This document shows, piece after piece, positions 1 through 64,000 of a stretch of DNA of 64,000 nt (positions within the stretch are counted from its first letter, which is position 1; every line of letters begins with the position of its first letter). A program made the position numbers and the translations under genes. Source of the stretch: Flammeovirgaceae bacterium (lineage in GTDB: Bacteria; Bacteroidota; Bacteroidia; Cytophagales; Cyclobacteriaceae); assembly GCA_027487845.1 (NCBI GenBank), contig JAIYCV010000001.1, positions 1 to 64,000 on the forward strand, given 5' to 3'. The notes beneath the pieces are model-generated. The model did not search any database. It saw only the letters and a list, made by a program, of their open reading frames with translations, and was not told the DNA's origin.

Positions 1-2
1 TG

Positions 3-107
3 AAATATGGAAAACTCCACCACCCGTTGAGCGGGGTGGAGTTTCCCACATTCCAACAGGATGCCAAGTTCACCTGGAAATCTTTAATTTTGGATGCTAC
101 TAAGTAA
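3..107 (+). CDS. 3' end of an unidentified protein-coding gene (partial)
   Basis: An open frame runs from the window edge to a TAA at 105-107 and gives 34 residues, including KLHHPLSGVEFP and ending TWKSLILDATK. The 5' part lies outside the window. I do not recognise the family. A 9-bp inverted repeat (AACTCCACC / GGTGGAGTT, about 14-44) lies inside the frame, so it is probably coding sequence and not a terminator. The next open frame follows in the same reading frame after the stop. One idea, not shown here, is the tail of a large secreted or toxin-like protein followed by a partner gene. Confidence 0.4.
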   Translation, partial: KYGKLHHPLSGVEFPTFQQDAKFTWKSLILDATK

Positions 108-203
108 GGGGAGCTTTCAGCTAGAGACAAAATTGATTCGACCTATAACTTAGACTGGCAAAAAAATCAGCTCATTACTCCAATTTCGTATAATGAATTT
201 AAG

Positions 204-458
204 GTGGACATAAATGATAAACTTAGTTATCGTGGCGATAGAGGCGCTGGACTTGATCTATCTCGAACTCAAGAAGAAAAATTCCAACAAGAGATGAATA
301 AATTGTGGACTTTAATTGAACGTAAATTTACTCCAGACACGACAACTATATTTACCCATCCGGAAATATATACTTGGGTTTTCTGGGGATTTTGCTTTCT
401 GATTATTTCAAACGAACAAGGAAAAATTTATTTATTTGAAGGTTTCTCAAGTGACTAG
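204..458 (+). CDS. hypothetical small protein, start uncertain, possibly a remnant
   Basis: The open frame begins directly after the stop at 105-107 and stays in that frame to 458. The first usable start is GTG at 204 (84 aa); the first in-frame ATG is at 297. The translation before 204 (for example STYNLDWQKNQLITPISYNE) looks like ordinary protein, so the original N-terminus may have been longer and lost its start. The C-terminus is aromatic-rich and ends FEGFSSD. The family is not recognised. The position behind the end of another gene would fit a toxin-immunity pair, but this is only a guess. Confidence 0.35.
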   Translation: MDINDKLSYRGDRGAGLDLSRTQEEKFQQEMNKLWTLIERKFTPDTTTIFTHPEIYTWVFWGFCFLIISNEQGKIYLFEGFSSD

Positions 459-618
459 GCGACAAAATACGACTGCCTTTTGGCCCGCGTTTGCACCTTC
501 TGCCCTTCTAACTTTATTGTAAATGAGAGGATTTAAACCTGCTCTTCGGCAAGTTATCAGAGCAATTGTCGAACTACAGATAAAAAGGAATTTTTATCCC
601 AAACACTTAATACATGTG

Positions 619-1641
619 CTACCAATCATCAGGTCGCCATTCCCATACATCATCGTAATAAGATGAACCTCCTTCACCCAGCCCGACATACACTTTCCCA
701 TTAGTAATGAACGAAATTAAATTTTGACGAACTGATCCTTCAAAAGTTGACCTTTGTGTCCAGCGATAAGTAGAAGGATCATATTCATAAATAGTAAGAG
801 TAAGTGAAGGACTTGCTCCTAGTGCAATATATGCCTTGCCTTTAAAACCAAACGCTACTGCATTGCTCCGTTTAACTGCCGTTTTGAAATCGGAATAGTT
901 ATCACTAGTTGGGCTTTGACTTCTATCAGTCCATTCTTTATTGGTCGGATCAAACTCCCAGAGGTCAGAAATGTAAAGCAGATCGTTTCTTCCGCCCAGT
1001 AAAAACATTTTTCCATTCATTACAAAGGCACTTGCGCTCCTTCGGCCTACTGCCGATGGATAATTATTTATTTGTTTCCAGGAATCCGTGGTTGCGGTAT
1101 ATTCCCAAAAGTCGTTGAGCCACTTAGTTCCATCGTGCCCTGTACCCAAAAATCCTTTTTGCTGAATGGCAACAGCAATCGCTCCATCTCTTTTGCCACC
1201 TGTAAAATCGTTGAGTTGTTTCCATTTATTATTGAAAGAATCGTATTCCCAAAAATCGTTCAAGTAGGTGATGCTTCCATCGTTGCTTTTAAAACTGCCT
1301 AGACCTACGTATCCTTTATCCTTTATAGAAAATGAGACGGCATCCCCTCGTGGTATGCCAGGAAATGGCGCAGCGAGCTTCCAAATTCCGTCATCGTACA
1401 AATAAAAGTCAGACAAATACTCGTTTCCATTGTAGCCCAAGCCCGCAAAAACTTGATCACCTATTGTGAAAGTAATTGCTCGTGAACGTGGTATTCCTCT
1501 AAATGGAACAGATTTGACCCAATCGCCTGTTGTTGGATAGATAGGAGATGAATTCAGATTCAAAACAGAGGTTAAAAAGCATGAAGACAGCGATAAAAGA
1601 CTTGCAATCAAAAAACAGATCAGTATTGACTTTGGTTTCAT
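619..1641 (-). CDS. kelch-repeat lipoprotein
   Basis: The 340-residue protein starts with a lipoprotein signal (MKPKS, hydrophobic stretch, lipobox LSSC), so the mature protein should be anchored to a membrane by Cys21. The rest is a series of about six kelch-like repeats with the pattern glycine-rich strand, then 'L.DFW.Y....W' (for example YLNDFWEYDSFNNKWKQL and LNDFWEYTATTDSWKQI), which predicts a beta-propeller. No catalytic residues can be assigned; such lipoproteins are usually annotated galactose-oxidase-like or kelch proteins. It stands alone on the minus strand, divergent from the hydrolase gene that follows. Confidence 0.8.
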   Translation of the reverse strand: MKPKSILICFLIASLLSLSSCFLTSVLNLNSSPIYPTTGDWVKSVPFRGIPRSRAITFTIGDQVFAGLGYNGNEYLSDFYLYDDGIWKLAAPFPGIPRGDAVSFSIKDKGYVGLGSFKSNDGSITYLNDFWEYDSFNNKWKQLNDFTGGKRDGAIAVAIQQKGFLGTGHDGTKWLNDFWEYTATTDSWKQINNYPSAVGRRSASAFVMNGKMFLLGGRNDLLYISDLWEFDPTNKEWTDRSQSPTSDNYSDFKTAVKRSNAVAFGFKGKAYIALGASPSLTLTIYEYDPSTYRWTQRSTFEGSVRQNLISFITNGKVYVGLGEGGSSYYDDVWEWRPDDW

Positions 1642-1806
1642 CGGGCATTACTTGTGTTATACAGAGAGGGATGTGGCAACCCAGTAAAAAGTTTTAGTTA
1701 TGAATGCTAGTCAACTGCCACCAGCGAAATCGCGATTTCTTCTTCAGCAAAAGAATAATTTTTGCGCTTTAACGACCCAAAAAAGTACGCCAATCCAAGT
1801 AAAATT

Positions 1807-2901
1807 ATGTTTCTTTTGATTCTTATTTTAGCCGTAGCTCTTTCAATCTATTTATTCCTCCAACATCCCAAGTTCGGGAGACAGCCAACAGGCGAAAGGC
1901 GAGCGAAAATTCAACAATCGCCCAATTATAAAAACGGTGCTTTCCAAAACATAAGCTTTACGCCCGATCTGGCAGAAGGGGCAACTATGTATTCCGTAAT
2001 GAAAGAGTTTTTTTTCTCCGAGAAGAAAAGGAATAAACCGGTGGATGTTATTCCAGCGGTAAAAACTGACTTACATGCGCTAGATCCGTTAAGCAATGTG
2101 TTGGTGTGGTTCGGTCATTCTTCTTACTTCATGCAAGTGGATGGAAAGAAGATGTTGGTCGATCCGGTGTTGAGCGGAGCGGCCTCCCCTTTATCATTTA
2201 CTACGCGTTCGTTTAGCGGATCAGACATCTACACACCAAGCGATTTTCCAGAAATAGACTACCTTTTCATCAGCCACGACCATTGGGATCATTTAGATTA
2301 CAAAACAGTACTTGCATTTAAGCCTAAAATAAAAAAGATCATTTGTTCGCTGGGTACTGGCGAGCATTTAGAACGTTGGGGATTCTCAGCCGGAAACATC
2401 ATTGAAAAGGACTGGAACGAAGAAGTAATACTAGATGACGGCTTCAAAGTTACCACCGCTCCAGGACGGCATTTTTCGGGCAGAGGCTTTAAACGGAATC
2501 AAGCACTATGGACTGCCTTTGCGCTGCAAACACCCACCCTGAAACTATTTATTGGAGGCGATAGCGGTTATGATTCACACTTTGCCGAAATAGGCGAGCG
2601 GCTTGGCCCTTTTGATTTGGCCATTTTGGAAAACGGACAATACAACAAAAGCTGGAAGTACATTCACATGATGCCCGATGAAGTGTTAAAGGCAGCAAAA
2701 GAATTAAGGGCTACCCGATTGTTTCCGGTTCATTCGGCCAAGTTTGCGTTGTCGTTGCACGAGTGGGACGCTCCTTTAAAAACAATTACCGAATTGAATG
2801 AGTCCATCGGTATGCCGCTCATTACACCCCGCATTGGCGAGCTGGTAAACCTGAAAGACAAGAATCATATCTTTTCAAAATGGTGGGAGAATGTGAATTG
2901 A
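1807..2901 (+). CDS. MBL-fold metallo-hydrolase, NAPE-PLD/UlaG-like
   Basis: The protein has one N-terminal membrane segment (FLLILILAVALSIYLFL) and then a metallo-beta-lactamase fold. The metal motif HDHWDH lies at about residues 157-162. Other family signs are GHSSYFMQVDGKKMLVDPV near the start of the domain, GGDSGYD, and PVHSAKFALSLHEWD near the C-terminus, the pattern of NAPE-hydrolysing phospholipase D-like and UlaG-like hydrolases. The substrate cannot be read from sequence; the membrane anchor would suit a lipid-like one. The frame is open back to a TTG at 1762, but ATG 1807 lies directly before the hydrophobic segment and is preferred. Confidence 0.8.
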   Translation: MFLLILILAVALSIYLFLQHPKFGRQPTGERRAKIQQSPNYKNGAFQNISFTPDLAEGATMYSVMKEFFFSEKKRNKPVDVIPAVKTDLHALDPLSNVLVWFGHSSYFMQVDGKKMLVDPVLSGAASPLSFTTRSFSGSDIYTPSDFPEIDYLFISHDHWDHLDYKTVLAFKPKIKKIICSLGTGEHLERWGFSAGNIIEKDWNEEVILDDGFKVTTAPGRHFSGRGFKRNQALWTAFALQTPTLKLFIGGDSGYDSHFAEIGERLGPFDLAILENGQYNKSWKYIHMMPDEVLKAAKELRATRLFPVHSAKFALSLHEWDAPLKTITELNESIGMPLITPRIGELVNLKDKNHIFSKWWENVN

Positions 2902-2970
2902 TTTTGGGCTGCTAAATCCGAATTCCACAATTGTGTCGTATTTAGCATCGTAAGCATCTTAAAATTAATC

Positions 2971-3552
2971 ATGGCAACTCCAACCGGGAACTTAGTAGTA
3001 GAACTGAACGTAACCGCGCCAGCCTTCCTTCTGATAGACATTTACGATAGCCAAATAGACTTAAAAGCTTACAAAGGCAAACGTGTATTTATCGGGTTTT
3101 TCAGACATGCAGGTTGCCCGTTTTGCAATCTGCGCGTGCATTCGCTGATGAAAATTCGAGAAACGCTGCTTTCCAAAAACATGGAAATGATTTTCTTTTT
3201 TGAATCTACCAAAGAGTTATTGTTGAGTAGCATTTTCCATAAGGGAATTTCGCCCGTGCCTTTAATTGCTGACCCCACTAAAACATGGTACACAATTTAC
3301 GGTATTGAGAATTCCTTACTAAAATCATCGTTTAGCCATTTAACTTCCTTTATTCAAACGGCTATCAAAGCAAAGACAAACAAACTTCCCATGTATGCAA
3401 TGGCGGGGGAGGAGTTATTCTCAACCATGCCAGCCGAATTTCTACTCGATGAAAACCAAATCATTCGCAAAATACACTACGCACAAACGCTAAATGATAG
3501 GTTGTCTCTTGACACAATCATTGCGTTTGCCGATCAAGGATTGAAAAAGTAG
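2971..3552 (+). CDS. peroxiredoxin-like (AhpC/TSA) thioredoxin-fold protein
   Basis: This 193-residue protein has the redoxin core FFRHAGCPFCNLR with a CxxC pair (Cys49, Cys52), so it resembles the peroxiredoxin-like group more than a classical 2-Cys peroxiredoxin. The C-terminal half keeps the strand AEFLLDENQIIRKIHYA that is typical of AhpC/TSA proteins. There is no signal peptide, so it is probably cytoplasmic. It would be expected to reduce peroxides or disulfides; the physiological substrate is unknown. It is 69 bp downstream of the hydrolase gene and 62 bp upstream of the transporter gene, so co-transcription is possible but not shown. Confidence 0.75.
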   Translation: MATPTGNLVVELNVTAPAFLLIDIYDSQIDLKAYKGKRVFIGFFRHAGCPFCNLRVHSLMKIRETLLSKNMEMIFFFESTKELLLSSIFHKGISPVPLIADPTKTWYTIYGIENSLLKSSFSHLTSFIQTAIKAKTNKLPMYAMAGEELFSTMPAEFLLDENQIIRKIHYAQTLNDRLSLDTIIAFADQGLKK

Positions 3553-3614
3553 GCGGTTGCCTTTGCCGTTAACTTCCTTTATTTTGCAGGGGTTATCAAT
3601 CCAGCAAAGCAACA

Positions 3615-4928
3615 ATGACGAATGCTAACGTAATCTTGAACAACAAAAAAGTAGTTGGGGCTTGGTGTATGTATGATTGGGCCAACTCGGTGTATTCGTT
3701 GGTGATTACTTCGGCCATTTTTCCGGTTTACTACCAAGCCGTTACAACCCAGCCAGACGGTGGCGATTTAGTCAATTTCTTTGGTTTCGATATCGTGAAC
3801 TCAGTACTTTACTCGTATACGCTTTCTTTTTCTTTTCTGTTGATTACGCCTCTATTGCCAATTCTATCCGGCATAGCAGATTACCGCGGAAATAAAAAGT
3901 CGTTTTTAAAGTTCTTTGCTTACCTGGGAGGGTTTTCTTGTATGGGGCTTTTCTTTTTTAACCGCACCAATCTTGAATGGGGAATTGTCTGCTCGTTACT
4001 GGCCAGTATTGGCTATGCGGGCAGTCTTGTTTTTTACGATGCCTTTTTACCAGAAATTGTTACTGCCGATCGCTATGACAAAACCAGTGCCCGTGGCTAT
4101 AGCATGGGCTATTATGGGGGCGTTATTTTATTGATTATTAATTTAGTGGTTATCCAATTTTGGAGTCCCTTACACTTTCCTGATGAAGGCACTGCTGTTC
4201 GATTTGCGTTTCTTACTGTTGGTTTGTGGTGGATTGGCTTTGCCCAATATACGTTTTACCATTTGCCGGAAGTAAACAAACCCAAAGCAGAAGTAGAGAA
4301 AGTGTTCTTAAAAGGTTATCAGGAAATTCAAAAAGTTTGGCGAAATCTAAAGCATCTTCCGAACCTTAAAAAATACTTATTGGCCTACTTCTTTTTTAAT
4401 ATGGGTGTACAGACAGTAATGTATTTGGCGGCCTCATTTGGCGCAAAAGAATTAAAACTCAAAGATTCAAAATTGATCATTACGGTGTTACTCATTCAAC
4501 TGGTTGCTTCTGCAGGTGCGTTTGCGTTCGCACGTTTGTCAGCAAAAAAAGGAAACAAGTTTTCCCTTATGGTAATGATTCTGATATGGATAGGCAATTG
4601 CATTGGGGCTTATTTTGTAACCACAGCAGAGGAATTTTATGCGCTCGCTTTCGTGGTCGGCATCGTAATGGGTGGCATCCAATCGCTTTCACGAGCTACT
4701 TATTCAAAACTAATCCCCACGGATTCTGCTGACCACGCATCTTACTTTAGCTTTTTTGATATCACGTTTAACCTGTCTATCGTTTGTGGTACGTTTTCCT
4801 ATGGCTTGGTAGAACATCTGACTGGCAGCATGCGTAACAGCACGTTAGCACTCACCACGTTCTTTATAATAGGAATGATTTTGCTTTCGCGCGTTAGGAT
4901 TGAACAGCCCTCAAATGTATCTGCCTGA
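3615..4928 (+). CDS. MFS transporter of the UMF1 (Atg22-like) family
   Basis: The 437-residue membrane protein has about twelve hydrophobic segments. It starts with VVGAWCMYDWANSVYSLVITS, the signature opening of UMF1-family permeases, and has a later VMGGIQSLSRATYSKLIP segment also typical of this family. The eukaryotic relative Atg22 exports amino acids from the vacuole; the substrate of bacterial members is mostly unknown. The stop codon is 2 bp from the stop of the convergent AMP nucleosidase gene. Confidence 0.85.
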   Translation: MTNANVILNNKKVVGAWCMYDWANSVYSLVITSAIFPVYYQAVTTQPDGGDLVNFFGFDIVNSVLYSYTLSFSFLLITPLLPILSGIADYRGNKKSFLKFFAYLGGFSCMGLFFFNRTNLEWGIVCSLLASIGYAGSLVFYDAFLPEIVTADRYDKTSARGYSMGYYGGVILLIINLVVIQFWSPLHFPDEGTAVRFAFLTVGLWWIGFAQYTFYHLPEVNKPKAEVEKVFLKGYQEIQKVWRNLKHLPNLKKYLLAYFFFNMGVQTVMYLAASFGAKELKLKDSKLIITVLLIQLVASAGAFAFARLSAKKGNKFSLMVMILIWIGNCIGAYFVTTAEEFYALAFVVGIVMGGIQSLSRATYSKLIPTDSADHASYFSFFDITFNLSIVCGTFSYGLVEHLTGSMRNSTLALTTFFIIGMILLSRVRIEQPSNVSA

Positions 4929-4930
4929 GT

Positions 4931-5701
4931 TTACCACTTTAAATGCTTCACCGTAACTCCGTTATTGATGAGTTGTTTCAGTGAGTCGATACCAATTTTT
5001 AAATGCAAATCAACATAGTTGGTGGTGATGGCCTTATCGCTATGTTCGGTTTTAACGCCATCGGGAATCATCGGTTGATCAGAAACCAAAAGCAGCGCAC
5101 CAATAGGTATCTCGTTGTAAAATGCGGTGGAAAATAAGGTAGCGGTTTCCATGTCAACTGCCATTGCGCGAATTTTTCTCAAATACTCTTTAAAGTTCTC
5201 ATCCCATTCCCAAACCCTGCGGTTGGTGGTGTAGACCGTACCCGTCCAATAATCTTGATTGTAATCGCGTATGGTGGTTGAAATGGCTTTTTGCAGCGCG
5301 AATGAAGGGAGCGCGGGCACCTCGGCAGGGAAGTAATCATTGCTGGTACCTTCTCCTCTTATCCCTGCGATTGGAAGGATAAAATCCCCCAGGTCATTTT
5401 TTCTTTTCAGTCCACCGCATTTGCCAAGAAACAAACACGCTTCTGGTTTAATGCTGGATAGGAGATCCATTACGGTGGCGGCATTAGGGCTTCCCATCCC
5501 AAAATTTATGATGGTAATACCTTCCGCTGTCGCACTTCGCATAGCACGGTCTTGCCCCAATACTTCTACATTATGCCATTCTGCAAACTTTTTTACGTAG
5601 TTATCAAAATTGGTCAAGAGAATGTATTTGCTAAATTCCGAAAGAGGTGTGCCTGTATAACGGGGTAACCAGTTTTCTGCAATTTCTTGTTTTGTCTTCA
5701 T
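4931..5701 (-). CDS. amn: AMP nucleosidase, short form
   Basis: This enzyme cleaves AMP to adenine and ribose 5-phosphate. The 256-residue protein is the short form made of the nucleoside phosphorylase-like catalytic domain only, as is usual in Bacteroidota. Visible motifs are INFGMGSPNAATVMDLL, LFLGKCGGL, and AVDMETATLFSTAF, where the Met-Glu pair binds the ribose in this superfamily. The Asp of LLVSDQP corresponds to the base-contacting residue. It is transcribed divergently from the HsdR-N-like gene. Confidence 0.88.
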   Translation of the reverse strand: MKTKQEIAENWLPRYTGTPLSEFSKYILLTNFDNYVKKFAEWHNVEVLGQDRAMRSATAEGITIINFGMGSPNAATVMDLLSSIKPEACLFLGKCGGLKRKNDLGDFILPIAGIRGEGTSNDYFPAEVPALPSFALQKAISTTIRDYNQDYWTGTVYTTNRRVWEWDENFKEYLRKIRAMAVDMETATLFSTAFYNEIPIGALLLVSDQPMIPDGVKTEHSDKAITTNYVDLHLKIGIDSLKQLINNGVTVKHLKW

Positions 5702-5759
5702 ATAGAGTGTTGTTTATTTCGCTTTATTGGATGGTCGAGAATAATTACCAATTTTGGAG

Positions 5760-6203
5760 ATGGATAAATTGAACCTTCCACCATTTGATGCAAAGATAAA
5801 AAAGGAAGAAGGCAAACCTTGGATTTTTGATATTATCCGAAAAAAGTATATCGTACTAACGCCAGAAGAGTGGGTGAGGCAACATTTTATTCATCATTTG
5901 ATAACAGATTTTCAATACCCGCGGTCGTTGTTCAAAATTGAAAGTGGGCTTACCTTCAATACGCTTCAAAAGCGATCCGATATTGTCGTCTGCGACCGAG
6001 AGGCAAAGCCTTGGATGCTGGTAGAATGTAAATCTCCTACTATCAAGTTGAGCCAGAAGGCGTTTAATCAAATTGCCGTTTACAATATGTCTGTCGGGGC
6101 AAAGTACCTCGCGGTTACCAACGGTATGGTGCATTTCTGTTGCGAGGCACCCAAGATGGGGGAGGTAGCCAAATTTTTGAATGCGTTTCCGGTTTTTGAA
6201 TAA
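5760..6203 (+). CDS. HsdR N-terminal domain-like (type I restriction) nuclease-fold protein
   Basis: The roughly 147-residue protein corresponds to the isolated N-terminal nuclease domain of type I restriction R subunits. The PD-(D/E)XK core is visible: KRSDIVVCD followed by WMLVECKSP, with Asp, Glu and Lys in the expected order. An upstream EEWVRQHFIHHLI helix is also typical. It lacks the helicase motor and there is no hsdM or hsdS nearby, so this is a stand-alone conserved protein, common in Bacteroidota, and not a complete restriction system. A TTG at 5754 is in frame, but ATG 5760 is the natural start. Confidence 0.75.
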   Translation: MDKLNLPPFDAKIKKEEGKPWIFDIIRKKYIVLTPEEWVRQHFIHHLITDFQYPRSLFKIESGLTFNTLQKRSDIVVCDREAKPWMLVECKSPTIKLSQKAFNQIAVYNMSVGAKYLAVTNGMVHFCCEAPKMGEVAKFLNAFPVFE

Positions 6204-6206
6204 AAA

Positions 6207-6234
6207 AAGGACTGCAACTTTCACATTACAGTCC
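6207..6234 (-). terminator. intrinsic terminator of ald
   Basis: Arms 6209-6217 (GGACTGCAA) and 6226-6234 (TTACAGTCC) form a 9-bp stem with one wobble. On the minus strand it is followed by seven T. It lies about 40 bp past the ald stop, between convergent genes. Confidence 0.75.
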
Positions 6235-6276
6235 CTGAAACAAAACGAGAAAACTCTTCTGTTACGAGCAGAAGTG

Positions 6277-7392
6277 TTAGCTTAAGAACTCCTTTACATC
6301 GGTATAAGGTAGGTTGAACGAATCGGCAACCGCCTTGTAAACGACTTTGCCGCCAATCACATTCAATCCTTTTCTAAGTTCCATATTATCATTGCAGGCT
6401 TTTTTCCAGCCTTGAGAAGCAAGTTTAATAGCATACGGTAATGTTGCATTCGTCAACGCAAGTGTTGATGTATAAGGCACAGCACCTGGCATGTTGGCCA
6501 CACAATAATGAACCACATCGTCAATAATGTAGGTTGGATCTTCATGGGTGGTCGGCTTACATGTTTCTATGCATCCACCTTGGTCTACTGCTACATCTAC
6601 CAATACAGTGCCCGGTCTCATTAGCTTAAGCATGTCTTTTGTAATGAGCTTCGGTGCCTTTGCGCCTGGCACTAAAACGGCACCGATAATCAAGTCATGC
6701 GTTTTTACTAATTCACGAATGGTATATTCATTCGACACCATGGTGTGTACATTCTTCGGCATCACGTCATCTAAGTAGCGCAGTCTGTTTATGTTTACAT
6801 CGGTTATAATTACATCGGCTCCCATGCCAGCCGCAATTTTAGCAGCATTGGCACCTACCACACCGCCACCTAAAACCAACACTTTTGCGGGCATCACACC
6901 TGGAACACCTCCTAATAAAATACCACGCCCTTTAAGAGGCTTTTCTAAATATTTTGCTCCTTCTTGAATAGACATTCTGCCCGCTACTTCAGACATCGGC
7001 ACCAGCAAGGGTAGACTTCCATCAACTCGTTCTACTGTTTCATAGGCCAGGCAGACTGCGCCTGTCTTGATCATCGCGTGGGCCAATGGCTCATAGGATG
7101 CAAAGTGGAAATAGGTAAACACAAGCTGATCTTTCTTAATCAGCTTATACTCTTGCTCAATAGGTTCTTTTACCTTTATAATCATTTCGGCAACTGAGAA
7201 AATCTCTGCAGCCGTTGCTAAAATCTTTCCACCAGCCCCGATATACGACTCATCATTAAAGCCACTTCCTTCTCCTGCCATTGTTTGCACATATACGGTG
7301 TGGCCTCTTTTTACTAACTCTTGAGTTCCTGCCGGAGTAAGTGCTACTCTGTTCTCATTGTTCTTGATTTCTTTCGGAATGCCAACAATCAT
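6277..7392 (-). CDS. ald: alanine dehydrogenase
   Basis: Catalyses the NAD-dependent interconversion of L-alanine with pyruvate and ammonia. Starting at ATG 7392 (MIVGIPKEIKNNENRVALTP) the protein is 371 residues, the usual family length. The NAD-binding Rossmann region is VLVLGGGVVGANAAKIAAGMGADV, and the N-terminal substrate region includes MIIKVKEP. The frame stays open upstream to 7599, but those 69 residues have no family resemblance, so the ATG is chosen. A TATCTTTG box just upstream supports this. A terminator follows the gene. Confidence 0.92.
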   Translation of the reverse strand: MIVGIPKEIKNNENRVALTPAGTQELVKRGHTVYVQTMAGEGSGFNDESYIGAGGKILATAAEIFSVAEMIIKVKEPIEQEYKLIKKDQLVFTYFHFASYEPLAHAMIKTGAVCLAYETVERVDGSLPLLVPMSEVAGRMSIQEGAKYLEKPLKGRGILLGGVPGVMPAKVLVLGGGVVGANAAKIAAGMGADVIITDVNINRLRYLDDVMPKNVHTMVSNEYTIRELVKTHDLIIGAVLVPGAKAPKLITKDMLKLMRPGTVLVDVAVDQGGCIETCKPTTHEDPTYIIDDVVHYCVANMPGAVPYTSTLALTNATLPYAIKLASQGWKKACNDNMELRKGLNVIGGKVVYKAVADSFNLPYTDVKEFLS

Positions 7393-7423
7393 TGAAAATG
7401 TTTTTATTAATGTTATAGGTTTG

Positions 7424-7431
7424 CAAAGATA
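7424..7431 (-). promoter_or_regulatory. -7 box of ald promoter
   Basis: On the minus strand this reads TATCTTTG, a match to the Bacteroidota -7 consensus TAnnTTTG, 31 bp before the ald ATG. No clear -33 TTG is seen at the expected spacing. Confidence 0.45.
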
Positions 7432-7642
7432 ACATTCGGTTACGATTGCGGAAGTTTTTTCAGAAGTTATCTGGATATAAATATTCTGGTGATTACCTCT
7501 CGCAACCGATTTAGATTTGTTTTTTGAGCCTTCTGGTGTATTTCTAAACAAATTTTTATGTTGTGTTTTGGAAAGCATTAGTCTGAATAATTTCGACAAT
7601 CATTTCGTTTAAAGATTTTTATTTGGCTAGTAAGATTGTTTG

Positions 7643-7673
7643 TTGAACCCTCGTTTGTTTTTCTTTATTTTTG
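7643..7673 (+). promoter_or_regulatory. Bacteroidota-type promoter of the E1 gene
   Basis: TTG at 7643-7645, 20 bp spacer, TATTTTTG at 7666-7673. This matches the -33/-7 pattern well. The -7 box covers the TTG at 7671, which rules against that codon as the translation start. Confidence 0.6.
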
Positions 7674-7691
7674 ACAAAAACCAAAAGCACA

Positions 7692-10094
7692 GTGAACGAA
7701 ACTAAATCTGTATCCATTGGCTTTTCTGAGAAGGAAATAGCAACTATCCTTTCTGATTATCGATTGGCTTGTGAAAGCAGAGAAGCCAGTTTGATAGGTC
7801 GCAAAGAGGTATTTATGGGTAAAGCAAAGTTTGGAATTTTTGGCGATGGAAAGGAAGTGGCTCAGATTACCATGGCCAAAGTTTTCCGTAACGGAGATTT
7901 TAGAGCGGGTTATTACCGCGACCAGACTTTTATGTTTGCTATTGGTGAATTGACATTGCAACAATACTTCGCCCAATTGTATGCGCATACAAGTGTGGAA
8001 GATGATCCTGCGTCCGCGGGCCGACTAATGAACGGCCATTATGCCACCCGAATGTTAGATGAAGAGGGAGCGTTTAAAAATCTGGCCCAATCTAAAAACA
8101 GCAGTGCTGATATTTCGCCTACTGCCGCACAGATGCCTCGTCTACTTGGCCTGGCATATGCATCGAAGCTGTTTCGAAACAACCCTCAACTGGGTCAATT
8201 TGAATCGTTGTCAGTTAATGGAAACGAAATCGCATTTGGCACGATCGGCAACGCGTCTACATCTGAGGGCTTGTTCTTTGAAACGATGAATGCAGCTGGC
8301 GTGCTGCAAGTGCCGATGTTTGTTTCTGTTTGGGACGATGATTATGGTATCTCTGTTCCAAAAGAATTCCACACTACGAAAGGAAGTATTTCAAAAGCGT
8401 TGGCCGGATTGAAAAGATCTATAACTGAAAAAGGGTTTGAGATTTTTGTAGTAAAAGGGTGGGATTACAAAGAACTTTGTGACTCTTACGCGGTGGCAGA
8501 AAGAATATGCAGAGATGAACACGTGCCCGTATTGTTCCATGTCGTTGAAGTAACACAGCCGCAGGGGCATTCTACTTCTGGTTCGCACGAAAGATACAAA
8601 ACAAAAGAACGACTTCAATGGGAGAGTGAATTTGATTGCAATAGAAAAATGCGGGAGTGGATGCTGAACGAAGGCATCAGCTCGGTAGACGAATTGGATG
8701 AGCTAGAAAAAGAAGCCAAAGCTACCGCTAAAGCAGCAAAGGAAGCTGCGTGGCGAGTGTTCAATGAAGATATTCAGGCAGATCAACGGATGTTGGTATC
8801 GATCTTTCATGAATTGATACCTGCTGTGCCTTTAATTGCATCAATAGAAGACACCTTAGAAAAAACGCTCAATCCACTAAGAATGGATTCGATTAAAGCG
8901 GCCAAGAAAGCGATCCGTTTTTTGAAAGAAGATAATTCCCCCGCCAAGGAAAAACTTGTTAGCTGGATAAAAAGAACTGAAGTGGAGAACTACGATCGGT
9001 TTAGTTCGCATTTGTATAGCCAATCCAGGTGGTCTGCTATAAAAGTCGAACAAATAAAACCCTCCTATTCAGCCAATTCATTCTTAGTAGATGGGCGTGA
9101 AGTTTTAAAAGCCTGCTTTGATGCGGCCTTGCTGCGCGACCCGCTGGCTTTTGCGTTGGGTGAAGATGTGGGAAAGATAGGAGATGTCAATCAAGGTTTT
9201 GCAGGTCTGCAAGAAAAATATGGCGAGTTGCGAGTTACTGACACAGGCATTCGCGAATGTACTATTGTTGGACAAGGCATTGGAGCAGCGTTAAGAGGGT
9301 TGCGGCCAATAGCTGAAATCCAATACTTAGATTACCTGTTGTATGCGCTTCAGATTTTGTCAGACGATTTAGCGAATCTCCAATATCGAACGAAAGGAGG
9401 CCAAAAGGCACCATTGATCATCCGCACGAGAGGCCACCGCTTAGAGGGAGTTTGGCACGCTGGCTCACCTATGGGTATGATTCTCCATAGCTTGCGTGGA
9501 ATATTTGTCCTCGTACCTCGCGATATGACTCAGGCGGCAGGGTTTTACAATACAATGCTACAGTCAGATGATGCTGCCCTGATTATTGAGTGTTTGAACG
9601 GTTATCGATTAAAAGAAAAACTGCCCGACAATATTGGAGAATTTACGGTGCCACTAGGTATACCCGAGATGCTGAGAGAAGGTTCAGACGTAACAGTGGT
9701 TACCTATGGCTCGATGTGTAGAATTGTGATGGAAGCTGCTGAAGAATTAGAAAAGATGGGAGTATCGTGTGAAGTGATTGATGTTCAAACCTTGCTACCT
9801 TTTGACATTTATGAACTTATTGTCGAGTCCTTAAAAAAGACCAATAGGATTGTATTTGCAGATGAAGATGTGCCAGGTGGAGCTACCGCATTTATGTTGC
9901 AAAAAGTGTTGGAGGAGCAAAATGGCTATCAATATTTAGATGCTAAGCCAGTAACCATTACCGCCAAAGAGCATCGCCCTGCATATGGATCAGATGGAGA
10001 TTATTTCTCTAAACCCAATGCTGAGGAAGTGTTCGATAAGATATATCATTTAATGCATCTGTCAGATGCTAAAAAATATCCTGAACTGTACTAG
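7692..10094 (+). CDS. 2-oxoacid dehydrogenase E1, fused alpha and beta subunits
   Basis: Thiamine-diphosphate enzyme that decarboxylates a 2-oxoacid, probably a branched-chain one, and passes the acyl group to a lipoyl E2. Residues up to about 430 are the alpha part (FGTIGNASTSEGLFFETMNA covers the ThDP-Mg region). The C-terminal about 330 residues are the beta part (FALGEDVGKIGDVNQGFAGL, GIGAALRGLRPIAEIQY, then ADEDVPGG). The fusion is common in Bacteroidota. No E2 or E3 gene is next to it. The frame is open to TTG 7671, which lies in the promoter -7 box, so GTG 7692 is chosen (800 aa). The stop overlaps the stop of the convergent gene in a shared CTAG. Confidence 0.82.
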   Translation: MNETKSVSIGFSEKEIATILSDYRLACESREASLIGRKEVFMGKAKFGIFGDGKEVAQITMAKVFRNGDFRAGYYRDQTFMFAIGELTLQQYFAQLYAHTSVEDDPASAGRLMNGHYATRMLDEEGAFKNLAQSKNSSADISPTAAQMPRLLGLAYASKLFRNNPQLGQFESLSVNGNEIAFGTIGNASTSEGLFFETMNAAGVLQVPMFVSVWDDDYGISVPKEFHTTKGSISKALAGLKRSITEKGFEIFVVKGWDYKELCDSYAVAERICRDEHVPVLFHVVEVTQPQGHSTSGSHERYKTKERLQWESEFDCNRKMREWMLNEGISSVDELDELEKEAKATAKAAKEAAWRVFNEDIQADQRMLVSIFHELIPAVPLIASIEDTLEKTLNPLRMDSIKAAKKAIRFLKEDNSPAKEKLVSWIKRTEVENYDRFSSHLYSQSRWSAIKVEQIKPSYSANSFLVDGREVLKACFDAALLRDPLAFALGEDVGKIGDVNQGFAGLQEKYGELRVTDTGIRECTIVGQGIGAALRGLRPIAEIQYLDYLLYALQILSDDLANLQYRTKGGQKAPLIIRTRGHRLEGVWHAGSPMGMILHSLRGIFVLVPRDMTQAAGFYNTMLQSDDAALIIECLNGYRLKEKLPDNIGEFTVPLGIPEMLREGSDVTVVTYGSMCRIVMEAAEELEKMGVSCEVIDVQTLLPFDIYELIVESLKKTNRIVFADEDVPGGATAFMLQKVLEEQNGYQYLDAKPVTITAKEHRPAYGSDGDYFSKPNAEEVFDKIYHLMHLSDAKKYPELY

Positions 10095-10873
10095 TTACAA
10101 GTAATCGATTGGATGGTAAATTCTGGCGATTCTAGTTCGTTGCTTTTATTCAAGCTTCGGTCGGTAATTCTGATTTTTAGCTTCAGTGTTTTTATGCTGA
10201 ATATGAGTTTGTAGCCAAGCCCCACCAAATTATAGGTCAGAACGCCTTCTAAAGGCGATTTAACAGTCATGTCATTTGATAAAATTGGAAACCTACCATT
10301 GTACTCCGCAGGCACACAATTTGGATAAGACAGAAATTTATTCCAGTCAAATTTTGTAAATGAACCATCAAAGTTTTTCGTAAGAAAGTCAACCTGAATA
10401 TTATAATGTGTTGGGTTATAAATCCTATAAAGAGTGTCTAGCACCTTCGGACTGGTCGTATTGCCATCTGTTATCACTTCCCACTTAGTGCAACTAAACG
10501 GAGGCACAAAACTAGGGAGGGTATCGTAAAGCGGATTCAATCTTTTATCTTGGTAATTTAACATGGAGGTCTTTAAATACTTTGTTAGTTTGACTAAACT
10601 ACCATTTGGTTGTTTTTGAAAGTAGAATTTCTCATTAAAAGGCGCTTCAGAATCATCTGGATTAGAAGCACTTAACCCTAGGTCTCCATCGCCATCCCTG
10701 AACTTCAGTGAAAGTACGAGCGTATCGGCATCGCCTTCATTTTTCGAATCGCGAAAGCAAAAAGAAGAGAATTCGATAGATGGAGTAACGGAATAGACTG
10801 GCGCTTTGTCAAAGCAGGAGGTTGCAAAAAAACTTGCCAGTATCGGTAACAGTGCACACCATTTAAGTCTCAT
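10091..10873 (-). CDS. hypothetical lipoprotein
   Basis: From ATG 10873 the 260-residue protein starts MRLKWCALLPILASFFATSC, a lipoprotein signal with the lipid Cys at residue 20. The mature part contains the phrase FRDGDGDLGLS, frequent in Bacteroidota outer-surface lipoproteins, and seems all-beta. No catalytic motif is visible and no function is assigned. A longer frame back to 10948 would remove the signal peptide from the N-terminus and overlap the divergent gene, so the internal ATG is preferred. Confidence 0.65.
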   Translation of the reverse strand: MRLKWCALLPILASFFATSCFDKAPVYSVTPSIEFSSFCFRDSKNEGDADTLVLSLKFRDGDGDLGLSASNPDDSEAPFNEKFYFQKQPNGSLVKLTKYLKTSMLNYQDKRLNPLYDTLPSFVPPFSCTKWEVITDGNTTSPKVLDTLYRIYNPTHYNIQVDFLTKNFDGSFTKFDWNKFLSYPNCVPAEYNGRFPILSNDMTVKSPLEGVLTYNLVGLGYKLIFSIKTLKLKIRITDRSLNKSNELESPEFTIQSITCN

Positions 10874-10910
10874 TTGCCTAACTTTATCGTTCGGAAAGTT
10901 ACTCAACACA

Positions 10911-11897
10911 TTGGATAGAATAACCTGGTTTAAAGAAAATTTGTACAAAGTAAACGCTAAAAACTTTGATACTATTGCGTTGGCACTTTTTAAAATTCAA
11001 GCAGAACAAAATGCCGTTTATCGCAGCTACCTCCTGCAAAAAAGAGTTTCGGCAAGTTCGATAGATAAAATAGACGCTATTCCTTTCCTTCCGATCTCGT
11101 TTTTTAAATCGCACGCCATAAAAACAGGCGAATGGGAGCCTGAAACGGTCTTTTCCAGCAGTGGTACAACCGGAGCAGCAACCAGCCAACATTTAGTAAA
11201 GGATCTTTCTTTCTACTTAAACCACGCGGAGGCTATTTTTAAAAGCTATTACGGAGAGCTCGATCAGTATCATTTTCTTGCGTTGCTTCCATCTTATATT
11301 GAGCGGGGAGGCTCCTCTTTGGTGGCAATGGCCGATCACTTTATCAAAAAGAGTAGGTCGCCCCATTCTGGCTTTTACCTTCACAATTACTCGGATCTGG
11401 TGGATACTATTAACAAACTGAAAAATGATAGCAAAAGGGTGATTTTGATGGGTGTAACATTTGCGTTGCTCGAATTAGCCGAAAACTACCCTGTGGATCT
11501 AAAAAATTGTGTTGTAATGGAAACTGGAGGAATGAAGGGGCGGAGAAAGGAAATCACTCGGGGAGAACTACATTCCATTTTAAAAAACCAGCTAAACATT
11601 GAAAAAGTAGCTTCAGAATATGGAATGACAGAACTTTTGTCTCAAGCTTATGCCGATGCTGATGGTTACTACACTGCGCCATCAAGTATGAAGATGTTGA
11701 TCAGAAACGTGTATGATCCTTACCAGCTAGAGGAAATTGGAAGAATAGGCGTGATTAAAGTTATTGATTTAGCGAACATTGATACCTGTGCTTTTATTGA
11801 GACACAAGACTTGGGGAGATTAAATAAGAATGCCAGTTTTGAGGTGCTAGGCCGGCTTGATAATAGCGAAAGCAGGGGATGTAACCTGATGATGTAA
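10911..11897 (+). CDS. LuxE-like acyl-protein synthetase / acyltransferase
   Basis: The protein resembles the LuxE family, an ATP-dependent acyl-activating enzyme related to adenylate-forming ligases. The signature is VFSSSGTTGAATSQHLV, the nucleotide-binding loop. Further family-like segments are VVMETGGMKGRRKEITRGEL and ASEYGMTELLSQAYA. In luminous bacteria LuxE activates fatty acids, but no other lux genes are present; Bacteroidota members usually stand alone and their substrate is unknown. No ATG is available near the N-terminus. TTG 10911 gives 328 residues, the usual length, and leaves 37 bp to the divergent gene; this start is inferred. Confidence 0.7.
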   Translation: MDRITWFKENLYKVNAKNFDTIALALFKIQAEQNAVYRSYLLQKRVSASSIDKIDAIPFLPISFFKSHAIKTGEWEPETVFSSSGTTGAATSQHLVKDLSFYLNHAEAIFKSYYGELDQYHFLALLPSYIERGGSSLVAMADHFIKKSRSPHSGFYLHNYSDLVDTINKLKNDSKRVILMGVTFALLELAENYPVDLKNCVVMETGGMKGRRKEITRGELHSILKNQLNIEKVASEYGMTELLSQAYADADGYYTAPSSMKMLIRNVYDPYQLEEIGRIGVIKVIDLANIDTCAFIETQDLGRLNKNASFEVLGRLDNSESRGCNLMM

Positions 11898-11916
11898 GAA
11901 TTCTTTGTTGTTTACA

Positions 11917-11947
11917 TTTGTTGACTATTGAAAGATTGATAAATTTG
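11917..11947 (+). promoter_or_regulatory. promoter of the 40-residue lipoprotein gene
   Basis: TTTG at 11917-11920, 19 bp spacer, TAAATTTG at 11940-11947; the ATG follows 20 bp later. Very good match to the Bacteroidota -33/-7 pattern. Confidence 0.65.
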
Positions 11948-11967
11948 TTAATTATAAAACCACTCAT

Positions 11968-12090
11968 ATGAAAAAAGTTTTGTTATTCGTTGTGTTAGTT
12001 GCCTTTATTTCCGCTTGCAGTAGTGCTTATACATGCCCAACTTACAGCAAAAAAGAAGTAAAAAAGACGGAATCTCTTAAGAGAATTTAG
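11968..12090 (+). CDS. small lipoprotein, 40 aa
   Basis: A short gene with the start MKKVLLFVVLVAFISAC, a full lipoprotein signal with the lipid Cys at residue 17. The mature part is only 24 residues and contains YTCPTYSKKEVKK. Small lipoproteins with a Tyr-Thr-Cys-Pro-Thr-Tyr core occur in Bacteroidota, to my knowledge without known function. A strong own promoter lies just upstream, which supports a real gene. The stop is 2 bp from the stop of the convergent response regulator gene. Confidence 0.7.
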   Translation: MKKVLLFVVLVAFISACSSAYTCPTYSKKEVKKTESLKRI

Positions 12091-12092
12091 GG

Positions 12093-13253
12093 TCAAAGGT
12101 ATTTTTCAACATCTTCGGGTTCTATTGTAGATTCGCTCATAATTACGAGGCGCTCTATTACATTTCTTAGTTCACGGATATTGCCTGTCCAATTGTATTT
12201 TTGAAGCTTTTGTAGGGCTTTATCTGTAATGTATTTCTTTTTGTTGCCCTGATTTTCGGCAATGTCGTTAAGAAATTTTTCAACCAGATTGGGAATATCC
12301 TCCGGCCGGTCGTTCAATGAAGGAACTTTTATAACAATTACTGAAAGGCGATGGTAGAGGTCTTCGCGAAATCGATTTTCTGAAATTTCTTTTTTTAAGT
12401 CTTTATTGGTTGCTGCCAAAACCCGAACATTTACTTGAAGATCTTTATCGCCACCAACGCGGCTCACGCGATTTTCCTGCAACGCACGCAATACTTTGGC
12501 TTGGGCACTCAAACTCATATCGCCAATTTCATCTAAAAAGAGAGTGCCTCCGTTTGCCTGCTCAAATTTGCCGAGTCGCTGTTTAATGGCCGAAGTGAAG
12601 GCTCCTTTCTCATGCCCAAAAAGCTCGCTTTCAATCAGCTCTGATGGTATGGCCGCACAATTGACCTCCACAAAAGCTTCAATAGACCGATTACTTTTGT
12701 CATGTAACCACCTGGCCACCAATTCTTTTCCTGATCCATTTGGACCAGTTATCAAAACGCGCGCATCGGTTGGCGCAACTTTTTCAATCATTTCCTTTAT
12801 CTCACTAAGTGCTTTTGATTGACCTACCATTTCAAACTTTTGGGAGACTTTCTTTTTTAAAAGTCTAGTTTCCTTTACTAATAGATCGGACTTCAATGCA
12901 TTTCTTAGGGTGATAAGAAGACGATTTAAATCAGGTGGTTTTTGAAGAAAATCAAATGCACCAATCTTGGTGGCTTGCACGGCCATTTCAATTGATCCAT
13001 GAGCGGAGAGCATAATAAAGGTCGTGTTTATTTCCTTTTCTCTTGCCTTCTTCAACACTTCCATGCCGTCCATTTTGGGCATTTTTATGTCGCAAAAAGC
13101 CAAATCGAAATGTTCGGATTCCAGTTTTGACAATCCTTCAAGCCCGTCCTTTGCTTCGTCTACTTCCAGATTGAGCTCTTTTTGATCGTTCAAAATGTCT
13201 TTCAAAACCGCTCTTATGCTGGGTTCGTCCTCAATAATCAATACTTTTGGCAT
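12093..13253 (-). CDS. sigma-54-dependent response regulator lacking a DNA-binding domain
   Basis: The N-terminal receiver domain has the phospho-acceptor Asp55 (LAFCDIKMPKMDG) and the conserved Lys105 (DFLQKPPD). It is followed by an AAA+ domain with Walker A ITGPNGSGKE, the sigma-54 contact loop GAFTSA and Walker B GGTLFLDEIGD. The protein ends at residue 386 directly after the AAA+ lid (MSESTIEPEDVEKYL), without the Fis-type HTH that NtrC-family regulators normally carry. It would therefore act on RpoN without specific DNA binding, or through a partner. No histidine kinase gene is adjacent. Confidence 0.88.
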   Translation of the reverse strand: MPKVLIIEDEPSIRAVLKDILNDQKELNLEVDEAKDGLEGLSKLESEHFDLAFCDIKMPKMDGMEVLKKAREKEINTTFIMLSAHGSIEMAVQATKIGAFDFLQKPPDLNRLLITLRNALKSDLLVKETRLLKKKVSQKFEMVGQSKALSEIKEMIEKVAPTDARVLITGPNGSGKELVARWLHDKSNRSIEAFVEVNCAAIPSELIESELFGHEKGAFTSAIKQRLGKFEQANGGTLFLDEIGDMSLSAQAKVLRALQENRVSRVGGDKDLQVNVRVLAATNKDLKKEISENRFREDLYHRLSVIVIKVPSLNDRPEDIPNLVEKFLNDIAENQGNKKKYITDKALQKLQKYNWTGNIRELRNVIERLVIMSESTIEPEDVEKYL

Positions 13254-13335
13254 GGTTGGAATGGGGATTTTTTGATTTCGGATAGGTAAGAATTTAATCT
13301 TGACGCTAAAATCATACTTCTAAAATAATTAAAAA

Positions 13336-13713
13336 ATGCAAGCCTGTAAGCCGGGTTCTGTGGACTCTTATCATTTATCTGGATGTCGCTTCGCAACGAC
13401 ATTCTAGCAGCCTACCCGCCCTGATACCCGATTGAACGGATAAAAACGAGCCGTTTATTTTATCAGAGCCTATTTGGCCTTACAACTCGTAAGGTTTGCC
13501 ATGCCCTCCATGTCACCATGCAGGCGGTGGGCTTTTACCCCACCTTTTCACCTTTTCCCAAAGCGAGCAACTCGGTTCGGGTAGTTTTTTTTCTGTGGCA
13601 CTTTCTGTTGCTAGCGTTGCCGCCAGCACCTTCTTGTTAAGAAGTACGATGCTCTATGTTGCCCGGACTTTCCTCCCTAGCAAACGAGTGCTAGAGCGAT
13701 AAGACAGCTTGCA
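13336..13713 (-). ncRNA. rnpB: RNase P RNA, bacterial class A
   Basis: The catalytic RNA that matures tRNA 5' ends. Read on the minus strand it begins near GCAAGCTGTCTTATCGCTC and contains the universal GAGGAAAGTCCGGGC core (complement near 13663-13678). It ends with the matching 3' piece ACAGAACCCGGCTTACAGG near 13340-13360. The terminal sequences pair as in P1/P4 of class A. Ends are given to within a few bases. No protein reading across it is credible. Confidence 0.9.
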
Positions 13714-13810
13714 TTTATGTAAATTTAAGATTCAAGAATCCAAATTCAAAATTACTTTTTGAGGCCAATACGCTCCTTTCAATTTTGAATTTTTAACTTT
13801 AAATCTTGAA

Positions 13811-14284
13811 TTAATGATGGTGATGCCCTTCTGGGCCATGAACATGCCCGTGTTCAATTTCTTCGGCTGTTGCTTCCCTAACGTCCATTATTTCCACGTC
13901 AAAGTTTAGATGCACATCTGCCAATGGGTGGTTTCCATCTACGGTTACTTCATTTAGGCCGACATGGGTAATGGTAACGGTTTGGCCATTGTCGGTCTGG
14001 AATTGCATCCCCACTTCAACAGGTTGCGCACCAAACGCACTTCTAGGTACTTTTTGAATCATTTCGGCTTCTTTCGTGCCATAACCCTTTTCAGGGGATA
14101 CCTTAATATCAAACTTATCGCCCTTCACTTTTCCTTCCAGTCCTTCTTCCATTCCAGGAATAAGGTTTCCAATGCCGTGGATGTAGTGCAGCGCTTCTCT
14201 TCCTTTACTTGTATCTAAAATTTCACCTTCGTTATTGGTGAGCGTGTAGTGAATGGACGCCACTTTGTGTTTAGCAATCTGCAT
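13811..14284 (-). CDS. slyD: FKBP-type peptidyl-prolyl isomerase, SlyD-like
   Basis: Catalyses cis-trans isomerisation of X-Pro bonds and acts as a folding helper. The 157-residue protein has the FKBP halves split by an insert-in-flap domain: YTLTNNEGEILDTSKGREAL, IPGMEEGLEGKVKGD and SPEKGYGTKEAEMIQKVPRS. It ends in HVHGPEGHHHH, a short His-rich tail similar to the metal-binding tail of SlyD. No signal peptide is present, so it is cytoplasmic. A TACTTTTG -7 box lies 41-48 bp upstream. Confidence 0.88.
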   Translation of the reverse strand: MQIAKHKVASIHYTLTNNEGEILDTSKGREALHYIHGIGNLIPGMEEGLEGKVKGDKFDIKVSPEKGYGTKEAEMIQKVPRSAFGAQPVEVGMQFQTDNGQTVTITHVGLNEVTVDGNHPLADVHLNFDVEIMDVREATAEEIEHGHVHGPEGHHHH

Positions 14285-14324
14285 AGTGTTGATTTATTTT
14301 TAAGCTGATAGATTGATTGAGGGA

Positions 14325-14332
14325 CAAAAGTA
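14325..14332 (-). promoter_or_regulatory. -7 box of the slyD-like gene
   Basis: Reads TACTTTTG on the minus strand, matching TAnnTTTG; a TTG is found 22 bp further upstream, slightly longer than the usual spacer. Confidence 0.4.
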
Positions 14333-14408
14333 ACAAGGCTACTTTTAGATTTATCAATTATTGAATTGTTAATTTTCAATTGTTTCCACATATTTGCACC
14401 CCATTTAA

Positions 14409-14490
14409 GCCTAAGTGGCGGAACTGGTAGACGCGCACGACTCAAAATCGTGTATCTTCGGATGTGCCGGTTCGATTCCGGCCTTGGGTA
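14409..14490 (+). tRNA. tRNA-Leu (anticodon CAA)
   Basis: The acceptor stem is GCCTAAG paired with CTTGGGT with two wobbles. The anticodon stem CACGA/TCGTG encloses the loop CTCAAAA, so the anticodon is CAA, for codon UUG. There is a long variable region as expected for leucine, and a T-arm with GGTTCGATTCC. No CCA is encoded. A terminator follows after 7 bp. Confidence 0.95.
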
Positions 14491-14496
14491 CAAGAG

Positions 14497-14525
14497 AAGC
14501 CAGCAATATATTGCTGGCTTTTTGT
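14497..14525 (+). terminator. terminator of tRNA-Leu
   Basis: AGCCAGCAA / TTGCTGGCT form a perfect 9-bp stem with a very short AT loop, followed by TTTTTG. It is placed directly after the tRNA. Confidence 0.85.
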
Positions 14526-15608
14526 TTACCTTATTGTTTTGGCAGGTTCTAAAAAATCAATATCAATATTTAGCGGATAGCGCATCAGATAGTCGAGTGC
14601 CTCTTGCACGGTCATATTTTCAAAAAGAACTTTATAAATGTTTTCAGTAATAAGTGCTCTTACCTTATAGAAATCGGCACATTTTTTTACGATCTGAACT
14701 GTATTTACGCCTTCTGCAACTTCCTCCATATCTTCCAAAATGGAAGCCAGAATCTCTCCCTTGGCCAACCGGTTACCTACGGTAAAATTCCGACTCGTGC
14801 TACTGTTGCACGTGGCCACCAAATCTCCTATTCCTGCCAGGCCTAAAAATGCACTTGTATTGCCGCCTAGTGCTTTGCCTAAATAAACCATTTCTACCGC
14901 ACCGCGGCTAATCAAAAGCCCTTTGGCATTTTCGCCATAGCCAAGCCCGCTTAACGCTCCCGAAGCAATGGCAATAATATTTTTTAAAACGCCCGCCAGT
15001 TCAACGCCAATTAAATCGTGGTTTCCATACACTTGAAATCGATCATTTCTTAAAAGGCGTTTCCCTGTTTGGATAACCTCATTAAAAGGGCTTGCGATAA
15101 CTGTTGCAGCAGGTTGATGTTGTGCCAGTTCCTTCGCTAAATTTGGTCCGGCTAAACAGCCGATGCGAACTACTACACTTTCTTCGCGAATCACTTCACT
15201 CATCGTCTTGACTTGTTTCCGGCTCAGCGTTCTAACCGATTGGATGGTTTTTCCTTTAGGCAGGCTTACATCAAACCCTTTGGTGCCATGAATTAAAATA
15301 TGGTAGGGATGGAGATAAGGGGAGAGCTCTTTCATCATCGCTCTAAAGTTGGAAGAGGGTACAATCGGAAAAATAATATCGCAATGACTTGCTATCTGAC
15401 TTAGATTATTGGTAGCAACAATATTAGGATGCATTTGCTGGCCAAGATGTACGCGATTCTCTGTAATAGTTCTTACCACCTCTTCGTTGCGCGCATAGAG
15501 TAAAACGCTGCCCTGTTGTGCTAACATATTGGCAATGATAGAACCAAAGTTACCTGCCCCGATTACTCCTATTGGCTTGTCAGATGAATTTTTCAAGTTC
15601 GTAACCAA
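14526..15608 (-). CDS. gpsA: glycerol-3-phosphate dehydrogenase [NAD(P)+]
   Basis: Makes sn-glycerol 3-phosphate from dihydroxyacetone phosphate, the backbone for phospholipids. The 360-residue protein has the nucleotide-binding start IGVIGAGNFGS and the catalytic-lysine region VELAGVLKNIIAIASGALSGLGYGENAKGLL. LAGIGDLVATCNSSTSRN is the substrate-binding signature. The first 28 codons overlap the end of the upstream acyltransferase gene in another frame, so translation of the two is probably coupled: one makes glycerol 3-phosphate, the other would use it or its acylated form. Confidence 0.93.
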   Translation of the reverse strand: MVTNLKNSSDKPIGVIGAGNFGSIIANMLAQQGSVLLYARNEEVVRTITENRVHLGQQMHPNIVATNNLSQIASHCDIIFPIVPSSNFRAMMKELSPYLHPYHILIHGTKGFDVSLPKGKTIQSVRTLSRKQVKTMSEVIREESVVVRIGCLAGPNLAKELAQHQPAATVIASPFNEVIQTGKRLLRNDRFQVYGNHDLIGVELAGVLKNIIAIASGALSGLGYGENAKGLLISRGAVEMVYLGKALGGNTSAFLGLAGIGDLVATCNSSTSRNFTVGNRLAKGEILASILEDMEEVAEGVNTVQIVKKCADFYKVRALITENIYKVLFENMTVQEALDYLMRYPLNIDIDFLEPAKTIR

Positions 15609-17268
15609 CCAAGCGGTTGTGGTAGTAATAAAGTGTGTTCAAATCGCGCGTAATGATATTGCCTTTTTTATTTCTTAGCACGGGTCGTAAAAGATGGAAT
15701 ATGCCCACGTTGCCGATACCGTGCTTAATTACTAATTCCGCTTCGCCTTTCAAATGGCTTGCGTAATACACTTTACCTTCTTCTTTCAATCGGTAAATTT
15801 CTTTTCTGATCCGTTTAAAAGTTTCCAGAAATTCGGAATATTCAATTTCTTGGTCTTCTTCTGGCAAGCGGAGAAATCCAAACAAGTCTAATTTCGGATG
15901 CTTTTTCTGCATCATTTCGAAGGTAATAAAAGCCACTAAGTGACTGGCAAAGACCCTGTTTATACGGTGGTACTCTTTCACTATTTTTTGGCTCAACATG
16001 CGCGTGTATTCGTCTTCTCGCTGCATGTCCACCGTAAGATTGCCATTTGAAATAAAGTAATCGCGGTTGTCAATAATCCGACCTTGGTCATCTAGGCTAT
16101 TTCCATTATCATCGAGGTAATTGCCCAGTACATCTAACCCGGCACCAATTGAAACCGAGATATTTGAACCTTTCGTAAAGAATTTGAACAAGAAACGCAC
16201 CATTTGAAAGCTGCCATAATTGTCTTGCTCTACATACCTATCTTGCCCCTTTACTTGAAGATAATCATCAATTAATTCGGGGGCCTCTAACACAAAATGG
16301 TAGTTGAGCGTAATGGGCACTACAAATATCTTTTTGACTTCTCCATTTGTATTATCCTGATATAAACTTCGCTGTGCTTCTATGGCAGTGCTGAGAAGCC
16401 CAAGTTTTAACTGTTTTTCAAGTAGCCCCGAGCGAGAGCGTGTGCCCCCAGGGAAAAATAAGCTGTGGGCACCTTTTTGGATGGCCAGATTAGAATACAT
16501 TTTCAGGACTTCCAAATAGGGTAGATTTTTCTTTCTTCGGTCTACTTTATAGGCACCCAAGCTGTTCATGAAGTAAGCTAAAATCTTTATGTTGAACAGG
16601 TTTAAACCAGCGCCATAAATAAAGGCGGGCAGCCCCAAAGAATGAATTACCCAGCCAATCAAAATTGAATCTAGGTTGCTAAAGTGGGTGGGTACCATCA
16701 CCACCGTGCCTTTCTTCGCCAGTTTCCGAAGCATTTTTACCTTGCCTACAATCTGTATTTTATCCCGTAAGGTGTAACGATTTCTGAAAAAGCCACCAAA
16801 TTTTTTAACCCGTGCACCGTTTAGCAAGCGCACAAACCAAAACTTAATTACTTCGCGCGCTACTTTGTATGAACTGGGCTTAAAATTACCTGCAATTTCG
16901 TTGGCATAGCGTTGGATGATGGTAAGTAGAATTTCATCCTCTTTTCTTGAATTTTCATCACCTGTTTTTGTACTAAGTTCTACTAAGTCACTTTTAATCT
17001 GACTCCAAAATTTCGGTTCATCCTTTGGGTCCACCCGCCAACGGTTTCTTTTTAACCTGTTTTGTTCACGGTAAACGGTGGTTTCCAGTTCGTCAATCAA
17101 TTGTTTTCTGGTGGGCCTCAAAAGCTTTATTCTTTCCAGCGACTTTTGGGCAACTTCTTCTAAAAATTCTTTTCTGTTCTTACTTAACAGGTATACGGGC
17201 CATTCGGAAATACCCTCGTGAATTGGTTTGTAAGGCTTGTTCTTGTTCTTTTTTTCTTGAAAGTCCAT
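15580..17268 (-). CDS. PlsB-like glycerol-3-phosphate / lysophosphatidate acyltransferase
   Basis: Membrane-associated acyltransferase of phospholipid synthesis. The 562-residue protein carries motif I HFSNLDS (His-x4-Asp) and motif III-like FFPGGTRSRSG. Motif IV-like FVVPITLNYH is also visible. The long N- and C-terminal regions resemble PlsB-type enzymes more than the short PlsC. It is the first gene of a two-gene unit with gpsA (29 nt overlap). Which acyl donor is used, and whether the first or second acylation is catalysed, cannot be decided here. Confidence 0.8.
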   Translation of the reverse strand: MDFQEKKNKNKPYKPIHEGISEWPVYLLSKNRKEFLEEVAQKSLERIKLLRPTRKQLIDELETTVYREQNRLKRNRWRVDPKDEPKFWSQIKSDLVELSTKTGDENSRKEDEILLTIIQRYANEIAGNFKPSSYKVAREVIKFWFVRLLNGARVKKFGGFFRNRYTLRDKIQIVGKVKMLRKLAKKGTVVMVPTHFSNLDSILIGWVIHSLGLPAFIYGAGLNLFNIKILAYFMNSLGAYKVDRRKKNLPYLEVLKMYSNLAIQKGAHSLFFPGGTRSRSGLLEKQLKLGLLSTAIEAQRSLYQDNTNGEVKKIFVVPITLNYHFVLEAPELIDDYLQVKGQDRYVEQDNYGSFQMVRFLFKFFTKGSNISVSIGAGLDVLGNYLDDNGNSLDDQGRIIDNRDYFISNGNLTVDMQREDEYTRMLSQKIVKEYHRINRVFASHLVAFITFEMMQKKHPKLDLFGFLRLPEEDQEIEYSEFLETFKRIRKEIYRLKEEGKVYYASHLKGEAELVIKHGIGNVGIFHLLRPVLRNKKGNIITRDLNTLYYYHNRLVGYELEKFI

Positions 17269-17318
17269 TGAGTACTGTCTGAAAGTTGGAAGACCGTAAA
17301 AGTCCGAAAGATAAGTTT

Positions 17319-17406
17319 AAAGTCAGTAAGTCCGAAAGTCCGTAAAGTAGGAGGCCTGAAAAGTCCGTCTTTCCTGACTTTCGGTCTTCCCGACTTTTCT
17401 GACTTT
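17319..17406. repeat. nested inverted repeat built from AAGTC/GACTT units
   Basis: Left arms AAAGTCAG (17319-17326) and AAGTCCGAAAGTC (17328-17340) pair with right arms GACTTTCGGTCTT (17376-17388, one mismatch) and CTGACTTT (17399-17406). Additional AAGTCC copies occur at about 17300. The structure starts 2 bp past the stop of the upstream minus-strand gene and fills the gap before the acyltransferase gene. Confidence 0.7.
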
Positions 17407-17408
17407 TT

Positions 17409-17648
17409 CTAAATCTCCTCCGAAGCATCGGCTAAACTTCTCGACATATCGGCAAAGCGCGCCATTGCTTGCGAAATAAAGTCTTCGTTTACCATTTTCT
17501 TTAGCGCATCTTCAGAGCTCACATCAAACTCATTTATCTTAAAGGTTTGCTCAAAAGGGCCTAACTCAAGCTTTAACAAATACTTGTTGTTCCAATGGAA
17601 GATGGTGATCTTACATTCTGGATGGGGTATTTCGCCAATTACTCGCAT
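17409..17648 (-). CDS. conserved small hypothetical protein, 79 aa
   Basis: From ATG 17648 the protein starts MRVIGEIPHPECKITIFHWN and continues with a KYLLKLELGPFEQTFKI strand pattern and a helical C-terminus. It has no signal peptide, membrane segment or known motif. It looks like a compact alpha/beta cytoplasmic protein. The frame is open to 17687, but the extra residues are translated low-complexity spacer. It lies upstream of the acyltransferase-gpsA unit, separated by a strong inverted repeat. No function is proposed. Confidence 0.6.
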   Translation of the reverse strand: MRVIGEIPHPECKITIFHWNNKYLLKLELGPFEQTFKINEFDVSSEDALKKMVNEDFISQAMARFADMSRSLADASEEI

Positions 17649-17989
17649 ATCGTTACAAATTACGAATTGCAAATTACAAAATGCCAATTCTAGTTACTAA
17701 CTGGAAAATTTTGGCACAGCGCTCATCAATAATACAGCCTTAGCCAGCTAGAGGGTAGCGATGAGCAGACATGTTCGATTAGATCTATCGATCATCTTCA
17801 TTTCATTAAAAATAAGCTGATTTTTGGATTATTTTCCTGCCCCTGCGGAGCATAGGCTAGGCGGGGCGTTTTTACTGATGCTATTCAACAATAGTTGCCA
17901 CTGTCTATCGTTATCAGCACGAAACGTAGAAAAGCAACTCTTTGTCTTTCTTTTTGTTGTATTTTTGGAAACAGATCAATCCGTACAGA
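17649..17989. other. intergenic region with GC hairpin and promoter
   Basis: This 341-bp divergent gap contains a GC-rich hairpin near 17840-17870 (GCCCC / GGGGC followed by GTTTTT) and the promoter box of the type IX cargo gene at 17960. I see no gene in it. Confidence 0.4.
17960..17967 (+). promoter_or_regulatory. -7 box of the type IX cargo gene
   Basis: TATTTTTG fits TAnnTTTG and lies 22 bp before ATG 17990. A TTTG at 17941-17944 is only 15 bp upstream, shorter than usual. Confidence 0.45.
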
Positions 17990-20869
17990 ATGATGTTACG
18001 ATATAAAATCCTCCTTATTTGTTCACTCTTCTCATTGGGCTTAGCCCTGCAAGCGCATGCAACACATCTTCGAGCGGGCGAGATCACTATTGAAAGGAAG
18101 GGCTGTGGTTTAACGTTTGATATTACGTTGACAATTTATACCAATACGGGTTCACCCATTCGCTTTGGCGATGGTGTGCTTGATTTTGGCGATGGTAGCA
18201 AACCTTTTTTAACGCCCACAGTTCAAAACACCGATCGGGGCGATTTGGGGCCGAATATCGGCTTGGTTGTTTTTACCACTCAGCATACCTATGCGGGCAA
18301 TGGAACCTTTGTGATAAGTTACCTAGAGGCGAATCGAAATGATGGCATTAAGAATATGGCCAACTCTGTTCAAACTAGGTTTTATATGGAGACAAAGATT
18401 AATATAGATGCATTTATAGGATGCGATAACTCGCCACGTCTGCTGGTGCCGCCCATCGATAAGGGTTGTAAAGGCGTAGCTTGGTACCACAATCCAGGTG
18501 CTTACGATCCAGATGGCGATAGCCTTTCTTTTGAATTAACGATTCCTAAAAAAGCTAAAAACGTTGTGGTAGATCGTTATCAAGAGCCTAACAACCAAGA
18601 TTTTTACAGAGGCATTGTGGAGTATGATCGGGCTAACGAAACCCAAAATGGCGTACCTACTTTCTCTATCAATGCAAAGACGGGAACGATCCTTTGGGAT
18701 GCCCCCGGATTAGCTGGTGAGTACAATATCGCTTTTGTGATTAAAGAGTGGCGAAAGATTGGAGGCACTTATGTGAATATCGGCTACGTAGTGCGCGACA
18801 TGCAAATTGTGATCGAAGACTGTGGAAACAAACGCCCCGAGTTAAAACTACCTCCAGACGTTTGCGTGGTGGCAGGTGAATCAATAAAGCAACTGATTAC
18901 AGGCACCGATCCGGATTTTGATGACGTAAAAATTGAAGCTTTTTCTCAGGTTTTTTCTATTCAACCGTCACCTGCTTCTTATTCACCGGATACAGATCCC
19001 GCAACCTATCAAAAAACGGGTTCTGAACCAGCGTCTGTTTTATTTAATTGGAAAACGACTTGCGAGCACGTGAAAGAACAACCTTATCAAGTCGTTTTCA
19101 AAATAACAGACAAACCAAAACAGGGCTCAGGGCCTCCGCTCGTGCAGTTTAAGACCTGGAACATAAGAGTAGTAGGACCCGCTCCAAGCTGGAAAAGTGC
19201 CACCGTAAACTCCACCACCAGACGAGCAGTGTTAGAGTGGAATAGCTATACGTGCAAAAATGCGACCCTGCTGCAAATTTATAGGCGCGTGAACTCCTAC
19301 CCATGGACTCCACCTGAGTGTGTTACTGGCATTCCTGATTTTTTAGGCTATACTAAAATTGCCGATGTTTCAGTAGCTGATTCTAGATATACCGACACCA
19401 ACGGAGGTGCCGGACTTGCGATTGGAGCTCAATATTGTTATCGATTAGTAGCGATTTACCCGTCTCCAGGAGGAGGGTCGAGCGTGGTTTCTACTGAGAT
19501 TTGTCTAGACCCCATTATTGGGGCAGCCCCCATTATCACCAATGTATCGATCGATAAAACGGATAAAATAAATGGACAGATCACTGTAAAGTGGCGTTCG
19601 CCAATAGGGATAGATAAAGCAAAATTCCCTTCACCATATAAGTTCAATATCTTTAGATCGGAAGGATTTAGCGGCAAAATCAATATTAAAGCCCTAGGTA
19701 CAACATCCGACTCCACGTGGATTGATAAGCAAGCCAATACAGCCGAGTTGGTCTACAACTACAGAATTCAACTCCTTGATGCCAATAATGTAAAGTTAGA
19801 TTCTTCCGCATCTGCTTCTACCGTGAGGTTGGAAATAAAACCGCGGTCTAAACAGATTGCTTTGACCTGGAATGCGTTTGTGCCGTGGAATAATAGAACA
19901 GTGACTTATCCGCGCCATTTGATTTACAGAGGCCCTTCTGGCAGTCCGTTAGAATTGATTGATAGTGTGAATGTAAATCAAAATCAATTTAACTATTTAG
20001 ATTCCGGTCAGTACAAAAAGATTGCTCTTAAAGAGACCGATACCTATTGTTATCAGGTTGTAACACGAGGTTCTTATGGAAATAAAAAACTACCGGAGCC
20101 GTTGCTAAACGCTTCGGAAGTGCTGTGCGGACAGCCTTTCGTAAGCGATCCCCCCTGTACGCCTTCGCTAGATCCTACGGTTATTTCGGGTACTAATTGC
20201 ACCGATCTATTCCAAACCTCCACGTGCGAACCCAAGGTATTTAGTAATACCATTAACTGGAAAAGGTCAACCGATCCAAAGTGCAGGGATAATACCGCAA
20301 CGTATAACATTTACATCGCGAATACTTCAGCGGACGATTTTGTGCTTTACAGAACAAATGTGAGAGACACTTTTTTCATCGATTCTAACTTGCCCTCGTT
20401 TGCGCGATGCTATAAGATTTCTGCGGTGAACAGATCTGGGATCGAAAGTAAAGAATTGAGCGGGTCGTTTTGTTTTGATAATTGTCCTAATTATGAACTT
20501 CCAAATGTGTTTACCCCTAATGGAACTGATAAGTGCAATGAGAAATTTAGTGCCTTTAGTGACCGCGACCCTGTGGACGAAGATGGCAATGGACCCTGTG
20601 GAAAGATAGATGTATTAGAGCAAAAAAGAAGGTGCGCGCGCTTCGTGGAAAAAGTGGTATTCACCGTTGTAAACCGATGGGGTAAAGAAGTATATAATTT
20701 TGAGTCGGGTGGCGAACGAAGCATTTACATTGACTGGGATGGCCGCGACAACGCAGGAAGAGAGCTAGCCGCTGGAGTGTACTATTATACAGCGAACGTA
20801 ACTTTTACCGTAGTTGATCCTTCCAAAAAGAATCAGAAGATAAAGGGATGGGTTCAAATAATAAGGTAA
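17990..20869 (+). CDS. large secreted protein with gliding-motility-type C-terminal (type IX secretion, type B) domain
   Basis: About 959 residues, beginning with a signal peptide (LLICSLFSLGLALQAHA, then THLRAGEITIERKGC). The N-terminal half has PKD/cadherin-like segments (FGDGVLDFGDGSKPF, NPGAYDPDGDSLSFELTIP), and the middle has fibronectin-III-like repeats. The C-terminus, from about NVFTPNGTDKCNEKFSAF to VVNRWGKEVYNF and GVYYYTANVTF, is the domain used for type IX export and surface attachment of type B substrates. It is probably a surface adhesin-like protein. Two ATG codons (17990, 17993) are adjacent; a start at 17942 would add non-signal residues. Confidence 0.88.
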   Translation: MMLRYKILLICSLFSLGLALQAHATHLRAGEITIERKGCGLTFDITLTIYTNTGSPIRFGDGVLDFGDGSKPFLTPTVQNTDRGDLGPNIGLVVFTTQHTYAGNGTFVISYLEANRNDGIKNMANSVQTRFYMETKINIDAFIGCDNSPRLLVPPIDKGCKGVAWYHNPGAYDPDGDSLSFELTIPKKAKNVVVDRYQEPNNQDFYRGIVEYDRANETQNGVPTFSINAKTGTILWDAPGLAGEYNIAFVIKEWRKIGGTYVNIGYVVRDMQIVIEDCGNKRPELKLPPDVCVVAGESIKQLITGTDPDFDDVKIEAFSQVFSIQPSPASYSPDTDPATYQKTGSEPASVLFNWKTTCEHVKEQPYQVVFKITDKPKQGSGPPLVQFKTWNIRVVGPAPSWKSATVNSTTRRAVLEWNSYTCKNATLLQIYRRVNSYPWTPPECVTGIPDFLGYTKIADVSVADSRYTDTNGGAGLAIGAQYCYRLVAIYPSPGGGSSVVSTEICLDPIIGAAPIITNVSIDKTDKINGQITVKWRSPIGIDKAKFPSPYKFNIFRSEGFSGKINIKALGTTSDSTWIDKQANTAELVYNYRIQLLDANNVKLDSSASASTVRLEIKPRSKQIALTWNAFVPWNNRTVTYPRHLIYRGPSGSPLELIDSVNVNQNQFNYLDSGQYKKIALKETDTYCYQVVTRGSYGNKKLPEPLLNASEVLCGQPFVSDPPCTPSLDPTVISGTNCTDLFQTSTCEPKVFSNTINWKRSTDPKCRDNTATYNIYIANTSADDFVLYRTNVRDTFFIDSNLPSFARCYKISAVNRSGIESKELSGSFCFDNCPNYELPNVFTPNGTDKCNEKFSAFSDRDPVDEDGNGPCGKIDVLEQKRRCARFVEKVVFTVVNRWGKEVYNFESGGERSIYIDWDGRDNAGRELAAGVYYYTANVTFTVVDPSKKNQKIKGWVQIIR

Positions 20870-21261
20870 CAGACCGTCCCACAATTTTTTTTGATGGAGT
20901 CTGTAACTTGTGTAACGGAGCGGTGAACTTGATTATCAAGTTTGATAAAAAAGGCAACTTTAGGTTTGCTCCCCTACAGTCAAGTTTTGCACATCAGAAT
21001 TTAAGTCCAGACGCCTTTACCAAAGTCGATAGTATTGTTTTACTTAAACAAGGACGGGAGTTCTATAAAAGTGATGCTGTTATTGAGATTTTCAAAGATC
21101 TTTCGGGCGGCTGGCCTTTGATAGCGGGTGTAAAGTTTTTCCCAAAATTCATTAGGGACTCAGTTTATGATTTTATCGCTCGCCATCGCTATCGTTTTTT
21201 TGGAAAGAAAGATCAATGTCTAATTCCCACACCAGAGTTAAATTCAAAATTCATCGTTTGA
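20848..21261 (+). CDS. DCC-family thiol-disulfide oxidoreductase-like protein
   Basis: The 137-residue protein carries the DCC motif TIFFDGVCNLCNGAVNLI, with Cys-x2-Cys inside a thioredoxin-like fold, and the later FAPLQS motif typical of the family. A redox role is likely but the partner is unknown. The ATG lies inside the end of the preceding gene (22 nt overlap), so its translation is probably coupled to that of the secreted protein. Confidence 0.8.
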   Translation: MGSNNKVTDRPTIFFDGVCNLCNGAVNLIIKFDKKGNFRFAPLQSSFAHQNLSPDAFTKVDSIVLLKQGREFYKSDAVIEIFKDLSGGWPLIAGVKFFPKFIRDSVYDFIARHRYRFFGKKDQCLIPTPELNSKFIV

Positions 21262-21288
21262 TCTAACGTCCAACTTATCCTATTTTTG
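21257..21288 (+). promoter_or_regulatory. fabD promoter
   Basis: TTTG (21257-21260), 20 bp spacer, TATTTTTG (21281-21288). This leaves a leader of about 50 nt before ATG 21344. Confidence 0.55.
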
Positions 21289-21343
21289 AGGCAATATTGA
21301 TTCATCATTTCTTTGTCTTACTACTCACTACTAAATACTATTC

Positions 21344-22216
21344 ATGAAGGCATATATTTTTCCCGGTCAAGGAGCGCAGTTTACAGGAATGGGTAAAGAC
21401 TTATACGACACCCAACCAAAAGCGAAAGATCTTTTTGAAAAGGCAAACGAAATACTCGGTTTTAGGATAACCGACATTATGTTTTCGGGAACTGCGGAGG
21501 ATTTAAAGCAAACCAAGGTTACTCAACCTGCAGTTTTTCTGCATTCGGTAATAACCGCTCTTGTCAATCAGAATTTTGCTCCTGACCAAGTTGCAGGTCA
21601 CTCATTGGGTGAATTTTCTGCCTTGGTGGCAAATAAGACGTTGTCATTTGACGATGGACTAGTATTGGTTTATAAACGAGCCATGGCGATGCAAAAGGCG
21701 TGTGAACTTAATCCGTCCACTATGGCGGCAATTCTAGGACTCGATGATCATGTAGTGGAGGAAATCTGTAGCTCTATTAATGAAGTGGTAGTGGCGGCCA
21801 ACTACAATTGTCCCGGTCAACTTGTCATCTCCGGATCGTTGAAAGGGATAGAGATTGCCTGCGAAAAATTAAAAACAGCCGGGGCTAAGCGAGCGCTTCC
21901 ATTGCAAGTGGGCGGAGCTTTTCATTCTCCCTTAATGGAGCCAGCAAAGTTGGAATTGGAAGAAGCCATAAAATCAACTTTCTTCTCAGCTCCCACTTGT
22001 CCAATTTTTCAAAATGTGAATGGTTTGTCCTCAATGGAAATTGGCATCATTAAGCAAAATTTGATTGATCAATTGACCTCCCCAGTTCGTTGGACTGAGT
22101 CGATACAAAACATGACAAGTACGGGTGCTGTTGAGTTCATTGAGTGTGGGCCAGGCAAAGTGCTTCAAGGATTGGTAAAGAAAATTTCGCCTCAAGCCCA
22201 GGTAAGTAGCTTATAG
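21344..22216 (+). CDS. fabD: malonyl-CoA-acyl carrier protein transacylase
   Basis: Transfers malonyl from CoA to acyl carrier protein to feed fatty-acid elongation. The 290-residue protein has FPGQGAQFTGMGKDLY at the start, the nucleophile Ser87 in AGHSLGEFSALV, and the catalytic His in VGGAFHSPLMEPA. The glutamine of the first motif completes the oxyanion site. Length is normal. The stop overlaps the stop of the convergent folK gene by 6 nt. Confidence 0.95.
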   Translation: MKAYIFPGQGAQFTGMGKDLYDTQPKAKDLFEKANEILGFRITDIMFSGTAEDLKQTKVTQPAVFLHSVITALVNQNFAPDQVAGHSLGEFSALVANKTLSFDDGLVLVYKRAMAMQKACELNPSTMAAILGLDDHVVEEICSSINEVVVAANYNCPGQLVISGSLKGIEIACEKLKTAGAKRALPLQVGGAFHSPLMEPAKLELEEAIKSTFFSAPTCPIFQNVNGLSSMEIGIIKQNLIDQLTSPVRWTESIQNMTSTGAVEFIECGPGKVLQGLVKKISPQAQVSSL

Positions 22217-22696
22217 AAACTTGGTAACTTCAAGCGTATCCGTACATTCATTTAATAGTTGCAAACAGTTTTTATGTAGAATCGGATGAATAAAATTCGG
22301 AGCTATTTCTGCTAACGGGATAAGGGTAAATCGTCTATTTTGAAGGGCAGGATGTGGCACTTGAAGGTGTTCCGATGTAACCTCAAGATCTCCAAAAAAT
22401 AAAATATCCAGGTCAATTTCTCGAGGCCCCCATCTTTCTGTCCGCAGTCTTCCGATTGATCTTTCTATTTCTAGTAGTTTGTCTAGAAGTGCTTCAGGTA
22501 AAAGCTTGGACTCAATTTCGATCACTCTGTTGAGGAAGGCAGATTGATCGGTTTTACCCCAAGCCGCAGTTTCATAAATGGAAGATTTTTGCGTGATTTT
22601 TCCAATGTGCAAGCTGATTTGTTGGAGGGCACTATCTAGGTTTTTCAACCTGTCCCCTTTGTTTGATCCTAACAAAATATAAATAGACTCAGTCAT
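22211..22696 (-). CDS. folK: 2-amino-4-hydroxy-6-hydroxymethyldihydropteridine pyrophosphokinase
   Basis: Pyrophosphorylates hydroxymethyl-dihydropterin in folate synthesis. The 161-residue protein has YILLGSNKGDRLKNLDSAL at the start, ETAAWGKTDQSAFLNRVI and the signature RWGPREIDLDILFFGD, whose two Asp residues bind magnesium. HPALQNRRFTLIPLAEIAP completes the family pattern. It is read convergent to fabD and divergent from sppA. Confidence 0.94.
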   Translation of the reverse strand: MTESIYILLGSNKGDRLKNLDSALQQISLHIGKITQKSSIYETAAWGKTDQSAFLNRVIEIESKLLPEALLDKLLEIERSIGRLRTERWGPREIDLDILFFGDLEVTSEHLQVPHPALQNRRFTLIPLAEIAPNFIHPILHKNCLQLLNECTDTLEVTKFL

Positions 22697-22740
22697 TAAG
22701 CGAAAATATACGTGTTATACATCGATAACTTTAAATAAAG

Positions 22741-22748
22741 TATTTTTG
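22741..22748 (+). promoter_or_regulatory. -7 box of sppA
   Basis: TATTTTTG, a full match to TAnnTTTG, 18 bp before the sppA ATG; no clear -33 TTG. Confidence 0.45.
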
Positions 22749-22766
22749 CGGACTTAAAATGTTACT

Positions 22767-24524
22767 ATGACTTTCTTAAAAAGTTTTTTCGCCTCGTGCC
22801 TTGGCTCTTTAGCCGCTCTGGTCATTTTTATTTTGTTAGCTGTAATTTTGCTTACGGGCATTGCTAGTTCATTGTCAACTCCCAAAGAGGTGGTTGTGAA
22901 CGACAACTCTGTTTTGCACCTGCGATCATTTGCTTCTATTACGGAATTAGAACAAGAAAATCCGTTTGAAGAATTGTTCCCGTCAACTGACGATCAGTCG
23001 GCTGGCTTGATCAAATTAAAACAAACTATTAAGCACGCCAAGGACGACTCCAAGATAAAAGGCATCTACCTCAATGTAGGGCAAATTCAGGCGGGCTTAG
23101 TCACTGTGGAAGAAGTACGCGAATCGATCTTGGATTTTAGGCAATCAGGCAAATGGGTGATCGCCTATTCGGATTTCTTTACAGAAGGTGCCTATTATTT
23201 GGCTACCGCGGCAGATAAGATATACATGTATCCAGAAGGACAAGTAGAATTTAATGGGCTGGCATCCGATATTATGTTTTTTAAAAACATGTTGGATAAG
23301 TTGGAAATCAAGGCGGAGGTTTTTAAGGTAGGCGATTTCAAAAGCGCGGTGGAGCCTTTCATCCGCGAAAACATGAGTGATGAAAATAGGCTTCAGTTGA
23401 ATTCTCTTCTCGGATCTATCCATAGCGAAATGTTACAAAAGGTATCGGAGGCGAGAGGAATACCCAAGACGAAACTGAAAGAAATAGCCGATAAAATGCT
23501 GGTTCAAAGTGCGAATGATGCTGTTACTTATAAATTAATAGATTCCTTACTGTATGACGATCAAATTAAAGATGATTTTAGAAATCGACTTGGCTTAAAA
23601 AAGGATGAGAAGATTTCATTGGTAAAATATAGTCAGTACAAACGAAGCTTTTCTTCTTATAAAACGTCTGAGAACGAAGTGGCGGTAATTGTAGCGGACG
23701 GGGAGATTATGCTGGGCGAATCAACAGATGGAACCGTTGGTTCAACCACCATCATGAAAGAACTTAGCAAAGCCCGAGCAAACAGCAAAGTAAAAGCCAT
23801 TGTACTTCGTATTAACAGCCCAGGTGGGGTGTTTCAGGCAGGCGATCAAATGTGGCGAGAGATTGCATTGGCAGCAAAGGAAAAACCAGTAATTGCTTCT
23901 ATGGGAGACCTTGCAGCTTCGGGCGGATATTATATGGCCATGGCGTGCGATACAATCGTAGCTCAGCCAACTACCATTACCGGTTCAATCGGTGTTTTTG
24001 CTGTGTTGTTTGATTTAAGTAAATTCTTAAATAACAAGATTGGCATCACCACTGAGGAAGTAAAAACGGGCGAAGTAAGCGAGCCGAGCATGATAAGGCC
24101 ATTAACCGAAATCGAAAAGTCCATCTTTCAAAAACAAGTGGATGGAATTTACGAGACTTTCACCTCAAAAGCAGCCGGAGGCAGAAGAATGAGCCAAGAC
24201 GATATTAAGAAAATTGCTTCTGGCCGGGTGTGGTCTGGCACACAAGCGAAAGACAATGGACTGGTAGATGTACTCGGGAACTTAGAAGACGCAATACGAA
24301 TTGCTGCCCAAAAGGGAAAGGTGGAGAAGGACTATAAACTCAAATTCTATCCTCAACCAAAATCGTTCTTCGAGCGATTTGTGGGAGAGATAGAACAGAA
24401 CACCAGAGCGAGAATATTGCAAAATGAATTGGGCGACCAATTGATATGGTATAACCAATGGAAGCAAGTAAAAAATTACCAAGGAGTGCAAACCCGCTTG
24501 CCTTGGAACTTGAAGTTCAATTAA
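22767..24524 (+). CDS. sppA: signal peptide peptidase SppA, 67 kDa type
   Basis: Membrane-bound serine protease that degrades cleaved signal peptides. The 585-residue protein has an N-terminal membrane segment (LAALVIFILLAVILLTGIA) and two tandem ClpP-like domains. The catalytic Ser lies in SMGDLAASGGYYMAMA in the C-terminal domain, after LRINSPGG. The general-base Lys of the family is in the N-terminal domain (VFKVGDFKSAVEPF). The length fits the long, two-domain form. A strong terminator follows. Confidence 0.92.
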   Translation: MTFLKSFFASCLGSLAALVIFILLAVILLTGIASSLSTPKEVVVNDNSVLHLRSFASITELEQENPFEELFPSTDDQSAGLIKLKQTIKHAKDDSKIKGIYLNVGQIQAGLVTVEEVRESILDFRQSGKWVIAYSDFFTEGAYYLATAADKIYMYPEGQVEFNGLASDIMFFKNMLDKLEIKAEVFKVGDFKSAVEPFIRENMSDENRLQLNSLLGSIHSEMLQKVSEARGIPKTKLKEIADKMLVQSANDAVTYKLIDSLLYDDQIKDDFRNRLGLKKDEKISLVKYSQYKRSFSSYKTSENEVAVIVADGEIMLGESTDGTVGSTTIMKELSKARANSKVKAIVLRINSPGGVFQAGDQMWREIALAAKEKPVIASMGDLAASGGYYMAMACDTIVAQPTTITGSIGVFAVLFDLSKFLNNKIGITTEEVKTGEVSEPSMIRPLTEIEKSIFQKQVDGIYETFTSKAAGGRRMSQDDIKKIASGRVWSGTQAKDNGLVDVLGNLEDAIRIAAQKGKVEKDYKLKFYPQPKSFFERFVGEIEQNTRARILQNELGDQLIWYNQWKQVKNYQGVQTRLPWNLKFN

Positions 24525-24555
24525 AAAAAAGGAGCGAGAATTCGCTCCTTTTTTT
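24523..24555. terminator. bidirectional terminator after sppA
   Basis: GGAGCGA (24531-24537) and TCGCTCC (24542-24548) form the stem, flanked by eight A and seven T, so it can serve both sppA and the minus-strand small genes. Confidence 0.85.
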
Positions 24556-24572
24556 ATCAGTAGCTGATAAAA

Positions 24573-24719
24573 CTAGTTGATAGGGTCGCTAGAGACAAAG
24601 CCTGCGCTTTGAGCAGATGTATCCTCTTTAACGACAGTTGTTTTCTTTGTTCCAATCATTTTAAAGGAGAAGGTAATGAAGGCTACCAACATTAACCCAA
24701 CAAGTATTATTTTTTTCAT
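24573..24719 (-). CDS. small exported protein, 48 aa
   Basis: The gene reads MKKIILVGLMLVAFITFSFK, a Lys-rich start and one hydrophobic segment, then a polar tail ending FVSSDPIN. There is no lipobox Cys. It lies 11 bp downstream of another tiny gene with a similar ending (TSDPLKG), so the two form a unit and may be distant paralogs. Function unknown. The terminator after sppA also serves this gene. Codon structure, start and spacing support a real gene despite the length. Confidence 0.55.
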   Translation of the reverse strand: MKKIILVGLMLVAFITFSFKMIGTKKTTVVKEDTSAQSAGFVSSDPIN

Positions 24720-24730
24720 CGAGGAAGTTT

Positions 24731-24871
24731 TTAGCCTTTCAACGGATCACTGGTTAAATGACCGCCTTCGTTGCCAATACTAGGAGCTGGTTTGATGTTT
24801 TCTTCGGTGCAAGATGTAACTGCAAAGCTTCCAAGAATAGCTATGATTGCGATGTAAATAAATTTTTTCAT
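24731..24871 (-). CDS. small lipoprotein, 46 aa
   Basis: It starts MKKFIYIAIIAILGSFAVTS followed by the lipid Cys21, then TEENIKPAPSIGNEGG and the tail HLTSDPLKG. The mature part is only about 26 residues. It is the first gene of the two-gene unit with the 48-residue exported protein, with which it shares an Ser-Asp-Pro C-terminal ending. It is divergent from the TPR histidine kinase gene. No known family is recognised. Confidence 0.6.
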   Translation of the reverse strand: MKKFIYIAIIAILGSFAVTSCTEENIKPAPSIGNEGGHLTSDPLKG

Positions 24872-24969
24872 AAGAGTTATAATATTTAGTTTGTGTTTAT
24901 TAATTTAATAATGTAAAGTTGCTAGTTGGTATATTCAAAAGTTTTTTTTAAACCAAATTGTTATTGCCC

Positions 24970-27090
24970 ATGTGCGTAAAAAAACGTCATTTTAAACTCA
25001 TACTTTTTGGCGTTTTGTTTTGCGTTTCTGTTAGTTATTTTGCTCAAAGCCAACCCGTTATTGATTCATTGATGAAGGCGATCAAAGAATCAGACGGAAA
25101 TAAGAAGACTAGTTTATTAATAGACCTGGCTGTTGAGTATGCAGGAAATGACATTGACAACGCATTGAATTTTCTTGATGACGCGTATCAAAGATCGTTG
25201 AATAGTGGAGACAGTACTAACATAGTTAGGAGTGGTTGGATTCAAAGTGAGTTGTGGAGACGAAAGGAACTTTTAGATGAAGCTATGAATCGATTACAAT
25301 TTATACTTCCAGTGGCTGAACGAAATCGGTTCAGGAAGGATCAAAAAAGGATACTGAATACCCTTGCAGTTATTTCGACTTACAAAGCAAATTACGATTT
25401 AGCACTTAGCTATAACTTTAAGTCATTAAATTTAAGAGAACAAGATGGTGACCGAGCAGGAATGAGTATCGCTTACAGTAACATCGGGGTAAATTATTTT
25501 AAACTTTCAAATTATGATCTGGCTTTAAAATTTTATGACGAGGCTCTTAGGCTTAAGAGAGAACTTAATGATAAGTATGATATTGAAGGACTATTGATTA
25601 ATCTTGGACTCTGCTACAATAAAATCGGAGAATATAAGAAAGCAAACGATTTCTTTTTACAGAGTCTAAGTTTGTGCGACATTGACTGTAATCCTGCGGT
25701 AAAAATTGAAGCAGAACACGGGTTGGGATTAAGTCTTTTCGGCTTGAGAAAATTTGATGAGGCTAGTATTCATTTTGAAAAATCATTAAAAAAAGCGATT
25801 GAAAATGGAGACAGAAGAAATCAAATTGAAAGTTTAATTGGGCTAGCAAAGGTTTCATTTGAGAAAGAAGATTTTCAGAAATCAAAAGAAAGTTTGGACA
25901 AAGCGCTGCTTGCAGCAGGAAAGACTTCTTACAAAAATCTATTGATTTCTATCTACCAGCAGTATGCAGTTCTTGCCGATAATGATAAAGATTTTGAGAA
26001 GGCATCCAATTTCAGGAAGTTATATATTCAGTTGCGCGATAGTGTCTACAGCGAAAGCATGATTAAGAACTTGGCAACAATCCAAACCAACTATGTTGAA
26101 AAGGAAAACCTGGCAACTATAGAAGCAAACAAACTGGTGATTGAACAACAGAAAACTATAGGTGTAGCAGTAATAATCATTGGTGCTTTGTTGTTACTTA
26201 TTGCACTAGTATTTTATCACCAAAAGGCGCAGATTAGAAAGGTAAATAAGAACCTGAACGATAGGATCGATGAGGCAACCAAAGAAATATTTGAATCTCA
26301 CGAAAAACTGAAAAAAGCGGTTTTTGAAAGGGATTATTTTATGTACAAAACCTCACACGATATAAAAGGACCTCTTGCTACTTTCTTAGGGCTTTGCATG
26401 ATTGCGAAACTAGATGTAAAGGATGCGCCCGCACTTGAACATGTCGCGCGGATAGAAAAAACGGCTGTCAAACTTAATTCTATTTTGAATCGACTACTGA
26501 ACGTGGAGAAGATAAACCTCAATGACGTAGAGTATACTTTTGTTGATTTTCATAAAATGGTAGAAGATATAATTAGTCTTGAAAAGCAAAACTTGCCTTC
26601 GGAACGGATTTCTATCTCCTATGAAATAGAGCCGAACTTAATCGTAAAGAGTGATAGCTTTTTAATCCATCTGATTGTTGAGAATTTGATCAGTAATTCC
26701 ATTAAGTTTTACAATAATTCTACACGGGCTTTTCCCTATGTTAAGATAGCGATTTTCGGAAGGGAAGATAAGGTGGTTATTAAAGTCGATGATAATGGCA
26801 TAGGAATTCTGCCGGAAATGGAGCCCACGATTTTCAAGTTGTTCGGAAGAGGTTCTGACCGCTCTGAAACAGGGGGCGTAGGCTTGTATACTGCGAAGCA
26901 AGCCGCAGAAAAACTAGAGGGCACAATAGGATTCAAGAGCGAAAGAGAGTTAACAACGTTTGAAGCGGTGCTCCCGATGGATATGGGCCCGATTCTACGG
27001 AAACAGCGTGATCTAGAAAACAAACTAGAAGAGCGAAGGAAGAAGGAGAATAAACCACAAACAAAGGATTTAAGTCTGGTATTTTGGTGA
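24970..27090 (+). CDS. TPR-containing sensor histidine kinase
   Basis: About 706 residues. A signal peptide (LILFGVLFCVSVSYFAQS) is followed by roughly seven TPR repeats to about residue 370 (for example AYSNIGVNYFKLSNYDLALK), one membrane segment (AVIIIGALLLLIALVFYH), a coiled coil and the kinase core. The phospho-acceptor is His463 in TSHDIKGPLATF. The ATPase part shows NLISNSIKFYNN, DDNGIGI and GGVGLYTAKQAAEKL. The TPRs would face the periplasm. No response regulator gene is adjacent. ATG 24970 is chosen over TTG 24958. Confidence 0.88.
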   Translation: MCVKKRHFKLILFGVLFCVSVSYFAQSQPVIDSLMKAIKESDGNKKTSLLIDLAVEYAGNDIDNALNFLDDAYQRSLNSGDSTNIVRSGWIQSELWRRKELLDEAMNRLQFILPVAERNRFRKDQKRILNTLAVISTYKANYDLALSYNFKSLNLREQDGDRAGMSIAYSNIGVNYFKLSNYDLALKFYDEALRLKRELNDKYDIEGLLINLGLCYNKIGEYKKANDFFLQSLSLCDIDCNPAVKIEAEHGLGLSLFGLRKFDEASIHFEKSLKKAIENGDRRNQIESLIGLAKVSFEKEDFQKSKESLDKALLAAGKTSYKNLLISIYQQYAVLADNDKDFEKASNFRKLYIQLRDSVYSESMIKNLATIQTNYVEKENLATIEANKLVIEQQKTIGVAVIIIGALLLLIALVFYHQKAQIRKVNKNLNDRIDEATKEIFESHEKLKKAVFERDYFMYKTSHDIKGPLATFLGLCMIAKLDVKDAPALEHVARIEKTAVKLNSILNRLLNVEKINLNDVEYTFVDFHKMVEDIISLEKQNLPSERISISYEIEPNLIVKSDSFLIHLIVENLISNSIKFYNNSTRAFPYVKIAIFGREDKVVIKVDDNGIGILPEMEPTIFKLFGRGSDRSETGGVGLYTAKQAAEKLEGTIGFKSERELTTFEAVLPMDMGPILRKQRDLENKLEERRKKENKPQTKDLSLVFW

Positions 27091-27108
27091 TATTTGGGGT
27101 TTTATTCT

Positions 27109-29214
27109 ATGAATACTTCCCAAGTAAAAAGGTATACGATTACCGCTGCCCTGCCCTACGCAAATGGATCAAAGCACATCGGGCATTTAGCAGGTGCATA
27201 CATTCCCGCTGATGTTTATGCTCGCTATTTGAGGCTAAATGGTAAAGATGTAGTCTTCGTTTGCGGAAGCGATGAGCATGGTACTGCAATTCCTAATCAG
27301 GCGATAAAAGAAAATACAACGCCACAGGCCATTATAGACAAATATCACACACAGATACGAGATTGTTTTGCGCAGCTAGGTCTGTCTTTCGATATCTACC
27401 ATAGAACCTCTGAGCCGATACATCATCAAACCTCGCAAGAATTTTTTTTGAACCTTTTTAACAAAGGTTTACTGGAAGAAGAGGTGTCTGATCAGTATTA
27501 TGACGAGGAAGCGAAGGCTTTTCTAGCGGATCGGTTTATCATCGGAACATGTCCAAAATGCGCAAATCCGAAGGCGTATGGAGATCAATGCGAAAATTGC
27601 GGCACTTCACTCAGCCCCAAAGACTTGATCAATCCGAAATCAACACTAAGTGGTAATGCCCCCGTTTTGAAATCTACCAATCATTGGTATTTGCCGTTGC
27701 AGAACTATGAACCTTGGCTGAGGGAATGGATTTTGGAATCGCATAAAAATGATTGGAAGATAAACGTATATGGCCAGTGTAAATCGTGGATCGATGCTGG
27801 CCTCCAATCAAGAGCCATGACCCGCGACCTGGACTGGGGGATAAAAGTTCCGCTGGCTGGCGCTGAAGGGAAGGTATTGTATGTTTGGTTTGATGCACCT
27901 ATTGGTTACATATCGGCCACGAGGGCTTTGTTTAGCGAGCTGAGCCAAGGTCAACGCAAATTTGCTACACCTCAAAGCAGTTTCGAAGGAGCAAAAGAAG
28001 AGGATTGGATGAAATATTGGCAAGACGATGAAACCAAATTGGTTCACTTCATTGGCAAAGACAATATCGTTTTTCATTGCATCATCTTTCCCATCATGCT
28101 CCATGCATCTCAACAATTCATTGTGCCGCAAAATGTGCCGGCCAATGAGTTTATGAACCTGGAAGGTGATAAAATGTCAACTTCACGGGGATGGTCCATC
28201 GAGATGCACGAATACCTAGCCGGCTTTCCTGGCAAGGCAGACGTATTGCGTTATGCCCTGTTAGCCAACTTGCCGGAAACCAAAGACAGCGAATTTACTT
28301 GGAAGGATTTTCAAGCAAAAAACAACAATGAATTGGTGGCAATTTTCGGGAACTTCATCAACCGAGCGTTAGTGTTGACTCAAAAATACTTTGAAAATAG
28401 GGTGCCGAAGAGGGTGCTATTACCAGAGGATGAAGTGGTTCTCTCCGCGATAGAGGCCAGCAAGAAAGCTATTTCCGATTCTATCGAGGCGTATCGATTT
28501 AGAGAAGCTACTGCGTCAATGATTAATTTGGCGAGGGTAGGCAATAAATACCTAGCTGAAACCGAGCCTTGGAAATTAGCCAAGACAAACCTCGAAAGAG
28601 TTGGAACAATCTTGAATATAGCACTGCAAATAGGTGCGAACCTGTCCGTTTTATGTGAGCCTTTTCTGCCCTACACGGCAAAGAAGCTTCGTGAGATGTT
28701 GTCCATTCAAGATCTTAAATGGGTTGATGCAGGAGCGGTTGAGTTAATTCAAGAAGGCCATTTACTTGGAGAATCGGCTCTTTTATTTGAGAAAATAGAG
28801 GATTCAGTGATTGAGAATCAAATTCAAAAATTGATGGAAAAGAAGAAGTCTATGGAGCTTGAAAACACACCGATAGAACCATCAAAACCAGCAATTTCAT
28901 TCGATGATTTTTCAACAATGGATATTCGTATAGGAACTATTATTGAAGCGGAGTCGGTAACAAAGTCAAAGAAGCTTTTGAAGCTTTTAGTGGATACAGG
29001 GATTGATAAACGAACGGTGATGAGTGGCATTGCCGAGCACTTTAAGCCAACTGATTTAATCAATCAACAAGTGACCATTTTAGTGAACTTAGCTCCACGA
29101 AAAATAATGGGTATTGAGTCGCAGGGAATGATCTTAATGGCCTCGTCAAAAGAGGGTAAATTAAGGCTCCTAAAACCCCACGAAATAGTCGAAAATGGCT
29201 CAAAAGTGAGCTAA
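27109..29214 (+). CDS. metG: methionyl-tRNA synthetase
   Basis: Charges tRNA-Met. The roughly 701-residue protein has the HIGH-type motif in YANGSKHIGHLAGAY and the KMSKS-type motif as DKMSTSRG. There is a zinc knuckle with paired cysteines (CPKCANPKAYGDQCENC). A C-terminal EMAP-like tRNA-binding domain starts near FDDFSTMDIRIGTIIEAE and helps dimerisation and tRNA binding. The start ATG 27109 lies 18 bp after the kinase stop; an in-frame TTG at 27094 is less likely. Confidence 0.95.
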   Translation: MNTSQVKRYTITAALPYANGSKHIGHLAGAYIPADVYARYLRLNGKDVVFVCGSDEHGTAIPNQAIKENTTPQAIIDKYHTQIRDCFAQLGLSFDIYHRTSEPIHHQTSQEFFLNLFNKGLLEEEVSDQYYDEEAKAFLADRFIIGTCPKCANPKAYGDQCENCGTSLSPKDLINPKSTLSGNAPVLKSTNHWYLPLQNYEPWLREWILESHKNDWKINVYGQCKSWIDAGLQSRAMTRDLDWGIKVPLAGAEGKVLYVWFDAPIGYISATRALFSELSQGQRKFATPQSSFEGAKEEDWMKYWQDDETKLVHFIGKDNIVFHCIIFPIMLHASQQFIVPQNVPANEFMNLEGDKMSTSRGWSIEMHEYLAGFPGKADVLRYALLANLPETKDSEFTWKDFQAKNNNELVAIFGNFINRALVLTQKYFENRVPKRVLLPEDEVVLSAIEASKKAISDSIEAYRFREATASMINLARVGNKYLAETEPWKLAKTNLERVGTILNIALQIGANLSVLCEPFLPYTAKKLREMLSIQDLKWVDAGAVELIQEGHLLGESALLFEKIEDSVIENQIQKLMEKKKSMELENTPIEPSKPAISFDDFSTMDIRIGTIIEAESVTKSKKLLKLLVDTGIDKRTVMSGIAEHFKPTDLINQQVTILVNLAPRKIMGIESQGMILMASSKEGKLRLLKPHEIVENGSKVS

Positions 29215-29307
29215 CAGTATGTAAGGTGTATCCCTTAATCTAAAATATTTTTTAAAAATGTTAAGAATTGGCATTCAACCTTACATAACCAAAATTGACC
29301 TGAAAAA

Positions 29308-29868
29308 TCAATCGTTGAATAAACTCATCGTTTTTTCAATTCCGAGAGTACAAAACGCCTGAATTATCTCGATGGATTTATCCATTTTGGGTGGGAGTTC
29401 TTCAAATTCGACCTTGTCAAATCGACTTAAAACAAAGTCCGCTTGGTGGCCTTTTGAGAAATTATTTCCAATTCCGAAACGTAGTCGCGGATAATCTTGA
29501 GTTGCTAACACAAGTTCAATGTTTTTCAAGCCATTGTGGCCTGCCGAACTTCCTTTGGGTCTAAGTCGCATGTTACCAAAAGGAAGTGCGAGGTCGTCAA
29601 CTAGCACCAAAACATTTTCTTTAGGAATTTTTAAGTGCTGCATCCAATAAGCTACCGCTTTGCCACTCAAGTTCATAAACGTGGTGGGTTTGACAAGAAA
29701 CAGTTGCCGCCCTTTATATTTCAATTCAGCAGTTTCGGCCAGCCGATTGAGCGAAAAATCTATTTTGTTGTTATCCGCCAATCGATCAAGGATGAGAAAT
29801 CCGATGTTATGGCGAGTTAATTCATATTCTTGCCCAATGTTGCCAAGCCCAACTATTAAATACTTCAT
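29308..29868 (-). CDS. pth: peptidyl-tRNA hydrolase
   Basis: Recycles peptidyl-tRNA dropped by ribosomes. The 186-residue protein has [21 protein letters not shown] with the catalytic His20, the [12 protein letters not shown] motif and [26 protein letters not shown]. Length is normal. It is the last gene of the minus-strand order prs - rplY - pth, a grouping common in bacteria, but a hairpin separates it from rplY. Confidence 0.95.
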
Positions 29869-29967
29869 GTGTTGGCTATTTGTTTCTTGAATTGTGTTGA
29901 CTACTGTATCGCGGTTTGTTCAGGTTGGTACGTTACCCCATTAAATTTTAAAATAGGATCAAAAATA

Positions 29968-30003
29968 AAAAATCCTACCCGTTACAACAGGGTAGGATTT
30001 TAT
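29968..30003 (-). terminator. terminator between rplY and pth
   Basis: AAAATCCTACCC and GGGTAGGATTTT form a perfect 12-bp stem with a 9-nt loop, flanked by A and T runs on both sides. On the minus strand it follows the rplY stop by about 20 bp. Confidence 0.85.
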
Positions 30004-30022
30004 TATCCGATAACGGATCGTT

Positions 30023-30706
30023 TTATTTTTTACCTGCGTCTTTCTTTGGAGCTTCAGCTTTTTTAGCATCGCCTTTTTTAGCATCAGCACCTGGAGCGGC
30101 ACCCGCAGCAGGGGCAGCACCCGCAGCTGGAGTAGCAGCAGCAGTTTCTTCGGCCAATTTAGCAGCGCGAGGAACTTCCACCACAGCGATTGAAGCTTGA
30201 TGTGGATCTAGGAATTCTAAGTTGGCAATAGTCATATCACCCACTTTAACGGCATGATGAAAATCAAGACCCGAGCAGTCAACGTCAATGTGATCTGGCA
30301 TATCTTTCGGGAATCCCGCAACTTTTAACGTAGCACGTTTTCTCACCAACGCTCCACCCTTTTCAACACCGGGGGCTTTGCCAGTTAAACGAACAGGAAT
30401 GTCCATTTTGATTTTTCTGTCCTCACTAATTCTCAAGAAATCTGCATGCAAAATAATTTCACTTACTGGGTGAAATTGAACTTCTTGAAGAATGGCTTGG
30501 CACTCTTCGCCTTCAATATTCAAATGCACAAAATGTGCTTCATTCGTGTAAACGATATCTCTAAATAAAATAACGGGCGAGTAAAAATGCACTTGTTCAT
30601 CTCCACCATAAAGTACGCTTGGCACGTTACCTTCTTCGCGGATTTTTTTTGCATCGTTCTTGCCGAGATTTGCTCTTCGATACCCTATAATCTCAACAGT
30701 TTTCAT
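30023..30706 (-). CDS. rplY: 50S ribosomal protein L25, Ctc (two-domain) form
   Basis: Binds 5S rRNA. The 227-residue protein has the L25 domain (EIIGYRRANLGKNDAKKIREEG) followed by the Ctc/TL5 beta domain (IPVRLTGKAPGVEKGGALV). It ends in a low-complexity tail of Ala, Pro and Lys from about residue 185, which is common in this phylum. It follows prs by 29 bp on the minus strand and is probably co-transcribed with it. Confidence 0.94.
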   Translation of the reverse strand: MKTVEIIGYRRANLGKNDAKKIREEGNVPSVLYGGDEQVHFYSPVILFRDIVYTNEAHFVHLNIEGEECQAILQEVQFHPVSEIILHADFLRISEDRKIKMDIPVRLTGKAPGVEKGGALVRKRATLKVAGFPKDMPDHIDVDCSGLDFHHAVKVGDMTIANLEFLDPHQASIAVVEVPRAAKLAEETAAATPAAGAAPAAGAAPGADAKKGDAKKAEAPKKDAGKK

Positions 30707-30735
30707 AATTGTTTATTGGTTTAGTTTAAAATTGA

Positions 30736-31665
30736 TTAAAGTCGAATAAAAAGTGAACTGATCGATTCGTGATCGTGAATTTTGCGAATGGCTTTTGCAA
30801 ACAGATCGGAAACGGTAAGTACTTTTATTTTTGCAGATGTCTGCTTTAACGGAATAGTGTCGGTAACAACAAGTTCTTCTAACACCGAGCCTTCGATGTT
30901 TTCATACGCTTTTCCAGATAACACCGGGTGCGTGCACACCGCCCGAACTGATTTAGCACCTTTCTCTTTTAATAAAGCCGCTGCTTTGCAAATGGTTCCT
31001 GCGGTATCGACCAAGTCATCTACCAACACAACGTCTTTGCCTTCTACTTCCCCAATCAAACGCATGGAGTCTACTTTGTTAGCTTCTTTTCTGTGTTTAT
31101 CGCAAACGGCAAGGTCGGCATTGAAAAATTTGGCAAAACTTCTAGCGCGTTTAATTCCTCCCACATCGGGTGACGCAAACATGATGTCCGTTAGGCCTAG
31201 TGACTTTAAATAAGGAACAAAGATGTAGGCACCGTCCAAATGATCCACCGGAATATCAAAGAATCCTTGAATTTGATCGGCATGGAGGTCACAGGCCATA
31301 ATTCTATCTGCGCCAGCGGCAGAAAGCAAATTTGCAATCAATTTTGCCGCAATTGCTACTCTAGGTTTGTCTTTTCTATCTTGCCGTGCGTAGCCGAAAT
31401 AGGGGATAATGACGTTTACGTTTTGAGAACTTGCCCTTTTTGCAGCATCGATCATTAGTACTAATTCGAGGAAATTGTCTGCTGGGGCGCCCGTTGACTG
31501 TACGATGAACACATCGTGTCCGCGAACTGACTCCATTATATAAGGAGACATTTCTCCATCGCTAAACTGCTGATAATCAACTTTACCGAGCGGCTCGCCA
31601 TAAGCATGAGCGATTTTCTCAGCTAGGTAAATGGAGGCGCGTCCGGAAAAAATTTTTACAGCCAT
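30736..31665 (-). CDS. prs: ribose-phosphate pyrophosphokinase
   Basis: Makes PRPP from ribose 5-phosphate and ATP for nucleotide, His and Trp synthesis. The 309-residue protein has FSDGEMSPYIMESVRGHDVF, YFGYARQDRKDKPR and the PRPP-binding loop DVVLVDDLVDTAGTICKAA. Length is normal. Its start codon lies only 13 bp past a terminator-like hairpin that follows tRNA-Gln, and no promoter box is seen in the 45 bp between tRNA and gene. Confidence 0.96.
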   Translation of the reverse strand: MAVKIFSGRASIYLAEKIAHAYGEPLGKVDYQQFSDGEMSPYIMESVRGHDVFIVQSTGAPADNFLELVLMIDAAKRASSQNVNVIIPYFGYARQDRKDKPRVAIAAKLIANLLSAAGADRIMACDLHADQIQGFFDIPVDHLDGAYIFVPYLKSLGLTDIMFASPDVGGIKRARSFAKFFNADLAVCDKHRKEANKVDSMRLIGEVEGKDVVLVDDLVDTAGTICKAAALLKEKGAKSVRAVCTHPVLSGKAYENIEGSVLEELVVTDTIPLKQTSAKIKVLTVSDLFAKAIRKIHDHESISSLFIRL

Positions 31666-31677
31666 TTCTTTAATTTA

Positions 31678-31702
31678 AAAACCCGCCCAAAGGCGGGTTT
31701 TG
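31678..31702 (-). terminator. terminator or attenuator between tRNA-Gln and prs
   Basis: AACCCGCC / GGCGGGTT make a perfect stem with a short loop; on the minus strand it is followed by a T run. It separates the tRNA 3' end from the prs start codon. Confidence 0.75.
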
Positions 31703-31710
31703 CACTTGTG

Positions 31711-31781
31711 TTGTCCTACCAGGATTCGAACCTAGAAAGGCAGAATCAAAATCTGCAGTGTTACCATTACACCATAGGACA
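31711..31781 (-). tRNA. tRNA-Gln (anticodon TTG)
   Basis: On the minus strand the acceptor stem TGTCCTA pairs with TAGGACA. The anticodon stem GCAGA/TCTGC holds the loop TTTTGAT, so the anticodon is TTG, for codons CAA/CAG. The T-arm has GGTTCGAATCC. No CCA is encoded. A TACCTTTG box lies 23 bp upstream. Confidence 0.95.
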
Positions 31782-31803
31782 AGTTATCCTCCAAAAAGGT
31801 GTG

Positions 31804-31811
31804 CAAAGGTA
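31804..31811 (-). promoter_or_regulatory. -7 box of tRNA-Gln (and perhaps prs)
   Basis: Reads TACCTTTG on the minus strand, matching TAnnTTTG, 22 bp before the tRNA 5' end. It may be the only promoter for tRNA-Gln, prs and rplY. Confidence 0.45.
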
Positions 31812-31871
31812 GAATTATTTTTTAAAAGCGAAAACCTAAAAGATCTTTTTACGCGGATTGGCATGCTAACA

Positions 31872-32444
31872 CTATAACTCTGTTTCGGTGCCGGTTTGGG
31901 CAGCAGTTTCAAAACCCTCGGCCCAGAAACGATACTTATCCAGAATAGAGATCACCGCATTTCTTAAATGACGCTCATTTCCAAAGTCGATGTTGCCATA
32001 TTGCATTGTTGCATATCCTTGCCAAATTGATCGATTTTGCCTTCTGTCAAAAAATTGAATTAGCAACGTGCCTGTCTTTAGATTGAATTTTCTTGGATTG
32101 TAGTCTAAATTCGAGTTTTGGCTTTTTACCCATTCTTCTATATCGGGTTGATTATACCCATTGAACTTCAAACTATCCGAAAACATTTTATACCCTATAA
32201 TTAAGTGCGGCTTTCTTTCACTCCTTTTATATCCGAGAAACTTCATTCTTGAAACGATTGACTTCTGAACCGATTCATTGTTCATTGTAGAGTCGTTGAA
32301 ACCTACCGGCTGAAGAATATCAAAAGTTCGGTAACGTTTGAAATTACCTTTATAGCTATAATCGTATTCTACCGGTAGCTCTTTAAAACCCAAGCAGGAC
32401 GAGAGAAGTGCAATAAGAAGGCCGAATGGTAAGTATTTTTTCAT
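31872..32444 (-). CDS. DUF4136-type lipoprotein
   Basis: The 190-residue protein starts with a lipoprotein signal (KYLPFGLLIALLSSC, lipid Cys17). The mature part follows the DUF4136 pattern: FKRYRTFDIL near the start, MKFLGYKRSERKPHLIIGY in the middle, then TLLIQFFDRRQNRSIWQGYA and AVISILDKYRF at the end. The function of this family is unknown. It stands alone on the minus strand, divergent from ppc. Confidence 0.8.
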   Translation of the reverse strand: MKKYLPFGLLIALLSSCLGFKELPVEYDYSYKGNFKRYRTFDILQPVGFNDSTMNNESVQKSIVSRMKFLGYKRSERKPHLIIGYKMFSDSLKFNGYNQPDIEEWVKSQNSNLDYNPRKFNLKTGTLLIQFFDRRQNRSIWQGYATMQYGNIDFGNERHLRNAVISILDKYRFWAEGFETAAQTGTETEL

Positions 32445-32574
32445 AGGTGGTGATTATGAATATGGAAGCAAAATTTAGGAATTTATGTCATAACAACCAA
32501 GTTATTTTTTGGATGTGGCAAGAAGTGCCTAATTTGGAGGTGAATGAAGTGTTTAGTTCATCAATCAATGTGTT

Positions 32575-35142
32575 ATGTCAACAAAATATAATCAAGAAGT
32601 AGGGGCTAGGTATCACATATATAACAGCTTGTTCTTGAATCTCCCTTTCCGCAACATCTCGCGAACGGGTACACTTTTGCCTTTGCTTCAGCAGTATTGT
32701 GAAAGTGGCTTTAGCGAGGGTAAGTCGGCTAGGGAAATCATTCAACACTTTTTCGATGACTTTGTCCAACCAGAGAATCTAAGCGAAAAGTTTGACTTTT
32801 TATTTGGCGTTATCCAATATGTAGAGCGCCAAGTGGCGTTGTTCGATTCAATAGAAGATTCTGCATTTGAATTGGTAAACGATGTTCAGGGAAAAGGAAC
32901 TATACCTGCGCTGCTATTAAGGACTTCTGTAGAAAATAAGATAGAAGAATTGAAAGCGAGGTTGGATGATTTTAGTATGCGATTAGTATTGACGGCTCAT
33001 CCCACACAATTTTATCCCGGACATGTGTTGGGCATTCTTACTGATTTAGAGAAATCAATCCGCGAAAGCGATCTCAATCAAATAAATCTCTTACTCCAAC
33101 AATTAGGGAAGACAGGTTTTATTAATCAACAGAAGCCAACACCCTATGACGAGGCCGTTAGTCTTTGTTGGTTTTTAGAGAATGTATTTTACAACACTAT
33201 CCCCGATATCATTGCTTCGCTTGCTCAGGGTCTAAACACAAGCTTGACCGATTGGAAAAATGTTGATTTAATTCGGATAGGCTTTTGGCCAGGTGGTGAC
33301 CGAGACGGAAACCCTTTTGTAACCAGCGAAATTACCTCGCGAGTGGCAGCCAAGCTGCAAGAATCTGTTTTAAAATCATACTATAAAGATGCACGGCTTC
33401 TTAGAAGAAGGCTTACCTTTAAAGGTGTAGAAGAAATTATAACCGGTGTTGAAAGGAAGATTTATGCCTTTGTATATAACCAAAAGCCATCGTACAATCA
33501 CTCCACCGAATTGTTAGAAGAATTGTCAAAGGCACGCGCTATTCTTGTTGAAGAACACGACAGTTTATCCCTTGATGTGCTCGATCTGTTCATTTTGAAA
33601 GTGAGAATTTTTGGATTTCATTTTGCCAGTCTTGATGTGCGGCAAGACAGCCGTAAGCACGATGCCGTTTGGGATGTGATTATTGACGAATTACACAAAC
33701 AAAAAAAGTCAATTTCTGTAGTTGATTTTAGAAGGCAATCTGAAGAAGAGCAAATCAATTTTCTTTTGGAATTACGTATTAATCCGGTTTTCTTATCGAT
33801 TACTGACGCCTTGGCGGAAGAAACGATCAGAACTGTATTGGCCATCGCTGCTATTCAAAAATCAAATGGCGAAAAAGGAAGTCATCGGTATGTGATTTCA
33901 AATTGTCAAAGTGCGCTACATATTATAGAAGTATTTGTACTTGCGCGATTGCTTATTGGTAACAAAGATGAACTGGCTCTTGATATTGTGCCATTGTTCG
34001 AAACGATTGATGATTTGGCCAATGCGCAAATAATAATGAATGCACTTTATTCTATTCCCGGCTATCGCGCTCACTTGGAGAGGAGGGGCAACAAGCAGCA
34101 TATCATGCTGGGCTTTTCGGATGGAACAAAAGATGGTGGCTACCTTCGCGCCAATTGGTCAATCTTTAGAACAAAGGAGAATTTAACTTCAATTTCACGC
34201 AAATACGGGGTAGTGGCATTGTTTTTTGATGGTCGTGGAGGCCCCCCGGCAAGAGGCGGTGGCAATACGCACGACTTCTATGCATCGTTAGGAGATACTA
34301 TTGAAAATCAAGAAGTACAAGTTACCATTCAGGGACAAACCATCAGCTCCAATTTCGGAAAAGTGGCATCCTGTAAATTTAATCTGGAGCAACTATTGTC
34401 GGCAGGTATTGAGGGATCCGTTTTTGGCAATAGCAAAAACAACATGAACGAAAGCGAGAAAGCTTTGCTGGACGAGCTGGCCGAGGCCGGTTATACTTCT
34501 TACTTGGAGTTAAAGCATCACCCTAAGTTTGTGCCTTACCTGGAGAAAGTAACGCCACTTTCTTTCTTTGGGGACACTAACATCGGGTCGCGACCCGTGA
34601 AAAGAAGTTCTTCGGATGGGCTAAAGTTTGAAGACCTACGTGCTATACCGTTTGTGGGGTCGTGGGCGATGATGAAGCAGAATATTCCTGGTTTTTATGG
34701 TGTTGGCAGTGCCATTAAAAAACTAAATGAAGAGGGGAGAGAAGCAGAATTGAAAGAGCTTTTTCAGAATTCACTCTTCTTTAGAACATTGCTGAGCAAC
34801 AGTATGATGTCGTTAACAAAAACCTATTATCCGGCCACCACTTATTTGGGTGAAGACCCGGAGTTTGGCGAGTTTTGGAAGAAGATGTACGCTGAATATG
34901 AGCTATCGAAAGAGAAAGTTCTTGACATTTCGGGCTACAGCCGTTTGATGGGCAGCAATTCATCGCGCGATTCTGTGAAACTCAGAGAGAAAATTGTACT
35001 TCCGTTAATTGCCATACAACAATTTGCGTTAATGAATTTGAGAACGCCAGACGCCAGTACCAAAGGCAATGAATTGAAATACCAAAAGTTGGTAATCCGT
35101 TGCATGTTTGGTATTATCAATGCTGCAAGGAACTCAGCGTAG
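32575..35142 (+). CDS. ppc: phosphoenolpyruvate carboxylase
   Basis: Converts phosphoenolpyruvate and bicarbonate to oxaloacetate to refill the TCA cycle. The 855-residue protein has the catalytic His142 in LTAHPTQFYPGH, the metal and substrate region GFWPGGDRDGNPFV, and MLGFSDGTKDGGYL. The usual FHGRGG loop reads FDGRGGPPARGGGNTH, with Asp552 in place of His; I recall a similar form in other Bacteroidota. The C-terminus ends ARNSA instead of the usual RNTG. It has no close neighbour on its strand. Confidence 0.92.
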   Translation: MSTKYNQEVGARYHIYNSLFLNLPFRNISRTGTLLPLLQQYCESGFSEGKSAREIIQHFFDDFVQPENLSEKFDFLFGVIQYVERQVALFDSIEDSAFELVNDVQGKGTIPALLLRTSVENKIEELKARLDDFSMRLVLTAHPTQFYPGHVLGILTDLEKSIRESDLNQINLLLQQLGKTGFINQQKPTPYDEAVSLCWFLENVFYNTIPDIIASLAQGLNTSLTDWKNVDLIRIGFWPGGDRDGNPFVTSEITSRVAAKLQESVLKSYYKDARLLRRRLTFKGVEEIITGVERKIYAFVYNQKPSYNHSTELLEELSKARAILVEEHDSLSLDVLDLFILKVRIFGFHFASLDVRQDSRKHDAVWDVIIDELHKQKKSISVVDFRRQSEEEQINFLLELRINPVFLSITDALAEETIRTVLAIAAIQKSNGEKGSHRYVISNCQSALHIIEVFVLARLLIGNKDELALDIVPLFETIDDLANAQIIMNALYSIPGYRAHLERRGNKQHIMLGFSDGTKDGGYLRANWSIFRTKENLTSISRKYGVVALFFDGRGGPPARGGGNTHDFYASLGDTIENQEVQVTIQGQTISSNFGKVASCKFNLEQLLSAGIEGSVFGNSKNNMNESEKALLDELAEAGYTSYLELKHHPKFVPYLEKVTPLSFFGDTNIGSRPVKRSSSDGLKFEDLRAIPFVGSWAMMKQNIPGFYGVGSAIKKLNEEGREAELKELFQNSLFFRTLLSNSMMSLTKTYYPATTYLGEDPEFGEFWKKMYAEYELSKEKVLDISGYSRLMGSNSSRDSVKLREKIVLPLIAIQQFALMNLRTPDASTKGNELKYQKLVIRCMFGIINAARNSA

Positions 35143-35600
35143 AAGCTGTTGATTCGTTGTTCGTTGTTGGTTGATCGTTCTTCGTGCACGTTATTGCGAG
35201 GAACGAAGAGATCTCTATCTCTCGGTTTACGCTAATTTAAATTCGAAGCATACGCGCGTTGGCTCGGCCGAACAGCGTGATGGTGCGTTGGGACGAGGGC
35301 AATATACTAAGGTCCAAGGCGGTATCAGCAGTCTTTGCAACAAAGGCCAGTTTCTTTTCGGATTGATCCCATATTGAGTTTGATAAGAATCGTTTATTTG
35401 CCGTTCATCTGCCGTTTATTTGCCGTTGATAAGCCGTTGTAGTTTCAGAATTGCCGGCTGGAAGGCTAATGGAAACCTAAGCTCAACTACATGCTGCTCT
35501 TATTTTCTTTTTATTTATTAGATTTGTTCGGCTCTTCGAGGTATTATCCACTTGAAAATACTGCGCTATTGACATAGTGGAAGCCGAGCTTATAAACCAG
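35143..35600. other. gene-free stretch with repeats
   Basis: Together with the next spacer this gives about 690 bp without a gene after ppc. It holds a piece resembling an interspersed palindromic element near 35190-35235 (TTGCGAGGAACGAAGAGATC), a five-copy 11-bp-period array (35389-35438), and AT-rich sequence. The ORF at 35171-35377 has no family look and is not annotated. Confidence 0.5.
35389..35438 (+). repeat. 11-bp-period direct repeats, GCCGTT-N5
   Basis: GCCGTT occurs at 35400, 35411, 35422 and 35433, exactly 11 bp apart, and a degenerate ATCGTT at 35389 continues the phase. The five bases between copies vary (CATCT, TATTT, GATAA). The spacing is close to one DNA helical turn, as in protein-binding iterons. 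Confidence 0.7.
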
Positions 35601-35630
35601 TGGAATGATGTGGCTGGCATTGGCGTCTTG

Positions 35631-35714
35631 TAACGGCTAATGCTTATAAGGCAAGCTGAAAGGTTTAGCTTTTTTTACAGGGTTAAAAAAATGTAGCTTG
35701 TTGGTTAGTGGCAA
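35631..35714. repeat. imperfect attC-like hairpin upstream of the restriction gene
   Basis: Nested pairs CTAA (35637-35640) with TTAG (35705-35708) and CAAGCT (35652-35657) with AGCTTG (35695-35700) form a bulged hairpin. It carries GCTTAT followed by GCAA, as do the spacers at 39671 and 40381. It does not match the integron core-site consensus. Confidence 0.45.
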
Positions 35715-35804
35715 GAGAAAAAGGTAAATCACTGATTGGTTAAAACACAGTGACAACACCGACCAGAGGCAAAATTCTAAAGCGACAACGATTATAAAAA
35801 GGAT

Positions 35805-35812
35805 TAATTTTG
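35805..35812 (+). promoter_or_regulatory. -7 box of the restriction gene
   Basis: TAATTTTG fits TAnnTTTG, 19 bp before ATG 35832. No TTG is seen at the -33 position, which may mean a weak promoter. Confidence 0.4.
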
Positions 35813-35831
35813 AGGAATTAAAAGTAAGATA

Positions 35832-36539
35832 ATGGATGACATTCGGAGAAAGCAAATAATTGAAAACGCAAAGACATTTTTCAGAAATGAAATTGTTCAA
35901 AGTCATATAGACGGAGCTTGTAAACGAGCAAGTAAACTGTCAGAATATAATGTAAATCCATTCTTGTTTAAATATTTAGCAAACTTCTTAACGGGCAATG
36001 ACGATTCGGAAAGTATTGCGAGAGCTTTAGTCCTTCCAAGAATTTTAGGGTCTTCGATTAACACTTCGTTTGGAATGAAGATTCAAAGCCTTATAAGTTC
36101 TCTTTTTCAAGGATTAGGTTCGACAACTCAGGGGATTGACATAGAGTTTATTGATGCTACAGATGGAAGAAAAAAGTATTGCCAACTAAAAGCTGGGCCA
36201 AATACAATAAACCACGATGACGTTACTACCATAATCAATCATTTTAATGGTGTAAGAAAGCTTGCAAGAACAAACAATCTAAGTGTTGGGATAAATGATA
36301 TGATTGTGGGTGTGGTTTATGGCGAGGAAGAAGAACTTAGTTCTCATTACCGAAGGATTGGCAATACTTACCCCATAATTATTGGAAAGGATTTTTGGCA
36401 TAGGCTCACTGGAAAAGAGGACTTTTACTTTGAATTAATTGATGCTATTGGCGAGGTTGCATTAGAAGTAGATGCAAGCAAGGTTGTTGAGCAAACGATT
36501 AAGACTCTATCAAAGGAAATTGAAGAAAAATATAAGTAG
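35832..36539 (+). CDS. type II restriction endonuclease, PmeII/EcoO109I-like
   Basis: The 235-residue protein resembles the PmeII family and, from memory, EcoO109I. The shared blocks are LVLPRILGSSINTSFG, GIDIEF, YCQLKAGPNTINHDDV, IVGVVYGEEEELSSHYRR and IIGKDFWHRLTG. Asp103 and the Gln118-x-Lys120 strand would form the PD-(D/E)XK-type active site. The recognition site cannot be read; if EcoO109I-like it could be related to RGGNCCY, which is only a hint. It is convergent with the methyltransferase gene, stops 10 bp apart, so the two genes have separate promoters. Confidence 0.8.
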   Translation: MDDIRRKQIIENAKTFFRNEIVQSHIDGACKRASKLSEYNVNPFLFKYLANFLTGNDDSESIARALVLPRILGSSINTSFGMKIQSLISSLFQGLGSTTQGIDIEFIDATDGRKKYCQLKAGPNTINHDDVTTIINHFNGVRKLARTNNLSVGINDMIVGVVYGEEEELSSHYRRIGNTYPIIIGKDFWHRLTGKEDFYFELIDAIGEVALEVDASKVVEQTIKTLSKEIEEKYK

Positions 36540-36549
36540 TGTTTTACTT

Positions 36550-37782
36550 TCAGCTATTTTGTGAATAGTAGCGGTTCAAAAATTTCACTATTGAATAGCC
36601 GACTTCCGTTCCTAAATTAACAGGAACTGCGTTCCCGATTTGTTTGTACTGCTGTGCCATTGAACCCTCAAATTTCCAATCATCAGGGAAGGTTTGAATG
36701 CGGGCGTATTCACGAACAGTAAAGGGACGAGTTTCATTGGGATGACATCTTTCTGTTTGCTTTTGGGCTGGGCTGCACGTAAGCGTTAAACAAGGTTCAT
36801 CCCAACCAATTCGCCTTGCAATTCCAGTCTTTCCGCCACCTAGATAAAAGCTTCCACCCATGAATTCCTTTTGGATCTTGAGCGGCAAGTCACGCCAATA
36901 ACCCTTTTGTGGGACTAAATCTAAAACTGCTTTTTTGCTTTGTGGATACTTTGCACCAGCCGAATTCGGCACATTAGTATCAAACAATTCACCCTTCTTT
37001 AAAGCATCTTTCAAATTATAAATCTTCTTATATGGCTTCGGATATTCATATTGTGAATCAATATCTTTTCTAATACCCACCAAAATCAAGCGTTCTCTTT
37101 TTTGTGGTACTCTGTAATTTATAGCTTTCAACACTTGCACTGGAACGACATTGTAACCAATTTCATCAAGAATTGAAATCATCCCTCGTAGGGTTTTTCC
37201 ATTCTCATGACTAAGCAATCCACGAACGTTTTCTCCAATGCAGATTGGTGGATTTACTTCTTTAACAACTCTTGCAAATTCATAGAACAATGTCCCTCTG
37301 GCATCGGCAAGGCCTAGCTTTTTCCCTGCATAACTAAACGCTTGACAAGGGAAACCGCCCGTAACGACATCCACTTTATTATGGTATTCGGAAAAATCAA
37401 ACGTTTTTATATCTCCTTCCAATACCTTCCAGTTTGGACGATTTTTCCGCAATGTTTGACAAGCCCATTTATCAATCTCATTCAATGCGACACATTTCAA
37501 ACCAGCCTTTTCCATGCCGACAGCTAACCCGCCAGCACCAGCAAATAACTCCAAGACAGAGTAGTCATTATTTGGCTTTTCATAATTGGCTACTCCGATT
37601 TCAATATCGCGCTGGAAAAAATCTGCAAAAAGTGTTTCGACTTGCTCCCGTTTATAGACACGGTAGTTACTCATAGGTTCGCGGACAGCAGACAACTTGC
37701 CTTCTCTATCCCAACGTCTGAGAGTTTCTTTGCTTTTGCCTATCAATTCAGAGGCTTCTGAGAGTGTTATATATTCATTCAT
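36550..37782 (-). CDS. C5-cytosine DNA methyltransferase with N-terminal HTH domain
   Basis: Protects DNA from the neighbouring endonuclease by methylating cytosine at C5. Residues about 5-52 form a MerR/excisionase-like winged HTH (ITLSEASELIGKSKETLRRW, then YRVYKREQVETLF). The catalytic domain shows motif I ELFAGAGGLAVGMEKAG, motif IV GGFPCQAFS with nucleophile Cys146, motif VI GENVRGLL, motif VIII QKRERLILVG, and motif X QIGNAVPVNLG. All key residues are present. ATG 37782 is chosen over GTG 37788. A perfect palindrome sits 5 bp upstream, at the predicted transcription start, so the HTH may repress its own gene. Confidence 0.9.
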   Translation of the reverse strand: MNEYITLSEASELIGKSKETLRRWDREGKLSAVREPMSNYRVYKREQVETLFADFFQRDIEIGVANYEKPNNDYSVLELFAGAGGLAVGMEKAGLKCVALNEIDKWACQTLRKNRPNWKVLEGDIKTFDFSEYHNKVDVVTGGFPCQAFSYAGKKLGLADARGTLFYEFARVVKEVNPPICIGENVRGLLSHENGKTLRGMISILDEIGYNVVPVQVLKAINYRVPQKRERLILVGIRKDIDSQYEYPKPYKKIYNLKDALKKGELFDTNVPNSAGAKYPQSKKAVLDLVPQKGYWRDLPLKIQKEFMGGSFYLGGGKTGIARRIGWDEPCLTLTCSPAQKQTERCHPNETRPFTVREYARIQTFPDDWKFEGSMAQQYKQIGNAVPVNLGTEVGYSIVKFLNRYYSQNS

Positions 37783-37787
37783 AACCA

Positions 37788-37809
37788 CATTGTATAACCT
37801 TATACAATG
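37788..37809. promoter_or_regulatory. palindromic operator candidate at the methyltransferase start
   Basis: The 10-bp arms CATTGTATAA (37788-37797) and TTATACAATG (37800-37809) are perfectly complementary with a CC spacer. The site lies between the -7 box and the ATG and covers the expected transcription start. Confidence 0.7.
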
Positions 37810-37813
37810 GTTA

Positions 37814-37843
37814 CAAATATATGATTTAAAGTGACACTGACAA
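37814..37843 (-). promoter_or_regulatory. methyltransferase promoter
   Basis: Minus strand: TTG (37841-37843), 19 bp spacer, TATATTTG (37814-37821). Start of transcription is expected about 7 nt downstream, inside the palindrome. Confidence 0.65.
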
Positions 37844-38053
37844 CAAAAAAAAAGAACGAACGGCCAACACCTTTCTTGGCTTCAGCCTACCTATCATGCA
37901 ACAAATATCTTATTTTTCTTTCAACAAAGCTGTTTTATGATTCAGCTGTACAATTATCCCCCACTGGTCTTTTGTCTAGCATCATCTCTCGGAGACCCCG
38001 GAGAGGATCTTGCGTGAACTGTCTTTGGAATTCTTAACTGCAATGAATTGTTG
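37844..38053. other. gene-free stretch
   Basis: Gap between the methyltransferase promoter and a palindromic element. I see no gene, no clear repeat and no mobile element end. Confidence 0.4.
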
Positions 38054-38056
38054 ATC

Positions 38057-38160
38057 GTATCGTCCTCGTTGAGTCGTTGAGAGACGATACTGGACAAGAA
38101 AGGGATTGCTTCGGTCGTGTCTCCCTCATAATGACAGAGCCAACAAAGCAATCTCTTTTT
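38057..38160. repeat. compound palindromic element
   Basis: Two perfect hairpins in a row: GTATCGTC (38057-38064) with GACGATAC (38083-38090), and GATTGCTT (38105-38112) with AAGCAATC (38146-38153), the latter followed by TCTTTTT. Its inner part (TTCGGTCGTGTCTCCCTCAT) resembles the reverse of the element near 35197, so it is probably an interspersed repeat. Confidence 0.65.
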
Positions 38161-38173
38161 CGTAAATTAAGGT

Positions 38174-38695
38174 TTATAGACCCAACAATTTTTTACAGAC
38201 ACTTAATTGCGCCCTTAACCCTTGTACTTGCACCGCTTTTTTCGTGATTTCCGTTTGTACGGATTTCCATTTTTTGAGGGATTTGCGTTGCAGTATTTCC
38301 ATTTGCAACCGGGCATCTGCCGAATTGTGGGGCAAGGTAGTGCCCGCCCATACTTTGGCCGTTTTCAAAAGCAGCACTAGTGTTTTGCTTTCCTCCGCCA
38401 AGGCGGCAAGTTCATTTTCTACTGTGGCGAGCTTGGCTTGGGTTAACCTACTCTGGCTTTTCAAATAGGTTTTTCTTTCCTGCGGTTCGGTAAAAAGATT
38501 GAAATCAGCATTTTCTGCCGAGGTAACGGCCTTTTCTAAGGCATATAAAATTTGAGCTGATTTGGCGGGCAATGGCCTCTGGCCTGCCTCCACCATGCTG
38601 AGCATTGATTTAGTGCAGCCTAGAATGGTGGCCAAGTTGGCAACACTCATCCCTATTTTTTGCCGCAATTGAAAAGGATAAACTTTGGTAGCCAT
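38174..38695 (-). CDS. XRE-like HTH protein with long coiled coil
   Basis: Residues about 8-55 form an XRE-type helix-turn-helix (LRQKIGMSVANLATILGCTK, then SMLSMVEAGQRPLP). The remaining about 115 residues are helical and predict a coiled coil (LKSQSRLTQAKLATVENELA and later KKWKSVQTEITKKAVQVQGL). The HTH should bind DNA and the coiled coil give dimers or larger assemblies. An array of TTGTGAAC/GTTCACAA dyads begins 4 bp upstream of the start codon, a natural candidate for its binding site. No partner gene of a toxin-antitoxin type lies downstream. Confidence 0.7.
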   Translation of the reverse strand: MATKVYPFQLRQKIGMSVANLATILGCTKSMLSMVEAGQRPLPAKSAQILYALEKAVTSAENADFNLFTEPQERKTYLKSQSRLTQAKLATVENELAALAEESKTLVLLLKTAKVWAGTTLPHNSADARLQMEILQRKSLKKWKSVQTEITKKAVQVQGLRAQLSVCKKLLGL

Positions 38696-38699
38696 GCGT

Positions 38700-38865
38700 T
38701 TGTGAATAAATTTGTTGTGAACAAAAAAAAGTTCACAAATAAAACGTTCACAATGTTGTGAACAAAATATCTGTGAACAAAAAAAAGGTCACAGGTAAAA
38801 TGTTCACAGGTAATTCGTTCGCAAAGTTGTGAACAAAAAAAAGTTTACAAGTAAAATGTTCACAA
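38700..38865. repeat. array of TTGTGAAC/GTTCACAA dyads, 56-bp period
   Basis: Twelve 8-bp half-sites start at 38700, 38715, 38731, 38746, 38756, 38771, 38787, 38802, 38817, 38827, 38843 and 38858; the steps are 15, 16, 15, 10, 15, 16, 15, 15, 10, 16 and 15 bp. The pattern repeats every 56 bp (units from 38715, 38771 and 38827). Each unit opens with a half-site, eight A, and the inverted half-site. In unit 2 both outer bases change together (CTGTGAAC with GGTCACAG), keeping that pair. Confidence 0.9.
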
Positions 38866-39109
38866 ACAGCAAAAAATTGCGACTTTAGGCCAATTAAAAT
38901 TGATTGTTAGCCGAAAGGCGTTGCGGCCTTTTTGCGGATTATTTTGGAAACTTGGGCAAAACAATTATTTTTAACAGGTAAAAATAGGTACTAGGAAATT
39001 GCGTAAAGCCAACAGAAAATTGGAGGTAAACGCTTGTTTTGTGGCTGGTATAAGGAAGTTAGCACCAATAATGGAGACGGCCGAGCCAATAATTGTAAAA
39101 TATTAAAAA
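38866..39109. other. spacer with GCC-GAAA-GGC hairpin
   Basis: AGGCC (38887-38891) pairs with GGCCT (38925-38929) followed by TTTT, with an inner GCCGAAAGGC tetraloop hairpin near 38910-38919. It may be a terminator or small RNA end. The rest, up to 39109, shows no gene. Confidence 0.4.
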
Positions 39110-39664
39110 ATGGAGACAGCTACTACTCGAGATAAGCTTGACGAGGAATTAAATTACTGGAAAGTGGACTATGAGACGAAATTGACAGAAAATAAAATCC
39201 ATAGCGTTAAATCCTGTATAGACTCTTTTAGCAATTTTCTAAAGTCAAAGGACTTTATTGTGCAATTTGATGATTTAGTTTGTCTGGCCAGTTCTGTGGA
39301 TTGCGAGATTAAAATCTATCCTCAGTTTGACTACAAAAAAGAACCTAGACAAGCGAGAAGAATTCGAATTACTAAGAGAGATTTTGTAAATAAAAAGAAT
39401 ACTGAATTTCTGATTGGAATTTTTAATAATACGCTATTGCCTGACCCAGACCTTAAAAGGCTTTTGGTAAATCCATATAAAGATATGAGTACTGCTGACA
39501 TTGAATTATTGGAAAAGAAAAAGAATTTAGAATATTACAAGGAGTATATTTCCAAAACAGAGACCAACGAGAATAATGAATACAATGCAGTTAATTTGAC
39601 TACACAGAGGGATTTAGGAATTGGAAAAAATATTCTAAGATTCTTCGAAATTATTTTGGAATAA
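39110..39664 (+). CDS. hypothetical protein, 184 aa
   Basis: I do not recognise the family. The protein is charged, has no signal peptide or membrane segment, and is predicted mixed alpha/beta with a helical start (KLDEELNYWKVDYETKLTEN). Short clusters such as QARRIRITKRDF and DIELLEKKKNLEYYKEYI are Lys/Arg/Glu-rich. No catalytic motif is visible. It lies between the half-site array and an attC-like hairpin spacer, in a run of unrelated accessory genes on the plus strand. Confidence 0.55.
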   Translation: METATTRDKLDEELNYWKVDYETKLTENKIHSVKSCIDSFSNFLKSKDFIVQFDDLVCLASSVDCEIKIYPQFDYKKEPRQARRIRITKRDFVNKKNTEFLIGIFNNTLLPDPDLKRLLVNPYKDMSTADIELLEKKKNLEYYKEYISKTETNENNEYNAVNLTTQRDLGIGKNILRFFEIILE

Positions 39665-39670
39665 TTACTG

Positions 39671-39805
39671 GCGTTAACACTGTGCTTATGCAATAGCTGG
39701 GTGACGTGTTGACTTTACGTTTTGTTTTCATAATTTCGTTCTGCATGTGGGATCTGGCGCAGTTTCAAATTCCCGCTACTGACATAAGCATAAATCGTTG
39801 GAAGC
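39671..39805. repeat. attC-like imperfect hairpin spacer
   Basis: Nested pairs: AAC (39676-39678) with GTT (39797-39799), TGCTTATG (39683-39690) with CATAAGCA (39783-39790), TAGC (39694-39697) with GCTA (39775-39778). The long loop and small bulges resemble an integron attC site, but the core sites do not fit the RYYYAAC / GTTRRRY consensus. Confidence 0.5.
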
Positions 39806-39834
39806 AATAATTTAAAAAAAGAGAGGACTAACTT

Positions 39835-40368
39835 ATGACCTTGGACGAAAACGACTATCTAACATTTCAACTATACACAGCATCAAAGACACCGCGCATG
39901 AAAAATGCAAGAATCAAGGCTTGGATTTTTCTTACTGTAGCATTTGGTTGCTTTTCTTATCTATTCTACAGAAGTAACAATGACGCGCTCGGAATCTACT
40001 TTTTAATACTTGCGGGACTAACCGCGACTCTTTATCCATTTTATTCACGGTGGAGATATAAAAAATATTATCTCAAATACATTCGCGACACCTATAAGAA
40101 TAGATTTGGCGAGGAGTGTGACTTGCAATTCGACACAGACACTATTATTGCAAAGGACAAAGGTGGAGAAGTCAAAATAAATAAGTCAGAGATTGAAGAA
40201 ATAAATGAAATTAATGACTTCTATTTCATAAAAAATCGGTCTGGTACTTGTCTGATAATTTCCAAAAGCAAGACAGAGGACATTGAAAAAATTCAGAAAG
40301 AGATTAAGTCAATGATTTCTAATCACAATATACGGCACAATATTGAATTAGACTGGAAATGGAGATAA
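39835..40368 (+). CDS. YcxB-like membrane protein
   Basis: The 177-residue protein has two close membrane segments (about residues 29-45 and 52-68; AWIFLTVAFGCFSYLFY and YFLILAGLTATLYPFY) followed by a cytoplasmic domain. The segment DTIIAKDKGGEVKINKSEIE and the later FYFIKNRSGTCLIISKS match the YcxB-like C-terminal domain pattern. Function unknown. It is bordered on both sides by attC-like spacers, which suggests a cassette-type single-gene unit. Confidence 0.65.
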   Translation: MTLDENDYLTFQLYTASKTPRMKNARIKAWIFLTVAFGCFSYLFYRSNNDALGIYFLILAGLTATLYPFYSRWRYKKYYLKYIRDTYKNRFGEECDLQFDTDTIIAKDKGGEVKINKSEIEEINEINDFYFIKNRSGTCLIISKSKTEDIEKIQKEIKSMISNHNIRHNIELDWKWR

Positions 40369-40380
40369 AAATTACAGCTG

Positions 40381-40509
40381 CCAACAAAAGCTTATTGCAA
40401 GCGGGCGGGACTGTGCGTCATTGAAGTGTGTAGTTCTTTATTTATCTTGGCGTGTGGGACAAAGCGTAGGTATTGAATTGCCCACCTTCCGCAAGCTCAA
40501 GTTGTAGGT
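40381..40509. repeat. attC-like imperfect hairpin spacer
   Basis: Nested pairs: AAC (40383-40385) with GTT (40501-40503), AGCTT (40389-40393) with AAGCT (40493-40497), GGGC (40403-40406) with GCCC (40480-40483). The left arm is close to that of the 39671 spacer (AACA, GCTTAT, GCAA). Confidence 0.5.
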
Positions 40510-40547
40510 AATGCTACCAATGAAGATTCTCCCAACTAACTAAAGAC

Positions 40548-41948
40548 ATGATTTCAATCTATTTGGACTGGAACGTAATTGTTCAGATGAAAAATGAATT
40601 TCATCCTGAATTGAAAGCAATCTTGGAATCAAGAAGGTTCTTTATCCCATATTCGACATCTCACATCGGTGACATTTTATCAGGATTTAGTGACGAACCG
40701 GGACAACGAGAGCTTGTTAATACTGACCTTGACTTACTATCTCAGTTGACAGAGAATAATTGCCTTTCCAATGACGGAAAAGAAATCAAGGTAAATTATT
40801 TTGTGCCGAGAGAGTTGTTTGAGGAGAGGCTAAACGAGAAGGACTTATTTCGAAATTTTAGCCTCGACACAATAGAACAAATGTTTGATGGTGACGAGAC
40901 CATCAAAGCACTAGGTAAAAAGTACATCGACCTAATCAGAAACATTCCATTGGGCAAAATTTTTGATGATGCTTTGAAAAACCCTGAGAGTGCAAAATAT
41001 CTCGATACTGTGTTCCCGGGTTTGAAAGACAATCCAACTATGGAAGGTTTCTTCAAAAGTTTTGGCGAAATGATAACTCGAATGAATGAGAATGGTGATT
41101 ACAAAGAATTGAGGAAGATCACTCAGGGAGGTCTTGGGATAAATAGAGATAAGATTTTCAATTCTAATGACCCTTACTCGATTATAGAAAAAACATACGA
41201 AAAATCGAATTTCAATGCCCAACAGAATATCCAGCAAGACAAACATGGACCTGCATGGTTCAATGAAATATCGAGTGAATATTTAAAGTTGGATATGCAC
41301 GGATACCAAGAAGATAAAGTAAGCACAACTAAAGGCAGAAAGGAAACATTTAGAAATACCACGGAAGACGCATTTCACTCGGGATTTGCATCGACATGCA
41401 ATTTTTACATCCTCAATGACAATCGCGCATATCAAAAGACCAAAAAGGTATATGAAAAAATTGGACTGAATACGTTAGTCTTTAAACCAGACGAGTTTCT
41501 TAATTATTATAAAGATTTTCTTTCTGAAAGGGCATTAAATCTCGAACTAAAAATTCCAATTACCTACCTAAACGCAGAGTCATTTAATGAGGAAAAGACT
41601 GAAGATGGCATTATAAGGACTTATCACCTGCCGTTCTTTGTGTTTGATTTCTTCAATAAGATGTTTGCAACCTTCGACAATTCAGGCAAAACGACAATGA
41701 TCTTACTAAGCAGGTTTGCTCCCACAAATAAAAAAGGGACCTACCACTTCGAGATTGAAAAATTATCGTCAAAACTTTATCAAGTATTTGGAGAGGACGC
41801 GGAAAAACTTGGTGAAGTTAAGCAAGAAGAATTCGGACAAGGCGAATGGGGCGGACGAAAATGGGACTTTGGTGACATTGGTTTTAGACTCATGTGCTGG
41901 AATGGGCATTTTCAGCTTTGTTATGACTTGGAGGAAATCGATGAATAA
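40548..41948 (+). CDS. large PIN-like domain protein, 466 aa
   Basis: The first residues ISIYLDWNVIVQMK, with Asp7, and the helix TSHIGDIL with Asp42, follow the start of PIN-fold nucleases. A later part, EDAFHSGFASTCNFYILNDN (Asp274, Asp291) and LNTLVFKPDEFLNYY, matches the C-terminal half of a PIN domain. The about 230 residues between are an unusual insertion, and there is a further C-terminal domain after about residue 320. PIN nucleases usually cut RNA. No antitoxin gene is adjacent, so a simple VapC role is doubtful. The exact family is not known to me. Confidence 0.55.
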   Translation: MISIYLDWNVIVQMKNEFHPELKAILESRRFFIPYSTSHIGDILSGFSDEPGQRELVNTDLDLLSQLTENNCLSNDGKEIKVNYFVPRELFEERLNEKDLFRNFSLDTIEQMFDGDETIKALGKKYIDLIRNIPLGKIFDDALKNPESAKYLDTVFPGLKDNPTMEGFFKSFGEMITRMNENGDYKELRKITQGGLGINRDKIFNSNDPYSIIEKTYEKSNFNAQQNIQQDKHGPAWFNEISSEYLKLDMHGYQEDKVSTTKGRKETFRNTTEDAFHSGFASTCNFYILNDNRAYQKTKKVYEKIGLNTLVFKPDEFLNYYKDFLSERALNLELKIPITYLNAESFNEEKTEDGIIRTYHLPFFVFDFFNKMFATFDNSGKTTMILLSRFAPTNKKGTYHFEIEKLSSKLYQVFGEDAEKLGEVKQEEFGQGEWGGRKWDFGDIGFRLMCWNGHFQLCYDLEEIDE

Positions 41949-41968
41949 AAAAAGAGTCGTGAAGTCAG

Positions 41969-42030
41969 CGCTGCCCACAGCAAAACGCTTCTATAGTAGC
42001 GCGTTGACGTGTAAGCCATAAGTGTTATCA
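41969..42030. other. spacer with weak attC-like features
   Basis: GCTGCCCACAGCAAAACGCTTC resembles the left arm of the 40381 spacer, GCTGCCAACAAAAGCTT, with small insertions. An inner imperfect palindrome CGCT-T-CTATAG-T-AGCG is present. No good right arm is found. Confidence 0.3.
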
Positions 42031-42032
42031 AA

Positions 42033-42071
42033 TCAGCCGATAACCCAACCTAAGAATGGATTATCGGCTGA
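42033..42071 (-). terminator. hairpin downstream of the cytochrome c gene
   Basis: TCAGCCGATAA (42033-42043) and TTATCGGCTGA (42061-42071) form an 11-bp stem. The T run behind it is short, so termination is plausible but not certain. Confidence 0.5.
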
Positions 42072-42077
42072 ATACTT

Positions 42078-44030
42078 TTATGGATTATTGGCAACCGGAG
42101 CAGTTCTCAGCGAATTAATCCAGCGGGCAATTTTTAATGCCTCATCTTTTGGCACTTGTGGCATTGCCGCCATGGGTGTTGCATATTCTGGCCAATTTTT
42201 AGGCTGAGGGGTATAAATTAGCTCTAGTATTTTTTCTTCCGTGTATTTTCTTTTCGCGATATCCGCGAAAGCTGGGCCAACTTGTCGTTTATTTTGCTGA
42301 TGGCAGGCAGTACACGTGTTTTTCTTTAACAAGGGCTCAATCTCTGCGTAGGTGGGCGTCTTTGACCCTACGTTAGTTGTTGATTTAGGTGCCGCTTTTG
42401 GTACCTGTTTTGCCGGAGCCGTGGCTGAATTTTTAGTACTTAGTTCGCTTAACGGAAGTTTATTCCCTTCTTGAATATTGTTGAGCGTATAGTGTGCCGT
42501 TTGATGCAGCAAGGGCAAGTTGCCTTCCTGCGAACGAACGCCAAATGAAGTAATTTCATGCAAATAATATTGCCTTAGGTTGTCAATTACAATCCTCACT
42601 TTTTTGTTATCCTCCGACACTTTTACGCCTTTAATACTTAGTTTTTCTTCGTTCACAGTAGGGCTTCCGTACACAGGATGGTATTTGTAGATATAGCTTT
42701 TCCCTACATACGATGCCAAATCTTCTGCTGACTTGCGATCCACGGGAAGTGTAAATTCAATTTCGAATCCGTCAGGCATTGATTTTACAGTCTTCATTTC
42801 AAACGGGGTTCTTCCTGTCCACATTAGCCGTTGAAGTCCTGAATTGGTAGTACCTGCCGATCCCCAGCCGCGATTGGTTTCTCCTGCAAAAAGAGACCCA
42901 TCATGACCCCAGTTCATTCTTAACACGCCCGACTGAAAGCCGGATCTAAAGTCGAACGCTACGCCTTGGTATTCGCCTTTCACTTTTTCCATTACCACGC
43001 GCATAATTTTGCTTTGCCCTTGGTCTCCTACAAATACTTGTCCCGCAAAGGGGCCAAATTTGCCAGCAGTTTCGTCTACCAAAATTTCTGAATTGGAAAT
43101 TCCAAGTACACCGTGGGGTAGCCAGACTGCCGGGAGTTTCAATTCGGGTATTTCTTTTTTAACTTCATATAAGAAGGTCGGATTTTTTTCGTCTTGAATA
43201 TTTTCCGGCTTTACGTACTGGCCTTCTTTTTTCTCTTGGCGCGGATTCACTTTTGCGTACAGTTGTTCAGTGGTAAGTTTAACCGGAGAGTTTGGTTCGC
43301 CTGCCCATTTCAATCCGGCAGGATGCCCTATGAAAGCTCCTTTGGTAACGTGCCACAGGCCACCCGAGCCAACCCAATCACCTTGGTTATCGTCATAAAA
43401 TAATTCGCCATCAACAATGCCCAATCCGCAAGGTGACCTTACACCCGTTGCCCAAGGCTCAAGCGTGCCGTCCGTATGGATTTTCATGATCCAACCTCTC
43501 CAGGGTTTTCTACTTTCACCGCGCCACCACTCTTCGTTTCCAAATGCCACATTTCCACTTACGAAGAAGTTGCCATCAGATGCAAACTTTGGCCCAAATG
43601 AATATTCATGGTAGTGCCCTGAAATTGGCCAAGAGTGAATAGTTTCATACACATCGGCTTTGCCATCTCCATTGGTATCCATTAATTTAGTAAGCTCACC
43701 TCGTTGGGCAGTATACAACGCATTATCGCGATAGGCAAGTCCAAGCGACTCGTGCAGGCCAGAAGCAAAAAGCGTAAATCGTGGGGTGCTGTTATTTTCA
43801 GCTGTTGGGTTTTCAATCATCCATACATCGCCTCTTCGCGTGGATACTGCTATTCTGCCATCTGGCATAGTAGCGACACCGCCTACTTCCAGAAGCACGC
43901 CTTCTGGTGTTGGTATTGTAATGATTTTATAATAATCTTCTTCCTTATAAATTTTGGTTTCTTGAGCTGATGAAGCTATGCAGCTGCAAAAAACAAACGC
44001 TAGAGTGAAAATGTAATAATATCTTTTCAT
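42078..44030 (-). CDS. beta-propeller dehydrogenase-like protein with C-terminal cytochrome c domain
   Basis: The 650-residue protein starts with a signal peptide (FTLAFVFCSCIASSAQE). The N-terminal about 450 residues form a six-bladed propeller of the sorbosone/glucose dehydrogenase type (GVATMPDGRIAVSTRRGDVW, FGPKFASDGNFFVSGNVAF). The C-terminal about 90 residues are a cytochrome c domain with the haem site CTACH and axial Met candidates in ATPMAAMPQVP. It would sit in the periplasm and pass electrons. The gene is 52 bp downstream of a DUF1080 gene, and such pairs are usual in glycan-degradation loci of Bacteroidota. The substrate is unknown. Confidence 0.78.
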   Translation of the reverse strand: MKRYYYIFTLAFVFCSCIASSAQETKIYKEEDYYKIITIPTPEGVLLEVGGVATMPDGRIAVSTRRGDVWMIENPTAENNSTPRFTLFASGLHESLGLAYRDNALYTAQRGELTKLMDTNGDGKADVYETIHSWPISGHYHEYSFGPKFASDGNFFVSGNVAFGNEEWWRGESRKPWRGWIMKIHTDGTLEPWATGVRSPCGLGIVDGELFYDDNQGDWVGSGGLWHVTKGAFIGHPAGLKWAGEPNSPVKLTTEQLYAKVNPRQEKKEGQYVKPENIQDEKNPTFLYEVKKEIPELKLPAVWLPHGVLGISNSEILVDETAGKFGPFAGQVFVGDQGQSKIMRVVMEKVKGEYQGVAFDFRSGFQSGVLRMNWGHDGSLFAGETNRGWGSAGTTNSGLQRLMWTGRTPFEMKTVKSMPDGFEIEFTLPVDRKSAEDLASYVGKSYIYKYHPVYGSPTVNEEKLSIKGVKVSEDNKKVRIVIDNLRQYYLHEITSFGVRSQEGNLPLLHQTAHYTLNNIQEGNKLPLSELSTKNSATAPAKQVPKAAPKSTTNVGSKTPTYAEIEPLLKKNTCTACHQQNKRQVGPAFADIAKRKYTEEKILELIYTPQPKNWPEYATPMAAMPQVPKDEALKIARWINSLRTAPVANNP

Positions 44031-44082
44031 AATGTTTATTAATTGGCGGGTTGATCGTTACTAATGGATCGATTATTTTAGT

Positions 44083-45969
44083 TTACCAAATGATGCTGTA
44101 CTTGATTGAATTTGAATCCACAGAAAGCACAAGCTCTTTTCTTCCATTTACATCACGCACGGTAGGAGACGAAAGCGTTTTGATATAGTACTTTTTATCG
44201 ACTACATAGGTGCCATCGGCCAATCTGGAAATGTCATTCCCTTCTGCAAGCTTAAAGTAAAGGCCTTGCTTTGTGCCTCTTTCTTTCAATGTGATTTCTC
44301 GTGCAATGCTTCTGTTGTTATCATCCGGAACTAGCTTGTCTGTTACTTCTAACCCTTGATAGATGTAATTGAAAATTGGGAGTTTTGAACTTTGATCGAT
44401 CGTGTACCCTTTGGTTCTGAATTCACCTTCTTTACCTGCGGCTGGAAATGCATCGCTTGACGCGGCAAGAAAAGCCAAGGGTTGATTAATAAAAAAATAT
44501 TGAGTTGCCCCGAGCGGGCGGAACGAGCCATCGCCACGATCGTGCCACATGGGCGTTGCATCAACAAAGTCGCCCCGCCAAGCGCACGCTAAGTTTCCGC
44601 TTTCACAATCATATACGTAATTCAGGCCGCTCGGATCGCCCACTCCTATAGTATGGGTTAGTCGCCTTTTTTCATCACCTTCAAAATCAATAAAGGCGCG
44701 AAGTAATTTAGGTTCGCTTCCTGCTTTTAGATAGATCGATTGGACAGGGTTTTCATCCGGTGGAAACGATCCATAAGTTGTTAACATCTGCGGGTAGCTG
44801 TTGGCGGTATTGACCCAAAACCCCAACCTCGGAGGCAACCAGCCTTCATCTTTGCAACTAACAATTTCAATGGAATGGCTGCCTGCCTGTAAATCCATAG
44901 AAACCTTATCATATCCGCTTCCAAAGCTTCTGAAGCTGAGCAATTCTTTACCGTCAACAACAAACTTGGCCCCGCCTGTATGGGCTAATGTGAAAAAGTA
45001 GGTCGATGTTTCGGGTACATCAAGGGTGGCATTATAAACTATTGCGTAGGCGTCTTCTGTATTGGTAGTTTCAATGGTAAGCTCTGTGAGTTTTCCTTGA
45101 GCGGTTGGTTCCAGCGCAGCGAAATCCGACAAGGCTTTGAAATGGCCAAGATATAATTTGTACGAAATGTTGTTCAATTTACTTAGTGCCTCGTGCTTTA
45201 AGGTATACCGAATGTTTCTAAACGCTACCGGACCATGATCGCCTTGAATCATCAAGGGGCCTACTGGTTTTTCATTGTTCTCAACTGGCCCTCCTGTTGG
45301 CAATGGCACTTCTACATTGTCATGGATTTTTATGCCATTCAACTCCACAGACACAAACTTTGCGTTGGCAATCTTTTTTCCGGCTGCGTCAAACTTAGGT
45401 GCCCGAAAAGAAATTTTCATCGTTTGCCACAATCCTGGCGCCTTTGATGGGTTGGAAAGTGGCGCCTTGCCAGCATAACTTTTTCCTGCCTCATTTTCCC
45501 AGTTACGGTAAATACCTCCGATATCTGAAAACGAAGGGCTTTTTACTCCCCAGCTATCAAGTAACTGTACTTCATAGCGGCCTTGTAAATAGATGCCCGA
45601 GTTAGATCCTTTCGGTAGCATTACTTCGAGTTCAAGTTCGATATCGCCATGCTCAAACGCAGAAAGCAAATTCGTTTTTTTGCTGCCATCGTTCATATTC
45701 AGCAAAATACCAGTGCCTGATTTATATTCTACTGCCTTTGACTTTGGTGCTTCTGAAGAAGTACCTTTCTTTTTCTTTCCTGTCTCGGCAGTTGGCTTGG
45801 CGGGTTCTTCATGTATGTCGATGGTTGGATTTATCGACACATCACCTACTACAAACCAATTACCAGCTTGCGGCTTAAAGTCTGACATATCCAAAAGAGA
45901 AAGCTTTTTTTCTTGGGCAAAAGCACCTAAAGAAAAAAGAAGGCAAAGGAGAAGGTGTGTTTTTTTCAT
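44083..45969 (-). CDS. DUF1080 (3-keto-disaccharide hydrolase-like) protein with PA14-like domain
   Basis: The 628-residue protein has a signal peptide (LLLCLLFSLGAFAQ). The DUF1080 domain shows ELELEVMLPKGSNSGIYLQG, YEVQLLDSWG and GPLMIQGDHGPVAFRNIRY, the jelly-roll pattern of family 16-like hydrolases. A PA14-like module follows (TSTYFFTLAHTGGAKFVVDG). The C-terminal third has no clear family. It is the first gene of a two-gene minus-strand unit with the cytochrome c protein. Oxidation of a sugar or sugar alcohol followed by hydrolysis would fit the pair, but this is inference. Confidence 0.75.
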   Translation of the reverse strand: MKKTHLLLCLLFSLGAFAQEKKLSLLDMSDFKPQAGNWFVVGDVSINPTIDIHEEPAKPTAETGKKKKGTSSEAPKSKAVEYKSGTGILLNMNDGSKKTNLLSAFEHGDIELELEVMLPKGSNSGIYLQGRYEVQLLDSWGVKSPSFSDIGGIYRNWENEAGKSYAGKAPLSNPSKAPGLWQTMKISFRAPKFDAAGKKIANAKFVSVELNGIKIHDNVEVPLPTGGPVENNEKPVGPLMIQGDHGPVAFRNIRYTLKHEALSKLNNISYKLYLGHFKALSDFAALEPTAQGKLTELTIETTNTEDAYAIVYNATLDVPETSTYFFTLAHTGGAKFVVDGKELLSFRSFGSGYDKVSMDLQAGSHSIEIVSCKDEGWLPPRLGFWVNTANSYPQMLTTYGSFPPDENPVQSIYLKAGSEPKLLRAFIDFEGDEKRRLTHTIGVGDPSGLNYVYDCESGNLACAWRGDFVDATPMWHDRGDGSFRPLGATQYFFINQPLAFLAASSDAFPAAGKEGEFRTKGYTIDQSSKLPIFNYIYQGLEVTDKLVPDDNNRSIAREITLKERGTKQGLYFKLAEGNDISRLADGTYVVDKKYYIKTLSSPTVRDVNGRKELVLSVDSNSIKYSIIW

Positions 45970-46048
45970 TCGTGAATTTTAATGGGTTGCTAATATGAGA
46001 GGAATGACTCGCTTAAGCAAGGAAAGTTTTATGAAACAGACACTTTTT

Positions 46049-46062
46049 CAAATTTAAGTTTG
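46049..46062. promoter_or_regulatory. overlapping divergent -7 boxes
   Basis: TAAATTTG on the minus strand (46049-46056) and TAAGTTTG on the plus strand (46055-46062) both match TAnnTTTG and share two bases, between the DUF1080 gene and the histidine kinase gene. -33 boxes are not clear. Confidence 0.35.
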
Positions 46063-46132
46063 CTAAGTTGCGAAGATTTTTAAGATATCCTCTTCCTTAC
46101 TAATATTGAAACAAACGCGAAGGAGTAATACC

Positions 46133-47983
46133 GTGATCCCGAACATAAGGGTTGAGGCAGCGCATTGTGCTTTCTTGGTAATTTTATCATCTATTCTTTT
46201 TTTTCCGATTTCACTGGAGGCGACCCCTAGCTTAGCCACTGACCCGATCCTTTTGGTCGTTTCAGGTAAATCTTTAACAGTTGATAAACTCGAAGAAAGC
46301 AACTGGGCTTCCTACAGCGAAACGGTTCTTCCAGACACCACGGTCACACTGTGGGCCAAACTTAGCTTTGTACCAACCACTCCTGAAACGGTTATTCAAC
46401 TAACCGGCTATTTAAAAGAATTCACAGTTTTTTATTTTGAAGATGGTGTTTGGAAAGAAATAAAATCAACTGAGAAAAATAATATCGTTCGCCCGATGGT
46501 GTCTGAACTGATTGTTAGGCTGAACACAAATTCGAATCAAAGAAAGACGGCGTATATTAAAACAGCTACTCGATATGTAGTACCCGATTTTGAGGTATTC
46601 ACAAACAAGGGATTTCAAACGAAGAGCGACAATGAGTTGATCTTAGTTACCCTTATAATAGGTTTCTTGATTTGCATAGCACTTTTAAATCTCTTTTATT
46701 TTTTTATTGATAAAAACATTTCGTACCTGTTTTACGCTGCGTATGTTTTTTTTCTGTTCCTGCCAGCTGGCAGTGGATTGCTATTTTCGGTACTTGATTT
46801 AAGTGCTGCTTTCGCTATAAATTATTCCTATTGGATTACCTCCATCGCCAACGTGTTTGTAACTCTCTTTGGTGTTTTATATGCCTATCACTTTTTGGAA
46901 TTGAAAAAACATGATTCGCTCACAAAGTTCCTTCTACGTTATTTTATGTTGATCGCGTTTGTTTTTCTTTTTAATACTATTTTTCAATGGATAGGCCAAA
47001 GTCAGTTTGTCCATACAATTACTTTACTTACATTTTCTGTCAGTGCAGCTGTTGGCTTTATACTGTGGAAAAGAGGTTCAAATAGCGCGTTGTTATTTTC
47101 CATCGCTTACCTTGTTTTCTCCTTATTTTATTTTTTAAAGCTCGCCAGCACCTACGGATTTATCCCGTTCAATAACTTTTATTTTCTTGATGGTGCGTTA
47201 ATTGAGGCAATGATTCTTTCCTATGCCTTAGGCCGAAAAATAGCAAAAGAAAAAATAGCAAATAAGATAAGATTGCAAGACTCAATTGATGAATTGGCGA
47301 AACAAAATGCACAGGTAGAACAATATTCACATATGGTAGCACATAATTTACGAGCTCCAGTAGCGAGGCTTTTGGGGCTGTCTAGAATATTTAAGCAAAC
47401 CACAAATACTGACCCTATTCGAGAAGAGTTAATAGAAAAGATAGAAAAATCAGCGACCGACTTTGATTTAATCATTAAAGATATTTCTTTGATGCTTGAA
47501 GTAAAAAAAGGACTGCGCTTTTCGATGGAAAACATTCAATTGTTTCACGAAATACAAAACTCGATTTTATTTTTAGATGAAGAGGTAAAAGAAGTAAAAG
47601 CTAGGATTACAGTAGACGTAGACAAGCGCCATCAGGTATTTGCAATGCGTCCGTATGTAAAAAGTATTTTTACCAACTTATTGAGCAACTCTATTAAGTA
47701 TCGGCAATTGGATAAAGACCTCGAAATAAAAATATCATCCGCGGTAATGGTTGATAAAATTAGAATTACGGTTTCTGATAATGGACTTGGAATTGATTTA
47801 ATACAAAATAAGGATAAGATATTTGAACCCTTTAAACGATTTCACACTCATCGAGAAGGACGAGGCCTTGGTTTGCATTTGGTGAAGGCTGAAATTGAAG
47901 CTATGGGAGGGGAGATAGGAGTTGAAAGTGCGTTGGGGAAGGGGACTACTTTCACGATTTTTCTGCAACATCCTAAAACTTAG
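46133..47983 (+). CDS. 7TMR-DISM sensor histidine kinase
   Basis: About 616 residues. An N-terminal signal segment is followed by a periplasmic 7TMR-DISM extracellular domain, seven membrane segments (from about LILVTLIIGFLICIALLNLF), a coiled coil (RLQDSIDELAKQNAQVEQY) and a kinase core. The phospho-acceptor His404 lies in MVAHNLRAPVARLLG. ATPase motifs are NLLSNSIKYRQ, DNGLGID and GRGLGLHLVKAEIEAMGG. GTG 46133 is chosen because AAGGAG lies 7 nt upstream; TTG 46106 is the alternative. It is not next to a response regulator gene. Confidence 0.85.
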   Translation: MIPNIRVEAAHCAFLVILSSILFFPISLEATPSLATDPILLVVSGKSLTVDKLEESNWASYSETVLPDTTVTLWAKLSFVPTTPETVIQLTGYLKEFTVFYFEDGVWKEIKSTEKNNIVRPMVSELIVRLNTNSNQRKTAYIKTATRYVVPDFEVFTNKGFQTKSDNELILVTLIIGFLICIALLNLFYFFIDKNISYLFYAAYVFFLFLPAGSGLLFSVLDLSAAFAINYSYWITSIANVFVTLFGVLYAYHFLELKKHDSLTKFLLRYFMLIAFVFLFNTIFQWIGQSQFVHTITLLTFSVSAAVGFILWKRGSNSALLFSIAYLVFSLFYFLKLASTYGFIPFNNFYFLDGALIEAMILSYALGRKIAKEKIANKIRLQDSIDELAKQNAQVEQYSHMVAHNLRAPVARLLGLSRIFKQTTNTDPIREELIEKIEKSATDFDLIIKDISLMLEVKKGLRFSMENIQLFHEIQNSILFLDEEVKEVKARITVDVDKRHQVFAMRPYVKSIFTNLLSNSIKYRQLDKDLEIKISSAVMVDKIRITVSDNGLGIDLIQNKDKIFEPFKRFHTHREGRGLGLHLVKAEIEAMGGEIGVESALGKGTTFTIFLQHPKT

Positions 47984-48008
47984 CTTGTCAAGTCTGATTC
48001 AAATTAAA

Positions 48009-48971
48009 ATGCAAACCCCAAAATATTCGTTGATAATTCCTGTTTATAACCGTCCATTTGAGATGGATGAATTACTGGCAAGTTTAGCACTTCAGACATT
48101 CAGAAACTTTGAAGTTATCATTGTGGAAGATGGCTCTGTGCTTGATTCGAAGGAAGTAGTCAATAAATACCGTCTGCAGCTTAACGTAAACTATTTTTAC
48201 AAACCAAATTCTGGCCCTGGGCCTAGTCGAAATTTCGGGTTCGATAAAGCCAACGGAGAGTACCTAATAGTTTTTGATTCGGATTGCATAGTCCCACCTA
48301 GTTACCTCACAACGGTCGATAATTTCTTACAGTTGTCACCCTTGGATGTTTGGGGAGGCCCCGATCGCGGCAGTCCTGATTTTACCCCGAAACAACAAGC
48401 GATGGCCTACACAATGTCATCTGTTTTTACAACAGGTGGTATTCGCGGAGGCAAATCGAAAGATTTTCAGCCGCGCAGTTTTAACATGGGCATGAGTAGA
48501 GATGTTTACAAAAACACCGGTGGGTTTCTGCTTGATCGATTTGCAGAAGATATTGAGTTCAGCATGAGGGCCAAAAATTTAGGAATGAAAGTTGGCTTAA
48601 TTCCACAGGCTTATGTTTTTCATAAAAGACGTACCGATTTCAAGCAATTCTTCAAACAGGTTTCAAACTTTGGCCGAGGGAGAATTCAAGTAGGCAGGGT
48701 TCATTCGGATGCTGTCAAATTAACTCATTGGTTTCCTGCCGCATTTTCAATTGGACTGATTCTACTACCTTTTTCATTTTTGATCGCTCCCTTTTTTGGT
48801 ATACTCGGAGTGTTTGGGTACGTATTCTACTTCTTTATCATTGGCGCGCATGCTTACACAACAACTGGTTCGATTTTGGTAGGTACGTTAAGTATCCCTT
48901 CTGCATTTATTCAACTAACTGGCTATGGCTATGGTTTTATCAAGGAGCTTTTTGTTCCTCGTGGTCGATAA
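48009..48971 (+). CDS. family 2 glycosyltransferase
   Basis: The 320-residue protein has the GT-A start YSLIIPVYNRPFEMDELLAS, followed by NFEVIIVEDGS. YLIVFDSDCIVPPSYL carries the metal-binding Asp-x-Asp, and LLDRFAEDIEFSMRAKNLG is the acceptor-side ED motif. Two hydrophobic segments in the last 80 residues suggest membrane attachment. Substrate unknown. The start ATG 48009 lies 25 bp after the kinase stop; the longer frame from 47922 would overlap the kinase. Confidence 0.87.
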   Translation: MQTPKYSLIIPVYNRPFEMDELLASLALQTFRNFEVIIVEDGSVLDSKEVVNKYRLQLNVNYFYKPNSGPGPSRNFGFDKANGEYLIVFDSDCIVPPSYLTTVDNFLQLSPLDVWGGPDRGSPDFTPKQQAMAYTMSSVFTTGGIRGGKSKDFQPRSFNMGMSRDVYKNTGGFLLDRFAEDIEFSMRAKNLGMKVGLIPQAYVFHKRRTDFKQFFKQVSNFGRGRIQVGRVHSDAVKLTHWFPAAFSIGLILLPFSFLIAPFFGILGVFGYVFYFFIIGAHAYTTTGSILVGTLSIPSAFIQLTGYGYGFIKELFVPRGR

Positions 48972-49306
48972 CAAGTTGAATTTGAAAAACATACAGGAGC
49001 GATAAGTAAAAGGACTGACTATACTTAAAGTCAGGATGTTCCCCAGTTCCTCTTTCCAAACAGAGCGATTCTACTTTTCGCAATTGCCACACCTTTTTAG
49101 TTCGAATTGGTCGAATTGCTACTTAATAGTTCACCTATGGGCCTAAAATTCAAAGCTCCTAAGCGATTCTCTCCCATTTTCTCCCACTTTGTTCAAATAA
49201 CTTAAACGGCCTAAAACCACCTTTTGGGGCTGCTTTAATTACGCTACTTTCCGTAAAATGCCCCTCAAAACCAATTTTTTTGATATATTTTGTAAAAAAA
49301 TGTAAA

Positions 49307-49336
49307 AAAGTGGATGAAAGTGGTAGAAAGTGGTGA
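49307..49336 (+). promoter_or_regulatory. MraZ box: three AAAGTGG repeats, 10-bp period
   Basis: AAAGTGG at 49307, 49317 and 49327, each followed by three variable bases (ATG, TAG, TGA). This matches the form (AAAGTG[T/G]-N3)x3 described for MraZ binding, and it lies directly before the mraZ promoter box. Confidence 0.85.
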
Positions 49337-49345
49337 AAATTGTCT

Positions 49346-49353
49346 TAAGTTTG
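49346..49353 (+). promoter_or_regulatory. -7 box of the dcw promoter
   Basis: TAAGTTTG fits TAnnTTTG, 29 bp before the mraZ ATG. The MraZ box occupies the -33 side, so bound MraZ would block RNA polymerase. Confidence 0.55.
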
Positions 49354-49382
49354 CTTAGGAGAAAAAGACAACCACTACGTCT

Positions 49383-49823
49383 ATGACCTTCTTTACCAGT
49401 CAGTATGAAAGTAAACTCGATGCCAAAGGCAGGATTACCTTGCCTTCGCGCATCAAATCTCAGTTGCCGGAAGGTGACCAAGAGATTGTGGTGCGCAGAG
49501 GTTTCGAGCAGTGCCTCATACTCTATCCCATGGTAGAGTTCAAAAAGGTTTTCTCAAAAATTTCGGGGTTAAGTGAATTCAACGAAGAGTACCGCAAACT
49601 CCAGCGGAACTTTTTATCAGGAGTAGTAACGCTTGAGCTAGATGGCACAGGTCGTTTTCTGCTTCCCAAGAACATGCTCACCTATGCGCAAATTGACAAA
49701 GACGCGCTGTTGGTTGGTTTGGGAAGTAAAGTTGAAATCTGGAACCCTGCAATCTATGAGAAGCATCAAATCAATGACCCAAGTGAATTGTCTAAACTAG
49801 CAGAGAAGCATTTGAACGAGTAA
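49383..49823 (+). CDS. mraZ: transcriptional regulator MraZ
   Basis: DNA-binding regulator of the division cluster, made of two SpoVT-AbrB-type halves. The 146-residue protein begins YESKLDAKGRITLPSRIKS and has the second half ELDGTGRFLLPKNMLTYAQI, giving the duplicated DxxGR motif. It is the first gene of the cluster, and the triple AAAGTGG box just upstream is its probable autoregulatory site. Confidence 0.95.
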   Translation: MTFFTSQYESKLDAKGRITLPSRIKSQLPEGDQEIVVRRGFEQCLILYPMVEFKKVFSKISGLSEFNEEYRKLQRNFLSGVVTLELDGTGRFLLPKNMLTYAQIDKDALLVGLGSKVEIWNPAIYEKHQINDPSELSKLAEKHLNE

Positions 49824-49841
49824 GCCGAAGGCTTATACTTT

Positions 49842-49876
49842 GGCTTCAAGCTTCATGCTGCAAGCCACAGGTTTTA
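49842..49876. repeat. left inverted flank of the four-helix-bundle gene
   Basis: GGCTTCAAGCTTCATGCTGC and following bases are repeated in inverted and rearranged form at 50281-50334 (reverse complement starts GCTTCAAGCTACAGG and includes AAGCTGCAAGC and TTCATGCTTCAAG). Confidence 0.6.
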
Positions 49877-49942
49877 GTGTTACCACTTAGTTGAGTTTTA
49901 ATCATGGTGAAATTTTGAAATCACTATTGAGAAAGTAGAGAA

Positions 49943-50296
49943 ATGAGGGACTTTAAGAAACTTCAAATTTGGCAGCTTGGTATGGATATAGTGAATAAAG
50001 TGTATGACATAGTTGCCACGCTTCCAAAAGACGAAAGATTCGGGATGATATCACAAATGACGCGAAGTGCAATATCAATACCGGCCAATATTGCCGAGGG
50101 TAGTGCTAAGAGAAGTGAAAAGGATTATCTGAGATATGTTGGTATTGCTCAGGGATCTGCATTTGAATTGGAAACACATTCTTTAATTGTTCAGCAAAGA
50201 AAGTGGGCAGATGAGCAATTGATAGATGAGTTATTGGGTATGATTAGGCGAGAACAAAGTATGCTCTCGAAGTTTGTTAAAAAACTTGAAGCATGA
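49943..50296 (+). CDS. four-helix-bundle protein (23S rRNA intervening-sequence type)
   Basis: The 117-residue protein follows the family pattern FKKLQIWQLGMDIVNKVYDI, then MTRSAISIPANIAEGSAK and YLRYVGIAQGSAFELETHSL. Four amphipathic helices are expected. Relatives are encoded in insertions in 23S rRNA genes and at many other places in genomes, and their function is unknown. Here it splits mraZ from rsmH, two genes that are normally adjacent. Its last codons lie in the right inverted flank, which suggests that gene and flanks moved together. Confidence 0.88.
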   Translation: MRDFKKLQIWQLGMDIVNKVYDIVATLPKDERFGMISQMTRSAISIPANIAEGSAKRSEKDYLRYVGIAQGSAFELETHSLIVQQRKWADEQLIDELLGMIRREQSMLSKFVKKLEA

Positions 50297-50334
50297 AGGG
50301 ATATGCTTGCAGCTTAAAGCCTGTAGCTTGAAGC
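50281..50334. repeat. right inverted flank of the four-helix-bundle gene
   Basis: Contains AACTTGAAGCATGAAG, GCTTGCAGCTT and GTAGCTTGAAGC. It starts within the last codons of the gene and ends 3 bp before the rsmH start. Confidence 0.6.
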
Positions 50335-50337
50335 AAA

Positions 50338-51240
50338 ATGATGTATCACAAGCCCGTAATGCTTAAAGAATGCATCGAAGGATTAGCCATCAAACCTAAT
50401 GGTATTTACGTAGATATCACGTTCGGTGGTGGCGGACATAGTAAAGCGATCCTAGAAAAAATAGACGCTGGTTTGTTAATCGCCTTCGATCAGGATCAAG
50501 ATGCGGCAAAAGAGGCTGAAAAAATTCAGCAACGTTCTTTTAAATTTTGTCAGGCGAATTTCCAATATCTCAAAAATTATTTGAGAGCTAACGGAGTAAG
50601 TAAAGTCGATGGTATTCTTGCAGATCTTGGCATCTCTTCGCATCAAATTGATTCGCCAGGTCGAGGCTTTTCAACACGTTTTGACGGCCCGTTAGACATG
50701 CGGATGGATCTACACAATCCGCTGAGTGCTGCGAAGCTGTTGAATGAGTCTTCTGAAGAAAGCCTGCATAAGACTTTCGGAATGTATGGGGAGGTTAAGA
50801 ATGCAAAGACCTTGGCTAAGTTGATTGTTCAAGAACGATCAAGAAGAAAATTTGATGTGATAGCGGATTTGATTGGGCTATTGAAGACGGTCGCACCAAA
50901 AGGAAAAGAATTTAAGTATTACGCTCAGGTGTTTCAGGCGTTGAGAATAGAAGTGAACCAAGAAATGCAAGTGTTGGAAGATTTTTTGATGCAGTGTGCA
51001 GATGTGATGAATGAAGACGGGCGATTGGTGGTGATGAGCTATCATTCATTAGAAGATAGAATGGTGAAGAATTTTATTCAAACAGGCAAAGTTTTTGGCG
51101 AATTGGAAAAGGATTTTTATGGAAATCCAATTCGACCGTTTGAAGCGATCACACGAAAACCTGTGGTGGCTTCGAAGGAAGAAGTAGCAGTGAATAATAG
51201 AGCAAGAAGCGCAAAGTTGCGCGTTGCTGAAAAGATATAG
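50338..51240 (+). CDS. rsmH: 16S rRNA (cytosine-1402-N4)-methyltransferase
   Basis: Methylates N4 of C1402 in the decoding centre of 16S rRNA, using S-adenosylmethionine. The 300-residue protein has YHKPVMLKECIEGL, the SAM loop VDITFGGGGHSKAIL, ILADLGISSHQID and the signature DGPLDMRMD. The C-terminal SYHSLEDRMVKNF is also diagnostic. Two ATG codons (50338, 50341) are adjacent. It is the second usual member of the dcw cluster. Confidence 0.95.
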   Translation: MMYHKPVMLKECIEGLAIKPNGIYVDITFGGGGHSKAILEKIDAGLLIAFDQDQDAAKEAEKIQQRSFKFCQANFQYLKNYLRANGVSKVDGILADLGISSHQIDSPGRGFSTRFDGPLDMRMDLHNPLSAAKLLNESSEESLHKTFGMYGEVKNAKTLAKLIVQERSRRKFDVIADLIGLLKTVAPKGKEFKYYAQVFQALRIEVNQEMQVLEDFLMQCADVMNEDGRLVVMSYHSLEDRMVKNFIQTGKVFGELEKDFYGNPIRPFEAITRKPVVASKEEVAVNNRARSAKLRVAEKI

Positions 51241-51316
51241 GATCATCCTTGCGAGTGAAACACCCTTTGTGGTGAATGGTTGTTTCATCCGCGTAACGCG
51301 GACTCGCAATGATGAT
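51241..51316. repeat. interspersed palindromic element between rsmH and ftsL
   Basis: ATCATCCTTGCGAGT at the left pairs with ACTCGCAATGATGAT at the right with one bulge; inside lies CCGCG-TAA-CGCGG. The TTGCGAG core is shared with the element at about 35197. It sits in the one larger gap of an otherwise compact cluster. Confidence 0.65.
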
Positions 51317-51384
51317 TTAAGGACATCTCAATAAACTCAAAAAAAGTAGAGAGGCTGGGATGTTCTTAAATTAAATTAAAGGTT

Positions 51385-51771
51385 ATGGCAGAAAATAGAG
51401 TTAAGGACGAACCAAAAGTAGAAAGCAAAGAAACCAAAGGCAAAGGCGTTTTTGCTGGGCTTGAAAAACGGTTGAAGTTGGAGACTTATTTTGAGGATGG
51501 GTTTCCAATAAAGAATCTACCAAAAATTCTTTTCGCCTTGATGATTGGTCTACTCTATATTAGTAACACGCACTACGCTGATAAAGCAACAAGGCAAATT
51601 AACAGTGCTCAAACTGAAGTGGAAGATTTACGGGCGGACTTTACCACACTGAAATCAGAAATGATGTTTGCCACGAAGCAAAGTGAAGTGGCAAGAAGAG
51701 TAAAAGGAATGGGGTTAAAAGAGAGTATGAAGCCACCGTATAAAATAGTTGTAGAGAAAGGTGAATATTAA
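51385..51771 (+). CDS. ftsL: FtsL-like cell-division protein
   Basis: Small bitopic membrane protein of the divisome (FtsQ-L-B complex). The 128-residue protein has a charged cytoplasmic N-terminus, one membrane segment (ILFALMIGLLYISNTHYA) and a periplasmic coiled coil (INSAQTEVEDLRADFTTLKS). Sequence similarity in this family is weak; identity rests on position between rsmH and ftsI and on topology. It overlaps ftsI by 11 nt. Confidence 0.75.
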   Translation: MAENRVKDEPKVESKETKGKGVFAGLEKRLKLETYFEDGFPIKNLPKILFALMIGLLYISNTHYADKATRQINSAQTEVEDLRADFTTLKSEMMFATKQSEVARRVKGMGLKESMKPPYKIVVEKGEY

Positions 51772-53851
51772 AAAATCCATATTAGTAAGAGTTAGAGTTG
51801 CATCGCTTTGCGTGTTCATATTTGCTATTTCAATTGCGGTAAAGATTGCACACATACAAGTAATGGAGGGAGAGAAGTGGGCAAAACTTAATAATACCGT
51901 TATGTTTGATTACAAAACGGTAAAGGCTACACGTGGAAACATTTATTCCGATAATGGAAGTTTATTAGCTACTGACTTGCCTTTTTATAAAGTAGCCATC
52001 GACCCGACATTAGCCAAGAAAGAGATTTTTGACAAAGGAATCGATTCGCTTTCTCGATTCCTTGCAAAATACTACAAGGATAAAAATGCGGACGATTATA
52101 CCCGAATGATAAAAGATGCACGCTCACTTGGTAAGCATTACATCGTTGTCAATAGAAAACAAATCAACTATCAAACAAAAAAATTGATGGCGTCATGGCC
52201 AATTTTTAGAGAAGGAAGATACAAAGGAGGAGTAATCTTCGAGAAGATAGACGTTCGATATCGGCCCTTTTCAAATCTGAGCAGGCGAACAGTTGGATTC
52301 GTAAACGAACAAGGCAGAGGAGTAGGATTAGAACATAGCTTTAACGATGCACTTGGAGGACAAAATGGTGAAGCGTTATTTCAAAAAATAGCAGGAGGTA
52401 CTTGGAAGCCCGTGTTCGATGGCAACAATGTGAAGGCGGTGGATGGATTTGATATACAAACAACACTGGATATAAATCTTCAAGATGTGGCTGAAACTTC
52501 TCTTTATCGGGCCATGGAACAACACAATGCCGATGAGGGCACAGTAGCCGTAATGGAAGTGAAAACAGGCTACATCAAAGCGATCTCAAATTTAAGTAAA
52601 GATGGTAGCGGAGCGTACACAGAGAAATTTAATCATGCAGTGGGCGGCTTGGTTGAACCAGGTTCTACTTTCAAGTTGGTAACAATGATCGGTTTATTAG
52701 AGGATACAAACATAGAACTTACCGACAAGATAGAAACAGGAAGAGGAGAGTACACTTTTTACAAAAAGAAAGTTAGGGATCATGAAGAAGGGGGATATGG
52801 AACAATTTCTATAAAAAGATCTTTTGAGGTCTCTTCCAACATTGCAATGGCTAAATTGATAGACAAGCATTTTGGAACAAAACCACAAAAATTTCTAGAT
52901 CACGTGGATCGATTGCGATTAACCAAACCACTTGGCTTACAGATAAATGGTGAAGCCTATCCTAAAATAACGAGACCAAAAGATCAAGATTGGAGTGGCA
53001 TCACACTTCCTTGGATGTCGCATGGCTATGGATTTGAAATCACCCCGCTTCACACGCTGACTTTGTATAACGCAGTGGCAAATGAGGGTGTAATGATAAA
53101 ACCAATATTTGTTACGTCTATCAGGCAGGCAGACCAGTCGACAAAAGAATTTGAAACAGAAGTATTGAATGATAAAATATGTTCAAATAAAACATTACGT
53201 CAGTTAAAAGTTTTGTTAGAAGGGGTAGTGGAAAATGGCACCGCCATGAACCTAAAAAGTGCAGACTACCGCATAGCTGGCAAAACGGGTACGGCACAAA
53301 TATTAGAGAATGGACATTATACAAAAAAAGTGATCACGTCATTTGTTGGATATTTCCCCGCACATGCGCCAAAGTATACGATTTTAGTTTTGATAAAGAA
53401 CCCCAAGGGTTGGCAACAATATGGTAATAATGTTGCAGGCCCTGTATTCAAAGAAATTGCCGACAATATTTACTCGCGCGATATCAATTTGCACATCGCG
53501 ATGGAAAAGAGAAAAATTCCTGAGCTAGGCGTGTTTCCGACTATAAAAGCAGGTAAACAAGATGAAATAGTAATGATTACCAATTTATTGGGTGTATCCA
53601 CTCACTCATCCGGGGAAGACGATTGGATCAAAGCGACTAAGATTGGAAATGCCTTACAATTAAAAAACAATCTGATACTGAAAGACCAAGTACCAGATGT
53701 AAAAGGAATGACTTTTAAAGATGCCCTTTACTTGCTTGAAAAAACTGGGCTGCGCGTGAGTTATGAGGGACTAGGTAGAGTAAGTGAGCAATCAATCACT
53801 CCGGGATCTAAGTTTACTAAAGGCTCTAAAATTTATTTGCGGTTAAGTTGA
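51761..53851 (+). CDS. ftsI: penicillin-binding protein, FtsI/PBP3 type, with PASTA domain
   Basis: Transpeptidase for septal peptidoglycan. The 696-residue protein has an N-terminal membrane anchor, the dimerisation domain (TRGNIYSDNGSLLATDLP) and the transpeptidase domain with Ser302 (VEPGSTFKLV), Ser358-Ser-Asn360 and Lys508-Thr-Gly-Thr. A C-terminal PASTA domain (VPDVKGMTFKDALYLLEKTG) is present, as in SpoVD/PBP2x-type proteins. It starts with GTG inside the end of ftsL, and its stop shares one base with the murE ATG. Confidence 0.93.
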   Translation: MNIKKSILVRVRVASLCVFIFAISIAVKIAHIQVMEGEKWAKLNNTVMFDYKTVKATRGNIYSDNGSLLATDLPFYKVAIDPTLAKKEIFDKGIDSLSRFLAKYYKDKNADDYTRMIKDARSLGKHYIVVNRKQINYQTKKLMASWPIFREGRYKGGVIFEKIDVRYRPFSNLSRRTVGFVNEQGRGVGLEHSFNDALGGQNGEALFQKIAGGTWKPVFDGNNVKAVDGFDIQTTLDINLQDVAETSLYRAMEQHNADEGTVAVMEVKTGYIKAISNLSKDGSGAYTEKFNHAVGGLVEPGSTFKLVTMIGLLEDTNIELTDKIETGRGEYTFYKKKVRDHEEGGYGTISIKRSFEVSSNIAMAKLIDKHFGTKPQKFLDHVDRLRLTKPLGLQINGEAYPKITRPKDQDWSGITLPWMSHGYGFEITPLHTLTLYNAVANEGVMIKPIFVTSIRQADQSTKEFETEVLNDKICSNKTLRQLKVLLEGVVENGTAMNLKSADYRIAGKTGTAQILENGHYTKKVITSFVGYFPAHAPKYTILVLIKNPKGWQQYGNNVAGPVFKEIADNIYSRDINLHIAMEKRKIPELGVFPTIKAGKQDEIVMITNLLGVSTHSSGEDDWIKATKIGNALQLKNNLILKDQVPDVKGMTFKDALYLLEKTGLRVSYEGLGRVSEQSITPGSKFTKGSKIYLRLS

Positions 53852-55314
53852 TGAAAGAACTTAGAGATATATTGTATCGAGTGCATATCACTTCAACGTC
53901 TGGTGACATGGCGCTGGTTGTTAAGGGTATATGCTTTGATTCGCGAAAAGTAGAACCAGGGTTTTTATTTATAGCGGTAAAGGGTACGCAATCGGACGGG
54001 CATGATTTCATCGAAAGAGCAACTAAATTAGGAGCCAGTGCAATAGTTGCAGAGCGTTTTCCCGAAAATATTTCTGAGACGATCAGCTATGTCACCGTAA
54101 AAGATAGCGCGGAAAGCCTTGGTATTATCGCGGCCAATTTTTTTAACAACCCATCGTCTAAACTTACGTTGGTGGGTGTCACAGGAACAAATGGTAAAAC
54201 GACAGTAGCGACATTATTGTATAAGTTATTCAACTTATTAGGACATCGAAGTGGATTGTTATCCACAGTTGTGAATAAGATTGTGGATAAAGATATCCCG
54301 TCTACTCATACAACGCCTGATCCAATTCAATTGAATCAGTTGTTAGTCCAAATGGTGGAGGCCGAGTGTAAGTATTGCTTCATGGAAGCGAGTTCGCATG
54401 CTATTGATCAGGATAGAATTGCGGGTTTAAACTTTAAGGGTGCAATATTTACTAACATAACTCATGACCATCTCGACTATCATAAAACATTTGAAAACTA
54501 TATAAAGGCAAAAAAGAAATTCTTTGATGGCTTGAATTCCGAAGCGTTTGCGCTTGTGAATGCGGACGATAAACGGGGTATGGTAATGCTTCAAAATACA
54601 AAGGCCAAGAGGCAGTCTTTTGGGTTGAAGAAAATGGTTGACTTTAAAGGTAAAATAATAACCAACTCGATAGAAGGCTTAGAATTAGAGATTGCGAATA
54701 AGAGCATCTGGTTCAAATTAATTGGCGATTTTAATGCATACAATCTGCTAGCTGTTTATGGCGCAGCAATGCTACTAGATCAAGATTCGGATGAAGTATT
54801 AACACAGTTGTCGGCAATTCAAGGTGCGAGCGGAAGATTTGAATTGATTAGACCGGGCTCGAAAATTACTGCTATTGTCGATTATGCCCATACGCCCGAT
54901 GCATTAAAAAATGTGTTGGAAACGATTGCTCATTTCAGGACAGGCACCGAACAGGTGATTACAGTGGTGGGTTGTGGAGGTAATCGTGATAAGGGGAAGC
55001 GACCATTAATGGCATCAATCGCTTGTCGATTTAGTGATAAGGTTGTAATTACATCTGACAATCCAAGAGATGAGGAGCCGATGGATATCATCGCTGAAAT
55101 GAAAACTGGAATTGGGGTTTCTGAAATGAGGAAAACACTGGTGATGGCGGATCGCGAAGAGGCAATTAAGACAGCCTGTATGCTAGCTAAGCCAAAAGAT
55201 ATTGTTTTGATTGCAGGCAAGGGGCATGAAAACTATCAAGAAATTAAAGGAGTTAAATATCCCTTTGATGATAAAGAAGTACTGGAAAGAATGTTAAAAA
55301 TGTTTGGAACCTAA
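53851..55314 (+). CDS. murE: UDP-N-acetylmuramoyl-L-alanyl-D-glutamate-2,6-diaminopimelate ligase
   Basis: Adds the third amino acid to the peptidoglycan precursor. The 487-residue protein has the ATP loop [20 protein letters not shown], the central [12 protein letters not shown], and the C-terminal domain with [10 protein letters not shown]. The meso-diaminopimelate-selective DNPR motif is present as [10 protein letters not shown], so diaminopimelate and not lysine is the expected substrate. The start ATG overlaps the ftsI stop by one base. Confidence 0.95.
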
Positions 55315-56537
55315 TGCTATACTACCTCTTCGACTATTTAGATAAGCAGTTTGATTTTCCGGGAGCGGGAGTTTTTCAATACATCTCGTTTAGAGCTGGT
55401 ATGGCTGCGTTGTTTTCACTTCTCATCACAATCACGTTTGGAAAACGACTGATTTCATTCTTGAGGAGAAAGCAAGTAGGCGAAGATATCCGCGATTTGG
55501 GTTTGGAAGGTCAGTTGCAAAAGAAAGGAACTCCAACTATGGGAGGGCTTATCATTATTGCTGCGATTTTAGTTCCCACACTGTTGCTTGCTAAAGTGAA
55601 TAACGTATACATTATTCTTTTGGTAACGGCTACCATTTGGCTAGGAACTATTGGATTTTTAGATGATTATATAAAAGTATTTAAAAAGAACAAAGAAGGA
55701 TTAGCTGGCAGATTTAAAATAGTAGGCCAGGTAGGCCTTGGAATAATTGTTGGCCTTACTCTTTTCTTTAGCGATGAAGTAGTTGTACGCGAGGTTCAAA
55801 AACCAGTTGTGGCTAGTTCAGAAATGTTTTTTATAGATCAAGATAAACTGTCTTATACGGATTCTAAGTCTACTAAAACAACAGTACCATTTTTTAAGAA
55901 TAATGAATTTGATTATGCAAAGATACTTCCTTTTGTGAATCAAAATTATACTTGGATTGTCTATACGTTGGTAGTAATATTAATTGTTACCGCTGTCTCT
56001 AATGGCGCAAATATAACGGATGGTATAGATGGCTTGGCTGCTGGAACCAGCGCCATTATTGGATTAACACTTGCCATTTTTGCTTATCTCTCTGGCCGTG
56101 TTGACTTTAGCAATTACTTAAACATCATGTATATTCCTAACCTTAGTGAGGTGGTGATTTTTTGTACAGCCTTTGTAGGAGCATGCCTGGGCTTTTTATG
56201 GTACAATGCCTTTCCAGCTCAAGTATTTATGGGTGATACAGGAAGTTTATCGTTGGGAGGTATTATTGCTGTTCTTGCGTTAGTAGTGCGCAAAGAGCTT
56301 TTGCTTCCGCTGCTATGTGGTATATTTTTAATTGAAAACATATCTGTTATTATTCAAGTGGGATATTTCAAGTACACAAAAAAGAGATATGGTGAGGGCA
56401 GAAGAATATTTCTAATGTCGCCACTACATCATCACTACCAGAAAAAAAATATCCATGAAGCGAAAATAGTTACTCGCTTTTGGATTGCTGGAATATTATT
56501 GGCGATTTTAAGCTTGGCTACACTGAAATTACAGTAA
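55314..56537 (+). CDS. mraY: phospho-N-acetylmuramoyl-pentapeptide transferase
   Basis: Membrane enzyme that makes lipid I. The 407-residue protein has about ten membrane segments, the motifs [13 protein letters not shown] and [16 protein letters not shown] with catalytic Asp pairs, [15 protein letters not shown], and the His-rich [15 protein letters not shown] hydrophilic insert of about 60 residues around position 160-220 ([16 protein letters not shown] and on) is longer than in E. coli and is, to my knowledge, typical of Bacteroidota. It starts at the last base of murE. Confidence 0.95.
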
Positions 56538-56545
56538 GAGTAAAG

Positions 56546-57901
56546 ATGAATAACAGGGTTGTCATATTAGGAGGAGGTGAGAGCGGAACAGGCGCGGCTA
56601 TCTTGGCGAAGGTCAAGGGCTATGATGTGTTTGTTTCTGATCAAAGTGATATCAAAGAGAAGTATCGCGTTCAATTAGAAAAGTTTTCAATTCGGTATGA
56701 AGAGGGCGTACACACAAAAGCGGAGATCCTGGCGGCTTCCTTAATTATAAAAAGCCCAGGTATTCCAGACAAAGCTGAAATCATTAAGAAAATTAGATCT
56801 CAAAAGATCCAGATCATAGATGAAATTGAGTTTGCTTCTCGATTTGCTACGGGAAAGATTATTGCGATTACTGGAACAAATGGAAAGACAACTACAACAC
56901 TTCTTACCTACCATCTTTTGAAGTCGGCTGGTCATAATGTAGCGTTGGGTGGAAATGTGGGCGAAAGCTTTGCTTTGAAAGTTGCGTTGGAAAATTATGA
57001 TTGGTATGTATTAGAGGTAAGTAGTTTTCAATTAGACGGAACAGTTAGTTTCAAGCCAACTATTGGGATACTTACCAATATTACACCGGATCATTTAGAT
57101 CGTTATGATTACAAGCTAGAAAATTACATCCATTCTAAGTTCAAGTTGATTTCCAATATGAACAGTTCGGATAACTTTATCTTTTATTATGATGACCCAA
57201 TTGTAAGGAAAGAAATAGCCGGTCGAATAGTTTACCCTAAAACAACTGCCGTGTCGTTGAAGAATGATTCGTTGGATGTTTTTGCTTCAAATGAGTTGAT
57301 GCATTTTAAGCTGGCCAACGAGGTACTCCCGCAAAACGAAACAACGTTGAAAGGCCCGCATAACCTGATTAACACCATGCAGGCAGTTTCGGCAGCTTTA
57401 TTGGCTGGTGTTGAGATCAGTAGCATCAAAGCCGCATTGAAAACATTCGTTAACGCCCCCCATCGGTTGGAATCTGTTGCGATAATTAACGGAGTTGAAT
57501 ATGTAAATGACTCAAAAGCTACCAATGTCGATTCGGTTGTATATGCTCTTGGTAGTTTCTCTCAGCGGCTGATATGGATTGCGGGTGGTATAGACAAAGG
57601 CAATGAGTATGGTTTAGTTGAGGATCAGGTGAAAGAAAAAGTGCGTGTTTTAATTTGTTTAGGAAGAGATAACCAAAAATTAGTAAAAACATTTACGGGC
57701 TTGGTAGAAGAAGTGGTAGAAACGGAAAGTATAAATGAGGTAATCGAAATTGCGTTTCAATTGGCCAAACCCGGTGAGGTGGTGCTACTTTCACCAGCAT
57801 GCGCCAGTTTTGACTTATTCAAAAACTACGAAGATCGGGGCGATCAATTTAGACAGGCAGTTTTAAATTTAAGAAATAGAGATCTAGAGAAAATTTCATG
57901 A
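56546..57901 (+). CDS. murD: UDP-N-acetylmuramoylalanine-D-glutamate ligase
   Basis: Adds D-glutamate to UDP-MurNAc-L-Ala. The 451-residue protein has the N-terminal Rossmann start VVILGGGESGTGAAILAKV, the ATP loop [18 protein letters not shown], and VNDSKATNVDSVVYAL with family-typical Asn and Asp. The C-terminal SPACASFDLFKNYEDRGDQF is the diagnostic end. The start ATG lies 8 bp after mraY; an upstream in-frame start would overlap mraY. Confidence 0.95.
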   Translation: MNNRVVILGGGESGTGAAILAKVKGYDVFVSDQSDIKEKYRVQLEKFSIRYEEGVHTKAEILAASLIIKSPGIPDKAEIIKKIRSQKIQIIDEIEFASRFATGKIIAITGTNGKTTTTLLTYHLLKSAGHNVALGGNVGESFALKVALENYDWYVLEVSSFQLDGTVSFKPTIGILTNITPDHLDRYDYKLENYIHSKFKLISNMNSSDNFIFYYDDPIVRKEIAGRIVYPKTTAVSLKNDSLDVFASNELMHFKLANEVLPQNETTLKGPHNLINTMQAVSAALLAGVEISSIKAALKTFVNAPHRLESVAIINGVEYVNDSKATNVDSVVYALGSFSQRLIWIAGGIDKGNEYGLVEDQVKEKVRVLICLGRDNQKLVKTFTGLVEEVVETESINEVIEIAFQLAKPGEVVLLSPACASFDLFKNYEDRGDQFRQAVLNLRNRDLEKIS

Positions 57902-59073
57902 TAGCACATTTTAAAACCTGGGCGGATAAAAATTTGAAGGGCGATCCAGTCATTTGGGTGGTGGTGTTTGTGTTATCTATGATCAGCATTCTGGTCGTTT
58001 ATAGTTCTATTGGAACGCTTGCTTTCAAACGATCAACAAGTGCCGAGTCTTATCTATTGAAACATACCTTTATGGTTTTTCTAGGGCTTGCATCCATGTG
58101 GGTGGCTCATAAGATAGACTATCGCTATTATTCTAAGATTTCACGACTTGCACTATGGATAAGTGTACCCTTGCTAATTTATACTCGAATTAACGGAACT
58201 ACTATAAATGAGGCGGCTAGGTGGATAACAGTGCCTATTATTAATACTTCTTTTCAACCTTCCGATTTTGCCAGTTTAGCATTAATTATAAATTTGGCCA
58301 GTATGCTTTCAAAAAAGCAACAAGCTATTGACGATATCAAAGAATCGTTGATTCCAATCCTTCTTTGGTGTGGAGTCATCTGCGGGCTGATTGCGCTAAC
58401 TAATTTGTCAACCGCCATTTTGTTGTTCGCTACCTGTATGTTAATCATGTTTATCGGTCGTGTTCCTATCAAGTACTTGGCAATGCTTGTATTAGTAGGT
58501 CTTCTTGCCGGTGCAGTAGCGTACAAATTTGGTACACGCGGTGAAACGGCCAAGAATCGTATCCTCAGTTTTGTGAATGGTTTCGAATTACCTTTTCAGG
58601 CTAAACATGGGCGAATAGCGGTTGCTACCGGAGGTTTTTTTGGCAAAGGACCGGGTAACAGTGATCAGCGAAATATACTTCCTCATCCTTATTCAGATTT
58701 TGTCTATGCCATAGTGATCGAGGAATATGGAATGATGGGCGGAGTAATCGTAGTAATACTCTACCTGATTCTGTTGCATCGCGGAATGAAAGCCGCTTAT
58801 AACAGCGAACGCGCTTTTGGTGGCCTATTGTCTGCAGGCTTAAGTTTTGATTTGGTTTGTCAGGCCATGGTAAACATGGGAGTAGTAGTAGGACTTGGTC
58901 CGATCACAGGACAGCCGCTTCCACTGATAAGCATGGGAGGCACAGCTATGGTATTCACGGGTCTTTCTGTTGGAATTATTTTGAGTGTAAGCAGGGGTGA
59001 GCAGGAGGAGAACTGGGGACAAGCGGAGTTGCAGGGAGCAAGTTCGAAAAATACAGAACCAGTAACGGCATGA
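57898..59073 (+). CDS. ftsW: peptidoglycan glycosyltransferase FtsW
   Basis: SEDS-family polymerase that works with FtsI at the septum. The 391-residue protein has about ten membrane segments. Visible family parts are AARWITVPIINTSFQPSDFA, GKGPGNSDQRNILPHPYSDF and the C-terminal TGQPLPLISMGGTAM. The conserved Asp of the SEDS site lies in the HPYSDFVYAI region. Starts in an ATGA overlap with murD and ends in an ATGA overlap with murG. Confidence 0.94.
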   Translation: MIAHFKTWADKNLKGDPVIWVVVFVLSMISILVVYSSIGTLAFKRSTSAESYLLKHTFMVFLGLASMWVAHKIDYRYYSKISRLALWISVPLLIYTRINGTTINEAARWITVPIINTSFQPSDFASLALIINLASMLSKKQQAIDDIKESLIPILLWCGVICGLIALTNLSTAILLFATCMLIMFIGRVPIKYLAMLVLVGLLAGAVAYKFGTRGETAKNRILSFVNGFELPFQAKHGRIAVATGGFFGKGPGNSDQRNILPHPYSDFVYAIVIEEYGMMGGVIVVILYLILLHRGMKAAYNSERAFGGLLSAGLSFDLVCQAMVNMGVVVGLGPITGQPLPLISMGGTAMVFTGLSVGIILSVSRGEQEENWGQAELQGASSKNTEPVTA

Positions 59074-60188
59074 GCAATAGCCAACCATATCGTTTAATCC
59101 TTACAGGTGGCGGCACTGGCGGACACATATACCCCGCTATCGCAATTGCAAATGCATTTAAGGAACGTTACCCAAGTGCTGAAGTGCTTTTTGTTGGTGC
59201 GTTGGGCAAGATGGAGATGACGAAAGTTCCGGAAGCGGGCTATAAGATTGTAGGTCTCACGATAAGTGGCATTCAACGAAAACTAACTTTTTCGAATTTA
59301 CTGGTGCCTTTTAAACTGATTGGTAGTTATCTCAGGGCTCGAAGTATTATAAAGTATTTTAAACCACATATACTAATCGGCACCGGTGGGTATGCAAGCG
59401 GCCCAATGATGTTAGCGGGTGCGCAGTTGAAAATTCCCTATCTCATTCAAGAGCAAAATTCGTATGCGGGTCTAACTAACAAACAGATCGCAGGTAATGC
59501 AAAACGCATTTGTGTAGCGTATGCAAATATGGATAGGTATTTTCCAAAGGATAAGATTGTATTTACTGGTAATCCCGTTAGAAAAGATATTCAAGATGTA
59601 AATGCTAAGAAGTTTGAGGCATTGGAATACTACGGATTTAGCGCATCCCGAAAGACATTACTTATCATCGGTGGGAGCCTAGGTGCCAAAACAATCAACG
59701 CAAGTGTCTTAAACGGAATAGATACGCTGCTTGGTTCCGATATACAGGTGATATGGCAAACTGGCAAAATTTATTACACCGATATCAAGAGGCAATTGGA
59801 AGGCCGTGAGTCAAAATCAATTCTTGTATTTGATTTTCTTCAACGGATGGATTTAGTATACGCGGCTGCAGATGTAGTAATTTCGCGGGCTGGAGCTTTG
59901 TCTATTTCTGAGTTATGCTTGGCAAAGAAGCCTTCTATTTTAGTTCCCTCCCCTAATGTAGCCGAGGATCATCAAACGCAAAATGCCTTAGCGTTGGTAA
60001 ATAAAAAAGCTGCCGTACTTGTGAAAGACAGTGAGGCTTTGGAGAAACTGATAGAGGAAGCCCTTCGCCTTTTATATGATGGGCATCGTTGTCACGAATT
60101 GCAGGTGAACATAGCGGCATTCGGGAAACCAGAAGCAGCAAACGAGATTGTCGATGAAATTGAAAAAATAATTCATGGAATTAAGTAA
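59070..60188 (+). CDS. murG: lipid II synthase (UDP-GlcNAc transferase) MurG
   Basis: Adds GlcNAc to lipid I on the cytoplasmic face. The 372-residue protein has the N-terminal glycine loop LILTGGGTGGHIYPAIAIA, the second loop LLIIGGSLGAKTINASVL, and AAADVVISRAGALSISELCL followed by KPSILVPSPNVAEDHQTQNA, the UDP-GlcNAc-binding region. All typical motifs are intact. It starts in an ATGA overlap with ftsW and overlaps murC by 14 nt. Confidence 0.95.
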   Translation: MSNSQPYRLILTGGGTGGHIYPAIAIANAFKERYPSAEVLFVGALGKMEMTKVPEAGYKIVGLTISGIQRKLTFSNLLVPFKLIGSYLRARSIIKYFKPHILIGTGGYASGPMMLAGAQLKIPYLIQEQNSYAGLTNKQIAGNAKRICVAYANMDRYFPKDKIVFTGNPVRKDIQDVNAKKFEALEYYGFSASRKTLLIIGGSLGAKTINASVLNGIDTLLGSDIQVIWQTGKIYYTDIKRQLEGRESKSILVFDFLQRMDLVYAAADVVISRAGALSISELCLAKKPSILVPSPNVAEDHQTQNALALVNKKAAVLVKDSEALEKLIEEALRLLYDGHRCHELQVNIAAFGKPEAANEIVDEIEKIIHGIK

Positions 60189-61560
60189 GTATCATAGTGT
60201 TTATTTTCTTGGCATAGGTGGCATTGGCATGAGTGCCATTGCCAGGTGGTTTAAGCATAAGGGCCTTCAGGTTGCTGGTTATGATAAAACCGCAACACCG
60301 TTGACATATGATTTGATAGAAGACGGAATTGAGATTCATTTTGAAGACACAATTGAATCAATACCAGGCTATTTAAATCCTGAAAAGACATTGGTAGTAT
60401 TTACTCCTGCCATTCCCAAAAATCACGTGCAGAATGCATATTTGAAAGAGCAGGGTTTTACAATACTGAAACGTTCTGAAATATTAGGTGTATTAACTAA
60501 GAACTACAAAACCATTGGCGTAGCAGGTACTCACGGGAAAACTACAACTTCCTCATTGATCGCACATATTTTAAAATCGGCTAACGTAAATATGGTTGCA
60601 TTCTTGGGTGGGATTACTACCAACTATGAGTCGAACCTAGTAATGAATGGCGAAGTCAATGACGAAACCATTGTAGTAGTAGAGGCGGATGAATTTGATC
60701 GTTCTTTTTTACGACTTTTTCCAGCTATGGCAGTGGTTACTTCAGCTGACGCTGATCACTTAGATATATATGGAGACCATGCAGCGATGATTGTTTCGTT
60801 TAAAGAGTTTATAAAACAAATTCATAAAGGGGGTCGGCTAGTTATCCATAACTCGGTAAAAGAATTGGCTCTCAGTAATACTGCTATTGAGGTCGACACG
60901 TATGGCCATAACCAGGGCGTTTATTCTGCGGCTAATATTGTTACCAAAGAAGGCTTTTTCGAATTTGATCTTATTGGTTTCAAAGAACCGATTACTAAGA
61001 TAAGACTAGGTGTTCCAGGTTTTCACAACATGGAGAATGCAATCGCGGCTGCACTTGTTGCTTTGAAATTAGGCATATCGCAGAATAACATCAAGGAAGC
61101 CCTTGCCTCCTTTAAAGGAGTGAAACGCAGGTTTGAGTTTATCATCCAAAAGCCAAACTTAATTTATATTGACGATTATGCGCATCATCCAACAGAAATC
61201 GAAGCTTTTTTACGATCACTTAAATCCATGTATGAGGGCAAGAAGTTGACAGTGATTTTCCAGCCACACTTGTTTACTCGCACACGTGACTTCGCTAAAG
61301 GTTTTTCTGAAAGCTTGAGCTTGGCTGATGAAGTTTTCCTAATGGATATTTATCCTGCCCGGGAGGAAGCAATACCGGGAGTTACATCGGATATGTTGGT
61401 GGCCGACATTACCAGTAAAGTGAAAGTGAGATGCAATAAGCAGGATCTAATGGAAACATTAAAAAATCGCGGGTTCGAAGTGATCGCAACTGTTGGGGCC
61501 GGGGACATTGATACGTTTGTGAAACCGATAAGGGAGATGTTATTAAAGAATTACAGGTAA
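60175..61560 (+). CDS. murC: UDP-N-acetylmuramate-L-alanine ligase
   Basis: Adds the first amino acid, L-alanine, to UDP-MurNAc. The 461-residue protein starts YHSVYFLGIGGIGMSAIARW, has the ATP loop IGVAGTHGKTTTSSLIAHIL, the metal-binding VVEADEFDRSFLRL, and IDDYAHHPTEIEAFL in the C-terminal domain. The start lies within the last codons of murG. Gene order murG-murC-ftsQ is standard. Confidence 0.95.
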   Translation: MELSKYHSVYFLGIGGIGMSAIARWFKHKGLQVAGYDKTATPLTYDLIEDGIEIHFEDTIESIPGYLNPEKTLVVFTPAIPKNHVQNAYLKEQGFTILKRSEILGVLTKNYKTIGVAGTHGKTTTSSLIAHILKSANVNMVAFLGGITTNYESNLVMNGEVNDETIVVVEADEFDRSFLRLFPAMAVVTSADADHLDIYGDHAAMIVSFKEFIKQIHKGGRLVIHNSVKELALSNTAIEVDTYGHNQGVYSAANIVTKEGFFEFDLIGFKEPITKIRLGVPGFHNMENAIAAALVALKLGISQNNIKEALASFKGVKRRFEFIIQKPNLIYIDDYAHHPTEIEAFLRSLKSMYEGKKLTVIFQPHLFTRTRDFAKGFSESLSLADEVFLMDIYPAREEAIPGVTSDMLVADITSKVKVRCNKQDLMETLKNRGFEVIATVGAGDIDTFVKPIREMLLKNYR

Positions 61561-61563
61561 TTG

Positions 61564-62328
61564 ATGAAAAGCAAGGTAAAAATAAGGCGAGAAGTTAAAG
61601 TGGTTATTCTACTCATTGCGGTTTCGTTTCTTATTGCTTTTAGTGAACGTAAACAAGGAGGTGCCGTTTGTAAAGACGTGCAAGTGGAGATTGAAAATGC
61701 ACGCGATAATTATTTTTTAGACGAAGCGGAGATTTTAAGACAAGTGGAGACAAGTGGTCAGCAGATAAAGGGGATCAATCTAGAAAGGATTAATCTTAAA
61801 AAAATTGAAACCAAACTAAAACTAGATAAGCACATCTTGGATGCTGAGTTGTATGGAGATTTAAAAGGTAATTTAATTGTGCGTGTAGAGCTAAGAAGAC
61901 CTATTGCCAGAATTGTCCAACAAGATGCTCCCGATGCCTATATAGCCGAAGATGGAACTGTGATGTCGGTATCTGAGAATTATTCTTCACGCGTGGTCTT
62001 AGTCAGCGGGCCATTTGTTAAACCCCTTTTAGAGAGTGAAGATTTGAAAAAATCAGAAGAAGGAACAAAACTGTTGGCTATGATTAAGTATATAAAAGAA
62101 GATGACTTTTGGAGTGCACAGATAGCACAGCTTGATATTGACCGAGGTGGAAAAATAACACTATATCCCCAAGTTACCAGTCAACTAGTGGAGTTTGGAG
62201 AGCCGGATAATATTGAAATGAAATTTAAGAAATTGATGATTTTTTATAAGGAAATTCTACCGACACGCGGCTGGAACAAATACGAGCGCGTGAATGTGGA
62301 ATACGAAGGACAAGTAATAGCTAAATAA
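61564..62328 (+). CDS. ftsQ: cell-division protein FtsQ
   Basis: Bitopic divisome protein with one membrane segment near the N-terminus (VVILLIAVSFLIAFS) and a periplasmic POTRA plus beta domain (the POTRA region includes GINLERINLKKIETKLKLDK, followed by LRRPIARIVQ). The 254-residue protein shows weak sequence identity across phyla, as usual; position between murC and ftsA supports the call. ATG 61564 is preferred over TTG 61561. Confidence 0.85.
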   Translation: MKSKVKIRREVKVVILLIAVSFLIAFSERKQGGAVCKDVQVEIENARDNYFLDEAEILRQVETSGQQIKGINLERINLKKIETKLKLDKHILDAELYGDLKGNLIVRVELRRPIARIVQQDAPDAYIAEDGTVMSVSENYSSRVVLVSGPFVKPLLESEDLKKSEEGTKLLAMIKYIKEDDFWSAQIAQLDIDRGGKITLYPQVTSQLVEFGEPDNIEMKFKKLMIFYKEILPTRGWNKYERVNVEYEGQVIAK

Positions 62329-62354
62329 CAACCACTAATTAAATAGACAATACC

Positions 62355-63677
62355 ATGGAACAAGAAAAAATAGTTGTAGGTCTGGACATCGGGACTACGA
62401 AAATTTGTGTAATCGTTGGTCGCAAAAATGAGTTCGGCAAGCTCGAGGTGTTGGGCATGGGCAAAGCTGAATCGGAAGGAGTAATAAAAGGTATAGTCAC
62501 CAATATTGACAAAACGGTCTTTGCTATTGAAAAAGCAATAAAAGAAGCCAGTGACATGTCGGGCATAGACATTCGTGTTGTAAATGTGGGTATCGCAGGT
62601 CAGCACATAAAGAGTACCATTCATCACGGAAGTATAACACGCAATTCAAAAGAAGATGAAGTAAGCATCGAAGATGTCAATCGCCTTACCGAAGATATGT
62701 ATCGCATCGTAATTCCTCCAGGAAGCGAAATCATTCACGTTATGCCACAGGACTATATTGTGGATTATGAGGAAGGGATCAAAGATCCCGTAGGCATGAG
62801 TGGAGTAAAATTGGAGGCGGATTTCCATATAATTACTGCGCAGACAAGTGCGATCAATAATATCAATAAATGTGTAAGAAGAGGTGGGCTAGAAATTGAA
62901 GACTTAATATTAGAGCCACTTGCTTCGAGTCTTGCGGTGTTAAGTGAGGAGGAGAAGGAAGCCGGTGTGTGTTTAATTGATATTGGAGGTGGAACTACCG
63001 ACATCGCTATTTTCTATGATAACATCATTCGACATACTGCCGTTATTCCATTTGGTGGAAATATCCTGACAACGGATATTCAACATGGTCTGATGGTGAT
63101 GCAGAAGCAGGCTGAACAACTCAAAACTCGGTTTGGTAAAGCCATTGCTGAAGAAGCCAGTCCTAATGAAATTGTTTCAATTCCTGGCATCAGAAATAGA
63201 ACCGCGAAGGAAATTTCAGTAAAAAATCTATCCAATATTATTCAAGCTAGGATGGAGGAGATTATAGAAATGGCCCATACCGAGATTATCAGTTCTGGGT
63301 TTGAGAAGAGACTAGCTGGCGGAATAGTAATTACAGGCGGTGGCTCTCAACTCAGTTGCCTAAAACAACTGGTAGAGTACATGACTGGAATGGATGCGCG
63401 GATAGGTTATCCAAATGAACATCTGGGTAAAAGTAAATTTGAAATTGTAAAAAGCCCCATGTATGCTACCGCAGTCGGCCTTGTGCTTTCTGGCTTCCGT
63501 TCGCTAGATGAGCGTGAAGAGCGTTATAAAGAAGCAAAAGAGATGGCAAGGCCAGTGCAACAAGCACCGAAAGTAAAAAAGGAAAAGACGAACCCCGCCT
63601 CTGATTTCTTTTCTACCATATTAAATAAAACAAAAGGTTTGTTGATAGACGATTTGGACGGTAAAAATGAATATTGA
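62355..63677 (+). CDS. ftsA: cell-division protein FtsA
   Basis: Actin-like protein that tethers FtsZ to the membrane. The 440-residue protein starts VGLDIGTTKICVIVGRKNE and has the phosphate-2-like VCLIDIGGGTTDIAIFYD and GGIVITGGGSQLSCLKQLVE. The SHS2 insertion is visible around VVNVGIAGQHIKSTIHHG. The C-terminal end (KTKGLLIDDLD) should contain the amphipathic membrane helix. It lies 26 bp after ftsQ and 71 bp before ftsZ. Confidence 0.93.
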   Translation: MEQEKIVVGLDIGTTKICVIVGRKNEFGKLEVLGMGKAESEGVIKGIVTNIDKTVFAIEKAIKEASDMSGIDIRVVNVGIAGQHIKSTIHHGSITRNSKEDEVSIEDVNRLTEDMYRIVIPPGSEIIHVMPQDYIVDYEEGIKDPVGMSGVKLEADFHIITAQTSAINNINKCVRRGGLEIEDLILEPLASSLAVLSEEEKEAGVCLIDIGGGTTDIAIFYDNIIRHTAVIPFGGNILTTDIQHGLMVMQKQAEQLKTRFGKAIAEEASPNEIVSIPGIRNRTAKEISVKNLSNIIQARMEEIIEMAHTEIISSGFEKRLAGGIVITGGGSQLSCLKQLVEYMTGMDARIGYPNEHLGKSKFEIVKSPMYATAVGLVLSGFRSLDEREERYKEAKEMARPVQQAPKVKKEKTNPASDFFSTILNKTKGLLIDDLDGKNEY

Positions 63678-63748
63678 ATAAACCGTTTGAAAGACAACTA
63701 AAGAATATAACCAACAACGGACAATAACACCCACTAAAAATAACTACT

Positions 63749-64000
63749 ATGTTCGATCTAGCTTCTTCTTATAAATTTGAGATACCCAAGCATCACAAAT
63801 CAATCATTAAAGTGATTGGGGTAGGTGGTGGTGGCAGCAACGCTGTGAACCACATGTTCAAACAAGGCATTAAAGATGTTGAGTTTGTGGTAACCAATAC
63901 CGATGCTCAAGCGCTCAACAGCAGTCCAGTTCCTTACAAACTTCAAATTGGCACTAACCTTACCGAAGGGCTTGGTTGTGGTGCCAACCCAGAAGTGGGC
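63749..64000 (+). CDS. ftsZ: cell-division protein FtsZ (5' part, cut by window end)
   Basis: Tubulin-like GTPase that forms the Z ring. The first 84 residues are visible: an N-terminal tail ([15 protein letters not shown]), then [18 protein letters not shown], the nucleotide-binding glycine segment, and [13 protein letters not shown]. The rest lies outside the window. It follows ftsA by 71 bp. Confidence 0.95.

Follow-up and report, generated by a model that had tools for sequence, protein, structure and literature searches.

A repeat array as the probable private operator of an adjacent XRE and helical-hairpin gene, one of a multiplied chromosomal family

REP and REPIN sequences are palindromic repeats tied to one gene family, that of RAYT, with one repeat type per gene. 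The controller proteins of restriction-modification systems (C-proteins) are short and are not known to carry a helical hairpin; C.BclI, C.Esp1396I and C.Csp231I are reported to have the XRE fold and to autoregulate through tandem operators. KfrA of plasmid RA3 is reported to bind a repetitive operator, to exert strong autoregulation and to form a complex with the helical protein KfrC (PMC7783346). On IncU and IncP-1 plasmids, KfrA and KfrC interact with partners of the ParA/ParB type and help to maintain the plasmid (PMC7783346, PMC7821693). The gene family described here resembles KfrA/KfrC in the combination of an N-terminal DNA-binding head with long helices (here in an AlphaFold2 model), a repetitive operator and a helical protein encoded nearby, and differs in its XRE domain, its chromosomal contexts, its many paralogs per genome and its other operator sequences. 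By analogy, the best reading is that the module would work like KfrA/KfrC, built on an XRE domain. By the tests made, the protein is not a KfrA, since Pfam gives HTH_3, HTH_31 and other general HTH models, with the KfrA model not among the matches, and since neither of two family proteins, the one under study and one Hymenobacter member, has a relative in 72,556 plasmid records.

The locus lies in a 64,000-nt stretch of DNA from a Flammeovirgaceae bacterium, referred to below as the window. The operator array occupies positions 38700..38865 and consists of 12 half-sites of the form TTGTGAAC/GTTCACAA, the first at 38700-38707 (+), followed by 56-bp units that start at 38715, 38771 and 38827; neither the array nor its units are assigned a strand. 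Unit 1 (38715..38770) contains convergent half-sites at 38715(+) and 38731(-) around A8, a third at 38746(-) and a divergent one at 38756(+). Unit 2 (38771..38826), the most diverged, carries half-sites at 38771(+), 38787(-), 38802(-) and 38817(-), and the partial unit 3 (38827..38865) carries those at 38827(+), 38843(-) and 38858(-), so that the successive steps are 15, 16, 15, 10, 15, 16, 15, 15, 10, 16 and 15 bp. Six half-sites match TTGTGAAC exactly, five have one mismatch, and the one at 38787 (GGTCACAG) has two. Tandem Repeats Finder (TRF) reports the array with a period of 56 bp, 2.7 copies and a score of 175, the top of 18 rows for the window. Site listing and TRF thus bear out the twelve half-sites, steps and period described in an earlier, sequence-only reading of this DNA; the A8-spaced dyads are likewise present, as is the outer C..G pair of unit 2 (CTGTGAAC / GGTCACAG), with an additional inner mismatch in GGTCACAG. 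The densest stretch of about 170 bp, with 11 sites at no more than one mismatch, is the array itself, compared with 2 to 4 such sites in 40 first-order Markov simulations of the 64-kb window. Across the whole window 68 matches to the 8-mer were counted against 69 expected, so the excess of half-sites is local. The repeat array is genuine. A comparison with Rfam gave two miRNA models only, both far under their gathering scores.

The adjacent gene (38174..38695, minus strand) is an open reading frame for a 173-aa protein, the putative array binder, and its ATG stands 4 bp from the first half-site, the distance previously given. The protein belongs to the XRE/HTH_3 superfamily (Pfam HTH_3, E 2.7e-05; 24.5 bits against a curated cut-off of 23), and more members of the family exceed the cut-off. 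In the AlphaFold2 model (mean pLDDT 89.6) the HTH leads into two long helices (residues 71-118 and 126-171), which form a helical hairpin encoded at 38183..38485 (minus strand). The third helix of the HTH, placed at residues 29-36 (38588..38611, minus strand) by the AlphaFold2 secondary structure and the alignment, is presumably the recognition helix, by analogy with XRE repressors. At E 0.001, Foldseek finds nothing for this model or for that of the second gene product discussed below; SinR, P22 c2 and C-proteins are among the best-ranked folds for the HTH, all of them weak, with nothing specific beyond the HTH, and the family profile matches the 434 repressor at E 0.0011.

Judging from this arrangement and from the paralogs with arrays, it is rather likely that the array serves the adjacent gene as a private operator with multiple sites and forms with it a self-contained, autoregulated DNA-binding module. 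We infer that dimers of the XRE protein, held together via the helical hairpin, would occupy the half-sites, perhaps cooperatively, and that the array-bound protein would control its own transcription; gene and array would make up one module, the two being copied, moved or lost together.

Further copies are present in the same genome. The window copy lies on contig C10, and a protein search adds contigs C49 (90% identity, intact), C51 (90% identity, one in-frame stop), C37 (a truncated relic), and C39 and C33 (36-38% identity across the HTH). An additional fragment of the C39 type is found on C4, and a DNA search with the array adds a relic on C19. The stretch common to the dispersed copies, 38096..39032 (no strand assigned), has 85.8% identity to C51, while C49 has 38096-38753 and 38828-38916 in common with the window. 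The close copies on C49, C51, C37 and C19 carry 4, 8, 5 and 4 half-sites (no more than one mismatch), respectively, which indicates gain or loss of array units. The arrays of C39 and C33 are of the same style with a different word, TTGTGGCA/TGCCACAA. Dyads of the A8 type with at most one mismatch sit in this genome nowhere but beside family copies or relics (6 of 6); at two mismatches two sites are found, one of them inside an open reading frame, and at up to three mismatches the dyad and a reversed control do not differ (42 and 46 sites). Directly behind the XRE gene, at about 38100-38165, lies a palindromic dispersed repeat, GATTGCTTCGGTCGT..GCAATCTC, which is seen by eye also behind the C49 and C51 copies.

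Outside this genome the family is patchy, as shown by a nearly empty search of 58 genomes (the genome itself, G000, and 35 of its genus among them), in which matches were obtained in G000 and G017 only, the latter marginal (E 9e-4, three stops). At 1e-6, four of 395 genomes of the phylum match, namely the genome itself, one Hymenobacter and two of one other genus, and at the same threshold 58 of 120 Hymenobacter genomes have family matches, with at least 27 in one genome. In a search of named genomes, 26 of 28 loci are from Hymenobacter; the other two are short archaeal matches, probably due to chance. This bacterial gene family is apparently undescribed, and most of the tested copies own an array, often of its own sequence. 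Searches of the open-licence part of PMC returned nothing on a Hymenobacter XRE family with inverted repeats or on HTH paralogs with operator specificity, and nothing relevant on recognition-helix paralog expansion or on Hymenobacter toxin-antitoxin or mobile elements.

Next to the family genes stand ordinary genes of many kinds (Pfam tally, 25 of 105 families listed). The neighbour tallies cover 131 of 162 nearest and 120 of 148 far proteins, with proteins above 1300 aa excluded and the first 25 families considered in each table. Among the matches listed, nothing recurs beside the family apart from the second gene and plain synteny, and there is no replication or partition gene, ParA/ParM or initiator. 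These data bear on the proposal of an iteron origin or a partition site left from a plasmid, made in the sequence-only reading, or of a phage remnant. The combination of spaced repeats with an HTH and coiled-coil protein does resemble plasmid partition accessories. However, besides the plasmid result given above, the window protein has no relative in 50,697 phage records, viral contigs contain no match to it or to the family alignment A4 at the sensitivities used, and arrays adjoin each of many chromosomal paralogs; the proposal is not supported for the plasmid remnant and very improbable in any of these forms.

The presence of repeats upstream of the family genes was assessed in 170 bp upstream of 82 genes (82 distinct proteins) against 200 dinucleotide shuffles at p 0.01, the genes being a non-random draw composed of the first homologs, the loci obtained for the genomes with the highest scores, and 40 matches selected from the lists of six genomes. 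A repeat excess was found for 69 of the 82 genes. For regions 350-520 bp upstream the figure is 7 of 81, and for stretches inside the gene it is 2 of 82. Control HTH_3 genes, 30 in number and drawn from G000, G222, G713 and G733, show such an excess in 6 cases (Fisher p 5e-10), and these controls are not entirely outside the family, since 14 of the 30 weakly match its profile via the common HTH (E 5e-11 or worse). Together with the six own-genome dyads, the 69 arrays favour the multi-site operator of the neighbouring XRE gene that had been suggested from the window alone. The same reading had set homologs without any array against itself, and this point stands in part: 13 of the 82 genes fail the test, among which L056 and L069 have misplaced starts, L046, L067, L097, L100 and L107 have a dyad visible by eye, and the cluster of L064, L083 and L089 seemingly lacks an array. 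The first nine distant homologs all have upstream repeats of their own by eye, with mostly different words.

The gap between the last repeated word and the ATG has a median of 20 bp in the 69 arrays. TTGT/ACAA occurs at half or more of the sites in 32 of the 69 arrays, compared with 2 of 81 controls, and the 434 repressor operator likewise ends in ACAA/TTGT. The HTH_3 match and these half-sites constitute the likeness to XRE/lambda-repressor regulators such as the 434 repressor, SinR and the C-proteins, from which the family differs by the long hairpin behind the HTH, by arrays of up to 12 half-sites and by its lineage-specific multiplication. Read by eye, the arrays of L086, L104, L106 and L111 contain near-perfect palindromes that could form hairpins; the arms measure about 30 nt, and the half-sites make up the palindrome ends.

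Half-sites vary from one paralog group to another, while recognition helix and half-site are common within clusters. Over 71 genes, operator similarity tracks the recognition helix modestly once C-terminal similarity is controlled for (partial r 0.24; p 0.0005 by permutation) and does not track helices 1-2 (partial r 0.04). Close paralogs in which both helix and half-site are altered include L045/L046/L048, L051, L053, L055 and L080 (the half-sites of the last read by eye), as well as L096 compared with L092, whose operators are GGCAACAA and GGAGACAA, respectively. Among 2108 distant pairs (C-terminal identity <35%) the correlation between helix and operator is 0.036, and their operator words may have diverged past recognition. 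Individual pairs depart from the trend in both directions: the helices of L105 and L110 agree at 9 of 10 positions, and those of L051/L053 and L053/L055 at 8 of 10, with zero operator words in common, whereas L035 and L108 have unlike helices and common operator words. A change of half-site often, and not always, accompanies a change of the recognition helix. In 93 close pairs the identity is 0.78 for the recognition helix, 0.84 for helices 1-2 and 0.69 for the coiled coil; as the recognition helix is more conserved than the coiled coil, positive selection is not claimed. For the two operator types searched genome-wide, sites away from family genes are rare; the 14 Hymenobacter genomes searched contain 14 TTGTCTCC dyads, of which 12 adjoin family copies or relics. 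The other two dyads (L288 and L292) lie between pectinesterase-like genes, seemingly at the same place in two Hymenobacter species and more than 130 kb from an XRE gene on the same contig.

Divergence of helix and half-site among the copies of one genome would prevent cross-regulation, and such insulation may be the selective reason for it. A bolder version, which we regard as possible and somewhat doubtful, is that of a selfish or structural chromosomal module in which the XRE-hairpin protein is combined with a private array and a helical partner. It would multiply to dozens of mutually insulated copies per genome, in some cases with arrays at either end of the inserted block, with the protein perhaps looping DNA between arrays and the half-sites diversifying via incompatibility between copies; if true, this incompatibility would be like that of plasmid incompatibility groups or phage immunity groups. 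Many paralogous DNA-binding proteins per genome, the majority of the tested ones with a readable operator alongside, allow protein and DNA specificity to be paired directly, and orthogonal repressors could be obtained from such a natural paralog set. The question why one genome keeps some twenty self-directed regulators also becomes testable.

The helical partner is represented by a second gene, gene2, which encodes 135-141 aa (seven examples) on the same strand, no more than 650 bp downstream of the XRE gene; in C39 and C33 it is located just upstream of the array. It stands beside the XRE gene in 42 of 89 tabulated loci (40 of 88 under a stricter rule), a count that includes four loci retrieved for their gene2 and the fragment L157. 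A search with gene2 only revealed 19 loci in 7 of 395 genomes, with the XRE gene adjacent in 15 of the 19, by a model built from XRE-linked copies and with 10 of the 19 loci seen previously; among the loci not seen before, the XRE gene is adjacent in 5 of 9. The modelled gene2 protein is a helical hairpin (pLDDT 88.9) with generic helical hairpins as Foldseek matches. The possibility that gene2 is a copy of the XRE C-terminus was rejected (hhalign probability 2%). In about half of the loci the gene2 product would probably bind the XRE protein, as KfrC does with KfrA. The earlier suggestion that the array is the DNA part of an unknown system is partly borne out by this second conserved gene. 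Searches of the window and the surrounding stretch at E 0.01 and 0.001 gave no gene2; the C49 paralog has one. Two gene2 copies in G114 (L124 and L131) have no XRE gene within 1.5 kb.

The pair could also be read as a toxin-antitoxin system, in which the XRE protein would be an autoregulating antitoxin and gene2 a small helical toxin, the private operators would act against crosstalk and the copies would be addiction elements. The two-gene layout, the patchy multi-copy spread, the private operators, the frequent absence of gene2 where the XRE gene persists, and a weak resemblance of the HTH to antitoxins, for example HipB and MqsA-family proteins, are consistent with this reading. It is nonetheless unlikely: the seven gene2 proteins match no family, toxin or other, in Pfam, NCBIfam, PHROGs and PADLOC beyond weak coiled-coil matches (best PADLOC PbeC, E 0.0007), the single one modelled has no catalytic fold, and 4 of the 19 gene2 loci lack an XRE gene within 1.5 kb, two of these being truncated fragments.

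Copying and movement of the autoregulated module raise the question of its relation to mobile elements. An lpxK gene is present in 119 of 120 Hymenobacter genomes, and a comparison of 30 loci revealed the module in the 1.5 kb directly upstream of lpxK in 2 of them and its absence in 28. In one locus of this comparison, L323, a 6.2-kb insertion relative to L324 (edges at about 1023 and 7214) contains three copies of one dyad, at 1129, 5520 and 7166, near its left edge, in its middle and near its right edge; in L325 the edges of the insertion are not at arrays. Second array matches were obtained for 17 of the 89 loci, and 6 (L153, L156, L160, L238, L255 and L266) were kept, each with its array repeated at a distance of 2-8 kb; L153, L160 and L255 form one syntenic set. 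Those of L224 and L229 were rejected as a different dispersed repeat, and nine more (L144, L146, L155, L157, L226, L235, L262, L275 and L278), some of which may be real, were left out because they were weak, stood close to a wrongly placed start, abutted the first array or seemed to be local repeats of another kind. A few arrays are found at a distance of kilobases from every family gene, so that a second target is conceivable for some copies.

Such observations could also mean that the module is a small mobile element whose arrays mark its ends and serve movement by an enzyme from elsewhere, on the model of REP sequences, which serve RAYT transposases. The lpxK presence and absence, the L323 insertion, the truncated relics and the close copies on unlinked contigs of one genome with a short common block agree with it. 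The linkage of palindromic repeats to one gene family is a likeness to REP/RAYT. Here, however, the linked gene encodes a DNA-binding protein, each array is present in few copies, and Pfam detects no recombinase or transposase domain, the Y1 type included, in the XRE proteins or gene2; with second arrays in only 6 of the 89 loci and the island edges of L325 away from arrays, this reading is quite improbable. A gene in L153 judged by eye to be a REP-associated transposase was set aside, as it has no Pfam match at 1e-5.

A last alternative to the private operator is that the XRE protein is a controller of a neighbouring restriction-modification system, as C-proteins are. In the window, an EcoO109I-like restriction endonuclease gene (plus strand, Pfam E 7.8e-36) lies beside a C5 cytosine methylase gene (minus strand) at 35832-37788, so that this copy does adjoin such genes. 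The array of L156 separates the XRE gene from a type I modification gene, and a second one follows the type I R gene; an Eco57I/TaqI-type gene stands beside the second array in L160 and in its counterparts L153 and L255, and type III-like genes occur in L323. The XRE fold, the tandem-operator autoregulation reported for C-proteins and proposed here, and the restriction systems beside some copies add to the likeness. Yet restriction homologs, sought with eight restriction-system queries, are found near 6 of 75 Hymenobacter family loci compared with 1 of 20 arbitrary regions (p 1.0), which leaves 69 of the 75 loci without one, and the nearest neighbours are varied. Encoding together with restriction-modification genes is hence not a trait of the family as a whole, and a controller role is disfavoured as a general function and very unlikely. 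A related candidate, that arrays flank defence cargo, was prompted by the type I, Eco57I-type and type III-like restriction genes that adjoin second arrays; it was dropped as a general rule, since the neighbour tallies and the same 6 of 75 against 1 of 20 show zero enrichment, and is kept for single loci.

Several details of these loci were noted. In L156 (G810), the type I M, S and R genes recognized by Pfam lie between two copies of one array (7395-15375), and in L323 the three dyad copies are placed around the type III-like restriction genes and an XRE-gene2 pair (1129-7199) in the insertion absent from L324, the match of the type III-like methylase covering the profile start alone. The C5 cytosine methylase of the window has an N-terminal MerR-type HTH. 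Between the PEP carboxylase and restriction genes of the window, a 22-bp tandem repeat is located at 35391-35438, with a sequence unrelated to that of the array.
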